Part shown: positions 1-64,000 of the stretch, one piece after another | Position numbering within the stretch: the stretch's first letter is position 1 | Layout: every line of letters begins with the position of its first letter | Notes under the pieces: model-generated | Told to the model about the DNA's origin: nothing | Databases searched by the model: none | Seen by the model: only the letters and a program-made list of their open reading frames with translations | Translations under genes and position numbers: made by a program | Assembly (NCBI RefSeq): GCF_000003815.2 | Contig: NC_049993.1 | Location: 14,904,430 to 14,968,429 of the forward strand | Direction: 5' to 3' | Source: Branchiostoma floridae | Taxonomy: Eukaryota; Chordata; Leptocardii; Amphioxiformes; Branchiostomatidae | DNA length: 64,000 bases

Positions 1-754
1 CTTGAATAGGCCTTGAAATAACTTTGGGCCATCTTACGACGTATATATTATAGCACTGTGGAATCTTTGAATTTTTTTTTCGACTGTGCAGGTAATAATT
101 ATAATTATAGAGAAAAACCTATTCAAGAAATAAACTTCATGAATCAAGCGATATCAATTTAAATCTAATATTTTCGGAGATTATTTCCATATTCAATCAA
201 CAGACATTCTAATTTAGGGCTGGTATAGCTTATTGAACGGGCAATCATACAATGATTCAGGCCATTATGAAGTTTAATAATGATTCAAAGCCATATTTTT
301 TGGACATTATTTTATGTTATTGTGTCAATAGAATTTTTAGAGGGAGCTTTGTGATTGAAACGTAGAATGCATTCAAATATTCCTGTGTATGTGAAAATCA
401 TCGTCCATTTTTCTCCAGTGTCGATAACGTTAATGTTCAACCGAAATTATTTGATACAGAAATATTCGTACACTAACGAGATGGCTAGACAGAGATATCG
501 GTCATTCGTAACTCGTTCAATTATCAGTTAAGCAAAACCACTATGTGGCTGGATGTTCTCAGAACGTCGATAACAGACGGCCATTTGCACCCATGGGTTT
601 CCGTTTAGGAGGAAATCAGATTTACCTGTGACTGTTTGTTGAATGTGTATAGAAATCTCCGTCTGTGATCACATTAACACGGCGCCAACCAGATCTAAGG
701 ATACAGCCGATCAGCGTGAATTGGTCGGAAGACGCCCATTTGTGTTATTTCAGG
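1..754. other. AT-rich non-coding sequence, no gene seen
   Basis: I see no exon with convincing splice sites, no RNA gene and no clear repeat before the MITE that begins at 755. The short open frame starting near 665 runs into the MITE and low-complexity T-rich sequence and has no recognisable protein character. Confidence 0.5.
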
Positions 755-1241
755 TGGTATCTCACTGCTCTTGAGGCACCAGTGCCGCATTGTGGAGTTT
801 CTTCACTGCGGCACTGTTGTGTTATTTTCGCCGACTTTTTATTTATCTATTTATTTTTTTTTATTTTATTTATTTTTGTTTTAAAATCAGGTTCGTAGGG
901 CCTGATTTTACCATCATGAAGATGAAAAGCGGCCCACAGCGATAACTGTAGCAGCATCTCTTCTCCCTAAGCCAGAAACATCAAGCTTAGGCAAGCTGGA
1001 CTTAACTGACTGAATAGGAGAAACAGGGGTTACGATGCTACTAGCTATAGGGAAATGCCCTACCCCATTTTGATTTTTTTTAATTTAGATGTTGCAAAAT
1101 ACGTAAACGTATGATAGTCTTAGAAGACAACAAAGTGCACAACACGTAAGAAATTCCGTTCTTTATCTCTGAAGAAATTCGTTGAGTAATATTTTGAACC
1201 CCGCATTGCCGCACCGGTCCCCCAAGTACAGTGAGGTACAA
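755..1241. mobile_element. MITE family A, copy 1 (inverted-repeat element)
   Basis: The left end reads GGTATCTCACTGCTCTTGAG and continues into GGCACCAGTGCCGC. The right end (about 1205-1241), reverse-complemented, reads GTACCTCACTGTACTTGGG followed by GACCGGTGCGGCA, so the termini form an imperfect inverted repeat of about 40 bp. The same termini recur at 16226-16464, so this is a dispersed family. The interior is T-rich and holds a perfect 9-bp stem hairpin (883-891 with 901-909). No transposase is encoded. Target duplications are not clear, so the superfamily is unassigned. Confidence 0.65.
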
Positions 1242-4200
1242 CCCAATTCGATATGTCACCTTCAATTCTTCAATCCATATCATCATAATCTAACAATCAT
1301 GTGGCGTCTTGCCCTTTAAAGTAGCCATTACCATACACGGTACATGAAACACCACGGTTAGACTACCTATATTTGTATAGACGACATTTAGCCTTTAGAA
1401 GATGTTCTTTTTTGACGGTAAACCTTTTAAAACGTCTTCTGAAATGGATCGAATTAAGATCGACAAAGGTGATTATGTATCAAAGTCTGCAAAGCCAGAT
1501 AAAACATTACGTTTGGGGGATGGTATTTTGCGTGGTATTCAATGTTCAGTGGTGACATAGTGATCTTATGGTTAGGAATGATAAGTATGAATCATTGACA
1601 TGTCTTGATGATTTGTCCTCGGAAAGGTTGTTGGTACTAATGTCTTCAATTGACTTTCAAGTGTAAAATAGGTCTTAGCTTCGGCTAGGTATGCCGATCA
1701 GATAGGGCATTAAATGGAGGTTTAGTGTTAAAAGCCGACGCCAAAACACCGCAAATACGATTTCTGATAAGATTATGGGTCCACGCCGGTGTGAGTCGAT
1801 AAAATAAGAAGTTCAGACATTCAGATTGTACTCCTCAATACAAACATCTGACGTGTTACGCAATCAGGCTGTTTACTAGATATGGGAAATACAATGTACA
1901 GATAGAAGCAAAACGAGGAAAGCCTTTGAAGTACATATAAGGAGAAGATCAATTCAACTTCAATGTAGGAAAACATAACGTTTCTCGTGTTTTTGTGGTA
2001 TTATTGTACAAATAGTTCATATTTTTGTACAATGTGAATTAATTAAGAAATGAAGTTTTATCATCGTTCCTTGTGACGTCGCGTAATTTGTTTATTGATA
2101 AATACAAAAATTTGATCATGTTACGTTGTATGCGTTCCAAATACATGTACATTTTTTCTGATTCTCTCTAGTTTATTGAAAAACTGAAGAAAAAAAGAAC
2201 GTGTTCACCACGGCATTTAATAACTACATAATAAAATATCGGTAAATTTTACCGTGGTGAGTAACACACATTATTAAGTACAGTTTGCGTACAGCCCATT
2301 ACGTAAAGTCCCTCGTCTACTCTTTTCGTCTATGCTTCAACAATCAGATGCTAAATGTTATAGATACTACTATTCATTACCCCAACGCATGACCACTCAT
2401 CGGCAAAAAAACTATAGTATTTCAATGGAAATGTTACATCTGACATTTGATGATTCGTCAAGGCTAATAAATCAGGAGTCTAATACCCTATGTGGCCATT
2501 TGGCTGAACTCTCTTTAGGGTAAAACGCCCACGCAAAGCTGCCCTCCCACTTAAAACTAATGTCAAGGATTCAGACAACGGTGGTCGTTTGTCAGACGAT
2601 CATTGCGTTTGGTACGCTTGGGTTGCCGGCTAAAGCCACGGGCGTTTATTCTGGTTTTGCTTGCACGCACTTTGTATCAAACTCTTACTGCAGTGAGACC
2701 TCTGTACAACCGTGGAATGATCCACTGTGGTATTTTTTTGGGGGGGACTTTAGAAAATGATAACCGGGCATTCAATAAAATGATTTTAAAGATTTGCTGA
2801 AATAGGGAATGAGCATACACGGCTTATACCAGACTACTTCAAAATCTTATAAATATTCTAATCATGATAGTGGAGATATCTAAAGATCAAATAAGGGACA
2901 ATTGAAAACTGAGCATGTCAGTGGATTGCAAAATTACAGTTTCCAAAAACATAAGGCACGGATATGTTTTGATAACATTACTGTTTAACGAATCCCAGTT
3001 ACAAACTTACTGCTATATAATAAAATAAAAAAGTGCTTTGGTTGGATAGCCGACTTTTTTAAACAGTGAATATAATCTATGTTAAACTTGGTTATGTATG
3101 ATTTGTGAAACAAAACTGGATTTTAGCGTATACGAATGACTTTTTTTGCTCGGTAATTTGCCATTCAACTTTTTTCACCTTTATCAAAGGGAACATCCAA
3201 GGATGCCATTACATCTTTAATGTTTACGGAATGCTTAGTTGCAGCTTGGTCGCAGGAAGGTCACCGACGTAGTCGTATAGGAGTTTAACCAATTGCAAGC
3301 CTAGCTATATAGTGCAGCAGACAGCATCTAAAATGTTCATGAGCTGACAGTGTGATTGAGTGTAATGGGTAGTTCACACACCAAAGAGATACAATCTCGT
3401 CTGGCGAATACCTCGTTAAAGTTGTCCTTAGCGGCCCGCAAGAGGGTATTTTTCTAAAACCAAACAAAGACTTACAAATTGCTTGCAAGTACCAATAACA
3501 GGCAATGGTTTGCAGAGAATTGCTTTATTCATCGGGGACTTGCAAAGCAATCAAACACACTCTGTAGGAAATACATGATGTTTTAAAAGTCATTTGTATC
3601 ATCAGTGCCGTGATAATTTTGATGAAGTCTTAAGTATATCTTATTGAAGAGATTGCTTAATACTCAATTATAACTAAATATTGGCCTCACAGTAATAAGA
3701 ATACGTAATCACAGACGATGTTGGAAAATGATCCAATATATCAAATGTATTTAAACAGTCCCAAGGATACAAAAACACATTAAGTGTTCCTGGCAGTACA
3801 AATCAAATAAGCTTATAAATTGCGAGTCATGGTCTAAAAGTATAATTACAATGATATATGATTGTAATATCTCACTACATTTTGTTACAATGAATGGTAT
3901 ATAAAAGATGTACAAGTTCGATTTTTTAAGAAAGTTAAAAAATGCATAAGAAAACCGAATTTAACTGTGTTAAATTGCTAAGAAAATAAGAATATGCAAT
4001 ACTGACTTAGGCCCACATCACTTATATTAAAATATAGCGTTCTGCCATTTTCTGCTCGAAGGTTTTTATTCGTTTTTTTTCCGTTAGTCGAGACTTTGAA
4101 GGATTGTATATATCATTAATTGAGACTGTCTAAAGAGGCAAACTCACCAGTCCTTGTCCTTCGACCATTAATGTAATGGCGCGAGGAAGCCTTCAGCAAA

Positions 4201-5564
4201 TGTTAGATATAAATTATGATATTTATCACGCCAAATGCTCAGTACAGTTCAGTAACCGGCGACCAGATGGAATATGGTTAATGTTAGATAGTAGGTATTT
4301 GAGTTTTCGTTACTCCAATTTGATTATTTATGGTCTGTTGGTTGTGTTTTTCTATTTTATTTGAATATCGTGTCATTTTTTTCAACTCATTAAAAAAATG
4401 AATTTTTGACAGGATGTAAATAAAAACGTTAATCAATCTCAAACTACAAGTTTGCCTTGAACGTAGAAAATTATGACATAAAATGATAATTTCATACAAT
4501 GTATTATTAAAGATGATACAAAATGCAATGCTATATAAATTTTTCTTTTGATGTGAATCGACATAAATGGCTTAAGTTTGGATAACCAAGCGACCATTTC
4601 TAGAACTGCACGGGTGTATTGTCAAGTTATTTATCGACTGATCTACTATCCGATGCAAAAGGGGTTCGTCTTTCATATTCTTGCAGTAAAATAACTTACA
4701 GGAGTAAAATATTGAGTAACTACTGATAAATAGCTGGGCCCACTACATTAGATCACCGGTGTATAAAGCTATGTCTGGTGGTATATACGTGCCATAAAAC
4801 AAATATCGATTTATGAAAGTTTTCTTGTTATTCTTTTCTGGGTTCGTTAAATTTTACGTCTTTGGTTATATAACTAGTGGAGTGTGTCTATCATGTTATC
4901 CGCCAGTCAGGTATATCTAATAACTGAAGTAGTAACGGTTATAATAGACTTAAAGGCGGCACGATGGCACACTAGGTTGGTGAAGTGAAGTGCGTGTCAT
5001 TATTCTAAACATATGTCGACGTTACAGATTTTTTAAGGAATAGTATGCTAGTTATTCTGGTCATATTTTCCGATAACGTCATCAAAGAGAATACTTTAGT
5101 TTAGTCATATTGAATTGTGGATGATATTCTTAATGAAATTGTATTTTATCCATGTACCAAATAAATAAAATGGCAAATAAAGTTGAAAAATACATTGTTA
5201 GACCTAAAGTTAGAGATTTTCGTGAAAAATGTTTCGTGAAAAAAGCTTCCATATTACACAAAACTGGAAAACAGGCAAACTATGTAACATTTTTCACAAC
5301 TAAAGTTTACGAAAACTTACTGAATTTGGTGGCCCTAGCGTAATTCCAAGTTGACCAACGCAACAGTGTCGTGGGAGGATCTAAGATCTAAGATAAGATA
5401 AGCGTAGGCAGTTCTGGCTATTCAACATGATAATTGGAAGCCCCCCCCCCCTAATATGAATAGGGTTAAAATGGTTGCCATCATATCGTTGACTTTAATT
5501 TTGCGATATTGTGCAAATGGCGATTCTTAGAAAGTTTCTGAAACAAAATCGCCATTTTGCGTTG
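1242..5564. other. Non-coding stretch, no gene seen
   Basis: Only short open frames of unrelated composition occur; none shows domain-like sequence or plausible splice context. A small imperfect hairpin (stem around 2202-2212 with 2252-2265, ends resembling GTTCACCACGG) is the only structure noticed. Confidence 0.5.
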
Positions 5565-5567
5565 TTA

Positions 5568-5756
5568 TACCCCCCTCACATTAGGCGCGATTCGATCGGA
5601 CGACGAGTCTGCGAGCTCTAAATTACGAGGAGGCATGACCCTGATGGCAAGGGGGGGCTCTGCCATTTCTTCGTCGGCATCAGGGTCATGCCTCCTCGTA
5701 AATTAGAGCTCGCAGACTCGTCGTCCGATCGAATCGTGCCTAATGTGAGGGGGGTA
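5568..5756. mobile_element. Snap-back MITE, PIF/Harbinger-like (3-bp TTA target duplication)
   Basis: The element starts TACCCCCCTCACATTAGGC and ends with the exact reverse complement. It is flanked by TTA on both sides (5565-5567 and 5757-5759). Nearly the whole element is a foldback: two arms of about 80 bp, almost perfect complements, enclose a short loop near 5645-5680. A TTA/TWA target duplication is typical of PIF/Harbinger MITEs. There is no coding capacity; the minus-strand open frame crossing it (to 5863) is an accident of the palindrome. Confidence 0.8.
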
Positions 5757-6732
5757 TTAGGCATACCATCTACCCGGCTTTCAAAAACTGTGTCAGAAAG
5801 TAAAAAACAGTCCATTAACACAACTGTATCCACCCATAGAGGCTGAAAACTCAATTGACGCAAATCATTTCGCCATTCTTTATCTCCAAAAGAATAATCA
5901 AACCCAATGGAAACCGAAATTGGAAAACGGACGTATCATCACTCAACGTTTTCCATTTTTATTTCACCCCCGTGAAAGTGCTCCGTGAGTTGAAGTACAT
6001 CAATGTTCTGTACTGATATTGATCTGGGTATGGATATGGCCCTCCATCTAGGACTGACGTCTGCTCACTCATCACCTGCTATCGCCTTTATAGCCGAACA
6101 ATAGAGTGGAAATGTACAGACGCGTCTGTATATAATACGTCGGCACTTCATGAAATTAAAGTATTCGTCTTGTCTGGTATAGAAGCGTATCCATACGGAA
6201 CAGTAGTTTAAACATAATATAAGGTTATCTTTTATGACGAATGTAGGTAAGGAATGAGCATATAACATTGCATTTTTAAATGTAAGATATCACTGTTCAA
6301 CAGTAAGGCATTAGGCATCTTTTTTATTTAGTTTTTGGGATTGAATTGTATTTGAGTAAGGTATCTTAGCATGCGTAAAGTATGCTTGATTCGCTGTTCA
6401 TCCTTAACACGTGTTCGAAAAGATACAATTCACGTTGGCTTTCCGAAGAAGTGAATAAAATGTTTTTCTAGCCTCATTTTATCAGTTAAACGACGTCGAA
6501 AATATACATCAATGAAAGTTATTTTTTTATCATTCTTCTGTCGTAAAAGTAGAGCGCAGCAGGTGCACATACTTCTTGAAAGCAAGTTGTTGAAAGATAA
6601 ATAATTAGTTTCTTTTGAAATATGACTGAAAGGGCTTTTTATTATGGGTAAAGGCATCAATGTCAACTTCCTTTCACCGAACCAACTCCATTAGCGTTCC
6701 TCCAGCTGATCGGAAACGATCGAAACTCTGGC

Positions 6733-7230
6733 ATTGTAACTCCATTTAGGGAGTTTAATCAATCACAAGAGAGAGGCATCCCCGAAGCAAGTTCTTCATT
6801 ATAACGTGGAGGCACATGTTCTGGCATTGAGCCTAAGGACCCATTTGGAGACAGTATATTAGCAAAACATTTAGTTTGTCTTTAAAAACAAAGTTGTGGA
6901 ATTTGATTTCATTTTGGCTTTATTTCGGGAGTTGAATCAATCACAAGAGAGTGGCATCCCGGAAGCAAGTTATCCATTATAACGCGGGGGTACTCTTCTG
7001 GTAGTGAGCCTTAGGACCTATTTAGAGACAGAATTTTTTTTTTCAAAACATTTAGGTTGTCTTTTAAAACATAGTTGATGGGATTTGATTTCATTTAGTC
7101 TTTATTTAGGGATTTTAATCAATCACAAGAGATAGGAATTTCTCCATTATAACGTAGAGACACTCTTCTGGCATTGAGCCTAAGGAACCATTTAGAGACA
7201 GTATTTGGGCGAAACGTTTAGTTAACTTCA
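6733..7230. repeat. Three-copy tandem repeat, about 180-bp period
   Basis: The phrase ATCAATCACAAGAGA with its surroundings recurs three times, with copies beginning near 6749, 6928 and 7109 (spacing 179 and 181). Shared blocks include CATTATAACG and TTGAGCCTAAGGA. The copies have diverged. No coding content is seen. Confidence 0.75.
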
Positions 7231-7239
7231 CTGTCAGTG

Positions 7240-8530
7240 GCCGGTATTCAATTGAAAATAGTTTAATCTTTGGAAACGGTGTAAACAAATTGACAATGTA
7301 TTTTCAGCCAGCTAGCGATTTGATACACTGTACTGCCATTTTATTGAACTTAGAAGTATATTAAAACCCTCGATTGGTACAATAGAAGCCAGCTAATTGC
7401 ACAGCGGATCACCGCACACTTCTGATTATTGCACCGAATCCCAAAATACTGTGGTGGTGAAGTGCAGCTAAGATAACTTTGCGTTGTTGCACCAGCCGGA
7501 TAAATGCACGGATTATGCTGACAAATTGGATGTACAATTAAACGGCTTCTACTGTATTAACATTTTAATTTTTTGCACATGGTATGATCAAATGTTTCAG
7601 TCTTTAGCCTTTTCTACATCTTCTTTACACAGTTATTCATGTAAATTGCAATATTTCAAACTGAATTAGAACCGTTTTGTAGAGAGCATTTTTTTTAAAT
7701 AAAATGGATGTAAGCAAAATTTCGTAAGCATTTCAAGATTTGAATCGTAAGAATATCTTCATTTCTGTACACTTTTGAACTACCATCCATACAGACAAAT
7801 TAAGTTTACAATTACAGACACCCCCTGGCAACATTAAATAGAGACTGGAGAAGACACAAGTTGCCTGATACTTAAAAACTGTTAATGTCGTCACTTGTCA
7901 CTGGCGACACTGGATCTACCTGAATTCAGTTATCCGTTTAAGATTTTATTTACAAAGTTTAACAAAATGAACTTTCATGCCGAGATTCTATTACTTATAC
8001 TTTAATAATTTGCTATGGAAGAAGGGGGGTATCATCACAAGTTAAGATCCAGTAATAATCGAAAGCTACGGCACATATTATCTAATATCGCAAAAGAGTT
8101 TTTTTTTTCATCAGCCACCACTTCGTCCATTTTTGTTGATGGAGGGCAACTGATGGCGTAACGATGTACTAGAAACTCAATTTCAGCCGAACCATTCTTT
8201 ATATCTTCGCCATTAATCGATCGAGGGACCTCCTGACACGATCCAAAACCCTCTCTCTGTGCGGGAGGAGAACATATGCGCCATAAGGCCTGGTCATTTC
8301 TCGGTCATAAAGCCAGGAAATGGGGCGGGGAATACAACCCAGACTTGCTGACAGATAGGTTAGGTCACCGCCGACAGTAGATGGGGGACGGCGTCAATTA
8401 CGTTTGTCCCTTGGGAAGGGCAAACGTGATCCCCCTTAGATGTCAATGACACCATTATACACTTCTGACCGTATAGTTACAGCTACATTTCTACGGGATG
8501 TCGACCTCATTACACAGGACTACGATCGAA
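7240..8530. other. Non-coding stretch, no gene seen
   Basis: No convincing exon. A more GC-rich block at about 8215-8430 stands out from its AT-rich neighbours but has no open frame worth reporting. Confidence 0.45.
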
Positions 8531-8672
8531 GTTTTTTTTTTTTTTTCTATTCGCTTTTGGACAGTAGTCTTTTACCTTTTGTAAAGTGCCTTTTCACAAC
8601 GTCGAGGGCACGGCGGGTATTGAACTCGGGACCTCTAAATGTTTAGCCGATAGCTCTACGAGTTACGCCAAA
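8531..8672 (-). mobile_element. tRNA-derived SINE (minus strand) with poly(A) tail
   Basis: Read on the minus strand, the sequence opens TGGCGTAACTCGTAGAGC (A-box-like), then GGTCCCGAGTTCAATACC (close to a B box, 8618-8636), then a body containing GGCACTTTAC, and ends in a 16-base A run (T run at 8531-8546 on the plus strand). The head and body phrases are shared with the element at 35938-36215, so they belong to one family. It is not a functional tRNA: no cloverleaf can be closed. Confidence 0.7.
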
Positions 8673-8700
8673 CACGAAAAGATACATTTTAAAGAGTGCT

Positions 8701-9085
8701 AAATAAATTTCATTGATAAAAAGAGAATATTTTTGCACGTTGTATGTTTTAATGATTTTATCTTGATCACACTCACACATTGTGCTCATAAAAAACAGGA
8801 ATTGAAAAACACGATTTAGTTCTCAGCTAGATTGCAGTGCAATCGCCATCGCCACGTTGAGAAAGGTCTTATAGTCTTGTACCCGTGCTCAATGAATTCT
8901 ATTGGTAAAAAGTGAATCTTTTTGCACTTTGTTGTCTTTTTTGTCTGACATAGTATGCTAAGAAATTCAAGGCTGCTAAAATACAATTTGAATCGCAGCG
9001 ACGTCTCAGTGTAATCGCCATTACGTAGACAGGGGTCTTATGGACTTGTATTCGTGTAATATTGATTTTTTGTGCAAAGTCTCGA
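8701..9085. repeat. Diverged tandem repeat, about 188-bp period
   Basis: Two units begin near 8705 and 8893, sharing GATAAAAAGAGAAT / GGTAAAAAGTGAAT followed by TTTTTGCAC, and a second shared block GTCTTATAGTCTTGTA / GTCTTATGGACTTGTA. A third partial unit starts near 9055. The 110-codon frame starting at 9040 begins inside this repeat. Confidence 0.55.
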
Positions 9086-9588
9086 AGATTCTAAGTGTAT
9101 TGATGGTGGCATTTAAAATCTGGTCCGCTGTTGTAGATAGATCAGCAGATCCATCGGCGGGTTGTCAGTACTCAGAGCCAATGTATTCAGCGTACAGTGG
9201 CGACATATCTAAGCTGGCCACCTTCAACGAATTCAATTACTTCAATAACAAGAGTCTTACACGTGAACTCGATACGAGGCTATCGCTGGTTCTCTATATT
9301 CTTCCGGGTAATTGCAATAGCCATGCTCTATACCGAGAAGACGAGACAAATTATATTCTAACTGTCTCCTAGATGATAATAATTTGTCAGTATCTAAAAG
9401 ATAAGATTAAACATTAACGAAAACACCCCTGCTGCGTGACTACAAAAGAAAATAACTCTTTTTTTACTGGAAGTCTAGCTGATAGTCCTCTGCCCATCCC
9501 ATGTTGAACATTGCCATTTAGATGACACTGATACATTTGTTTACTTTGGGGGGGCTTAAGTACTTTAAAAGCACCTATCTGAATATCT

Positions 9589-9616
9589 TCTATCTACCTA
9601 TCTATCATTCTCTCTA
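9589..9616. repeat. Degenerate CTAT microsatellite
   Basis: Short run of TCTATCTACCTATCTATC-type sequence followed by CTCTCTATAGCTAGC, close to the left edge of the N gap. It may have contributed to the assembly break. Confidence 0.6.
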
Positions 9617-9708
9617 TAGCTAGCTATGTGGGAGAGACTGGCATTCTGGTATAGAAATCTTTAGCTGTAGCTGAAGCTGTATGGATGACTCAATTAGGAT
9701 TCTATCAT

Positions 9709-10153
9709 NNNNNNNNNNNNNNNNNNNNNNNNNNNNNNNNNNNNNNNNNNNNNNNNNNNNNNNNNNNNNNNNNNNNNNNNNNNNNNNNNNNNNNNNNNNN
9801 NNNNNNNNNNNNNNNNNNNNNNNNNNNNNNNNNNNNNNNNNNNNNNNNNNNNNNNNNNNNNNNNNNNNNNNNNNNNNNNNNNNNNNNNNNNNNNNNNNNN
9901 NNNNNNNNNNNNNNNNNNNNNNNNNNNNNNNNNNNNNNNNNNNNNNNNNNNNNNNNNNNNNNNNNNNNNNNNNNNNNNNNNNNNNNNNNNNNNNNNNNNN
10001 NNNNNNNNNNNNNNNNNNNNNNNNNNNNNNNNNNNNNNNNNNNNNNNNNNNNNNNNNNNNNNNNNNNNNNNNNNNNNNNNNNNNNNNNNNNNNNNNNNNN
10101 NNNNNNNNNNNNNNNNNNNNNNNNNNNNNNNNNNNNNNNNNNNNNNNNNNNNN
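9709..10153. other. Assembly gap (445 N)
   Basis: Run of N. Open frames that span it are artefacts. Confidence 0.99.
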
Positions 10154-11339
10154 CATGTCGCGAACAAGAGAGCTAACCCTTTTATAAAATCATAGTTTTT
10201 TATAAGATATCAAAAAGAAGCCGGCAATGGAAACCCATTATCTCATAACAAAAAAAATGGGTTTTAAGTATAATCTTTTTGGTATGTAAGTATCGGTTGT
10301 AAGCAAAAATATTAGTTGCTTCCGAACAAGGAATTACGATTATTCACTCTCACACTACAAAATAGTTGCAAAATCGTTAACCACATTTCTTGACATCCCA
10401 CCATTTATTAAATGGATTTCTTAAAATCTTAGGTATTATTTCTATTGGACAGTTCCGACAAATCAAAGCTCTGTCATAAAGTAAGTTGCTATTTAAAGGC
10501 CGCACTGACTCAGAAATATTCGCTATCAGCTCTTTGTCCTTGATGTTTGATAGCCGAAAAGAGGGGCATCTTTCATGATAAACAACGGTCATGCTTTTAA
10601 TGTGTCAAACTGGTCACCAAAATTCTTAGCAATCGCCAATACTCTTTAGACCTTGTTCTTTAACGATTAATGTTGTTTATCTTTATCACTAATTACCTCA
10701 TGTATTCTTCTCCTGTCTTCATTCATCATTAGGTAACCTGTTGATTCACAGGCAATGGCATTGCCTTTACTTTTCAAATGAATAAATCATTGCAAGTCCC
10801 TCGAGAAGAATACTGGAGCCACAGTGGCTTCAGGCAACTCATGCGCACATACATCAAACGTTACACGCAAAGAGGAACGAACTTTCCGTTGCCTTGAGTA
10901 CGAATCCAGCGTGTTAAAAAGTTACAGATAGAGAGATAGGGTGTAAAAGTCAAATCCATAAGCCCTAAAAGCTTTTTTAGTCTTCATCGCGTTGGCCTCT
11001 TTTTGCTAACAAGTATCAAGGGGGCAATTATCTTTCATAATGGGAATCTACTTCAAGATCTTGGAAAATTAAGGACATCAATCTTTTCGAGTTTTTAGAT
11101 TGTTATCTCAGTGGGATATATGGCCATGAACGATTGTAACTGATGACTCTAAAAACTCATAATTGATCCCCAAAGATATTTAAAAGTATGAATAAGAATA
11201 TTTGCTTCTAGCACCCAGAGGTATTGGACAAATGTAAATTTGTATAATGTTGTACCGATGACCGATGCTAATACATATCGCAACCAAGACTGAGTAAATT
11301 CTTTGTATCTAATAAACTAGTTCGAAAACCACGTCCTTT
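10154..11339. other. Non-coding stretch, no gene seen
   Basis: AT-rich sequence without recognisable exons or repeats up to the hAT-like MITE. Confidence 0.45.
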
Positions 11340-11347
11340 GTGGCAAG

Positions 11348-11812
11348 TAGGGATGCGTACCTAAACCCACGTTTAGGTACAGGTCCGGATTCGAATCCAG
11401 AGGTTTAGGTACAGGTCCGGACCTAATGAGTCCGGACCTGAATGCATGGCATTGAATATTATATCATAATATTATATTATAATATGTTATAAAGGCAAAA
11501 CAATGTATTAAGAAGGATAGAAGCATGTTTGAACCAATAAAACGTGTTTATTATGGTAGACACATGATGCAACAAAAATTTGACCCTTACAAAATTGTTG
11601 TTTTTCCCTCACTGGGGCTCAGAGACTGCAATGGTAATTTCACAGTAATTTTATCTGTCAAAGTGGCCATCCCCTGACCTGTTATCCTGCCTGGCTTGCA
11701 CTAATTAGATACAGATCCAGTACCGGTACACCAGTGTTCCGGTAATTTTGTACCTGTACCTAATTGATTGTACCGGTACTGTATCGGTACACTGTACCGG
11801 TACACATCCCTA
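11348..11812. mobile_element. hAT-like non-autonomous element with perfect 8-bp target duplication
   Basis: The element begins TAGGGATGCGTACC and ends GGTACACATCCCTA, an imperfect terminal inverted repeat. It is flanked by identical 8-bp direct repeats GTGGCAAG (11340-11347 and 11813-11820). An 8-bp duplication and TAGGGATG-type ends fit hAT non-autonomous elements. The interior has subterminal repeats built on TACCGGTAC and on AGGTCCGGA, which may be transposase-binding motifs (inference). There is no coding capacity. Confidence 0.85.
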
Positions 11813-12064
11813 GTGGCAAGATATAACAAAATGTTAGGCTTGAGCTAATTTTGAATCCATTGTAGTCATTTATAGTTAGTTGATAGGAAATAGTAACGCA
11901 TCGGTGGTTCAAAACATGTTGCCAATATCGATTAGAAAGTAAAAATTCAACACTCCATTTGACCAGTTTGTGACGTGTCGGTGGTATGTTTGCATATTTC
12001 TTTCGTGAACAGTTACCAACAGGCCGATTGAGATAACTGCTTTATCTCAGCGACTCCTTGTGTA

Positions 12065-12596
12065 GCTGCTGCGACAGTGTTCCAGTGCTGCTGTGACAGT
12101 GTTCCAGTGCTGCTGCGACAGTGTTCCAGTGCTGCTGTGACAGTGTTCCAGTGCTGCTGTGACAGTGTTCCAGTGCTGCTGTGACAGCGTTCCAGTGCTG
12201 CTGTGACAGTGTTCCAGTGCTGCTGGGACAGCGTTCCAGTGCTGCTGTGACAGTGTTCCAGTGCTGCTGCGACAGTGTTCCAGTGCTGCTGTGACAGCGT
12301 TCCAGTGCTGCTGGGACAGTGTTCCAGTGCTGCTGAGACAGTGTTCCAGTGCTGCTGTGACAGCGTTCCAGTGCTGCTGGGACAGCGTTCCAGTGCTGCT
12401 GTGACAGTGTTCCAGTGCTGCTGGGACAGTGTTCCAGTGCTGCTGGGACAGTGTTCCAGTGCTGCTGGGACAGTGTTCCAGTGCTGCTGGGACAGTGTTC
12501 CAGTGCTGCTGTGACAGTGTTCCAGTGCTGCTGGGACAGTGTTCCAGTGCTGCTGGGACAGTGTTCCAGTGCTGCTGGGACAGTGTTCCAGTGCTC
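12065..12596. repeat. 22-bp minisatellite, about 24 copies
   Basis: The unit GACAGTGTTCCAGTGCTGCT plus two variable bases repeats without interruption. Variation is confined to two positions: the base before GACA (C, T, G or A) and T or C in CAG(T/C)GTT. Because 22 is not a multiple of 3, a stop-free unit stays open in several frames, which explains the long frames on both strands (a minus-strand 209-codon frame at 12013-12642 and overlapping plus-strand frames). I see no evidence that any is expressed. Confidence 0.95.
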
Positions 12597-12599
12597 CGT

Positions 12600-13410
12600 C
12601 TAAAAAGGTCAAATATAACAAGATGGTCGCCATTTTATCCAAAATCTCATCTAATGTATATCAATACAAAAAATACATTCAGATTGCTTCAATTTCGGCA
12701 CGGTGTGACGAAAGCCTTGGGGATCCGAACGTATCACCATAAACAGGTGATAAAAACCCCTAAACGGCTCAGCGGAACCGCGTAATTGCGCTTTTAGGAG
12801 ACTTTTATGGAAAGATCGTTACGGTGTATGTGTCTGGACGATAGACCGGAAATGGAGTAGCCTGGGCTGTGCGATACTGAATCATTTGGATTTACTTTTC
12901 TCCACCTCTTCTTAACCTTTTCTATACACCATTCACTCCACGTGTATACTGCCCATTGAGTAGAATAGTTCGAAACTTTAATAGACTTTATGGGTGACAG
13001 AACTCTTGCATATACATCTATAACTCTTTTGTGGTTTCTGATTACGTGAAGTTTGCATATGCTATTTTTTTCCTGTGTGTAATAATTGATTACAAGAATG
13101 AAAATCTTTATCATCTAAGAATCGCTTCTATTCCATCGTTAATAAACTTCTATTCAGTATTATCTCCGAAAGTAGACATGGATTTGAAGTTAAAATTCGT
13201 AAAAATATTTCATTTTCAAAGCATGCAATGATGCACAACTTCATGTTGTATCAAACCCAGATACAGATCTTTTGCGCGATGTTCCGATTGGCAATACATC
13301 ATGACATCGTTTGTACATCTTGCAGACAACATGACGCCATGCAGTTCCGAAGAACAGTTTGTTATCAAATGTGACAATGACTATTGTAGAATTTCACTAT
13401 TTTCTAACAC
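12600..13410. other. Non-coding stretch, no gene seen
   Basis: No recognisable exon; a minus-strand frame at 12794-13114 has no domain character I can identify. Confidence 0.4.
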
Positions 13411-13416
13411 TCGGAT

Positions 13417-13704
13417 GTCCCTGTAGCTCAACTGGTAGCAGCCTTACAGTTGAGTTACCGTTTGCACTTGTTTTGTAAATGGGAGACCTAGGTTTAAATA
13501 CTGGTTGGAGCTACGAACTTGTACACATGCACTTCGGTAGGGGCGTAAATGGGTAGGGTATGTTTGGGGATACATACATCGAACAAGTAAAGGAAGAACA
13601 AGCGATGAGTACCTATAAAGTATACTTTGATACTCAAACAGCAAGGACACTTGCAGATACATGTGCCACTAGGGACTACAATGGCCTTAACAACAAATAG
13701 ATGC
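13417..13704 (+). mobile_element. tRNA-derived SINE
   Basis: The head reads GTCCCTGTAGCTCAACTGG, with an A-box match (13424-13435), and a degenerate B box GGTTTAAATAC lies at 13491-13501. The spacing between boxes is longer than in a tRNA gene, and there is no acceptor-stem closure, so this is a SINE and not a tRNA. The 3' region (about 13626-13704: AAGGACACTTGC, then GTGCCACTAG, then TTAACAACAAA) recurs in related form at 17620-17706. Confidence 0.65.
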
Positions 13705-13709
13705 ATTCT

Positions 13710-16225
13710 TAGGTCAATAATGTAGAGCTACTTGTTCTGCCTACTTGTTCTATTTTTCTTAATAAGATAGAATGTATTTCTTTAGAGTAAAGACACCATC
13801 TGAATTTACACACGGATATAATGATATTACATAGGTCTATTTTCTTCATTGATTCATTTCAATCATAATTCCAATCATAAATATCTTTAGATATATAAAT
13901 GATAATGAAGACTTTGAATATCTTTTCTTATCATGAACGCCAATTCCAATTGATACCGATGCCACTTGGTTCCATCCATTGTCACTTTAAATACAAACAG
14001 ATGAGTAGGATGAATAAGTATTGACTCCATGTTAGGTATTAGAGAAAATTAGAATTGATCGGCAAATTTTCTGGACTTCATAGAGAGAGAATCGATGATC
14101 GTCCATGGACGAATCTATCATAACATACCCCTATAGGGGGACAATGCCAATTAGGAAGTGGCTGCTTCCTTTAGTCATTTGTCAAATGCGGCATCTTACA
14201 TAGAACTATTAGTTTCCCGAGTGTTTATCGGAAGAGAAAAGGAGGGTTGCTTGTCTTTGATAGTCACTGCGCGTGCGTTTCTACGATTTCCAATACACAC
14301 AGCTACTGCAAAGACAATACAGAACTTGTAATATATCTAAGGAATTGGGTTTAGGTCCACCATTTCTGAATAAGTGACAAATGAAAATATAGATTTTGTT
14401 ATCTCCCTCTCTCTTTTTCTCTCTCTTTGCGTGAGTGTGTGTGTGTCAATGTTTTTGTCACATATCTGTTAGCATAACTTTAAGAATCTCTGAATGGATT
14501 GTGATTGTACTTGGTATACTGGAAGGTCTTCAGCAAAAAATGGCCCTCCTGGTGTGTGACCTTGGTACTGCAACAGAATTTACGCTCTTAATATCCCGTG
14601 CTCTAAAAACAAGCACGTTTTATTCAGGCGTCGAAAGCTCTTGAGCTCGTAGGTTTGAATTCCCTTTTGGTTCCTTGGCAGAGTGTTCGCTTTTTGTATG
14701 GATATATTTATCAGACTTAACTAATAGAAGCATATGGCAAAATACTACTTTCACATAACCAAATCTAGCGTCTCAACTTTGCAATTTTGATCTAGTATCC
14801 TGAACATTTTTTTAGGTACTATTTGAGCCAAGTAATACATCCAAAACTTTAAGACGAAAGGCACGTATGGTACGAAATTAAAGACTTTGTATTCACAACA
14901 TGAAATCAGGATTACTTTCCGATGTTGCGCATAAAAGACGGATTACAGATGGTGACTGTGCAATACGACAAGGAATTACGGTGAAATCCCTCTATTACAA
15001 CACGTCGTAAACGTTCTTGTTTTCGTTAATGACTGGCAGCTGTCAACTAATAGTATCGTCTATCAAACACCGTATAACAGAATCATTTCAGGGGGCCGTA
15101 ATAAAACTTCGTAGAAAAATATGTTTAGACATGTTCTAAAAGAAAAGGCAAAAAGAACAGAAAAAATACAATTTGCCTTTCTAAAACCTCGGCATTTCAC
15201 AGGGACTGGTCGCTAGTTCTAAGTACCGTTTAACGTTCTTAAGGCGCCTCCTCGAACTCAGAAACTCAATTTTACACTCCTTCTTGAAGACGACGCAGCT
15301 GGATTTTGAAACGAGGGTCTTCGACCTAATTATTAAGACGCTTTTTAAAAATCTTATTCTACACAATAGTTGTATTTCGTATTCTAGCGTAACTATAGTG
15401 CAGTTTCCTTGACATATAATATTGTATTGGTATGATTTATCTGTATATCCATAACGTACATGTATAGGACCCCAGGAATAATAGCTAACTGCAAAGTCCA
15501 TGCCAAACTGTAAAGTGTAGCTTCATGGAGTTGAGTAACATAGAACAGAAAGCTACTCTAATAAAAAGTAACTCTTTACTTTGATTTCTACTTTAACAGA
15601 ATGTAAGACAAAAACAACGTGAAGCTTCTGTGATGTTTATTGCAAAAAAAAGTTGACGACAAGTGATTTGAAATAAAAGTTGTTTTCTTTGGGAAAGGAG
15701 CATGAACCTAGATACTAATTAGGTAATCTTTTGATCCATCACTTATTTTACATGACAATTGCCAATTAAGAAAACGCCCGGGGTTCGGTGTAGAGGTCAA
15801 ACAATAGCCACACATGGCGGGTTAACTGAATCCCTGAGGTCAGGGGTGATGGTCGCGTCTGCAAGGGGAAAAAGATCGATATTCCAAGCCGTGCAAAAAT
15901 CCTCATACCGTATGCAGCGTATCGCTACGTAAGGCCAAAACGCCAATACAATAGCCCCGACGGGTAAAAGGCAATTAGCGTATGACAAAAGAGGGCAGGG
16001 GATGTCAGGACCTACCTTGATCAAGGTGGGGCATTACTTGTGAAAGTTTTCGGGGGGTCAAGACCTTTCAAGATTGTCATAAATGGGACACGCAATGTAT
16101 ACGATTAATAATTATTGCACATGACAAAATTGAGCAGATATCAATTCATCATAGTACTGCTTTGAAAGAAAGCACACTTGCTGATACACTAACATGCGTA
16201 CTTCTATTATTGTACAATAAATGTT
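13710..16225. other. Non-coding stretch, no gene seen
   Basis: Contains a CT/GT simple repeat at about 14404-14449. A GC-richer block at 15775-16060 carries a minus-strand 75-codon frame with no recognisable motif. Nothing here is supported as a gene. Confidence 0.45.
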
Positions 16226-16464
16226 TTATCTCAATGCACTTGCGGCACCGGTGTGGCACTGCGGGGTTCGAAAGATTACTCAACGAATTTCAGAAATAAA
16301 GAATGAATTTTCTTACGTTTTGTGTATTTTGTCGTCCTCTCTGTCATGCTTTTGAGTATAACGCAATATCTAAATTATGCAATATTTGGCGAAAATAGCA
16401 CAGCAGTGCTGCAGCGAACGAACCCCGCAGTGCTGCACCAGTGCCCCAAGTGCAGTGAGATACC
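16226..16464. mobile_element. MITE family A, copy 2
   Basis: The left end TATCTCAATGCACTTG continues GCGGCACCGGTGTGG. The right end, reverse-complemented, reads GGTATCTCACTGCACTTGGG and continues into CACTGGTGCAGCACTGCGG. The termini match those of the element at 755-1241. The interior is short, so this copy is about half the length of copy 1. Confidence 0.65.
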
Positions 16465-16469
16465 ATCTT

Positions 16470-17195
16470 AACATACGCACCTCCCATATCTTATCATAAG
16501 GTCTTGCACCGTATATCGCAGCGCTTAACACCATGTACAATAATACCTGAGGCATTTTTTTCACCATTACAAATTGTATATGATGATAAATGGTTTTAAA
16601 TATTATAAGATAGCAGGTTTTTTACTTCAACGTTTTATCAGATAGCAGGAACTTGCTACATATAATCATCTGTATCGCTTTTGATATTTCAAAAACATAT
16701 TAGACATCGAGTGATTAGGTGTCCCTGAAGAAAGCTCGAATCCAATATTTGCTTCTACGAGATGCGTTATCATCTTAATGCCGATCTGGTGGGTTTCATA
16801 AAGTAATGACCAGATTTTAATTCTTCTCTGATATGCGTAGTAATATCGGGACCAGTAATGTAGCGTGGGATATGAAAAATACTGTTGATATATTCTACTC
16901 CATATTTCTATTCATCAAAAGCATATAAGTAGTGTTACTTTGAATTGCGTATTCCAAATGTTTCAAAACTAAGCTACTCAACTGGCAAGGATTTCACAAA
17001 TACAGTAAATTTCACTTGGAGGTCGCACTGTTTTTTTTGTTTTTGTTTTGTTACAACGGAAAGAAGATTAAGTACAGTCCCCAGTGGTGCCGTACTTATT
17101 GTTCTTTTGTTGTTGCTGCTATTGGGCCGACCACTTACTCTTTGCAGTCCGGGGCTGAATTGCGAGGAGTTTACAATAGGCGGGGCTAAATCGCA
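16470..17195. other. Non-coding stretch, no gene seen
   Basis: The frame at 16945-17235 spans T-rich sequence and the edge of the tandem duplication; it has no domain signature. Confidence 0.4.
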
Positions 17196-17198
17196 AGG

Positions 17199-17320
17199 GT
17201 CTGAAGCGAGCTGCCATTCGTCGCCACTCAGGTGACCTCAATACGACTATCGCATGCGCGCAAGTGTCTGAAGCGAGCTGCCATTCGGCGCCACTCAGTT
17301 GACCTCAATACTACAGTAAT
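17199..17320. repeat. Two-copy tandem duplication, 67-bp period
   Basis: GTCTGAAGCGAGCTGCCATT begins at 17199 and again at 17266. Each copy continues into CGCCACTCAG(G/T)TGACCTCAATAC. The copies are nearly identical, suggesting a recent local duplication. Confidence 0.85.
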
Positions 17321-17337
17321 TGCCCCAGGTGCGGCCA

Positions 17338-17460
17338 AGGTACTGTAGGTTTTGAACCACTCACACCGCACCATCGCACGTGTGGCGGGTTCTTTAACGT
17401 ACCTGGGGCATGGCTCTCCCCAGACACGGGACCTCCATTTGAAGTATTATCCGAAGGACT
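17338..17460 (+). repeat. Dispersed repeat B, copy 1
   Basis: The block TTCTTTAACGTACCTGGGG ... CACGGGACCTCCATTTGAAG ... ATCCGAAGGAC is shared, with divergence, with 42385-42476 (TTTTACGTGCTTGGGG ... ACAGGACCTCCATTTTACG ... ATCCGAGAGA). Two copies in unrelated surroundings indicate an interspersed repeat. The family is not identified. Confidence 0.6.
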
Positions 17461-17619
17461 TTAGCAGACTGGCTCTATAGCTTATATTAATGGCACCACT
17501 GGACAAAACATGATGCATGACATATTAGAGAAAACATGTAAACGGGAACATCTGATGCACAGGAACAGTGTCGTACAATTGAATTACAGTAAGAGGAAAA
17601 ACCCCATGTAAAAGAATAT

Positions 17620-17706
17620 ATCCTACTACTGAAAAAGTAAGGAAACTTGCTGACCTATGTGCAACTAGTTAACTAAGCACTGCAATGTGAAAAAACAACA
17701 AACACT
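17620..17706 (+). repeat. SINE tail remnant related to 13626-13704
   Basis: Shares in order AAGGAAACTTGCTGACC, TGTGCAACTAG, ACTGCAATG and ACAACAAACAC with the 3' part of the SINE at 13417-13704. No tRNA-like head is visible nearby, so this is a truncated copy or a shared SINE tail. A 17-bp phrase AAACACTGCCAATGTGT/G recurs near 17698 and 17872. Confidence 0.5.
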
Positions 17707-17709
17707 GCC

Positions 17710-18557
17710 AATGTGTATTTGGAGAAGGACAACCTCAAGCCAACTGTTCAAACTTACGCCACATCTTCAGAAAATACGCTAGACCCGCATGTTCTCCGTT
17801 TAATGCTTTATTCGAACCGACATAAAGCAAACATATTTCTCAATGTTACGGGCTCGAACCAAACACAAAACAAACACTGCCAATGTGATAGGCAAAATCT
17901 TGAATTGAAGAGCAATAAGAACCGTATACCTTATAATCAATACGCTTATTACAAGCCAGACAAGACACTCAACGACAAGGAAATTGATATTGATGCTTTC
18001 TCTATTGGGAACTAGGCCATCGACATATATTGACAACCAAATGATCCCGTGGTAACCATCAGAGTATAGCGGAAAAAAACATTATCTTCACCATATAACA
18101 AGTTTCTATAATGACTAAAACGTTGCTAATTTGCCGTTTGTTCATGTCTTTAGAAATAATTTATAAACAGATTAAGCTACAATCATGTCTGCCATTTGCA
18201 GTTATCATAGACAATAGCACTTTGCAGTTTATGACATTATTTGACGGAATGACCTACTTTTCTTTGACCTTTGAATTGATGTAACTCCCTCAAAATCGTT
18301 CCTTTAGAGACCTCGTGCCCTTTTAGTAGATCCCCTCGCTATTGACATTTACGATGGCATATTAGGTCGACTTGCATGCTAGCTCTGACTTCCAAAAACG
18401 CATATAGTGGCAAGGCGAATCAGAGCGGAGGTATACATGATAAATTTGTGGAAAAACTAACTCGAGAGTGTTACCAATCATCAATGATTTATTACAAATG
18501 AACTGTCTATTTTAGTTAATGTTTTATATTCTTCTATTTTTCTCAACACTCTTTTTG
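17710..18557. other. Non-coding stretch, no gene seen
   Basis: The 100-codon plus-strand frame at 17713-18015 is not recognised. It lies next to a repeat remnant and has a reverse-strand open frame of similar length. Confidence 0.4.
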
Positions 18558-18738
18558 TTTACTGAATTACATGAAGAGATAACAAAAATAGAGTCAAACG
18601 AGAGTCATTCAACAAAAAAATACAATATCAGTATGAGAGCAAATGATAAAAAACTCGAAATTTTAAAGAGCATGGTTTTGTACATGGTACACGATTAAGT
18701 CTAACATGCATATTTATTGCCACAACTTTATCATGTCC
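18558..18738 (+). repeat. 181-bp block duplicated at 22290-22470
   Basis: The sequence starting TTTACTGAATTACATGAAG and ending CTTTATCATGTCC is repeated, as far as I can align by eye without differences, at 22290-22470. In both places it precedes a copy of the transposon 5' end. However, the 66 bp (here) and 68 bp (there) between block and transposon are unrelated. This mosaic is explained best by allelic copies joined in assembly, or by a complex rearrangement. Confidence 0.9.
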
Positions 18739-18796
18739 TGCAAAAATTGAATGCACGATCAATTCTTTGGTTTAAATTATAATATCTAATCATATA

Positions 18797-18804
18797 TATT
18801 AGGG
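18797..18804. repeat. Candidate target-site duplication, left (TATTAGGG)
   Basis: TATTAGGG immediately precedes the transposon 5' end (CCAGGGGG) at 18805. The same 8 bases immediately follow its 3' end at 34400-34407. The second copy of the 5' end (22539) lacks this flank; it is preceded by AGCTTCCA. The 18805 copy therefore appears to carry the true left flank of the insertion. Confidence 0.75.
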
Positions 18805-19564
18805 CCAGGGGGAATTTGCATATATCCCATGATGCACCGCGGTCTCAACTATATATACGCTCGAGCCGTGACGTCATCATTTGAATAATGGCGGGTCCTG
18901 GCGCTGGACCTTCCCCGGGAGCCGCTATAAACACTCTGTATACTGTGCAACCAAAGCTTCTGGACCATAATCCTGAGGTTTTGCTTTGTTGTCTGGACAC
19001 GCGCAGAGTCCCGCTGCGGTTCTCGGGCGTTTCGTGTCTGGAAATAGTCACGAGACGCTGCCACATTGCGGTAACCGGCGATCCACCGAACGTCCGGCGG
19101 TTGTGCCTGATGCCTGACCGGGACGGTGACAGGATGTTTGCCGGTGTGCTGTCCCCGGTAAAACTACGCATCAAATCGAGCTCAACCATCAAAGTAAGGA
19201 TTACTTTATGTCGTTAATCATTCTTGTGACCTTTGTGATTTTTTTTTGTGGTTGAAAGACGATTAATTCCGCAGCAAAAATATAGAAAATAAAACAGGCT
19301 ACGAATGGGGTGGGAGTGGGGGTGTGGACACCGGCATAATTTGTCGTGTTGCACATTTCGGTACTGTCTCCTGTAAAATCGCAAGTTATACAATTTTCTT
19401 ACTTGACAGGCCTTTTTGATTTCGCACGAACCCCGGTAATTTTTGTTGTTGTTGTCGAAATTGGAGTATTTTGATAGTAAAAAAGTTGTGTTTGGGCAGA
19501 TTGATTACAGAAAACACAATCAAATCAATTTCTACAATCAATGCTTTGTGTCCAAAATGTCTTT
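18805..19564 (+). mobile_element. Partial duplicate of the transposon 5' end
   Basis: The TIR, promoter, first exon and part of intron 1 of the left-hand transposon gene. It is nearly identical to 22539-23299: I see one T-run length difference and one G/T difference in a G-rich run. It stops at the 100-N gap, after which the sequence is unrelated (importin-alpha region). The left flank matches the right flank of the main element, so this is probably the real 5' end of the insertion, with the downstream copy an allelic or duplicated version. Confidence 0.85.
18888..19193 (+). pseudogene. Orphan first exon of the HIRAN-like transposon gene (duplicate)
   Basis: Encodes the same 102 residues as exon 1 at 22622-22927 (start MAGPGAGPSPGAAINTLY), followed by the same GTAAGG splice donor. 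Its exon 2 is absent: the sequence runs into the N gap and then into importin-alpha exons. It is either an assembly duplicate of the intact exon or a truncated element. Without a downstream exon it cannot make the full protein as assembled. Confidence 0.8.
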
Positions 19565-19664
19565 NNNNNNNNNNNNNNNNNNNNNNNNNNNNNNNNNNNN
19601 NNNNNNNNNNNNNNNNNNNNNNNNNNNNNNNNNNNNNNNNNNNNNNNNNNNNNNNNNNNNNNNN
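19565..19664. other. Assembly gap (100 N)
   Basis: Exactly 100 N, a conventional length for a scaffold join of unknown size. It separates the duplicated transposon end from the importin-alpha fragment. Confidence 0.99.
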
Positions 19665-20099
19665 GGCTGTCTTCAAGGCCCATCCCATGTCCCAAGATAG
19701 TAATTTGCTTGTTGGGATGGATAGACATGACAGCCGTTCCGTCCAACGATATGAACTACATGACATGAAATTGATGAAAATGTACTGCTGTAAGCTTAAA
19801 ACTATATGATTAGCAACTTAAGTCAAATACAAGGCTCCCAAACAATGGGATGAGTGGGATAGAATAAAAATCTATAAAAAAAATGTAAAGGAAAGACAGC
19901 GCTGATCTCTTTGAGTTTTTTTCTTATTTTCATTTGTAACCACCTTGAAATTTCTGCTGCTGTAGTACCTGACCTTGATAAGATCAATTTGGCCTTCACG
20001 AAAAAGTGATTTACAGTGATTGTAAGCTTAACTTGAAATAGGAAAACAGGGTTGTCTTTGCAAGCTAGCAAGATTTATTTCCATTCTTTTCTTCCCCAG

Positions 20100-21599
20100 C
20101 TTGTTGTGGATGCTGGAGTGGTGTCCAGACTGGTGCTGCTGCTGGGGTGTGGGGAGTTGTCTGTGCAGACGCCCTGTCTCCGGGCTGTGGGCAACATTGT
20201 CACAGGAAATGACATCCAAACTCAGGTATGTTTTTTCTGGATTGTTTTAACACCTAGAAATGCAAGATAGCAAAAAACTATTCTGTATGTATGTATATCC
20301 AATTACTTAATCTTTGTATGTTAGAATTTAGATTATTTACCTGTTTTTAAATACTTTACGTATTTAGTTTTGTTCACTTGCAATTAGCCCCATGGGAATG
20401 AATTTACAATAAAACCTTTTTATTAGATTTTTTTTCTGCTAGCAGAATGATTATCAATGCATAATAGATAGTCTAAAGTAGGAATCATACTCCCATGCTT
20501 TAGCCTAAGTATATGTATTGAATATTGGCTGTGCACAGAAACATTTTATTAGCAATAGTCATGTTGGTTTTATGGAACAATGTCTTCTTCAGGCATCTGT
20601 TTTCACTTCATGAACAAGACCTACCATTACCTGAAACTACAGCAGACAGAAACTACAGCAACACTGATAAGTGTAGTATAAACATAACAAGATGATGGTG
20701 GCCACCTAAACTCAAAGAAGAAGACCAATGTTGTACCTAAGTACACACAGAAGAAACTAACCAGTTATTCTTCCTGCCAGGCTGTGTTGGACCAAGGTGC
20801 CCTGGCCTGCTTCCCTGCCCTGCTGCGCCACCACAAGAACAACATCCAGAAGGAATCAGCCTGGACCATCTCCAACATCACTGCAGGGAACACCATCCAG
20901 ATCCAGGCAGTCATCGACGCAGGGCTCGTCCCTCCCCTCCTGGAGGTGCTACACAAGGTGGGGGAGCAGCCATGTAGTATTGTTCAGTTAGATATCCTTC
21001 CCGCAACTATCAGTGTGCAGGGCACATCTCCTCATTTTTTTACCCCTTGTGCCACACACAGTTGTGCAAGCTCTACAGCTTGTCCATTCTTCTGAGTTTA
21101 TGCTCAAAAGTGACTGGTCATTGTTGATTCTGAAGAGGGCGACGTTGAAAATTTGATTCTTGTACACCTTTATGTTGGAAGAAAGTTAAGCTTTAAAAAT
21201 GATTATTACAACCAACACAGATGAGCCTCAATGATACCTAGTCCGCTGGTTTGTGTAGTACTCAAAGAAGAGATGTAGATCATTCTGAAACTATTCTTTA
21301 TAAGACGTAAGACTACTTCAATGGACTGGACATTTTTAACACATCAGCAGTGTTTTTGGATGAAATTTCAAACTAAGGAAGTTGTTTCTGACAGTTGAGT
21401 GATGTTTTGTTCCCAGGGAGATTACAAGAGTCAGAAGGAAGCAGTGTGGGCCATCACAAACTTCACCTCAGGGGGCTCCGTGGAGCAGATTTGCCAGTTG
21501 GTGAACGCTGGTGTTATCAAGCCGCTGTGTGACATGCTTGTCGTCAGGGAGTCCAAGATTGTCCTGGTCATCCTGGACGCCATTGGAAACATCTTCACT
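20100..21599 (+). CDS. Importin-alpha (karyopherin alpha, KPNA2-like), three internal exons only
   Basis: Three exons with canonical splice sites, all in phase 0: 20100-20225 (42 residues), 20781-20957 (59) and 21417-21599 (61). Joined they give 162 residues of armadillo repeats. Typical signatures are the ARM helix phrases [24 protein letters not shown] and [14 protein letters not shown], where W and N are the ligand-groove residues. Importin-alpha binds classical nuclear localisation signals on these W/N arrays and carries cargo into the nucleus with importin-beta. The phrase ending [14 protein letters not shown] resembles the KPNA2 subfamily more than the KPNA1/3 groups (from family knowledge). 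The importin-beta-binding N-terminus, first ARM repeats and C-terminal end are missing. No upstream or downstream exon is visible, and the fragment lies between two copies of a transposon end. It is probably a displaced contig, less likely a captured or broken gene. Confidence 0.85.
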
Positions 21600-21706
21600 G
21601 TAAGGGACAGATGCTTTTAGTCTTATCTACATGCAGGTGTAGAAAAGGAAAACTGTTTGTGATATATTAATGAAAGACATCCAGGTAGGAAGATATGACA
21701 AATTAC

Positions 21707-21762
21707 CCAAGCAACTGGATATTGTTTTGGAAATCATACAGAAAATCCTATCCAGTTGCTTG
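21707..21762. repeat. Short perfect inverted repeat (hairpin)
   Basis: CAAGCAACTGGATA near 21707-21721 pairs with TATCCAGTTGCTTG at 21749-21762, with a loop of about 27 bp. It lies downstream of the last visible importin-alpha exon. No function is assigned. Confidence 0.7.
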
Positions 21763-22289
21763 AGTACCCGGCAACTGCTATTTTGCATAGCAAAATTGTA
21801 ATGCTTCTCAGGTTCACAGGTCAGGGAAGCACCAGGTATTTGTTTCACAGAACTGGGAGCTTGATCTTGGCTTCTACGTCTGCTTGAAGATTAGCTTTGG
21901 TTCATGTGTCTAGAAGTCTTTGTAGAGTTGTGTTGACTAAATGCCATCACAAACAGCTACCTTACCGTACCAGCATGTCAAATTTCAAGTAAGTTTATGG
22001 TAAAAGATGCATTGGACTTTTTAACCATCTATTGCCTAGAAAAAAGGACCATATCAAAATTAGCAATTGCTTATTAGCAGCATACCACCAGCAAAATCTC
22101 TGTTTAACTAGTTGCCACCTATGTTGGTTTAATGTTGTATTTTGTTAGAATGCCATCCCTCTGTTAAGTTGGTTCAGTCCAACCACAGACTCCTAAAGTC
22201 AGTCATGTTGGAAATAAACTCCTCACGTTTGCTGCATTAATGACAATTCCCATAAACGGTCTCACTCGGGACTCTAATCAGCTCGAAAT

Positions 22290-22470
22290 TTTACTGAATT
22301 ACATGAAGAGATAACAAAAATAGAGTCAAACGAGAGTCATTCAACAAAAAAATACAATATCAGTATGAGAGCAAATGATAAAAAACTCGAAATTTTAAAG
22401 AGCATGGTTTTGTACATGGTACACGATTAAGTCTAACATGCATATTTATTGCCACAACTTTATCATGTCC
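22290..22470 (+). repeat. Second copy of the 181-bp block
   Basis: Matches 18558-18738. Upstream of it is importin-alpha intron-like sequence; downstream are 68 bp found nowhere else in the window, then the transposon 5' TIR. The abrupt switch at 22290 is a candidate chimeric join. Confidence 0.9.
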
Positions 22471-22538
22471 ATAGCAAGACAAACAGTGTGTGGCTTTTAC
22501 GGCCATTCACGACGTCCCCAAGCCGCCTGTAGCTTCCA

Positions 22539-22571
22539 CCAGGGGGAATTTGCATATATCCCATGATGCAC
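22539..22571 (+). repeat. Transposon left terminal inverted repeat
   Basis: 33 bp starting CCAGGGGGAATTTGC. It differs from the reverse complement of 34367-34399 at positions 2 (C/A) and 9 (A/G) only. It contains the POU octamer ATTTGCAT and CCCATGATGCA. Confidence 0.85.
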
Positions 22572-22621
22572 CGCGGTCTCAACTATATATACGCTCGAGC
22601 CGTGACGTCATCATTTGAATA
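22539..22621 (+). promoter_or_regulatory. Promoter of the left transposon gene, built into the TIR
   Basis: Within 83 bp before the ATG lie: octamer ATTTGCAT (in the TIR); ATCCCATGATGCACCGCG, which fits the ZNF143/Staf site consensus YWCCCRNMATSCMYYRCR at 16 of 18 positions by my comparison; a TATA-like CTATATATA (about 22583-22591); and a perfect CRE palindrome TGACGTCA (22603-22610). The consensus motifs come from established knowledge of vertebrate promoters. Their use here is inferred. Confidence 0.55.
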
Positions 22622-24542
22622 ATGGCGGGTCCTGGCGCTGGACCTTCCCCGGGAGCCGCTATAAACACTCTGTATACTGTGCAACCAAAGCTTCTGGACC
22701 ATAATCCTGAGGTTTTGCTTTGTTGTCTGGACACGCGCAGAGTCCCGCTGCGGTTCTCGGGCGTTTCGTGTCTGGAAATAGTCACGAGACGCTGCCACAT
22801 TGCGGTAACCGGCGATCCACCGAACGTCCGGCGGTTGTGCCTGATGCCTGACCGGGACGGTGACAGGATGTTTGCCGGTGTGCTGTCCCCGGTAAAACTA
22901 CGCATCAAATCGAGCTCAACCATCAAAGTAAGGATTACTTTATGTCGTTAATCATTCTTGTGACCTTTGTGATTTTTTTTTTGTGGTTGAAAGACGATTA
23001 ATTCCGCAGCAAAAATATAGAAAATAAAACAGGCTACGAATGGGGTGGGAGGGGGGGTGTGGACACCGGCATAATTTGTCGTGTTGCACATTTCGGTACT
23101 GTCTCCTGTAAAATCGCAAGTTATACAATTTTCTTACTTGACAGGCCTTTTTGATTTCGCACGAACCCCGGTAATTTTTGTTGTTGTTGTCGAAATTGGA
23201 GTATTTTGATAGTAAAAAAGTTGTGTTTGGGCAGATTGATTACAGAAAACACAATCAAATCAATTTCTACAATCAATGCTTTGTGTCCAAAATGTCTTTT
23301 CATGATCACCATAATTTTATTGTGGTTGAAACACAAGTCAAAACAGGAGGACAGGAGTAAATTCCACAACAGAATCATGCTATGAATGACTTCAGTGCAT
23401 TGTTTGTTAACATTACTAGTATGATATCCTCTGTAAAACTGTAATTCTGATCAAGTTACTAGTCTACTATGTATGTATGTATAACGTTAGTGGTTTTCTT
23501 TATTTAACATGTCTTTGTGATGTTATTTAACCTCTGATAATTATGTTGTCAGAAGTCGAGGGTTTTTGTTGCAATAAAAGGGCACGTGTACAAGGCAGCT
23601 TTGCAAATTATTGTGGCAGAAAGTGACCAATATCTAACTTATCTTACAGTCCGCATGTTTTATTTGTTAACAAAAATGTGTTAAATGCTTTACTTGATAT
23701 TAGATTAACTATGATGACTTCAGTGTCTCAAATTATGACAAGACTTGAAGAACTAAACAATGGTGGCTTTTTTTTTACAGTTCAACTGTTCTCAAGATGC
23801 CAACATGGAGGAGGCACAGGGGACACTACTGTGGGAGTTTGAGGTGCTGCCAACAGACAGGACAGCTTTGAAGCTTCCACTAATCACAGCAGACATCCCA
23901 GATCTACCAGATGATGTGGACCTTCAACCTGTCGACCCCAGCTTGCTGCATCCGGACCAGTGTAATTGCCAGAAATCTACACAGTCACCTATGGTCATTG
24001 TTGACATGGAGCCAGACATGCAGTTCGACCCTCTTTCAGAGACTTTGCAGGACATTCAATTGTCTGGGGAAGAATCTGATGGCTCAGATAAAAATGAAGA
24101 CTCTGGCGGAGACACAGACACTGAGGAACGGGATGACCAAAGGCTAAGTGGACAGATATTTCGTGTTGCAGGGTCAACGTGGCAGACATGCTATCAAGAA
24201 GCACTAGATGCATGTTCTACTTTGCGACGAGAAGGTAAAGATATAGAAACCCGTGCAGTGTTTGAGAGGGACAATATAAAGGACAAAAATGCTATTAAGT
24301 TTGAAGTTTTTGTTGATAACTCCTGGCAGATAGTAGGCCACTGTCCAGGTCCTAAAATTCCCAAATTGACCAGGGCGATGAAGAAAGGCGTGGTCATTGA
24401 GATAACTTTGCACAGATTAACACTTGATTATTGCACCCCTGCTAAGAAGAACCTGTACAAAGCTTATGTAAAAATTGTAAAGGAAGGTACCTGGGAAAAG
24501 GATAGTGTGAACTATCAGTACAATTCGTTTATTGCAACATAG
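22622..24542 (+). CDS. Two-exon transposon gene with C-terminal HIRAN-like module
   Basis: Exon 1 is 22622-22927 (102 residues, donor AAA|GTAAGG). Exon 2 is 23781-24542 (acceptor TTTTTTACAG, 253 residues plus TAG stop). The junction is phase 0, total 355 residues. Exon 1 is basic and arginine-rich (CLDTRRVPLRF, RRCHIAV) and unrecognised. Residues about 185-222 are strongly acidic, rich in D, E and S. Residues about 259-305 (TRAVFERDN, then KNAIKFEVF, then IVGHCPGP and KLTRAMKKG) follow the HIRAN pattern: variable residues, then N-A-(I/V)-x-V, then (I/V)-G-(H/Y)-x-P. HIRAN domains, as in HLTF, bind 3' single-stranded DNA ends. I infer a possible accessory role on transposon ends or repair intermediates. 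Alternatives: a self-regulator, or a host-gene fragment carried by the element. The gene starts 50 bp inside the TIR, which argues that it belongs to the element. Confidence 0.75.
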
Positions 24543-24584
24543 ATGTTCCTTTCCAAGAATCTCCAAAATATGGTCTTTGATGGA

Positions 24585-24590
24585 AATAAA
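24585..24590 (+). terminator. Polyadenylation signal AATAAA of the HIRAN-like gene
   Basis: Canonical AATAAA 43 bp after the stop codon; a further AATAAA-type hexamer follows near 24616. Confidence 0.6.
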
Positions 24591-24722
24591 TAAGGCTTAA
24601 GGACACCATTCTTTAATAAATATTATTTAGCAACTTCTTGTTACAGTCTAACCTAGTCTTGCCACAAGTGAAATATTTAGCATCTTTTGATATCTACGCA
24701 GAAACAAAGATTAAGACTTTAG

Positions 24723-24836
24723 TATTGTATCCCTGTTAATAAGAACCTGTACAAAGCTTTTGTCAAGATCGTAAAGAAAGGTAACTGGGAGAGGAATACT
24801 GTAAACTACAAGTACAATTCGGTTATTGCAACATAG
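24723..24836 (+). pseudogene. Decayed duplicate of the last 38 codons of the HIRAN-like gene
   Basis: Aligns over about 114 bp with 24428-24542, including AAGAACCTGTACAAAGCTT and ACAATTCG(T/G)TTATTGCAACA, and ends at the same TAG. It encodes a similar peptide (AYVKIVKEG versus AFVKIVKKG type) but without the preceding HIRAN-like part or its own start. It arose by local duplication of the 3' end. An expressed role is not supported, though it could be an alternative 3' end. Confidence 0.8.
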
Positions 24837-24933
24837 AAACCAGGCTTTTAGCCAGGCAGGCGTACACTTACTTGGAAACTATATTCAAATTCCTTCTATT
24901 CTCTATGTCTTATCAATGCAACATGTATCTCCC

Positions 24934-25640
24934 GACTTGCAACAAAATAGCATCTTTTATGAGTATACATTGAGTAATAAAACCAAAGTTTCTGAAGAAC
25001 ACAGGATCTGAAGATCATGCCTCATATGTACAAAAAACTAGTTTGACACAAGGCAAAAACTGATATCTTATAAGGTCAGAACCTGTATAACACTTATGAC
25101 TATGTCTATACATGTGTTCTCCTCTTTCCTGACTTGCAACAAAATAACATCTTTTATGAGTATCATTGAGTAATTAAACTTAAGGTTCTGAAGAAAACAA
25201 AATCTGAAGAGCATGCCTCATATGTTCAATAACTAGTTTGACAGTTACAATAACTAGTTACAATAACTAGTATAACACTTGCAACAATGTATATACCTGA
25301 GTTCTCTTCTTTCTTGACTTGCAACAAAATAGCATCTTTTAAGTATACATTTAGCAATTAAATTAAAGGTTCTGAAGAAAACAAGATCCGCAGTGCTTGC
25401 CTCATATATACAATAACTAGTTTGACAGAAGGATACTTCAAAGCATATAACTAGGCAAAAACCCGTATAACACTTGCGACAATGTCTATATATACCTGTG
25501 GTCTCAAGATCAAAAACTGATTGTCATATAAGGTCAATACCTGTATAACACTTGCAACAATGTCTATACCCGAGTTCTCTTCTTTCCTCACTTACAACAA
25601 AATAGCATCTTTTACAAGTATACATATACAGAATAAAAAG
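24934..25640. repeat. Tandem repeat array between the two convergent transposon genes
   Basis: CTTGCAACAAAATAGCATC and close variants recur near 24934, 25135, 25318 and 25590 (spacing about 200, 183 and 272). Intervening shared phrases include GTTCTGAAGAAAACA, CTCATATG and ATAACTAGTTTGACA. It lies in the intergenic centre of the transposon, where transcripts from both sides would end. Confidence 0.75.
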
Positions 25641-25911
25641 TAAGCATACATAAAATAAAAGACTTAGATATATACAACAGTGGTGACAGGTGGAAACAAG
25701 TGGCTATAGGCACTTTCTTCTGTAAAAAAACAAACAATGCTTGGTACCATGACTAAAAAGTACATTTATATCAAAATCTCACTCATCAAAAAATCGGGCA
25801 AGTGGGGTAGGACATGAGCTTGCCCAATCAGCACTTTCACTTGGCTAGGACAATAAAACTTTTGGACTTGTCCAACCCTGGATGTGGATATAACAGTTTA
25901 AAAGTAATCTT

Positions 25912-28900
25912 CTAAACAGGTGGCAAGCTACTTGGGACCTCAGGCAGTGGCACTTCTGGTCTGTGCATTATCTGCCTGATGGTCCCCCTGTTCCTGACCG
26001 GCAGGACACCCCTTGCAGTTGTGAAAATCGAAGCGTCTTCCCTTCTACAAGTGCGCAGTCGGTGGAGGCGCAGACGACCATCCTCAGGGTCATCATTGAA
26101 GGATGGGTAAGTGTCTTCTGCTTCCCTGAACCTCTCACTGATTGTCCAGTAGTAGAAAGGCAGGTCTGGGTCAATTCTCTTTGAGAATTCCCTGTGAAAG
26201 ACAAATAAATAATTACAAACCTGTTCAAGTGAAATAATACATGCCATGGACACAAGAATTAAGAATACTGCCCATAATGACCTGTTCAAAAGTGATTTGT
26301 AATGTACGTCGCAAGTACAATGTGAGTACATGAAACCTTTCAATAATTTTACAAAAAGACCATACTGTAATTGTAAATGTTTGAAAAGATACTTAAATAC
26401 CTGACTTCTGTAGGCCATCGAGCATGCAACTCCTTGAGGGTAAAGGTGTTTCCCATGTGTCGGTGAAGTCCAGCAAAGAAACACTCTACATCGTCTGTCG
26501 TGCTCGCTCTTGGATGCTCTTCATAGCCAATTGTCGCACTCTCACTTCTCCGCAGCTCCATTGACTCGATATTTGTTGTGACCGCGATGAGGGTTTCTCG
26601 GCTCCACCCAAGTACTCCTCGACCGAACCTAAAAAAAGCGACCAGAACAAAGATGTTCATTTCACTGGGTCTTTAATCCATCTAGGCATTCTCGAGTTAT
26701 ACTATTTGGTAAAGCCCCTATCTCACTGGATTTGCAAGTTAAAGAGAGCGGTTACTGCATTTTTTATATCTAATCATATTCATTGTGTAGGGTTTTCTTG
26801 CCTGTTGATGTCAAGAGTTGAGAAGTCTGGAGGGTAACGGCGCCATGGGGGGGAACGGTGATATGGCATCAGCTCATCAAGGATCATGTCCATCATGGCT
26901 GTGTTCTTCTCCTTCCTTTCTTCCTCTGAAAGCCCTCGGCCATCAGCTGCTTCATGCCATCCAGCAACAACTTCGATATAGCATGCTTCCCGGTGATACC
27001 CTCTGTGTCGGAGAAACCTGACCATGTTGTAGGACAGCAAGATCTCTGCATCGGTGACAGACTGCTTTCGGAAACCAAACAGGGCTGCCTCTGTTAGCCC
27101 TGGCTTGGGCTCACCATCTTGCGGATGGAGCGCTTCTTCGAGAGCATGGTGGTTAAACCACCGGGGAGGCTCTTTTCTGAGGTGACCAGCAATTCTCTTG
27201 AGGAGATGGCAATGATCTTCTCTTCTGTGAAGGTAGTTGAGGCCGTCTTTCTCTGGGACATACATGTGGTGTGTGAAATCAACCCCCTCAGTTCGAAGTT
27301 CCTCTATTCTGAGACGGTATCTGTATGTGGCCATTATTGATCGCAGCATGTCAGCCATGCACTCAGGCGAGTTGGCACGGAAGGTTGAGGGGCCACAATC
27401 TGGGGGCACGAGTTGTCCACGCAGTCTTACTACAGCATCCTCCTCTCTCATCTGCTCCACTGTTGTGAGTTTGTGGTATTCTTCAATCACTTCTGGTGGG
27501 ATAGCCTTCTCCCTCATCTCTGTCAATGGCATGCCATTGTCATCCTCTGCACAGTGAAACCACAATCATCAATTAGTACAAACTGATGGGGAGTTCAGAG
27601 TCTATTGTGACATAAGCTGAACACATTTGGTTCGACAAGGGCAGAATTTGTGAGAAGATACAAGATGGCTTCACCATATTCCCCCTGCAGAATATCCCTG
27701 AAATCAGGTGAATTTGTTGCATTGTAAGTGTACTTGGGCCAAAGATATATCACACGGATAAAACATACTAATGTCAGTGGTACTGCACAGTCTGATATAA
27801 TAGAGAGGCCAAACATTAAAGTCAAGTCAGCAGAGAAAGAAACTAACCTCCAACTTTCCGGAGTGACTTCAGCACAGTGTCAGAAGCCATCCTCCTGACA
27901 CTGTCTTTCACCCCACGAATGATTTCATAGAGATGAATAGGGCGCTTGTTCCCAAGCGTCCTTAGGGAGTTGAACTCTCCATCCGTAACATCACCTGACA
28001 ACAAATCACAAAGCACCACATCACTGATAGATTTGCAAAATGAAAAAGCTCTAAATGGAAAATTAGCTTTGAGTACCTAAAAAAGCCCCCAGCGCACAGG
28101 CTCTAGGGCCAACCCACTAGCATTGCACCAGAATATACCAATGGTCAACACCTCAGCAAAGACTATGTAGTCTACAAATGGACTTTATCATGAATTTTCG
28201 TTGAAATGTCTCAATAAAGAAGACAAATTTTCCTATAATGGATTTTGTTCAGCTTTGCATCATTCAACAGAAGCACTGTCATATTACAAAATACAGACAA
28301 GAGTAACACTCTACTTTTACTTTTGTGCTTTAACTTCAACTTTTGTCTTTACTATGTTTATAGTGGAGTTAAGCTTCACATGTAAAGTATAGACTCTTAC
28401 CAACAGGTATCAGTCCCAGCTTCTTGGCCTCCTCATGGCACTTGTCCAGGAACTGCTGGAGGAACTGATCCCGGATACTGTGATATGGAATGAGCAGGAT
28501 TGGCACAGCATAGGGCTTCTGATTTCGTCTTTCGTCAGACACCATAACGACCAATGCATGATCAGCAGCCACTCTCTTCTTCTTGAAGAGATTGTGCAAG
28601 TAGGTTTTGTTGTCTTCTCTCAGTTCCACCAGACATTGGGCCACACGGCCAGGTTGAGGGGAAGCAGTTCCAAGAGCTGCCAGCAGCCTTTCATACCTAC
28701 ATAATATAGAAAGCATGTGCATGAAGGTAAAGGTAAAGCAGTCATCCTCAACTGATGTGAAGCATAAATTGTGCTTTTTCAAGTAGCTCAGGTACATGTA
28801 GTTGTGCAATGCGGCTTTGCTAACTACTTGATTTATATAACTATGCAGACAGAAAATTGAAGTCAATATTTCTAAAAGTCACCTTTCATAGAAGGCTTTG

Positions 28901-31900
28901 GCCTGCTCCAGAAGGGTATTGTACTCTACCCTGTCCCATGCCAGGTTTTTCAGCACATCTGTAGATGAGTTAGCCTGCTCGAATTTCTTCTTATACCTCT
29001 TGTTTGCTGCCTCAAGGCCACCTTTCAGCAGATCAATGTCTTCTCCAAGATCCTGAAGGAGACTGAGGAGACAGGCCTCTAGATTGCGTGGCACGCAGGA
29101 CTTCCCAGCTTCCCTGACAAGGACCATGCGTCTGTCGTTGTCAGCCCTTAGCTTCTCCAGGCTTCCATCCCCAAGATCAACGTCTCCAGCCCATTTGCCC
29201 TTTGTAGATGTCTGCAGAGCAACCTTCAAATCACAAGCATCAGCCTTAAACCAGACACGTGCTCCTGGCTTCATCTTGGCAAAGGATTCCAGTGCAGCGA
29301 TCTGTATATAACAGAACAAACTTTACTGTATACTAATCTGATATGCATAAAATAGTAAAAGTTTTCCCAACATCCATGTCTATTCTTTAGTAGTGTGTCT
29401 ACCAAATGAAGCTCAATAATTTCCATTCATAGACATCACAAGGAGCAGAACTGCTGATACTAGTAGTATTACTGCTCTTTTTTTTTTAAGGTTTGCAAAC
29501 TCACATGGATACTGGAGTTGCCATCAAACTTCTCATTCTGTGCCAGTCTGTACATGGTGTCCAGGGAGGGGGCGGCGACATTAATATGTGCCTGTCAGAG
29601 AAGGAAGAGAATCATATGTCAAATAAGACATGACAAGTAAAAAAAAATAGACAAAAATTACACAGTAACAGAACAAGATGTACTTTCTTCAAATGCACAG
29701 TATTTAAGTGCCCCTAATTCTTTCACAATTCATGTTATCATACTACTCAAGGTAAATATCACTCTGAGCCAGCCTCCTTAGTACTGTACTAACTTAGGGA
29801 ATCTACTGGAATAACTAAGTATGTCAAATACATACAAAATGGAATTGAAAAGGTATCGCTATTATGGCAAATATTCAGATACTACATTAAGTATATGGAC
29901 TGGTTATCATCACAATTGAAAATTTGTGAAACATAAAAGCCATCTTTATACATGTAGTAACCTTCAATGGGTCCAAGTCAGTGCTTTCCAGGCCACTCCA
30001 CCCTGGCCCCCGAAACAGCCTCAAGAACCTGGTTGGAAACTCAGCACACATGCTCTCCAACCAGCTGGCATAGTCTGGAGAAATGCTGACCTACAGAACA
30101 TACATGAGTACCATTGTATAAATTAATACCATAACAAGTTGGACATAACACTGTCTCTTGCTATGAAGTCTGCAATCTTCATCATATCTGATATCACCAT
30201 AGATAATTTGTTCACACCCTCCTACCACAATGAACAAAGTTCCTGATCACACTTCTAATTGCCCAACACTACATGGCTTGGGGCCTGGCTAATTGCACAG
30301 GAAGATGGTAGCAAAAATGAATTGGGGTTTTCGGAAAACCCTGTTCAGTCCAGACAGGGAAATGGGGCGGAAAACCCTGTCCAGTCTGAAAAGAGGGTCT
30401 GCATAGGGGTTCCTGGCAATGCTTAAAAGTATTACTTCAGACAGCACTTACACAGCATAATGAGTGACCCAAAGGTGCAATATGCATGCACACAAAGTCA
30501 GTTCTGTCAAATGCAAAGTACCCAATTAACACTTATCTGGTAGGACATGAGGGGAGAGAATTGTCCATCAAACAATGGATAGTGAGTGTCCGTCAATTTC
30601 GGGTTGTTAAATAATGGCAATACATTACAAAGACAGGCTTTGAAGAGCTGGTCTGTTTAAATCCTGGTCTGTTTAAATCCTGGTTTAATAGAATGACTGC
30701 GAAAGGTTTCAATATCAACACGACTTTAGTACACAATGTTATAACATTACATATATTTTACAATGCACTACAATAAAGCCGAGATGGCATTTTTCAAACG
30801 ATAGTACAAGTTGTGAGCTATATAGAACTATGTATCCTTTTAAAAATAATGTGTTTTATTTGCAAAATTATGCCGTAAGGCTAATAGCATGTTCAGTCTC
30901 AAAGACTTAAAGAGTAGACGTTTTTTATATGATGAGAAGTAACAATGATGGATGATTTTTGTTAAGTAATAATTTTTGTATGACATTGTGTCACACTTCA
31001 AGTTGATGTTATTTCTGTGCTTAGCCGTATTAAAGATTAAAAAAAAATGTTGTTGTATACTAGTACTTAGTAGCTTACACCGTATACCCCCATGCAGACC
31101 CTCTTTTCAGACAGCTTACAATGTATACCCCCATGCAGACCCTCTTTTCAGACTGGACAGGGTTTTCCGCACTCCGGACTGGACAAGTTTTTCCGAAAAC
31201 CCAAATGAATTGAGGTAATTAGTTACAAAATTAGACAAAACTAGCCAAAACAACAAACAAAAAACTAAGAAGGCATTCTTTACTGGAAATGCTATCATTT
31301 TAAATTAGTAAATCAGATAAGTATCATTATATACTGATGCTAACCTGATGTACATTGGTGGCACTGAAGAACTCCATCTGGTATTGTAGTAATCCAAATG
31401 GCATCCTGTCAATTTGGAGCAGAGGGGTGGAGGTGCCAGGCCTGTTGGTGCTCAAGATGTGGGCAAACTTGTACAGGATGTTGGGCTTGTTGTGTTCTTG
31501 TAGGGTGGACATGGCATTGATGGACTTTGAAAAGAAGTCGGTTGGGTATGTGGAAATATTCTTTGCTGTAGCTACAACTGAGAACAGTTTATCACCAAAG
31601 GATAGAACTGAAGATGATTGAACGATTTGAGGAAGCAGCATAAGCATGAAAGAATCAAATTCTGATTGGGTCAGGGCCTTGCAAGAAGACAGTACTGTTG
31701 TGACATCATCCTGGCAGCTATGTTCAGTTTGTGTTTGCTGGTCCACAGTCAACTTCTTTGTCTGGCATCCCCTGCTGACTGTTTCTTTGGTTTTCTTTGC
31801 ACGGCTGATTGAATTCGTCTCAAGACCAAAAGACTTCACAGCAGCTTCAAGGGATTCGTCGAATTTCGTCCTCCACTTCCTGCACCTGTTCCTCACTGTG

Positions 31901-33712
31901 TTTGCTGTGAATAGAAAGAGAAACAGTGTGTCACTTAAGAGAAACCTTTGCTATTGACAAGGTATGACTTCATATCCCAACACCTTGAGGGACTACACTC
32001 ACACTAAATGTGAGAAATAATAGAACTTCTTTTGATTTCTATCAGTTCTAAACTTGTTGCAATAATCTATCAAGGTAAAGACAGCAAGAGCCATTGTTTT
32101 TCACTGACCTGAAAGAAGTTCACTGCTCCTGGTTGCCGTCTTGATTGATGTTGCAGCCTCTGTCCAAAAGGGACTGTTAGCGTGCCTCATTGGCCAGGAT
32201 GCTGTGTCAGTGACATTTTCATCCTGATCAAGGTGGCTTAGATCCAAAAACTGGATCAATGCCTTGTCCTCCTTATCAGTCCACTGATGGTGTTTCACAG
32301 GCCGAGGGGACTTGGCCAGTTGAATCTTTGGGGTGAGCATGTGCCCCAAAGATCGTGTTATCTGTTGCAAATACAGGATACATGTAATTTGTAGCAACAA
32401 GGAGAAACTATAGCAAAGTTTGCTATAGTTTAACTGTTACTGAGTGTCATCATCAGTCTTGGCTCACCAATCTTACTCGACTTCTGAATAGTTTCTGCAG
32501 GGATTCATGATGTAATAAACATACTATGAAATTACATCACATCAGTGCACTATGAAATAACATCACATTAGTGAAATAATTGTATTAATGGTATAATTGA
32601 CAACAGTAAAACTGTCCTTAACCTGTAAGGTCATCAGTGAAAGCTAACAATTTGTAAATTTGCTACATCCTGTTGGACCATTCCACAACAGCCAATGATG
32701 ATCTTGATCGAGGAAACATTTTCTGTCTTATGGCAATTAATCACCTTAGGACTTAGGAAAGAGAGAGGTCGGCGAGCTCCTCCATCTTTCTTTCCATGTT
32801 TGTGCTGCCTCCTCTTCCCAGACGGGGTGTGACCACTCCCGCCAACATGTGGCCTCTTTTGGGGCGTTGATGGAGTAGACATCATGACTGAGGGAAACAA
32901 TATTGGACAGTCTAAGATGATTTTTACCCTTTTATAGAATATATTTCCTTGAGGTATTTCAATGAAGTTATTGATGACACTTTGCTCACTTTGGGAGAAT
33001 GAGACACAGTTATTGAACATGTCAATAAAGAACCAAAATTAAAGCAAAATGTACCTTTAACATTACAATTTAGGATAATTTTCTATCTATGGATGTCCCA
33101 TAAGATATAAACTGGTCTGGTATGCAATTTTTTTCTGTTTCATTGGCAAGGATTAAAAACTCTCGAAAATAAACTATGATATTCATAAACATCACTGCTA
33201 ACCTGGGGAATCAACAATAATCCATAAATTACAAATCTTACACACCACTGCACCACTTGATAACTTACAAATTCTGACAGACTCTCAAATTATGAAACTG
33301 AAAGACTACAACTACTTTTTGACAAGATTTATTGGTCCAAATATCAACGACAGTACGTATATGACAGTGAAGGTGAAAATGTAGATCAGACTCCTTCGTA
33401 TAACTCACAAGCAAGCCTAACCAGTCAATAATGACAAGATAGGTAAACAAGTTCTACGGCTATGTGATCCCGAGCGACCGTCTGTTTAGCGAATATTAAG
33501 CCCACAAACGCCCACCCTTGAAAAGTCTGTGCTACATAAATCTAGTTCTTTTGCAAGTACAGTAATACGTTCAGGTTGGGCTCTCATGAGTTTCAAGTGA
33601 ATTCATCGACCCGAAGTACGAAAATCCATCTTGGTAACTTCCGCCTTTGCGACATATACGATACCCACTCACCTCCGCATTTTAAGCGAGTTTCCAGTCC
33701 AACCAACAACAT
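25912..33712 (-). CDS. Twelve-exon candidate transposase (Myb/SANT + putative RNase-H-like D-D-E core)
   Basis: My splicing (high to low): 33712-33673, 32887-32745, 32361-32109, 31904-31345, 30090-29962, 29591-29505, 29301-28883, 28696-28401, 27994-27848, 27546-26802, 26628-26401, 26191-25912. Every junction keeps frame: 3327 bp, 1108 residues, TAG stop. Introns are GT-AG except the one after 26802, which has the GC donor AG|GCAAG. Residues about 84-157 are Myb/SANT-like, with spaced tryptophans W88, W127 and W156. Residues about 405-450 contain FKADACDLK and GDVDLGDG, followed by a charged helical stretch. Then come [17 protein letters not shown] and, at 644-655, [21 protein letters not shown] lies at 983-991. 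D425 (or D428), D647 and E988 are my candidates for a DDE/D triad, with an insertion of about 340 residues before E. It would cut and paste the element by binding its TIRs in the nucleus. The superfamily is not recognised. The exon 1 start is inferred; an ATG at 32885 is the alternative. Confidence 0.75.
30325..31202. mobile_element. Nested non-autonomous element with perfect 10-bp target duplication
   Basis: Begins GGGTTTTCGGAAAA and ends with the reverse complement TTTTTCCGAAAACCC. It is flanked by identical AAATGAATTG (30315-30324 and 31203-31212). Inverted repeats extend about 85-115 bp inward, with shared blocks GGAAAACCCTGTCCAGTC and AAAGAGGGTCTGCAT; the right arm holds the last block twice. 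A target duplication of 9-11 bp and long TIRs suggest a MULE/Mutator-type MITE. It has no coding capacity. It lies in the intron between the fourth and fifth coding exons of the transposase and so does not break the gene. A 17-bp tandem duplicate (CTGTTTAAATCCTGGT) lies inside. Confidence 0.85.
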
Positions 33713-34366
33713 TTTCCGTTTGAATAGGTTTTCCCTGAATGTCTGCTAAGTCCCCATACTGTAACAATCTTTCCAAACTTTCTAAATTGCTTTAGGAAGG
33801 TAAAACTACGGCGCGTTCGTGTTTGTTTACGTGTCCGCCATCTTTTCTTTACCGGCTTATTTGCATATGTTAATGAGTTTAAAGGGCCTCCGCGCGACTG
33901 TCAGGCGTATGTAAACACGACCAACCATGCGATCCTGCGCGGCTGTTTTCGTGATCTTCCTATGAGTGCTTTTTGGTGCTTTTCGTTTTTTTAGACACAC
34001 AATCAATCTACCATACGTAAACTACACTTTTTTTAAAAAAGCACCACTATTTGATTAACCAATGCGGAAGATTTGATAGCACTATATGCAAATCTCCAAC
34101 ATGCGACAACGGGATTTACGCATGAGAAGTCTATCGGCATTTACCTCAAAATTAAACATGTTCCTCGGGTATCACACACATCAACACTTTTCATGGAAAA
34201 CTACAATTCCCGAACTCTAAAAAATGACGAAAATTACCCACCTAATTCTCTTGGCTGCTGTCCAACATGGCCAACATCTTGAAGATGCCCATGCCCTACA
34301 TCTTGGGCTTTGCAGTTCCGGGTTTGCCGGCGTTCGCGCGGAAAATCGAACGCGATCGAAAGTAAA
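33713..34366 (-). promoter_or_regulatory. Upstream region of the transposase gene inside the right TIR
   Basis: Read on the minus strand, a YY1-type AAGATGGCGG sits at about 33835-33844, some 120 bp above the proposed ATG. The octamer ATTTGCAT lies at 33859-33866 (plus strand). ACTACAATTCCC, a frequent companion of ZNF143 sites, lies at 34200-34211 (plus strand). No clear TATA box. Assignments rest on known animal promoter motifs; function is inferred. Confidence 0.4.
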
Positions 34367-34399
34367 GTGCATCATGGGATATATGCAAATCCCCCCTTG
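34367..34399 (-). repeat. Transposon right terminal inverted repeat
   Basis: Reverse complement begins CAAGGGGGGATTTGC and matches 22539-22571 at 31 of 33 bases. It is followed directly by TATTAGGG. Confidence 0.85.
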
Positions 34400-34407
34400 T
34401 ATTAGGG
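34400..34407. repeat. Candidate target-site duplication, right (TATTAGGG)
   Basis: Perfect 8-bp match to 18797-18804, directly abutting the right TIR. The match in the surrounding sequence extends to TATTAGGGCC because the left TIR also starts with CC. The 8-bp reading gives flush TIR ends on both sides. Confidence 0.75.
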
Positions 34408-34949
34408 CCATCAAGGTAAATCAGAATGGATTGGTAGTAACCAAGATCAAAACATATGAAATATGATCTTCAAAATGTAACACATTCTATGAAAAAAATG
34501 CCAATTACCTTTATATACAGGGCTAACTGAAATTGACATCAGAGTAATCAATCAATGAAGGAACGCATGTACACCGTTTGTTGCTAATTAGGAAAAACGC
34601 TATACCTATTATCTTAGGCAAAAAGGTATGTTCTGGCAGTGATTGTGTGCTTTTATTTGTGGATGAACAACCATGGATTGTATTTATATTTAGAATGGGA
34701 GTGGAGTTAATGATACCTTAACATCATTACTCTTCAGGCTTTTTGATTATGCAACATACAAACATGGCAAATATTGTACTTACATGAACCTCCTGGAGAT
34801 ATCAAATCATTCTATCCAATAAACCAGATGGCTGCTGTAATACTCCAACAAATTACTTTGACAGTTGACGGATTGGTCCGGAATTTCCAACATCGCCTTA
34901 GAAATTAGGCTTAGGATAATCAAAGTCATTATTTGAGCAAACGAGCTTC

Positions 34950-35432
34950 ATCACCAGAGATCTTTTAATCTTGTAATTATAGCTTTCCATTTGCACAGTT
35001 TGTCTTGTCCATTAATCTATCTGCATTTTAAAAAGGGTTTTGTTTTGTTTATGTCGCAGACTAACTACTGAGTTGGCGCCGCAAAGGTTTTGTATACGTG
35101 TTACAATATGCTACAAGATATCTTTAAATCTTATGATTATAGCTTTTTATTTACACAGTTTGTCAAATGCATCGATCCATCAACATTTCAAAAAGGGCTT
35201 TGTTTTGTTTATGTCGGAGATTAAGCACTGAGTTGGCGCCGCTAAGGCTTTGTACAAGTGTTAACAGATGCTACAAGATACCTTAAAATCTTATAATTAC
35301 AACTTTTTATTTGCACAGTTTGTATTGTTCATTAACCTATCAAAATTTTAAAAAGGGTTTTGTTTTGTTTATGTCGGAGACAAACTACTGAGTTGGCGCC
35401 GCAAAGGCTTTGTACAAGTGTTAAAAGATGCT
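34950..35432. repeat. Three-copy tandem repeat, about 160-bp period
   Basis: GAGTTGGCGCCGC recurs near 35070, 35229 and 35391, each preceded by AAAAAGGG(T/C)TTTGTTTTG and TTTATGTCG, and followed by AAGG(T/C)TTTGTA. The units are well conserved, so the expansion is younger than the other arrays in the window. Confidence 0.85.
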
Positions 35433-35937
35433 AACAGAAGTTCAGGTTATGCTGTTCCTGCTGCGATTCCTGGAGTACTAATTCCAGGGAGGCTGATGTA
35501 AATCGCTTAAGCTTTACATTAAAACATTTGGAGGATTATCTTCAAGGTTTCCACGACCATTCATGCCATTGCCATCGCCTAAACGAGGTAAGCGCAGCAT
35601 ATTGATTCGTTATATATTAGCTTAGATTGTTTATTCAATGGCTATTCCAAAGCATAACCTTGACTGTGGATTATGACGGCGCCATTGACGTTCCTTTATA
35701 TATAGAAAACGCTACTCTTCCATGATAACACCGTCGGCAATGTGATCATCACCATGCATACAGGCCCATCGCAAATGCACTACCAAACTGGCTGTATGCA
35801 CTTTGTGCCTATTCTATGAAAGTTCTTTGAGCTATCAATAACTTGACCCTGAATAAGTGTCCTGTTTGTAAAAATGCATAGTTTGGCCCCATTCCAAAAG
35901 ACATGGAGGTGGTACGTAACTGCAAAGTTTTGCGTCG

Positions 35938-36215
35938 GGCGTGGCGTAACTGGTAGAGCGTTCGGCTCGGAATCTATAGGTCCCGATTCCGAACCCAGAA
36001 TATGCTGTGGATGAAAGCATCTGAGTGCAATAAGCGGGAGATGATGTTTTTTACCAATGCGGCGATGCGTTGTATCAATGCATGAGTTAGTTTTCTTCTC
36101 CAAGCTGACGTTGTGCCGTTGGGAAAGGCACTTTACACGACCTTACTCACTTCACCCAGGTGTAAAAATGGGTATCTGACTTCGGTCGGGGAGGTAAAAT
36201 ACTACCTTTACCTTC
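35938..36215 (+). mobile_element. tRNA-derived SINE, same family as 8531-8672
   Basis: The head GTGGCGTAACTGGTAGAGCG carries an A-box-like segment; GGTCCCGATTCCGAACCC is B-box-like (about 35979-35996). The body contains GGGAAAGGCACTTTACACGA and CACCCAGGTGTAAAAATGGG, then CTGACTTCGGTCGGGGAGG. The minus-strand element at 8531-8672 shares the head, B box and GGCACTTTAC block. The tRNA part does not fold into a complete cloverleaf. Confidence 0.7.
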
Positions 36216-36267
36216 TGTATGTGCAGTGTACCGTGTATGTGGCACTGTTAGTATAAGTTACAAAACT

Positions 36268-36510
36268 TGAGTGCAGTGCCACAAGTCTGTCCAAAAGCAA
36301 ATAGAAAATAACCTGCAAGGTGTTTTGCACGATTGCAGAGTATTTGGCCAATGGTATTTGGCCAAGAACACAGAGGTCCTGGATTCGATACCTGTCATGT
36401 TACAGCTCTTGTGCCCTAAAAAAAAAACACAAGGCCTTTCTCTTTCAAACCAGGAGTAAAAATCTGTACCTGACTTCGATTGTGGAGTGTCAAATGCATT
36501 AAAAGGAGAG
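36268..36510 (+). mobile_element. Degenerate SINE of the same family
   Basis: Contains AGAGGTCCTGGATTCGATACC (B-box-like, about 36373), CTTGTGCCCTAAAA followed by an A run, then CCAGGAGTAAAAATCTGTACC and CTGACTTCGATTGTGGAG, which match the 3' body of 35938-36215. The A-box region is unrecognisable. Confidence 0.55.
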
Positions 36511-36599
36511 TTAAGTGATGGACTCGTCCTTCCAATATACCATGGCCTTGACACAAGCAACTACCTCCAAGGCCTAAAAGGCTATAGGAATACATCCAC

Positions 36600-37755
36600 T
36601 TACTAGCACTAGACGGATACCTCGCTGCGTCCGACGTTTTGTGAATTTGTCAAATACTTTGAGTATTATGCAAAATGCAGAAGTATGACTGAAAAGGCAA
36701 TATAAGATGCACATTCAAATTAAAATCATGCAGAGGATGAAAATTGCATTAACAAACAACAGTTCCTTTCGGTTGGAACCACATTACCTCATTCTTACTT
36801 TACAATTGGTTTCTTAGTACTTGATATGTGTATGCGCTAAGGACTGCATTGTTAACAGCGACACCTGGCTACAGTTCAAAGCGAATCTGTTATCACTGCC
36901 AGGCAAAAGATGACGGAAATTCACCAATTAATTTTAAAAAACATGAGCTTGTACATAAAGGACCTGATTTTCAACGATATAGACTAAGTTGCACAACTTG
37001 CTCTTTGTTGTCTTCAATGTCCAATGCGTCATCAAGATGTTTTAAACCATGCTGTAAAAGAAAAAAAAACTGTCTAAGATAAACCATGGAACGCATTACA
37101 ACTTCAAATGTACTTGTGCATCCATTTACCATAGTGATTACCATCTCCCATAGCCTTAAAAATCCCCATTTTCTATTTCAGTCTCCATTCTGGAAACTAT
37201 GATCGTCTGTCTTGCTGCGTAGGGGATTTTCATAACTTTTTCACGCTAGACGAAACAGTAATTGCGTCGCTGATTATAATGGACATATTCGCACAGATTT
37301 TGCCATAATGTGTACGCAATCGATAAATGCTAATCTCGTCAATTTGTATCAATTATTTTAAAAGCGATAGCATTATGACATGTAATTACTCAATATAAGT
37401 ATCCCAGTTTGTCTCATATTAATGTTGATCCCTTTTCATAGCTGGCTCTCTTTTTGTGAAAATGAATTCCATTCCAAGCGATGTGGATAAAAAATATAGA
37501 AATATAGAGTGTTCATATTACAGCCAGCTAGCTTAGGTTTGCAAGAGAAATATCTTTTAAAGCCTTTATTGGCTCTCTCTATATAGCGGGGTATCTGGAA
37601 TATGAACATATCGCCCCACGGTGTAATATACTTACAGAAAGCATTACTGATATAACTGAGGCATATACAACTATATCTGGCGCATATATTGTACTGTATC
37701 TATGGTCCAGGAACAACATAGCTGAATGTATACATTACATACATCCATACTGGAA
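36600..37755. other. Non-coding stretch, no gene seen
   Basis: No exon or repeat recognised. Confidence 0.45.
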
Positions 37756-37761
37756 AAATAA

Positions 37762-38095
37762 CGGAAACACGATTATTTTATGTTACAATGATATGAAAAT
37801 TAAAATGTACATATATTGACACGGAAAATAACAAATGAAAAGACAATTGACAGCGTTAAATATACAGTTGGAATTCATAGCATCTGTTACACTGTGTCAC
37901 TGTGAATACGAAATATTGCTGACACGATTGTTTCATAATGCAATGATATGAAAATTACAATGTACATATATTGATACAAGAGATAGCAAATGAAAAGACA
38001 ATTGACAGCGTCAAATATACAGTTAAAAATTCATCACTGTGTCACTATGAATACGTTATATTGCTGACACGATTGTTTTAAAATGCCATAATATA
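37762..38095. repeat. Tandem repeat, about 157-bp period
   Basis: GAAAAGACAATTGACAGCG recurs with a spacing of about 157. It is surrounded by repeated AATGATATGAAAATTA, ATGTACATATATTGA and TATTGCTGACACGATTGTTT. Two full units and partial units at both ends. Confidence 0.8.
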
Positions 38096-38099
38096 AACC

Positions 38100-39545
38100 A
38101 TTCTACCGATTGCAATTTTCTACAGGAAGAATTAAAGCTGGCAGCTTGTTAACCGTTCATTACCCTACCATCCATTCACCAATGACGACAAGTAGCGAAA
38201 CGTATTCCTCATTTTGCTAACGAGCAGATTCGTCTTCACTGGACTTAATACGCTGTAATCTACAGACAGGTTTTCCCTAATGTACATTGATGTATATTTC
38301 ATATCCATACAGTAGTATAGATATAGAAATCGCACCTGCGCTTATTCCTATGGTTTTTTTTTATTACATGGATACGTTGCATACAGTAAAAGGTGACACG
38401 TTGAACCGTATCAATGAGACAATTAGACACTTAAAGACGTAATAAGATAAGCTTCTGTTGTAGCATCCCTTACCTTAATTAGTAGTCACCAGACAGGTTG
38501 TACAACGAAGCACAGTACGGTTGTAGATGGTGATTCTTTCGTGGAGCTTTGCTGGCAGTTGTTGACGCTATCGTAGCTTTGCTGTCATCTGTGCGAGTCG
38601 CTTCGCAGCGCTGTGGTGGATTTGGGTTCTTGGCACCGGCGGCACATCACATGATCAGAGCTCGTGTCGGAGCTATATGAATGGGCAGAGCATTTATCAC
38701 ATCGAAACATACAAATAGAAGGGATGTATAAAGTTTACAAAAAAAAAAGAATTTTTCTAAATTTTTGATGCAATACATAGCAAATTTAAAGAGTACAATA
38801 TGCCAGAAAATTAGAAATGTGAAAACCATTACGAATGATAGTAATATGTTCTCAATATTTCCTAACAATCAACTATTTTTCAACAGGTTATATCTTAAGC
38901 ATTTCGCTAAGACCGTCGGTAGCTTTGTCTGATCGTCTAGTTGTCGATTTCAGCGCTATTAGCGGAAGTATTTTGTTATTGGTTAGATAGCAACTGTTCC
39001 TAAAATGTTTTAGAATATTGCACACTTTGTACATATCATAGGAGTATGATATAAAATTTATATCTCTTCTTGAAATCGTGTTAAACAGTCTATTTGTTTT
39101 TTTAAACAATCCACTGGCATCAGATCAAACCCTGATGTGTGGGGACCCCGCCAACTACTATGGTCAGACCAATTTCCAAGACAGATCAATCACCGCCCTT
39201 AACGATTTCACCCCTTGGCTGGGCATTTACCAAGTTTACCTGATATTAGACCAAAAATGTGCAACGGCAAGGTTAAACGATTATTCCCCTACACGGCAAC
39301 ACATCATAGACAGACTTTCAGGTCACCGATGGGTATCAGATCACCAGAAATAGTATCAGTATGAAAAGAAGGGAAAGGGGATGGAATCTGTCTACGCCAA
39401 GTATATATCGATTGAACGGTAATAGGGTTGAATGGAGGGTATGAGCTATCTGCATCTGGGCGGAAGCCGGAACGGACGGTGAGGAGACGATTTACCGACT
39501 GATCGCTCTCGATGATGAAGATACCGAAGGCCGGTTAGACGGTCA
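38100..39545. other. Non-coding stretch, no gene seen
   Basis: The plus-strand frame at 39078-39353 lies in slightly GC-richer sequence but has no recognisable motif or splice context; not called as a gene. Confidence 0.4.
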
Positions 39546-39547
39546 AT

Positions 39548-39840
39548 GAACAGGGATGTCCTATCTTATCTGTGTACTGTGGTGTGTGAACGTAGTTTTC
39601 AGATACGACAGATGAAGCTAACAGTCATTATGCAGTTCTATTAAGTATTATAGTAATTCCATCTGTCCCCAATCTACAGTAACGTTAATTGTATTAGGAC
39701 GGGAGAAGAAATTCAACATGCACAAACTTCCACATGGATGTCCAGCCTTATCTGTGTACTGTGGTGTGTCAACACAGTGATTTGTAGTTTTCATACATGA
39801 TAGATAAAGCTAGTGAAGCCATTATATTAGGTATTATGAT
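39548..39840. repeat. Two-copy tandem repeat, 182-bp period
   Basis: CTTATCTGTGTACTGTGGTG begins at 39565 and 39747, preceded by GGATGTCC in both and followed by GTAGTTTTCA(G/T)A and GATA(G)ATAAAGCTA-type sequence. Confidence 0.75.
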
Positions 39841-39844
39841 CTAC

Positions 39845-42380
39845 ATGGATGGGACTAGGTAAGGTGAGTTGATCTACATCTGCCCACGATTAATAATGGT
39901 ACCAAGAAGCCGGGGGGAATTGAACATGTAAAAACTAGTAAACATTGGTCATTGTAGTCCGATACCAAATTCTTACATCACGTCACATCCCATCAACATT
40001 TCTATACACAGATATAAGTCTGCATGGCCTAAACTTAGATAAAATGTATAATGAAAGCCAGTAATTCGTTAATTACTTAAGATAATTCGAATCATAAATC
40101 ATGAGTATTAGTAATATCTGTATAGGACAGCATTCTTGTAAGCTATTGGGTAAGAATGTTGTAACGTTTGTTTAATAAGTTTTTAAATATGCCTGGCAAA
40201 GTGTCGAAAGATTACCGGAACAGTAGACATTACTTTTTTTTTTAATGAAGAAATTAATGTATAGATAATTCCGACTTTATTTGATAATCAATATGTATAA
40301 TGAATAACGGATATAAATGACGATGACATTCTAAACTCAGTACATTGACATAAAATTGTATTTTTCAAATGGAATGTTTGGAGATACATTTTATGTAAAG
40401 AAAATGTTTTTACACGTATTTTTAAATACTTAAAAGTTATAATCATTCCATCGGGGAAAATCCCCATAGGACAATAAATCCACCTTCGAGTTGTCTCAGG
40501 CAACTCTTTACTCAATAATATTGCCTGTAGGCATGATTCATCAATAGTTCAAGTCATTGAAATAGCATGACATGCACTTATAAGCATTCCATATCAATGT
40601 AAGTGCCCTGCGGAGTGGACTAACCTTCGAAAATCTTGTAATAAATGTAAGAGACCTTTGTTGGATGTGTCATTTCTCAATAGGGCTAACATGCCCACAA
40701 ATGGCTGTTGAACTAAATGCTTTTGTCAGCGAAAAGTTGTTACTGATGTTAAGTATCGGATCGCGGACCATTGGGAAGAAAGCCAGTTTAACGCTACGCT
40801 GTCTTGTATACTCCCTAGCCACAAAAGGAGAATATCTTTAATCAGGAGTATTCTGATGATCCCTAGAGTATGTATCAATTATACTGTTGTTGTCTTGTTA
40901 TAACATCTGACGTAGAGTGCTCAGAGTTGTCATTTAAGAAGACCAAACACGTGTATCTCCAAATGTTTATTTAAAGACCATAAAGGATCTAGAAATGCAT
41001 TGTTTACACACTCAATTAACTTCTTTTTACTTTACTAATCCGAAGTTGAAACTAGGTCATGCGTTCTAGATCACTTCTGGGTCATCAAAAAGATCTGACT
41101 TCTGATTGCAGTAAGGATACGGTAGAGCAACGTAAGGCTAAAGCTATCAAATGTCAATTTACAGACTCAAGAATCCCACTCTAGTATGAAAATGTCATTT
41201 CAACAAGCACTCCACTGCTTCTGTGGGAAATTGGATGCACTATGTGAAAAAAAGTTTTAATAATTTGTTGTTTTCCCTTGACAATGCTGTTGATAAATCA
41301 ATCGCCAGGGTGACACGCTTCGCCCTAAATCCACAAAGCGTAAAATAATTTTTCAAGCTGTTTATGTTTTCTGAGCGCTCAGTTGGTCACATCGCAATCA
41401 TTGCAAGATTACAATCTTTGTGGAGAAGGAGTTTTCATGTCGCAGCATGTTATACCATTGTTAAGCAGGGGAGCATTTTCAAGGTGGGGTTAGCTGCAAA
41501 AAATGTATATGTGTTATTAGGAATGATCATAAAACAGAATCAAATTGATTGTAGAGAATGGAAAAAAGACATCTACGCGCTCATCACCTTTCGACCGTTT
41601 AAAACGTTTTTAGTCATACTGTAAATCATACAGAGTAGTCGCATGTCAAATTTTAAAATCCATACCGTAGATTACTAGCACAATATTGTGAAACTTATAC
41701 AAATGGCATTAGATGTCAGTGTAAATTCCAATGCGAAAGAAAAATCTTCTTTTCTGGAAACCGCACCTAGCGTGTTTATTGATTATAATTTGTTTAAACT
41801 TTCCTGACCACTTAATGTTCATATTGGGCCTAACATTACCTTTAAAGGCATGTTGGCATCAGTTTTCATGTTTCTAGGGTATGCCATCCACCTAATCAAA
41901 TCAACATGGCCTAACGTACGTTTATTCAAACTGGTGCAGGTGCCTGTCGCCTTTAAGATAATACCGCAATATATGTCATTCGGTGACAAGCGTCGTCGTG
42001 GATAGCAAATCATAGTTACAGACCATTTACCTTAAGCACTGTTGACAGAAGAGTAAAGAAAACTAATGACCGATTAAAAGAGAGGATGGAGAAATGTTTG
42101 CTTTCGTGCCAGATGGATTTTTACAAGCGGCAGGTGTTGTGAATTAGCATCGGTTTGTGTCTATTGGCTAGAAACAACCACATCAAATATCATTACACCA
42201 TCTAAATAATCTAAATTTCATGATTGAATAAATAATACTTGTGTATCAGTACGTGACATAGGAATTATTTCTCTGTCGTTGTTTGTTAAAGCCTCGTGTT
42301 GCAACAGACAAGGTTTGTCCTAAATACTACAAGCTAACAAATTTATTTGATCCACTCACACTGGAAAGAAACCCTACTAA
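39845..42380. other. Non-coding stretch, no gene seen
   Basis: No recognisable exon, RNA gene or repeat; short frames only. Confidence 0.45.
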
Positions 42381-42384
42381 TTTG

Positions 42385-42476
42385 CACATGTGCGGTGTAT
42401 CTTTTACGTGCTTGGGGTACAACTACCCATAAACACAGGACCTCCATTTTACGTCCTATCCGAGAGAAATCCCTTA
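42385..42476 (+). repeat. Dispersed repeat B, copy 2
   Basis: Diverged copy of the block at 17338-17460 (shared GGACCTCCATTT and CTATCCGA/TTATCCGA phrases in the same order). It ends where the inverted-repeat element at 42479 begins. Confidence 0.55.
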
Positions 42477-42478
42477 TA

Positions 42479-42702
42479 CCCCATTTCCACTAGGACGGCG
42501 CTCCCGCCGCGCTCTCTCTGTGACCAAATAATGACGCATCCCTCGACGAATGGTATAGAAAAGAAACAAATCGTTTTACACTTTGTGTGTTTTGTTGTCT
42601 TCTTAGTCACACTTTTACGTGTTTTATGGTATTATCAGTAAGGTAAGCGAGGGTAAGGTCGCAGTGAGGGCGTAGCGCGATCGCCGTCTAGCGGAAAGGG
42701 GG
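42479..42702. mobile_element. Small inverted-repeat element (MITE-like)
   Basis: The left end CCCCATTTCCACTAGGACGG pairs imperfectly with the reverse complement of the right end (CCCCCTTTCCGCTAGACGGC). The ends are GC-rich against an AT-rich background, and GCGCGATCGC-like sequence lies inside the right arm. No clear target duplication. Confidence 0.5.
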
Positions 42703-42709
42703 AAAGATA

Positions 42710-45700
42710 GGTACCCAATTCTACCTGAGTGAAGTAAGGAAAGAAGTTTAATGCGAGGTTCCCAAATGTACAGTTTGGATAATAAGAAGGGGCTCCAAAA
42801 CTAGGATCTCTGTTAACTTGGACAGAACCTCTCACCGTCACAACAATAGTCAGGTTCAGGTTGTTCACACTCTTCATAATAAAATATTGCAACGTCAAAT
42901 AAAGCACAGCGTGGTGTTATTTCTTCGAAGCTTATCGCAAAACTCCACTTTTAAATTGCTACATAAAGCCCCAGGCTTAAAACAATTGCCCATGTTTTGT
43001 TCCTATTTGTTATACTCTGTCTAAGCTGTCGATAGATTGATAAAAGATTTTGCCGCTAGCTAAGGATTTATCAATTCACAACTGTGTAAAAATTGAATGT
43101 ATGATGAGTATACCCAAGATCCGTTATCGGTATTACTGTTGACATATGAAAGTTGAATAAACCAAAAGTTACTGCAGAACTGATTAAATAGTTAGTTCTC
43201 CTATACTACTTATGTCTGTGATTAATGCATAATTTTTGCTTTGCACCCGTACCCTATGAAACATTACCCCTAGAAATGCAAGACCTTAGCGGGCATACTT
43301 TATATTTACAGCTGAAAGCGATAATATTTATAAAACTTGGGTTATTAATGTTGAGTCGTGTTTCCTCACCCCTTAGGCAGGGACTCTGCTGCGATTGTAT
43401 ATGATTTATCTTTTTAGAAGTAGCTGAGTACAATTTACAATACCACAAAATACAGGACAAACTTTTTTACAACTTGTTCCAAGTTAAAAGCCGTATCAAT
43501 CAAGCTAAGGGGAACTTTCTCGAAGAATGAAGTGCGCAGGGTTTTGAAACTTATGAAAAGTCAACCATCTTGAATAGTTTGGTGAGGTTAAGTCACTGAA
43601 TAACAAGCTTCTAAGTACACCACCGAGTTTTTTTTATTCAACCATATCCATTAGTCTTAAGAAGAAGGTAGTAATTGTTCACCTGTTAGCATTGCTACCT
43701 AATGTATTATTCCTGAATAATGACAACATATGTGTTCATAATCTAATATTTGTGACAGCATTCTGAATCTTGCATTGATAATCTGTGTATACGTGTAAAT
43801 ACTTTACGTTCGGGCCCACAGCTGTAAGAAGCGACACCTATGCTGCAGTGCTAGGTGGATCAGTTCTTAATTGCTCTTAGTAAGGTAAAAACAATGGCTA
43901 AAACTTATGTTACTTCACTGGTTGTGACCAATTTTTCCCTTTTATTCGGTGACTCCCCAACCTAATGAAAATGTTAAGAAAAAACTTACTTCAAACTGAA
44001 CTTTCTTACTATTAGCATTCTGTGACATTTATTTGTAAAACGACTTTATGCCGCCTTGTTATTCATCATAATGATAAACATGCCAGTTTTAAGACAGACA
44101 TAATTATTAACATTCTTACGGGTGAAGATACTGATCTATTTAGATTGTACCGACGTCAAAAAGGAATCATTTTAAAGCACAGTAAAACGTAGTTATTATC
44201 GAAATGCCACTTGTCGGTAAATGTTTTAGGTTTTAGTGGCGTACTCACTCAATAGGCACCAAGAGAAAGAGGATCTGATAGTATATACTTACAGTGGTTT
44301 CTGCCAACATGCATTAGCGACGAGCTTGGACCTTTCCTTTAATCATGTATTTATTTGCTTTTTAACAACACATTTCTTGCTATGTACCAAGATATACTTG
44401 TAATTATTAGATGCCACACACGATTTCCTAAACCTAATGCAGTTGTTATAACAACGATGTCATTAGGAAGGGTGTCATCATTTTCTTTTCTCACAACACA
44501 TTTGTTCTTGTACATTTATAATAATATTTATTAGACACGACAGGAGATGACAAATAATTACCATTTATCTTCTACCCTGGAAGAGAGATGTAATTACTTC
44601 TCAGTCTTTCTTGACAATAAGAATCCCCACATGGTCCTTTTATTATGAATGTTTACAAGACACTCAAAGAAGATATTGCCTCAAATTTGCGCAGATATCT
44701 TGGTGTATTTTCCCTACGGCCACCTCAAGTAAATTTTATAGATGACATCAGCACGTTCATTAATTTTTGCCTGATTTCAGGAAAAAACATTTTCTTTACC
44801 TCTTCGAGGATGGTTAGATCGACCAAAATAGGCAAACATGTTGTGTTGTAGCTTGTAGAAATGACACTAGGAAGGTAGCCATGACTATAGATGCAGAAGT
44901 GAAACTTGTTGGATAGTTGTAAAAGTGGAAAATGGAAGCTTTGAATATAAAAAAAAAATTACTACACTAGTTCACTTCTTTAATACAGGAATGAATGCTT
45001 TGTTAGTGATAATGCCTTGTTTTGTCACTTCAAATCTTGTTACGACGTTTATGTTGTCTATTTTGAAAATTTAGACATCTTTTTTTTGCACTCTGTATGG
45101 GATGTCATCCATCAAATTTACTTGCTGTTGCCTAAGGCACGCGGGTGCGATTTGAACACATCGTGTATTGAACTATTCGTCACTGTATATTCATGTACCA
45201 ATCTGGCTTTAAGGACTGTAGAGGATATCTTTAACACTTGAGCAGCAGTCTTTGTCTTGTTATGAGACACCTGCTGTTTTTAATCAACTTGTCTATAACA
45301 CCCTTAAGAGCGGCGAGCTGCTTTGAAGTACCCATTAGCAGTTTGAGGTTGAACAGAAGATAGTGATGTATCTACGATACAAGCGTCATCATTCATCGGG
45401 ATTGGTTTATGTAGACACATTTTAGACTAAGTCTGTCTGTGATTGGGATAATGCGTACATGTACTTAGAGAAGACCGTGCATGCTGTAAACAGTAGTTCT
45501 AAAACGTCTAATTTTCATACGTATATTTATTTTCAAAGTTGAACTGCAAGTGCCTGCACAAAAGTGAACTTTCCTGCACAAAATGTTAAATCATTAAACA
45601 CCAGTCAATGTCAAGAATTGAGCAACTCACTACTTTTTGAGGTCAAGTTATGCAGAAATCTGTGGCGCTCCCCGTCTTTCTTGTTGAATGATAGTTGTAA

Positions 45701-47235
45701 AACTCTGATGTAGATAAGGGCGTAGTCGTGTTTCTTTGTTTCTCTTGCTGAAAAAGAACTCTTCTACATCACCAGTGATTGGAGGCACCATTGAAGCTCA
45801 ACAACTTATGATACACTGCGTTGTGTCAAGTGTTCTGCATCACATGACGTCATAAAACGGTCGACTGTTCATTCGTTGACCAACACTGGATTTCGTTGGT
45901 AAAAAATTGTATTACTCCAATTTATCGTTAGCAATTTTAGTTAGTATTAGATCCAAAAAGATCTACTAACTCTGCTGACAAATGTAACATTTGAAGCATT
46001 TCTTGTTTTATTGTTTAGCTAATACACAATCCACTGAAGGCTGGTTTTGCGTCGTAGTTTACAATGTGCTGTTTCTCGCTAGCCTTTACCACATAGTGTT
46101 GTAAGCATACAAAATTTGGTCTATATCATTCTGCGAAATTTCACGTATAACGTTTCTTCTTCAGAAAAAAATTGCTGGCCAAAGCTTTCCATTTCCCCCT
46201 GATCACACGTGCTACAAATTTCAAGGCATCTGCCCTACTTTCAAAAAAATCTATATTTCACATGCGATGCTGATATTGAATCTCATACAAAATGCACCAA
46301 ACTATTATGTGAACCGCTGTACCAATTTTCCGAATCCTAATAGCTTTACCTCATCTCATTGCTATATACATAATGTAAACGGCTTAGTGACAAATGGTCC
46401 ATATATCAGAATATGTATTCCGTTGGCTCAAAAACTTTAGAAATCAGGACACTGTTAACTGAAAATTGATGGCAGATTTTGCCATAATTTCAGCTGTAAA
46501 TTACCTTGTCTTCTTACCCCAAAATTAATTCTTAATACTTTGCAGTCAATTTGTCATAAAAGTAAGCTCTAATTTTAATATCTAATAATTTTTAGACATG
46601 TATCTACCTTTACTCAAACAAAATGATATTTGAAAAACATTTATTTGCATGTACCTTTCAGTAGTCTCGATATCTAAAAAGAGACCTCTACCGAAAGTAT
46701 GGAACACTAGATGTGTAATGCCCTCTCTATTCTCTGTAGCACTAGAGTGATGATGCGTTTTCAGTTAAATGATGATTCAGCAAATGTCCTTTAGCGTGCC
46801 TAAGAAGCTGAATGGCGATTATACAGTCTATATGCAAATACAGATAAAACATCCTAGCCCCGAAATCGGACCTTTCTACCGTAATGTCCTCAGAGATGGT
46901 CATAGAATTAAACCAATTCAAAACAAGATTTTTCTTTTATGTCGACAAAGTTTCCGTTGAATTGCAACAGTCCTTCTTGATAAAAAATGACCTACTGGTT
47001 TAAAGGAAGAAGAAAAAGAAAACAAAAGGAAAGAGACAAATTTTGAATTATGTACAATTTCTTAATTTTTTTATCAGAAGGTCCTTGCTTGTTAATTATG
47101 CAAGTATCTAAGGTGTTACTTTCCTTTAACATAATATATTTTAGCACTCATAAAACAAAAGTAAATAAATTTAATAGTCTACAGATTCGTATTTATATTT
47201 GCTCTTTTAGTGTAACTCAATTGGGCCTACCTTAC
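42710..47235. other. Non-coding stretch with one dispersed repeat
   Basis: Nothing gene-like except short AT-rich frames. Holds one copy of the dispersed block described at 43795-43880. Confidence 0.45.
43795..43880 (+). repeat. Dispersed repeat C, copy 1
   Basis: CTGTAAGAAGCGACACCTA followed by TGCTGCAGT is shared with 58405-58480, with weaker similarity on both sides (ACTTTACGTTCG / ACTTAACGTTTG; CAGTT..T.A.AATTGC). It looks like a remnant of an interspersed repeat. Confidence 0.6.
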
Positions 47236-47238
47236 ACA

Positions 47239-47956
47239 CGATGGTAAAATTTGGCCCCAAAATTTCCAGACTTCTATGTGGGTATTTAGAACACGAATCA
47301 TGTTCCATCTGACGTTATCGAACAGAACGCTGACGTGATCGAACAGAACGGGCGTTCTATTGGAGGTCAGCCGCGGACATCCGCAGGTTGTTACAGTAAA
47401 CACGCAAAAAACGCTCTCATTTTCCCGGGTGCCGTGCGTCAACAGAAAAACAAACATTTTCACAAATATAAACCGTTATTTGGCAAGCTTAGTTTTGCTG
47501 CCGCTTAGTATGGAACATATGACATGTAACAAAGCTGCTGGCGTCATTATCGGTGACCTTGAATATTACAACACTTGTTTACGGCGGTATCAATTACTCA
47601 GTGCGTTTCGACATCTCGAAGATTTGGATTTTCAGTCAAATTTAGGACCAATCTAAATATGGTATTCGTTTTTTTGGTCCACCAAACGCCCTTTCTAAAT
47701 CAACCAGCTAGGCACATTTTAGAAAACATTGCGACAAAACTGTGCAGCACACGCATATGGTACGATTTTACGTATACACAGTTCCAGTTTTCATTTAATA
47801 TCGATGTGGCACATGCGACGGGTTGCTTTTCTAACTACCATGATCTGTTGGAAGATGTTCCAGTTACTGTCATGTTCCCTGGAGCGCGTGCGCGGGAACC
47901 CCGGTAACCCGATATCCTACGTTCGAATGGAAACTTTGGGCCAAATTTGACCATCG
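47239..47956. mobile_element. 718-bp inverted-repeat element
   Basis: The left end CGATGGTAAAATTTGGCCCC (continuing AAAATTTCC) pairs with the right end, whose reverse complement is CGATGGTCAAATTTGGCCC (continuing AAAGTTTCC): about 29 bp with two mismatches and one indel. GC-richer than its surroundings. Two plus-strand frames inside (98 and 110 codons) are not recognised. No target duplication is evident. Confidence 0.65.
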
Positions 47957-50900
47957 AGACATTTAATGTATAGCGAGCCATTCAAATGAATATGTATAAT
48001 AATCCAAGTAGTACATACTATTCAAAATGACATGTAAAATAAACGACGCTTCCATATCTAAATTTGTCTTTTAGTGCAGTTATGCCTAGTTGGAACGTAT
48101 GGGAATCATTGATACCATACATTTTATTAAGTGGTTTTATTTCTTGAACAACCAACATACGTCTCATATCACCTTCACCTTGTCTACAAATTACGTATAT
48201 CCTGCCAAGCGACAAGGATTAGCTACGACAAGATAAAAACGACACTTAAGGACCACAAACCAAGACAAATATCCGATTTAAGGTACTCACGACGTGATCT
48301 TTGCCCTTATGACGGTAAATTACGTTATAACGAGACGGGATCGATGGGTGGACTATGTGAAACGACGTGAGATGCTATCGCAAACGTTTCCTCACATCTC
48401 ACACTGTTTGGCTGATTGTTAAAAATGCAGTTGCTCGCCTCACGATGTATCCAAATGGTTTTCTTGCGATTGTTTGAGCTTTATAACTGCCACACTCAAG
48501 AATCCGTTATGTAACGTAACTTTGACTTTGTAAAGAACATCACATAAAAACTGTACTTCCACAACATCAAAGCTTCGGATAATATCATTAATATAATTAT
48601 GATTGTTTCCATTGTTACGTATATGTGTTTCTTACCGTGTGACCTGTACTTAGCCCAGTGGGGCAAAAAAGGTCTTCAGTCATTAACCATTTCGATCGAC
48701 GTATCAGTTTTTTTTGTTTATCATTCCAATAATGTGCTTGTTTTTAATGAATTTAAAGATAATGTATTTCAAAAACAACACAGTTTCTAAAAGTATTAAA
48801 GCTTTATCTAAGCAAGAAGAATATTGTACTGTGTTTGTCATAAATAATGTAAATGAGGCCCTCATTGTCATGGTTTATGCGTAACAATATTTTCAAATGC
48901 AGCAAGTTATATACAAAAAAATATATATGTCCATAAGACGACCTATTGAAGTCAAAAGTTACGCTAGAGTACCAAAAAACGTGGCCATGTGTCCCGAATT
49001 CAGAGAATTCAACCATGTCTAAGCCTCAGCATGGCCTACCGTCAAATCAATTATCAAATCATTCATCCAGGTATTCTCCGATTAGATTAGTGTTAGTTGT
49101 TGCCTACATATTCATTTAAAAAAGAAAAATTGGCAAAACGAGGATATTATAAGCATCTGCATGATCTGATGTTGAGAAAAATGATACTTGAATGAATTTA
49201 ACCAATTAGTTTCAATATGTACTTGTATAGGTCTTTAGCGTATGACAAAAACATTATTTAGACAAGAATAAGACATCCATTACAAGTTATGGATCGGTAT
49301 AACCATATCCTGCACTGCTGATTCAAACTGTCTTAACAATGCCTTGCAAACGTTTTGTCTACGAACAGGAAAATGCTCTTTCATACCGTCATAGCGTCAA
49401 CCGAACAGAACAATCGACAAATAAATCCTACACAACGCGGTTGAAAATTGTATCAAGGGATGAAGTCAAAGGTGATGGATTTCCAAGGTGAAATATTTGG
49501 GTCATCGGTTTCCTGTCCTAGATTACAAATTGATATACATGTCCCATGAGATACGTCGTCACTCTTTGTTGTGAAAAAGTAGATGGTATTTCTTTTTTAA
49601 ATCAGAGTTTCGTGTTGGTTTTGTGAGAATGTATGTTGAAAGATTTTTATCTTTATTGTTTTAAAAGTACAGTCTCATAAAATTTATGTCGTCTATTATA
49701 AGATTGGCATGTTTAAAAATCCTCTTGCTCTTCCTTTTCCCAAGAACTATCGTATAGAGTAACTTGTTGCCACCAAGTATAACTAACAATTCTCCTTCTA
49801 GAAGTATAGAATTGATTATCCCAGACAGCAAAAAAGGAATGACAAAGTTTTAAGTTCTTGGTGTGTTCTTAAAGTCTGCAAGACAAATATGTACACTCAG
49901 ATGATATTCAGGGTCATGTTTTAATATCTTGAAAGCGTTACCCAGGAGACAATTGTTAAGACACTTAGAAGTTGAAATATATTCCAAATCATAAGAATAA
50001 TGTGTTAGGATTGCATTGGCCTATCGAGCACCCACTTGCTAGTTTCTGCCACAGTAATTTATAACGGACAACCACTTAGCTCTAAACCACACGGACCCAG
50101 TAGACTCGTGATTTTAGATGTTAATGATAAGCCCAAATGAACAAGAAGATAGTTATGACAAATTATGTCAAGATACCCTGCTGGCTGACTGGCCAAAACT
50201 TTCTTTTTCATTTATCAATCTTGTAGGGTCGTGCCTTAAGTTTTCGAGAAACTGATTTCCAAGAGAACCCTTCAACTTAACAACATAAATATTAAACGTT
50301 AATAATCTAACATAGGAATAACTACTTATCCAAATAACTCAAAGTAGGTTAAACACTAGCAGCTCAAATAATTTCATTACAGAAACTCATCAGCACTATA
50401 TAAATAGAACAGAACAAAACATGAGCAAAATTTTAAATCAAGCTTATTTAAAAAACACAATACAAGACCATTTCTTCTTTTGATTCAATGAATCAATTCG
50501 GCCAAAGAATACTCAAATAATCATTTCCAATTCGAACCGAATCTCTTTAAATACACCGTAAATTACGTCTCCCCGGAATAAATTTGCAACTTTTAAGCTT
50601 TTTACTGATGATTTTAAACCTTAGAGATTTCATTGTTATAAGAAAGTCTTTGGTCCAACTTTAGTTTCTATCCTTTGTGATTGGTCAATTGATTATCTAT
50701 AATGTATAAACAGAGACTACAAATTACTTTTCGATTTCCGGTTTGTGACTCCTCCCGGTGGAAATGAAAAGACAGAAAAAACTTTTTAGCACTCCTGATG
50801 AGAAATTGATCTCTTTGTGGCGAAAATGACAAATAGAATAATTGAACAGACTTTTCTATTATAACTTCAATTTATATTCCTATTGCCAGATGGACGTCAA

Positions 50901-53900
50901 GAAAATTGAACAAAAATGCGGCAGAGGTTTTAGATATTGTGGTTATAGATGTTCAAGTTCAAAAGATTAGCCATACAATTACCATTCATTCTACTGAGTG
51001 AGCAAGATAGACGATTTTTTAATAACCTAACACTATATCCTTATATCCTGTAGCGTTTAAAAACGCGTAATAGATATTCGCACATATTATGTTACCTTGT
51101 TACCCATTGGTTGATAGACGTATCATACACTCCTTTTAATGTTTATATTTGTTTGTATTGCATATCTGCCCCACACACAAGAGACACACTGGGTTTATAC
51201 TCACAGTACAAGCTGCATATCATGACAGGTTTATTTTATTTATTCACATCGGCAAGCAACCCTGTTATTTTCTGTTATAAGTGTGTGGTTAAAATCTTTA
51301 CAAATAAAACATTTGAGGTTTCGCTTTCCTAAACGGGTCATCCATCTAACGTTCAATCCGATGGACGACCTTTTTTTCAAACTAGGTAGCAATTTTCAAC
51401 AGAGTGAAGTAAAGAAACCGGCGTTAAATGCATTTACCAAAGGACACAACGCCTATACATGTCTGGGGGACCTCTGTGTTTAAAGCCAAATATCCTAACG
51501 TATAACGCTAAAGCCACCAAGACGCCACAAATGATGTGGAAGTTAACAAAATACATTTTAATTCACATACATGTCTTCAAATAAGAAGATATCACAGTCG
51601 ATTTTTTAAATATTAAACATTATATGGTTTATTACTGGTTAGATACATCTTTGTTACTATTCCATTCATTCGTAGTTTCTATACATTATCACACTGTAAC
51701 AGCAGATGATCTCATGTGTACACACAGACAAGAAAAATGAGATAACACCCGTAACACGTTCAGACTTCCTTCTTGTTTGAAAGACATTTGCTTCCACTTC
51801 GTTTACCTGCAACCAAACCATTTACAACCTTGCGTTAGAATGATAAAGTGGCGTCCATTGACGAAAGTAGCTGGTGTGTGCACCGACTATACACCCTCCA
51901 ACTGTACTGCCTACCATCATCCGTTATCAGAGAAGCACTGAATCCTGCAAAACCCGCGAGATTTCATCAAACCAGCAGAGATACAGAAACGTAAGGGTAC
52001 GTAGGACCCCAAGGATATGATATTTTCAAAATAAATGATATGCAGAAGGCAATCGATCAAGACAGCTCCCCTGTGGTGATCTGGTTGTCGTCGTTATCAA
52101 ACAAGAGTCATACATATCCACTGAACCTGTATCCGTGCTGGGATTTTATCTCTTCCAACAGCTCCTGGAATCCGGTCTCCCGGACGCAGAAGAGTTGGTA
52201 AAGTCATTTTTCCTGGAATCCAGGGAACAATGAAACCCATTGTCGTGACGAATGTCCTCCATTAGCATCAATAAGGCCAGGCATTAGAGGGTACCGAAGT
52301 TATTGAATGAATCCATCAGCAACGAAGGCAACTTTGATGTCTGAACCAGATCCTGTATCGAATTTTTTTTTTGCTTTCACGGAAAGGAAGAAATACTCCT
52401 GTGGTTTGCAATTTTTAACGCTTAGGTTGATAGTGGAGAGAGACAACTGCAAGAGCAATATGTTCAAAGCAAGGTGGAAATATTAAAGCATCCATCAAAT
52501 GGCACAATGTTGAGTCCTATAACTTCATATGTAATATATAAAAGGTATTATTCCTGGAAAGAGGCTTTAAAAACATCACAACTTATTTATTGATCGATTT
52601 GGATGTTAAATTTCATCAACAGTGTGGTAATCACAGACTATTTGGATTCCAGTATCAAGAGGCCATCTGTGCACCTATGATGTGTTCACTTCTGATGTGT
52701 TCACTTCTGATGCGACCGTTCACATCAAAGGCAAAGGAACTAACCAATAGGGCTTAAAATAATTAGAAGCAATAACTTAAAGGTACCTATTGCTTCTGAC
52801 ACTAAATAGCAGCATCATATTGGCCAGTAAAATATTGACGCATCTTTTTTACCTTTGTTGATTAGGCCATTCGTTGTTTCACTGACCATCAGAACACATT
52901 GGAATAGGCATAATGTTCACATAATTAAGTGATATACTTACTATAATTTGTTCTTTTGTCAAATTAAAAACTAGAAGGTAGGTACGTCTAATGATTTGCA
53001 ATGCAAAAATTACATTTGCAGGCAATAGACATTTTTTTTCAGATGAGTATAACGTTTTATGCGATGATCATGTTCAGAGGATTGCATCGTTTTAAAACTT
53101 GTTTTGAAAGCCTAGAAAGATACACCTTTATAGACAACTGGGTATGAAAGTGTGTTGATCATTTGATCGATGTGTAGTACACGCCACCTTGCGAAGTAGG
53201 GATAAACCGCAGATTTAAATAAGGTATTCAACTGCAGACTCTACAAGGCACTGTTCCCTGATGTTATAGAGACTTCTTTCATTCTACATAAATCATTTTG
53301 TCTTTGCATGATGTGATGTTTTCTGTAATTTTTTTGTTTTCCTTTCTCTAGGACAATTTAGACTTTTTAAGTCCTACAGGCGTATCTGAAAATATATTTC
53401 GATGTTGCGACTCTCGCAATACAACACTAGACTAATAGTTTTACACACGGTATTGCTTTTATTTTCCTTTTTTGATATTTTAGAAAATATTATGATAATT
53501 TCCTTTTAAATTCTTGCCCTTGGGCTAATTGCAGGTAATATAAGAGATTCAAACAATGTGAAAAATATCAATACAATAGTAGAAGATGTCTACTTCAGTC
53601 TAAAAGCTAAAAAAAACTACGAATAGTCTTACCTAGTCGAAATTCCTTAAATTTGTGTCAAGATTTGCTGTTTAATTCCTTTTTTTAGTTCGTCTTTTCT
53701 TAAAATTCCGTGCATCTTTTTTGTAGTTTGTATTGTAACTATTGTGGCAATACTTCGTCTATCAATGATAGTACCATACGCAAAGGGTTCCTGACTGTCT
53801 AGCATAGATAACAAATTCAGTTCCACATCAGATATTATATTTTGAATCTTTAATGATCAAACTTGTCAATTCAATGTAACATTACAAAGTAATGATGAGC

Positions 53901-55440
53901 AGTAAGTATTTCAACAATCTTACATTTGGTATAGCTTTTTGCTGAGTCGGCCGAAGAAAAGCTCCGTTTTGATAATTTACATCAAATTCACTGCATACGT
54001 AGCAAACAACAAGGTACAACTGAAGCTGTTGTCACGAGATACGCTTATATAATCCCCGTACAACTGTTGTGCAATAAAGTTATTGATCATATAATTGGCA
54101 TAACTGGTCATAATGTGTAACATATGATGAAATATCAAATAGATTTCTGTACATAAAATAAGGTTTACTTACAACAAATAAACATCATGATATGATAATA
54201 CAGACTGACTGACTGCTAAATATGTAACAATATCAAACTAATATCAACAAAGTTATTCATAATCCAAACATGTTCAAAGCCCTTTATAAATTTGTTGTTT
54301 GGAACAAAGATACCCTGGAGCTTGGACCATATTTTGAATGTGATTTTTTTAGTTACCAGTTGTAAATGTAAAATGCTTGTCGTTTGATCTTTGCCAAGGT
54401 AAAATTTTATAGGGCCAATAAAATTCCAGACATGCTATTGTGTTTCTACTTTGCACATTTAACAATCAGTATTTCACATAACAAACAAAACTCAAATCAT
54501 TTCAAGGTCTCATTAGAATTAAGATCTTATCACATAACAGATATTATTAAATCCCTCTAGGCCTTCTGGACACACATGCACACACACACACAAACTACAT
54601 GAAACAGAACTTTCTTTGTGAAGTTGGTCATTTTTCATGATAACCAAACTGACCACTAAATGCTCCATTTTGCTTTATGCACAATATCTATCTATTTTCA
54701 GTCATTGTGTGCTACATTTCCTTTTTTACTGAAACGTTTATCAAAACCTTTTTTTTAAGGATAATTTGCAAAATGCCATACACTTTAAAATGATATGCAA
54801 TGGGCGTTTCTTGACAATCAATTTCAAAGGAAATTTTGATATTTCAAGTTAAGGATAGATATCATGATTAAAGATATATCACATTGTGAATGATTCAAAT
54901 ACGAAACCAGATGCCCTAAAATTTATCCATTATACAAAACAACATGTATTAAATGAGCGAGTCCAATTGGGTTCACACTTTAGTTAAATTTTCAAAACCA
55001 GCCGAAAATGAGATAGGTAGATAAATATACCGACAAAATGTCAATGAGCTTTGACATGTCTGAGCCTCTGTTAAACAAGCATAAATGTCATTAGCAAATG
55101 TAGAAAAGTGTTAGCAAATTCTTGCAGATGATGTGATTTCCTGCCGTCGTCCTCTTTGAAATCTTTATCTGCGAACGTCAGTAGAGTAACAATATGCTAG
55201 TTCCATGAAGTTGCCACGAACGAATCCATGTACAGATGTCCTGGTATTAAGGTGTCTCCGATCATTAAGACATTTCAAGGCAGGTAGATTTACCAGTCAA
55301 GGCGCAAGTTGCTCAGTATATATAGAGATGTTCTTGTTGTTGTTGTTATTGATGTTGTCTCTTAAACTACTTCTGTTCGTCATTTTCTGGTTTCATGTTC
55401 GATTCTTCTTTTACTTCTCTTTCTTTGTGCTTTAAAGATA
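47957..55440. other. Long gene-poor stretch
   Basis: About 7.5 kb of AT-rich sequence in which I find no exon, RNA gene or sizeable repeat. Small items: a local duplicate of TGATGTGTTCACTTC at about 52678-52708 and a CA microsatellite at 54571-54593. Confidence 0.45.
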
Positions 55441-55530
55441 GATGTGTCAGCTCATGCGCCGATTGCAGAGGCACTGGTCAAGAGCAACTATGTTGCATCC
55501 GCTTGTCAATAAAGACGTAGTGTGTTTTTT

Positions 55531-55552
55531 GTTTGTTTGTTTGTTTGTTTGT
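55531..55552. repeat. (GTTT)n microsatellite
   Basis: Uninterrupted GTTT units following a T run. Confidence 0.85.
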
Positions 55553-56530
55553 CTACATAAATTTTGAAAATGCAACGATCTTTCAGGCAGACGAGTAAGG
55601 CATCCGAGGCGGAGGTAGCATAGTCTGTAGTTCCGTTAATTGTGTCATTGTGAAAACATCAAGTGACAAAATTTATGGTGATTCGTGAGCATTCTCGCAG
55701 CAATTTCTCACATGCTCCAAGGAACGTATTTGTGTCCCTTATTATAGTAGATCCGATCCTCAGTACATCGCTTGTAATTGTAGTAAGGATATGCATACAT
55801 TGTACCACATCAGTTCAGCGTCTATTGAACGATGCAGTTCAGTTTAGATAGTTCTCGTTCGGAACTGATACGTTTTGACCAACTTTGTATTTTCGCATCT
55901 CATTCATTTTTGTACGTTCAGTCCATGAACGTTGAGAGTTCTTGGTTAACTTTGATGATAGTTGAGTTGCAGATCAGAAATCACATTGACATATTTTGAG
56001 GCTCAGTAACAGTCACAGCTCATTGGCTTGCTGCCAGACATTTTTCTTTAGATTTGAAGGTCATTTCCCTAATGATATCTCAAAAAAAGTTTGTCCCCCA
56101 ATTGAATTGGCTCCTGCTACTAACAGTAGACACTTTTGACTCCACTACGTGTGCATATTCATAACTGCTTGTAACAAGCAAGGGAATTCAATTACCATGT
56201 GGTTAACGTGTAAGCGCAATTGTTTAAAACCAAACATCTGACACAAAGCTGAAAGTTATAGCTTGCAAACGCCAGATGATATGTTTTTTTTTCTAGCTGC
56301 CGTTCGCAACATATTCTTGAGTCTTTTTGTAAGAAATGTTGGTTTAAATCCAACAATATGCCAAAACCATATTTAGACCAAACACAAACACACACGAACA
56401 CAAATACGCATTACACAAATACGCAGTTTGCACGAAATTCTAGTTCAATGCTACTTTTGTCTACGATATATACAGAACCTGCCTTCTCAGCTCAGAATGC
56501 ACATGCATCTTAAATTATATATTTTATTAA

Positions 56531-57471
56531 CCCTCAAACCACCGTAGCTTTTTTGTGACGTAGATTACCGTATGGGGTCAAAACTGACCCCAAAACGTTT
56601 TGTACAAATTCAGTTTTTTTGTGAGACTCTTTTTGTGATTTGTATATATGCATAGTTTCGTTGACATGATTAGGTGATAATACTTCTAGCTCATTATCAT
56701 AATTTATGCAAAAGATCATGAGGACCACATTTTGCACCAACGCTATTCAGACCGGGAAGGAGGTTTTTTATGCATGTACCAGCTTCAATGCCATATAGCG
56801 CCTGAATGGCTTATGCTAGGGCCACGAAACTTGGTAACTTTTTAGAAAATGTTGATAGCAAACACTTTCAGTGAACAAAGTATGTTCATCATTTTTCATG
56901 TTGCCATGGCAACGGAATTCTGATAGACAAATATATTACGAAATTTTCTAATTTATTAAACATTTAAGTTTTAAGGTTTTCTTGGTAAATAACAGTTGTT
57001 TATCACATCTTATAAAATTCAAAGTAGATTTCAGGATTCAATATACATAATTTATGCTAATAAGATGACGTCATCAGTCAAAATCCAAGATGGCGGCCGA
57101 TTTTACCTAGATGACGTCATAATGTCGTCATATAACATGATAATGGCACAAAAGCTGCTGCAATAATTTTGGCTTACATTTACATCATTCTCTGAACATT
57201 TCGTGATCCTACCATATGCAGTTTTGGTGTGGGTTGCAAAAGGTTCTTTAAAAAATGCTGGGGTCAGTTTTGACCCCACTGGACCATGCATAAACTTTCG
57301 AGGATAACTTTATCAACAATGAACCAATCTCGGTAAAAACGTAGGAGGAGTTATAGGACATATACACAAACAAACTCCTGGAAGAAAATTTGTTTTCGAC
57401 AAGAAATGACATAATGGCACACAATGATATACGCCTGGGGTCAGTTTTGACCCCATGCGGTGGTTTGAGGG
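56531..57471. mobile_element. piggyBac-like non-autonomous element (TTAA target)
   Basis: The 941-bp element has 14-bp terminal inverted repeats CCCTCAAACCACCG / CGGTGGTTTGAGGG and is flanked by TTAA on both sides (56527-56530 and 57472-57475). A second inverted motif, GGGGTCAAAACTGACCCC near the left end, recurs as GGGGTCAGTTTTGACCCC twice near the right end (about 57251 and 57437). TTAA duplication, CCC-starting TIRs and internal subterminal repeats are typical of piggyBac MITEs; Kolobok, which also uses TTAA, is the alternative. The interior contains AAGATGGCGGC and TGACGTCA motifs but no transposase. Confidence 0.85.
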
Positions 57472-57475
57472 TTAA

Positions 57476-59105
57476 ATTTTAGTATGGTATTTTCTTGCGG
57501 GAATCCGAAATAAAAAAAAAATAGCATGTTTGGTCCATAAATCTTAAAATAATGATTAAGTAAACAGAATACATTAAAATGCATATCCTAACATAACCAT
57601 GACAAAAAATAAGTAAAAGATACATAATGTAACAACATACATAATGTAACAAATTACTTATAAGTTTTTTTTTATATTTTGTACCATTTGCTTGATTCTA
57701 TTTTGTCACCTTGATAAAGAAAAAATGTTTCAATTTTCTTAAACCATGCAGTTTATTATTTTGACTTCATTAAAGTTTCCGTTTCTTTCTTTATCAATTT
57801 TCATTGACTTGTGATGTTCTGCTAAAAATCTACATAATTTTGAATGATTTTTTTTAGCAGTATTTGTTTATAAAACATTCAAAATGCAGACGTTAACAGT
57901 GTTCATGTTTACCAGTCGTCTTTAATACATAGCGGGTATAAGACATGCGTTTATTCCTTCAACAAATCCGACAAAATCAAAAATAAAAATAAAAAAGATT
58001 TAAAAAATAGACTTTTCAAAATTGAATGGGTCCATTTTTTTAATGATGCTCTGGCATTCGGCAGTATCGGACTATCGGACTTGAAATATCTTATACGCAA
58101 GAGGGCATGAACACATGTCGTAAATGAAATCTTTGGATTGAATATTGTAATCAAAAAGGACAATGCTATTTTCTAAAGTTTTATGAGGCCGTAAAGACAT
58201 TGCATATAAAGTCTTTTTACGCAACCGTAGCTTTAATACAGTAACGTTTCTATGACCGTGCGTCACTTTCCTTGGCATAATTCTGACACAATCACTTTGT
58301 ACTAAGGCACTAAATATCTTTCTTTAAAGTAATGATGCAGTTCCAGACGTTAAGAGTCAACTTGGCAAAAAGTTCTATAAAACGTTACAGTACTTTATGT
58401 TAATACTTAACGTTTGTGACCGCATCTGTAACTGTAAGAAGCGACACCTAGTGCTGCAGTACAATGTGAAACAGTTAGAATTGCACTGACAGCAAGTCGC
58501 CGAAAGAGATAGTGGAATAACAAAATGTTGTTTAAAAATATGCTTTTTTTTATTTAGGACATTGCTGTCTGCCTGTTCAAGCATTAAAGGGTGGCCATAG
58601 AAGCTTCTTGATGACAGAATTTCCAACACCATTGGTGTGTATTTATCTAATAATAGTAAAAACTTTCCATTTTTCCATTTATGACAAACACCGAGATATC
58701 ACACCATTTTAGTACCAAATCATATATTTCAATGATGAATGATATATAATAAATTTGAAACTCAGCACTAGAAAAAGAAAGAAAAAATTAAAAGAAAAAT
58801 GTTTCTTTTTATTGAAATCATACGTATTCTTTGATTCTATGTCAATAATCAAATCCATTTTTTAAATGAAAACATCATGTTTGCAAATATTGGTCACATT
58901 GTTCAAAAGACATATGTGACTCAATTTAAAGCTTAGATGTCTGTAATTTGTAACTGTCGAATTACAAACAAAATTATTGTTTCTGACGTCGGGTTGTTAA
59001 AATTTGTAATGCAAAAAAATAGGGATGTGCAAAAATTGTTTGCACGTAAATTCAATAATGGTAAAATAGGTTTCATGTGGCAGTACGGAAAAGTTAATTT
59101 ACTTT
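57476..59105. other. Non-coding stretch 3' of the LRR gene
   Basis: AT-rich; holds dispersed repeat C copy 2 (58405-58480). On the minus strand this is downstream of the LRR receptor. No exon seen. Confidence 0.45.
58405..58480 (+). repeat. Dispersed repeat C, copy 2
   Basis: Shares CTGTAAGAAGCGACACCTA and GTGCTGCAGT with 43795-43880. Confidence 0.6.
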
Positions 59106-59139
59106 ACGTTATCTCCCATGGCCAGTATACTATTAGGTG
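59106..59139 (-). repeat. Stranded coding-repeat remnant beyond the LRR stop
   Basis: Immediately after the TAA stop, still in the same minus-strand reading frame, the sequence encodes YWPWEIT before a second TAA. It is a leftover unit of the C-terminal repeat array. The preceding unit is shortened so that its V-T-x-P-N-T part is read in a shifted frame, which creates the stop. Confidence 0.8.
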
Positions 59140-60272
59140 TTAGGTTGTGTCACATGGCCAATAGGTGTTGGGCGGTGTGACAAGGGGGAGGGGCGCACGC
59201 TGAGGTGTGTTACGTGTTCCCTGCACGGGAATCTCCCATGGCCAGTACGTGTTAGGTAGTGTGATATGGGGGAGGGACCCACGCCTTGGTGTGTTACTGG
59301 TTCCTTCAACTTTTATCTCCCATGGCCAGTAGGTGTTAGGTGGTGTAACAAGGGGGAGGGACGCACGCTGAACTGTGGTACGGGCTTCCTGCACTGTCCT
59401 CTCCCAAGGCCAGTAGGCCTTGGTGACAAGGGGGAGGGACTCACGCCGTGGTGTGTTACGGGTTCCCTCAACTGGTATCTCCCATGGCCAGTAGGTGTTG
59501 GGTGGTGTGACAAGAGGGAGGGACGCACGCTGAGGTGTGGTACGGGTTTCCTGCACTGGAATCTTCCAAGGCCAGTAGGTGTCCGTTGGTGTGACATAGG
59601 GGAGGGACGCACGCCGTGGTGTGTCATGTGTTCCCTCACCTGGTAACTCGCATGGCCAGTAGGTGTTAGGTAGTGTGACAAGGGGGAGAGGCGCACGGTG
59701 TGGTGTGTCATGTGTTCCCTCGCTTGTTATCTCCCATGGCCAGTAAGTGTTAGGTGGTGTAATATGGGGGAGGGACGCCCTTTGTGGTGTGTTACGGGTT
59801 CCCTCGACTTTTATCTCCCATGACCAGTAGGTGTTGGGTGGTGTGACAAGGGGGAGGGACGCACGCCGTGGTGTGTCATGGGCCCCCTCCTCACTTGGTA
59901 TCTGCCAAGGCCAGTAGGTGTTAGGTGGTGTGACAAGGGGGAGGGACGCACGCCGTGGTGTGTCATGGGCCCCCTCCTCACTTGGTATCTCCCAAGGCCA
60001 GTAGGTGTTAGGTGGTGTGACAAGGGGGAGGGACGCACGCCGTGGTGTGTCATGGGCCCCCTCCTCACTTGGTATCTCCCAAGGCCAGTAGGTGTTAGGC
60101 AGTGTGACATGGGGGAGGGACGTACGCCTTGGTGTGTTACGGGTTCCCTCGCCTGATATCTCCCATGGCCAGTAGGTGTTAGGTGGTGTGACATGGGGAA
60201 GGGACGCGCGCCGTGGTGTGATACAAGTTCCATCCCCGGATATCTCCCAAGGCCAGTAGGTGTTTGGCAATG
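59140..60272 (-). repeat. Coding tandem repeat array, 84-87-bp unit
   Basis: About 14 units encode PNTYWPWEI followed by a variable 6-9-residue stretch, then TPRRASLP-(H/L)-(V/I)-T. Variable positions cluster right after WEI (SGEG, PSEEGAHD, KVEG, PVQG). Three neighbouring units (about 59860-60120) share the longer PSEEGAHD form and are nearly identical, indicating recent local duplication. One unit (KAYWPWER) has lost its N-T. The array also stays open in other frames and on the opposite strand, so antisense frames here are shadows. Confidence 0.95.
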
Positions 60273-62886
60273 CCAGGAAGGCGATATGAGCTTCCGTGAC
60301 ATTTTGACCCCTGGACACGATAGCATCTGTGACGTTGACAAAGGTCCTCAAACCTTGGTCTGCAGGCCGGGATACCAAAGCTGTTCTTAGCTGTCTACGA
60401 GCCCGTAGACCATGTACCTCAGGGGACATTCTATAGAAGCTGTTAGACTGGATGTTGCTCCCTTCAGCCAAGCCATATGTGACCACAGAGCTTCCAGGTC
60501 GGTGCCCTCTGGAAGCAGAGGTGACATCCCGAAAGGCCTGACGCTGTTGACCCCTATCTCTGACGACAGACCGGCCATTGGTCCCTTCAGCCAAGCCATA
60601 TGTGACCACAGAGCTTCCAGATCGGTGCCTCCCGGAAGCAGAGGTGACATCCCGAAAGGCCTGTCGCTGCGGTGGCCTGTTTCTGACGACATGATGCAAA
60701 ATCTCGGCAGCATCAGCATAGAAAGGCATGGGTCCGCTTTCATCATCCGGGATCTCACTGTAGGTATGTCGTGATACAGGCAGGGGGCGCTGTGCAGCGG
60801 CCCCATGATCAGAGATCTCCCAAGCTGTACGCGGGGGAGCAGGCAGGGGGCGCTGTGCAGCCGCTACGTTATCTGGGATCACACTGTAGGTTGGTTCAAT
60901 GGACTGGATAACGGCCGGTAATGACCTACAGGATACTCTATCGTCTGCGGTGCCCCCGCGTGTACAGGATACTGCGGGGAGAGAAGAAGACCGCACCACG
61001 CTGGAGATGGCGTCATCTGGAATCTCCCAGTATGTGTGGGGGAGACCAGGCAAAGGCCTCTGAGCAGCCGCTATGTCATCTGGGATCTCGCCGTAAGTGG
61101 GCTCGATGGAATCAAGCACAGCAGGCAATGACCTACAGGAGGCTACGTCATCCGACGTCCTCTTGTTTGGCCAAGCAGGAAGAGAAGCCGACCTCAACAA
61201 GCCGGGGAAGGCAACACCAGGCGGGATGGTCCAGATGTGTGCATCGTCGCTGTTCATCTCATACTCGGCTTTAGCCTTTGGTGAGCGCAACTTCCATGCC
61301 AACATCACAAGTGACAACACGACCAGGCTGACCATAGCCGAGACCACAACTGAGATGACAACATGATCTGTTGTTGGAGTCATGCCTGAACCAGGTGTGG
61401 TACTCACCTGTAGTGTGGAGTTGTCTCCCGGTTTTGAAGATGTGTGGTCTCTTTTCGTATGTTCAGAGTAGTGTGGCAGGTAGGTGGAGTGATCAGTCTT
61501 TGTTAGGTGAGTGGTTGGTGTAGTGGGTGTCTGGCAATGCACCGGGGGCGCACTGAACACAATGTGTTCATCTTTGGTAAGCAGAATGCAGGTGATGTTC
61601 TTTGCATTGTCATGGGTGGCGTTTGCATGGGTGGTGTGCTTTTTGTCGCATCCAGACTTTGTGGTGGTGTGTGTGTTTTCGTCTTGCGTCTGAAGAAACG
61701 ACATACCAACACCTTCAAAGGTTGTGTTTCCTGTGGCCATGGAAACCAGACGGAAAACATGGTTTCTCAACAAGTCCACTACAATGCCCTCGTCGTATTC
61801 GTGAACCTTCCGGCACTGCTCAAGCATGTTGGGGACCACTTTGTCTGCCACAGAGCCGTTAGTAGCCAAGACAACCACAGGGGGCTGGATTGAGATCGTG
61901 CTCAAAGAGCGATCCAAGGCACCACATGATATGCCAGGGTTGATATCTCGCACACCGGTGGTACCAGGCACACGGTCTGATGAAGCAGACATCCAGCCAA
62001 ACGAGAGTCCAGGAGTTGCCATAGTTTGTCTGACACAGAAGAGGAACTTGGGCACCCCAACAACCAATGTTGAACCTCTGAACATACTCGTGAACCGATG
62101 TAGGCTCCATATCATTGCATGTGGCTTTGCATCATGGACAGATGACAACATACTACTGCTGATATGGAGCATTCTCAGGACATGCTGTTCACGAAGCACA
62201 ACGCGATCCAGACATGACAGATCATTACCACTCAGGTCTAACCAGGTCAGCTGTAGATGTTGGAATGACCTCGGGGAAATGCTCTTGATCTCATTCAACC
62301 CCAGGTTCATGATCATGGTACCTTCCAGACCAAAGAGCCAAGCAGGGTCCACAACCTGTAACATGTTGTTCTCTAGATCCAAGAACGTTAGGCGAGTCAG
62401 GTGACTAAAACTTGCCGGATCGATCTGCTTGATGCAGTTGTTAGACAAAATCAGCATCAAGAGCTTCTTTAAGCCAGTGAACCAGGTCTGTTTGACCTTT
62501 GCCAACCTGTTATGATCTAGGGACAGTGCTTCTAGATTGGTAAACCCAACGAAGGAGTTGTTCTCCATATCTGTGATCTTTGCTTCTATCAGACCCAATG
62601 TGTCGACCCGAGAGTGATCAAGCGGTGTCAGGCTCTCAGCCGACAGGACGTGGAATGGGAATCCTCTTATTGCAACACCCTCGGCCTTAGCAACGAAAGA
62701 GAAAGGACTTCCAGAGGTGACCCCCTCACTCAGGACCTCACACATGACACATGCCCCAGTGTAACCTAGTAGTACCGGCTTGTCTGTTAAGGGCACACAT
62801 TCTCGCCATACAACAGCCTTACACTGAGAAAATCGAGAGCCATCTGAAGCTACACAGGATGCTGTCAAGAGGAGCAAGAACAACAT
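59140..62886 (-). CDS. LRR transmembrane receptor with YxxI motifs and a YWPW repeat tail
   Basis: Single large exon of 1248 residues from the chosen start. I chose the ATG at 62886 because it opens a signal peptide (MLFLLLLTASCVAS) and lies two bases after a splice acceptor (AACGCAG). A donor CAG|GTAAGT at 62973 suggests an 85-bp 5'-UTR intron. The frame also extends to an ATG at 62937 (17 more residues). Order: Cys-containing N-cap; about five LRRs (about 92-227, e.g. LEALSLDHNRL, LTWLDLSGNDL); Cys-containing region; Ser/Thr-rich stalk; membrane span 509-531; cytoplasmic tail of about 715 residues. The tail has spaced tyrosine motifs (PTYGEI, HTYWEI, PTYSVI, HTYSEI; one equivalent is TAWEI), a 42-residue tandem duplicate (QAFRDVTSAS), then 13 full and one partial 28-29-residue repeats around PNTYWPWEI. 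Lancelets have greatly expanded LRR receptor families. An innate recognition or adhesion role with tyrosine-based signalling is inferred; no TIR or death domain is present. Confidence 0.85.
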   Translation of the reverse strand: MLFLLLLTASCVASDGSRFSQCKAVVWRECVPLTDKPVLLGYTGACVMCEVLSEGVTSGSPFSFVAKAEGVAIRGFPFHVLSAESLTPLDHSRVDTLGLIEAKITDMENNSFVGFTNLEALSLDHNRLAKVKQTWFTGLKKLLMLILSNNCIKQIDPASFSHLTRLTFLDLENNMLQVVDPAWLFGLEGTMIMNLGLNEIKSISPRSFQHLQLTWLDLSGNDLSCLDRVVLREQHVLRMLHISSSMLSSVHDAKPHAMIWSLHRFTSMFRGSTLVVGVPKFLFCVRQTMATPGLSFGWMSASSDRVPGTTGVRDINPGISCGALDRSLSTISIQPPVVVLATNGSVADKVVPNMLEQCRKVHEYDEGIVVDLLRNHVFRLVSMATGNTTFEGVGMSFLQTQDENTHTTTKSGCDKKHTTHANATHDNAKNITCILLTKDEHIVFSAPPVHCQTPTTPTTHLTKTDHSTYLPHYSEHTKRDHTSSKPGDNSTLQVSTTPGSGMTPTTDHVVISVVVSAMVSLVVLSLVMLAWKLRSPKAKAEYEMNSDDAHIWTIPPGVAFPGLLRSASLPAWPNKRTSDDVASCRSLPAVLDSIEPTYGEIPDDIAAAQRPLPGLPHTYWEIPDDAISSVVRSSSLPAVSCTRGGTADDRVSCRSLPAVIQSIEPTYSVIPDNVAAAQRPLPAPPRTAWEISDHGAAAQRPLPVSRHTYSEIPDDESGPMPFYADAAEILHHVVRNRPPQRQAFRDVTSASGRHRSGSSVVTYGLAEGTNGRSVVRDRGQQRQAFRDVTSASRGHRPGSSVVTYGLAEGSNIQSNSFYRMSPEVHGLRARRQLRTALVSRPADQGLRTFVNVTDAIVSRGQNVTEAHIAFLALPNTYWPWEISGDGTCITPRRASLPHVTPPNTYWPWEISGEGTRNTPRRTSLPHVTLPNTYWPWEIPSEEGAHDTPRRASLPLVTPPNTYWPWEIPSEEGAHDTPRRASLPLVTPPNTYWPWQIPSEEGAHDTPRRASLPLVTPPNTYWSWEIKVEGTRNTPQRASLPHITPPNTYWPWEITSEGTHDTPHRAPLPLVTLPNTYWPCELPGEGTHDTPRRASLPYVTPTDTYWPWKIPVQETRTTPQRASLPLVTPPNTYWPWEIPVEGTRNTPRRESLPLVTKAYWPWERTVQEARTTVQRASLPLVTPPNTYWPWEIKVEGTSNTPRRGSLPHITLPNTYWPWEIPVQGTRNTPQRAPLPLVTPPNTYWPCDTT

Positions 62887-63060
62887 GGCTGCGTTCTTCT
62901 TCGCACGACCACTTGCACACATATCTACTATTCTCATCCAATCCTTTCATCCCCAAAACAAAATGTCACTTACCTGCGGTTTTGCCTCGCAGATCTCTAA
63001 TCATCGGTGACTAAAAGTGAGTCAGCAAATCGCCTTTTCCCTTTGTTGTAACGATGGTTG
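62887..63060 (-). promoter_or_regulatory. 5' leader region of the LRR gene with a likely UTR intron
   Basis: On the minus strand a strong donor CCGCAG|GTAAGT sits at 62974/62973 and an acceptor at 62889-62890, giving an 85-bp intron just before the signal-peptide ATG. The promoter would lie above 62974; no TATA box was recognised. Confidence 0.45.
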
Positions 63061-63140
63061 TCGGTACGTAACAAGGTTTGCCCCGCCGGTTGCGGCGGTG
63101 GCTCTACGCACACTGCTTTAATTTACCAGACTTATTACTT
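63061..63140 (-). repeat. 80-bp block upstream of the LRR gene, repeated at 63927-64000
   Basis: TCGGTACGTAACAAGGTTTG, then CCGCCGGT, and at the end TTTACCAGACTTATTACTT, are matched in order by the last 74 bases of the window (TCGGTACCTAACAATATTTG ... CCGCCGGT ... TTTACCAGACTTATTACTT). Confidence 0.75.
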
Positions 63141-63144
63141 AGCT

Positions 63145-63920
63145 TAGTGTTATGATTATGCATGGAATTGGATTGACGAATCAGAGTGTGTTGACTACAC
63201 ACGAGTTGCGCAGAATTAAGCTTCCTGAAATAGTTCATGAATAGTAAGTAATAAAGGTCAGTGAACCGTATTTCCTGCTGTAGTAAAATTGCCGTCACAG
63301 CTTTTTAGAAGGACCTTGTTTATGAGAGTAATGACAAGGTTTTAAACTTTTGCGGTCCGGACATGGTGCGTACGCGTAGCAAACACATAACGCACTGGTT
63401 CGTAGACCAACGCTTAAATAATTATATCACGCCAAAAGTTAAGTTTGCGTAAATATAGTAATAAATACTATAAACATTGTCTTTCTTGATTACAGAAATT
63501 CTTCATATGCTTGATTTAACATAGTAAAGTTTGATATAGAGTAGCAAATAAAAACTGTTTTTCCTATGCCTTGCGTAGTAAAAAGAAAGAAAAATGTAGA
63601 TCGCAAAATAACCCAATAAAAAATGATAAAAAATCACGTTGTCGTTGTACAATGATTGTTTTAATGCATTGTGAATGTTACAACAAGTTATTGATAATAC
63701 GTCCACGGTATTTAGAAAAAAAATGGTATGTGGTTTTGAGTTAAGGATCGAAATTTATTTCAGTAGAGTAGAGTGATTTATTTCCTTGTTCTTTTTCGGA
63801 CAGACATCTTTTATTAGTGACTGGGCAAGGATATTACAGACCAACAGGACATTCTTTTTCGTCAGTGGAGTATCAATGGCATGGTGTTTGTCGACGTCAG
63901 CTGCTCACTTCTTTCCTCGT
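63145..63920. other. Non-coding stretch upstream of the LRR gene
   Basis: AT-rich, with no exon recognised; it lies between two copies of the 80-bp block. Confidence 0.45.
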
Positions 63921-63926
63921 TTCAGA

Positions 63927-64000
63927 TCGGTACCTAACAATATTTGCACCGCCGGTCACATCTTAAAGATACAATGCACGTTTTACCAGACTTATTACTT
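63927..64000 (-). repeat. Second copy of the upstream 80-bp block, cut by the window edge
   Basis: Direct repeat of 63061-63140 about 866 bp away; continues past the end of the window. Confidence 0.75.

Follow-up and report, generated by a model that had tools for sequence, protein, structure and literature searches.

The locus described here lies within a window of 64,000 nucleotides from Branchiostoma floridae (the whole stretch of DNA that was analysed) and raises the question of whether a large two-gene element is a genuine and recently mobile DNA transposon and, if so, whether its transposase belongs to any recognised superfamily. Few eukaryotic DNA transposon superfamilies exist, and a recently mobile element whose transposase is still unplaced would provide a testable enzyme.

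Terminal Repeats and Genomic Copies

The original prediction described near-perfect terminal inverted repeats (TIRs) and a duplicate left end at 18805, and both are borne out by self-comparison of the window, in which one pair of arms (22538-22571 and 34367-34400) agrees at 94% over 34 nt and another (18807-18837 and 34367-34397) at 97% over 31 nt. On the forward strand, the locus has its own left TIR at 18806..18837 (CAGGGGGAATTTGCATATATCCCATGATGCAC), a second left TIR at 22540..22571 that is paired by its flank with the right end of the copy on contig C9, and a right TIR at 34367..34399 (GTGCATCATGGGATATATGCAAATCCCCCCTTG). The TIRs of the element are 32/33 bp in length with the termini 5'-CA..TG-3'; many hAT ends begin CAGGG. 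When the genome was searched for other copies with the same ends, a 28-base end pattern with up to three mismatches gave at least 24 matches against none for the reversed control, and is thus commoner than expected by chance; exact copies of the pattern number 20, again with none for the control. With its ends repeated genome-wide, the element is a real transposon.

Two of the copies, C7a and C7b, are both 12,454 bp in length, are 99.5-100% identical where compared, and carry different target-site duplications (TSDs). Because such near-identical copies have different TSDs, their sequences indicate that the element has moved recently. The transposase frame is open in four of the six copies examined (window, C7a, C7b, and C9), those of C1 and C2 being frameshifted, and the splice sites are kept across all six. 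A short derivative of 758 bp retains both ends. The ends of a distant relative at C1:31.73 Mb were also sought, with no credible TIR/TSD pair found there. The pattern gave 16 matches in contigs of viruses and 37 in those of prokaryotes, none of them a relative, and a phage search with one exon frame as the query gave two matches, both at E=7.

Target-Site Duplications and Empty Sites

Flush 8-bp duplications had been predicted, with TATTAGGG as the TSD at the window locus, but this length proved to be wrong. The TSD at the window locus is the 9-bp TATTAGGGC, located on the forward strand at 18797..18805 and, in identical form, at 34400..34408. In six elements (C1, the outer C2, C7a, C7b, C7c, and C15), the flanks match at nine of nine positions when nine bases are compared, and none of the other lengths between 6 and 12 gives such a match. 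A TSD of 8 bp does not account for the base outside CAG, which varies (C, T, or G) and in the six elements always equals the ninth base past the right end; this length was rejected on that ground. The duplications anticipated at other copies were found, at 9 bp instead of 8; the TSD of RAG-like transposons is 5 bp. The pairing of the C9 right end with the C15 inner end likewise has an equal 9-bp flank, AGCTTCCAC, which in the window occupies 22531..22539 on the forward strand. The C168 copy has a 9-bp TSD too, read by eye; this copy and C2, which contains an N gap, appear misassembled.

Empty sites were also looked for, and paralogous ones with a single copy of the 9-mer are present in the same genome for one insertion. 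When the flanks of C15-inner and C9 were put together around a single AGCTTCCAC, the resulting query matched 39 other dispersed-repeat places across the junction, the best match covering positions 1-162 of its 188 at 92%. Of three junction places that were read, two have a single AGCTTCCAC and one has the variant AGCATCCAC. Since the dispersed repeat is wholly absent from the C9 allele at 7172 kb, this allele was dropped as a clean empty site for the element.

The element accordingly has the TIRs, the flush TSDs at independent sites, and the empty sites of a TIR DNA transposon. An alternative is that it represents a segmental duplication or an assembly artefact and is no transposon, a view to which the apparent misassembly of the window locus, C2, and C168 lends some weight. 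However, different 9-bp TSDs mark C1, C7a, C7b, and C7c as separate insertions, and empty sites exist at paralogous places; as both findings already contradict it, this explanation is scarcely credible. The large, apparently intact DNA transposon that had been predicted is instead supported by its other copies, their TSDs, and the paralogous empty sites, with the qualification that the window copy is itself partly chimeric.

Assembly of the Window Locus

An intact 11.9-kb element had been placed at 22539..34399, and whilst this holds as regards the presence of a large transposon, neither the left boundary nor the standing as a single copy was upheld. The window locus has its own left end at 18806. 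The start at 22539 lacks TATTAGGGC and is bordered by AGCTTCCAC, the sequence that flanks the C9 copy on its right, which assigns this left end to the C9 copy. An assembly gap of 100 N (19565..19664) separates the outer left end from the remainder and is followed by a probable misplaced assembly stretch (19665..22538, forward strand) containing a C9 match, a C15 flank copy, and a dispersed repeat. The part of this stretch that was searched against the genome, 21400-22266, matches C9:7171434-7172300 at 98%; 22290-22470 repeats the C15 flank 18558-18738 exactly, and 22471-22538 is part of the dispersed repeat. Because the N gap, C9-matching DNA, and C15 flank copy lie between the two left ends, the window element is at least partly an assembly chimera. 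In view of the flanks, the C9 match, and the junction matches, 22539-34399 is not accepted as a single physical copy with certainty. Since N gaps lie at both C15 and C2, the composite insertions seen there are unlikely to be real biology. The segment 21400-22266 was read by us as importin-alpha-like exons.

The Transposase Gene

Two convergent, open, and spliced genes are present as predicted, although the transposase, previously given as 1108 residues, is modelled here at 1094 aa, encoded by 11 exons with one GC-AG intron. On the reverse strand, exon 1 (32745..32885) is followed by exon 2 (32109..32361), which is weakly Myb-like together with the start of exon 3 (31345..31904), and by exons 4 (29962..30090) and 5 (29505..29591). 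Exon 6 (28883..29301) contains KADACDLK and D411, and exon 7 (28401..28696) precedes exon 8 (27848..27994), which carries residue 633 (D633). Most of the D2-E insertion is located in exon 9 (26802..27546), after which the GC donor is used; exon 10 (26401..26628) contains TTDDVECFF and the putative catalytic E974, and exon 11 (25912..26191) completes the gene. The transposase had been described as Myb/SANT-type, for which the Myb profile gives weak matches, all under the cut-off, in the window transposase (0.23) and in the relative L075 (0.028 and 0.15).

Purifying selection on the transposase is indicated by six sequence comparisons, in which pN ranges from 0.185 to 0.395 and pS from 0.735 to 0.871; a further comparison, for exon 11, proved to be out of frame and was left out. 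Distant relatives of the transposase are present in the same genome, one of which, at 28% identity, is still convergent with a HIRAN gene, and the motifs KxDxxD, TDGE, and DDVE are retained in relatives where covered.

Relationship to Known Superfamilies

In profile searches run with a maximum E-value of 10, in which HMMER filters drop most matches above about 0.1, the window transposase stays under every Pfam cut-off. The absence of a match to hAT, P, or Merlin that had been proposed stands at this level, but is tempered by a weak signal of P-type RNase H that lies in register. The profile in question, PF21787 (P-type RNase H), gives sub-threshold matches in three of four members (0.067 in the window, 0.051 at best) and none in the most distant member, the L082 exon, and stray weak matches in relatives have better E-values (BCDHK_Adom3, 0.0096, and NleF_casp_inhib, 0.01, in one member each). 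With the helical insertion trimmed out of the core, and for the P-type comparison alone, hhalign against P-type RNase H gave a score of 23.2 over 98 columns with both aspartates in register (P 0.0038, probability 8.7%), a score reached by one of 500 shuffled controls. The transposase is best placed by this weak resemblance, in register, to the RNase H of the P element. Fold prediction of one exon from a relative produced poor strands, the third of them preceded by about 135 residues predicted as helix; Foldseek with this one-exon fold found no transposase and nothing at E<=0.001 among the 50 matches listed, and a search of the PDB by sequence gave nothing meaningful. Neither the window transposase nor its relatives have a Pfam match to THAP, other P-type, MULE, SWIM, FLYWCH, hAT, KDZ, or RAG-type profiles, or to the P-type GTP-binding insertion domain.

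Strong divergence from within the P superfamily, with loss of THAP and a one-base shift in TSD length, would fit the in-register RNase H signal, and the 8-bp TSDs and 31-bp TIRs given for the 2.9-kb P element (PMC7776569) are near the 9 bp and 32/33 bp found here. The resemblance to P element/THAP9 extends to TIRs of about 31 bp, a short TSD of fixed length, the weak match round both RNase H aspartates, and a D2-E insertion. Unlike these, the present element has a 9-bp TSD, a second gene encoding HIRAN, and, in one relative's exon, the long predicted helix before the third strand; it is also about 12.4 kb in size with 11 coding exons. Untrimmed whole-profile comparison by hhalign with two P-type proteins of the same genome returned a low-complexity match and no P-like alignment. 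Plain P membership is argued against by the 9-bp TSD and the absent THAP match (HMMER filters applying as above), and we consider this origin rather unlikely.

Membership of the Mutator (MULE) superfamily accords with the 9-bp TSD, as MULE TSDs are 8-11 bp and often 9, and Mutator is reported close to P and hAT (PMC6446971). It is nonetheless improbable in the face of the missing MULE, SWIM, and FLYWCH matches and of TIRs that are under the typical MULE length, though short MULE TIRs exist. The hAT elements are TIR DNA transposons as well, usually with an 8-bp TSD (5-7 bp variants exist), and Zisupton has an 8-bp TSD (PMC12730594); the present TSD is 9 bp, and neither a hAT nor a KDZ profile is matched. 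Zisupton/KDZ resemble the present element as eukaryotic DNA transposons in which some carry other genes besides the transposase, and 12 KDZ matches occur in the genome, none of them at element copies. RAG-like transposons share the arrangement of two convergent genes within one element (PMC7204232), and are distinguished by the absence here of a RAG-type Pfam match and by the 9-bp TSD.

Judged against Pfam profiles, the element may plausibly represent a new branch of the P/hAT/Mutator clan. Whether this amounts to a new superfamily within the clan, characterised by 9-bp TSDs, termini of the form CA..TG, a large transposase rich in introns, and a convergent HIRAN partner that is obligate and kept across deep divergence, is more tentative; the proposal is possible and not proven, and we would give it a little short of an even chance. 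It is also quite conceivable, if on the doubtful side, that Repbase or Dfam already lists the family and that only its present description is new, lancelet transposons being already a studied subject. Against this, a literature search judged by titles found nothing matching the element, and among the papers found that mention both the HIRAN domain and a transposase, none is by its title on a eukaryotic DNA transposon.

The HIRAN Gene and a Proposed Mode of Transposition

The second gene comprises two exons on the forward strand (22622..22927 and 23781..24542), the latter containing the HIRAN-like domain, and encodes a protein of 355 aa. The HIRAN-like accessory protein of the original prediction is supported, as all four members match the HIRAN profile (6.2e-6 at best), with the window member alone at 0.01 and 16.1 bits, under the cut-off of 24.7. 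HIRAN relatives bind DNA 3' ends.

Taken as a whole, the element is likely to be a recently mobile, autonomous DNA transposon of ~12.4 kb that moves by cut and paste and encodes a DDE transposase distantly related to that of P together with a helper-like HIRAN protein. Movement would proceed by excision and reinsertion, and the transposase is presumed to be of the DDE type and distantly related to P, its RNase H fold being split (D411, D633, and E974, with about 340 residues from D2 to E). The transposase may bind the element ends via its N-terminal, possibly Myb-like domain, excise the element, and join the ends to target strands 9 bp apart, and the HIRAN protein could act on the cut ends or at forks, aiding pairing, targeting, or repair. 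As a long-kept partner, HIRAN would be a rare second transposon subunit in a layout comparable to RAG1/RAG2-like elements, and could reveal the use of a 3'-end-binding module in transposition. Convergent pairing with HIRAN is also seen at C233 and C1:31.7 Mb. In the window, direct repeats are situated between the convergent gene ends (24930..25625), where there is a mosaic break between HIRAN-module types.

Genomic copies and target-site duplication

The window element is a terminal inverted repeat (TIR) transposon that inserts with a 9-bp target-site duplication (TSD) and carries a conserved convergent HIRAN partner beside its transposase gene, as comparison with other copies in the same genome shows. 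The window (C15:14904430-14968429) belongs to a 431-contig assembly totalling 513,431,437 bases, with contigs designated C1, C2 and so on, which was searched for these copies. A 31-base end pattern found at least 20 exact matches and a 28-base pattern with up to three mismatches at least 24, both counts being lower bounds, while the reversed controls gave none in either case, so that further copies sharing the element's ends do exist. Sorted by inner sequence, the 24 matches comprise 11 left (HIRAN-side) and 13 right (transposase-side) ends. Judged from coordinates, the element measures 12,454 bp in C7a and C7b, two of three copies on C7, and 12,456 bp on C1; C7c is a short copy of 758 bp.

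With the element start set at CAG, its end at TTG, and flank lengths of 6 to 12 tried, six pairings agreed at 9/9 bases at a length of nine and at no other length, which replaces the 8-bp duplication of the original prediction with one of 9 bp. These are the elements on C1 (GATTCCGCC), C2 (outer element, GGACTGACC), C7a (GGCCACGAT), C7b (TAGCAGGTG), C7c (GTACGGCCC), and C15, where the element spans window positions 18806-34399 (TATTAGGGC). On C168, where a left and a right end are separated by about 55 kb of scaffold, TCACGTGAC was read by eye beside each. Overall, the same 9-mer was found at a right end for 8 of the 11 left ends; left ends without a matching right end lie on C9, C226, and C6 (26.3 Mb), and right ends without a matching left end are the inner one on C2 and those on C5, C302 (its flank identical to that of C5), C6, and C2 (9.26 Mb). 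In the same test, the C2 inner, C9, and C15-from-22540 pairings agreed at only two to three of nine bases. Among 68 mispairs, agreement reached a maximum of 5/8 with 8-bp flanks, minus-strand elements being left unreversed there, and of 9 with 9-bp flanks; the 9/9 mispair joins the window's inner left flank to the C9 right flank, both printed as AGCTTCCAC.

These two flanks, joined with one AGCTTCCAC into a 188-base query (junction at query position 69), gave 40 scored places from 1,421 candidates. The C9 right flank accounts for one of them, and the other 39, counted as repeat copies, all span the junction, the best being C9:2553983-2554148 (query 1-162, 92%). Inspection of the junction in three of them showed a single AGCTTCCAC followed by CAAGG in two and a one-copy variant, AGCATCCAC, in the third. 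The empty sites anticipated for the element were thus recovered, as paralogous rather than allelic sites. They show the 9-bp duplication and assign the inner left end of the window and the right end on C9 to a single insertion. They strengthen the case for transposon identity only, leaving the odds of a new superfamily unaltered.

Assembly of the window, C2, and C168 loci

The element had been predicted to start at 22539 and to pair with its own right end at 34399, a reading overturned by the poor agreement from 22540 and by a flank equal to that right of the C9 element. Between the window's two left ends (18806 and 22540) lie 100 N. In the part searched, 21400-22538, window 21400-22266 is 98% identical to C9:7171434-7172300, 22290-22470 is an exact copy of C15 flank, and a dispersed repeat occupies the far end; the C9 right flank continues into two long pieces that are 93-94% identical to the same C9 locus, which can be read as containing importin-alpha exons. 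From these matches and the continuation of the C9 right flank, it was concluded that C9-copy sequence was, in all likelihood, joined into C15. Misjoins at the 12-kb repeats are also probable at C2:21010900-21014650, where an N gap (21014298-21014397) adjoins the extra right end, and on C168, given its matching-TSD ends about 55 kb apart.

Recent movement and mosaic structure

About 216 kb separates C7a from C7b, which have different TSDs and are 99.5-100% identical across the stretches compared. Over long pieces, the window transposase module (25289-34399) matches other copies at 96.7-100% identity, and the first 440 bp of the HIRAN end match them at about 78%. The window HIRAN protein shares 84-86% identity with its C233 counterpart and 55-72% with those of C1, C2, C7, and C9; the window transposase, save in its last exon, resembles C7 closely and C233 only remotely. 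The element is, on this evidence, a mosaic of a divergent-type HIRAN module (22540-25290) and a near-identical transposase module (25290-34399). The switch falls close to the repeat-rich region separating the two gene ends. Misassembly by itself is not a sufficient explanation, because the outer left end (18806) belongs to that type too. The last C233 transposase exon (L075:5429-5707) has 97% protein identity to the window, with other exons at about 42-81%, a further sign of exchange between families. Intron 3 (window 30316-31211) holds nested inverted repeats, with arms at 30316-30410 and 31072-31211, resembling a foldback insertion; these arms are present also in C1, C2, C6, C7a, C7b, C9, C168, and C302.

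The transposase and its placement

The transposase is modelled as a protein of 1094 residues encoded in 11 exons, and every splice site, the GC donor included, is conserved when the model is projected onto C1, C2, C7a, C7b, and C9. Four copies (window, C7a, C7b, and C9) have an open frame, and C1 and C2 each carry a one-base shift; window and C7a differ by nine synonymous and five nonsynonymous codons. Relatives on C233, C10, and C6 (26.7 Mb) share about 50-70% identity, the last exon of C233 excepted, one on C1 (31.73 Mb) 38-51%, and one on C13 (11.85 Mb) 31-48% with the C1 relative and 32-37% with window exons 6 and 7. The protein is under constraint, with pN of 0.185-0.395 versus pS of 0.735-0.871 in six exon comparisons, a seventh being excluded because its alignment was out of frame. 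KxDxxD (D411), TDGE (D633), and DDVE (E974) are conserved in relatives L075 (C233), L076, and L082, and L077 spans only TDGE among the three; a catalytic role is inferred for these residues. The transposase would act by DDE chemistry and the element would move by cut-and-paste, the N-terminal part of the transposase presumably binding the element ends and the HIRAN protein perhaps acting on 3′ ends. A single chromosome, C6, carries numerous fragments of distant transposase and HIRAN relatives at about 19-28 Mb.

The window transposase reached no Pfam model at the cut-off. PF21787 (P-element RNase H) appeared below threshold in three of four family members (window 0.067, best 0.051) and found no match in the L082 exon; stray Pfam matches, in one member each, had similar or better E-values. 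The same genome has three PF21787 matches above cut-off. When the family's D1-D2 core, its helical insertion trimmed by hand, was compared with these three proteins, the two aspartates fell in register in a 98-column alignment (score 23.2, P 0.0038, probability 8.7%). Column shuffling gave a mean of 12.0 (s.d. 2.3), with 1 of 500 reaching 23.2, and the reversed profile scored 8.95; the untrimmed comparison gave an unrelated alignment. A distantly P-type transposase is therefore a suggestive reading. P elements are described as carrying THAP and making 8-bp duplications (PMC7776569), unlike the 9 bp found here, as are hAT (usually) and Zisupton with 8 bp (PMC12730594), whereas the 8-11 bp given for Mutator, reported as close to P and hAT (PMC6446971), includes 9 bp. 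KDZ proteins matched 12 places in the genome, none at element copies. Among the papers listed as combining the HIRAN domain with transposase, none concerned a eukaryotic DNA transposon, judged by title, and a broader search gave no HIRAN domain among the matches listed. Judged against Pfam, with Repbase and Dfam aside, there is a real chance that the element represents a new superfamily.

The HIRAN gene

The second protein was rightly called HIRAN-like: all four members of A5, a set of HIRAN-gene proteins, match the HIRAN profile (best 6.2e-6), the two close HIRAN types scoring only 0.01-0.077. The gene is convergent to the transposase in the window, on C233, and at C1:31.7 Mb, where the HIRAN protein has 28% identity, and the pairing therefore looks old. 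HIRAN-like reading frames also make up a distinct multicopy family at seven sites on different contigs (C9:22108649, C17:17301028, C2:22453203, C8:16243023, C13:3283858, C12:16882993, and C3:32861320), with open frames of 212-237 aa, 31-33% identity, and one TAG each; it is perhaps another mobile element using HIRAN. Elsewhere in the window, 60001-62000 has a GC content of 0.546 versus 0.33-0.46 in the remaining 2-kb blocks.
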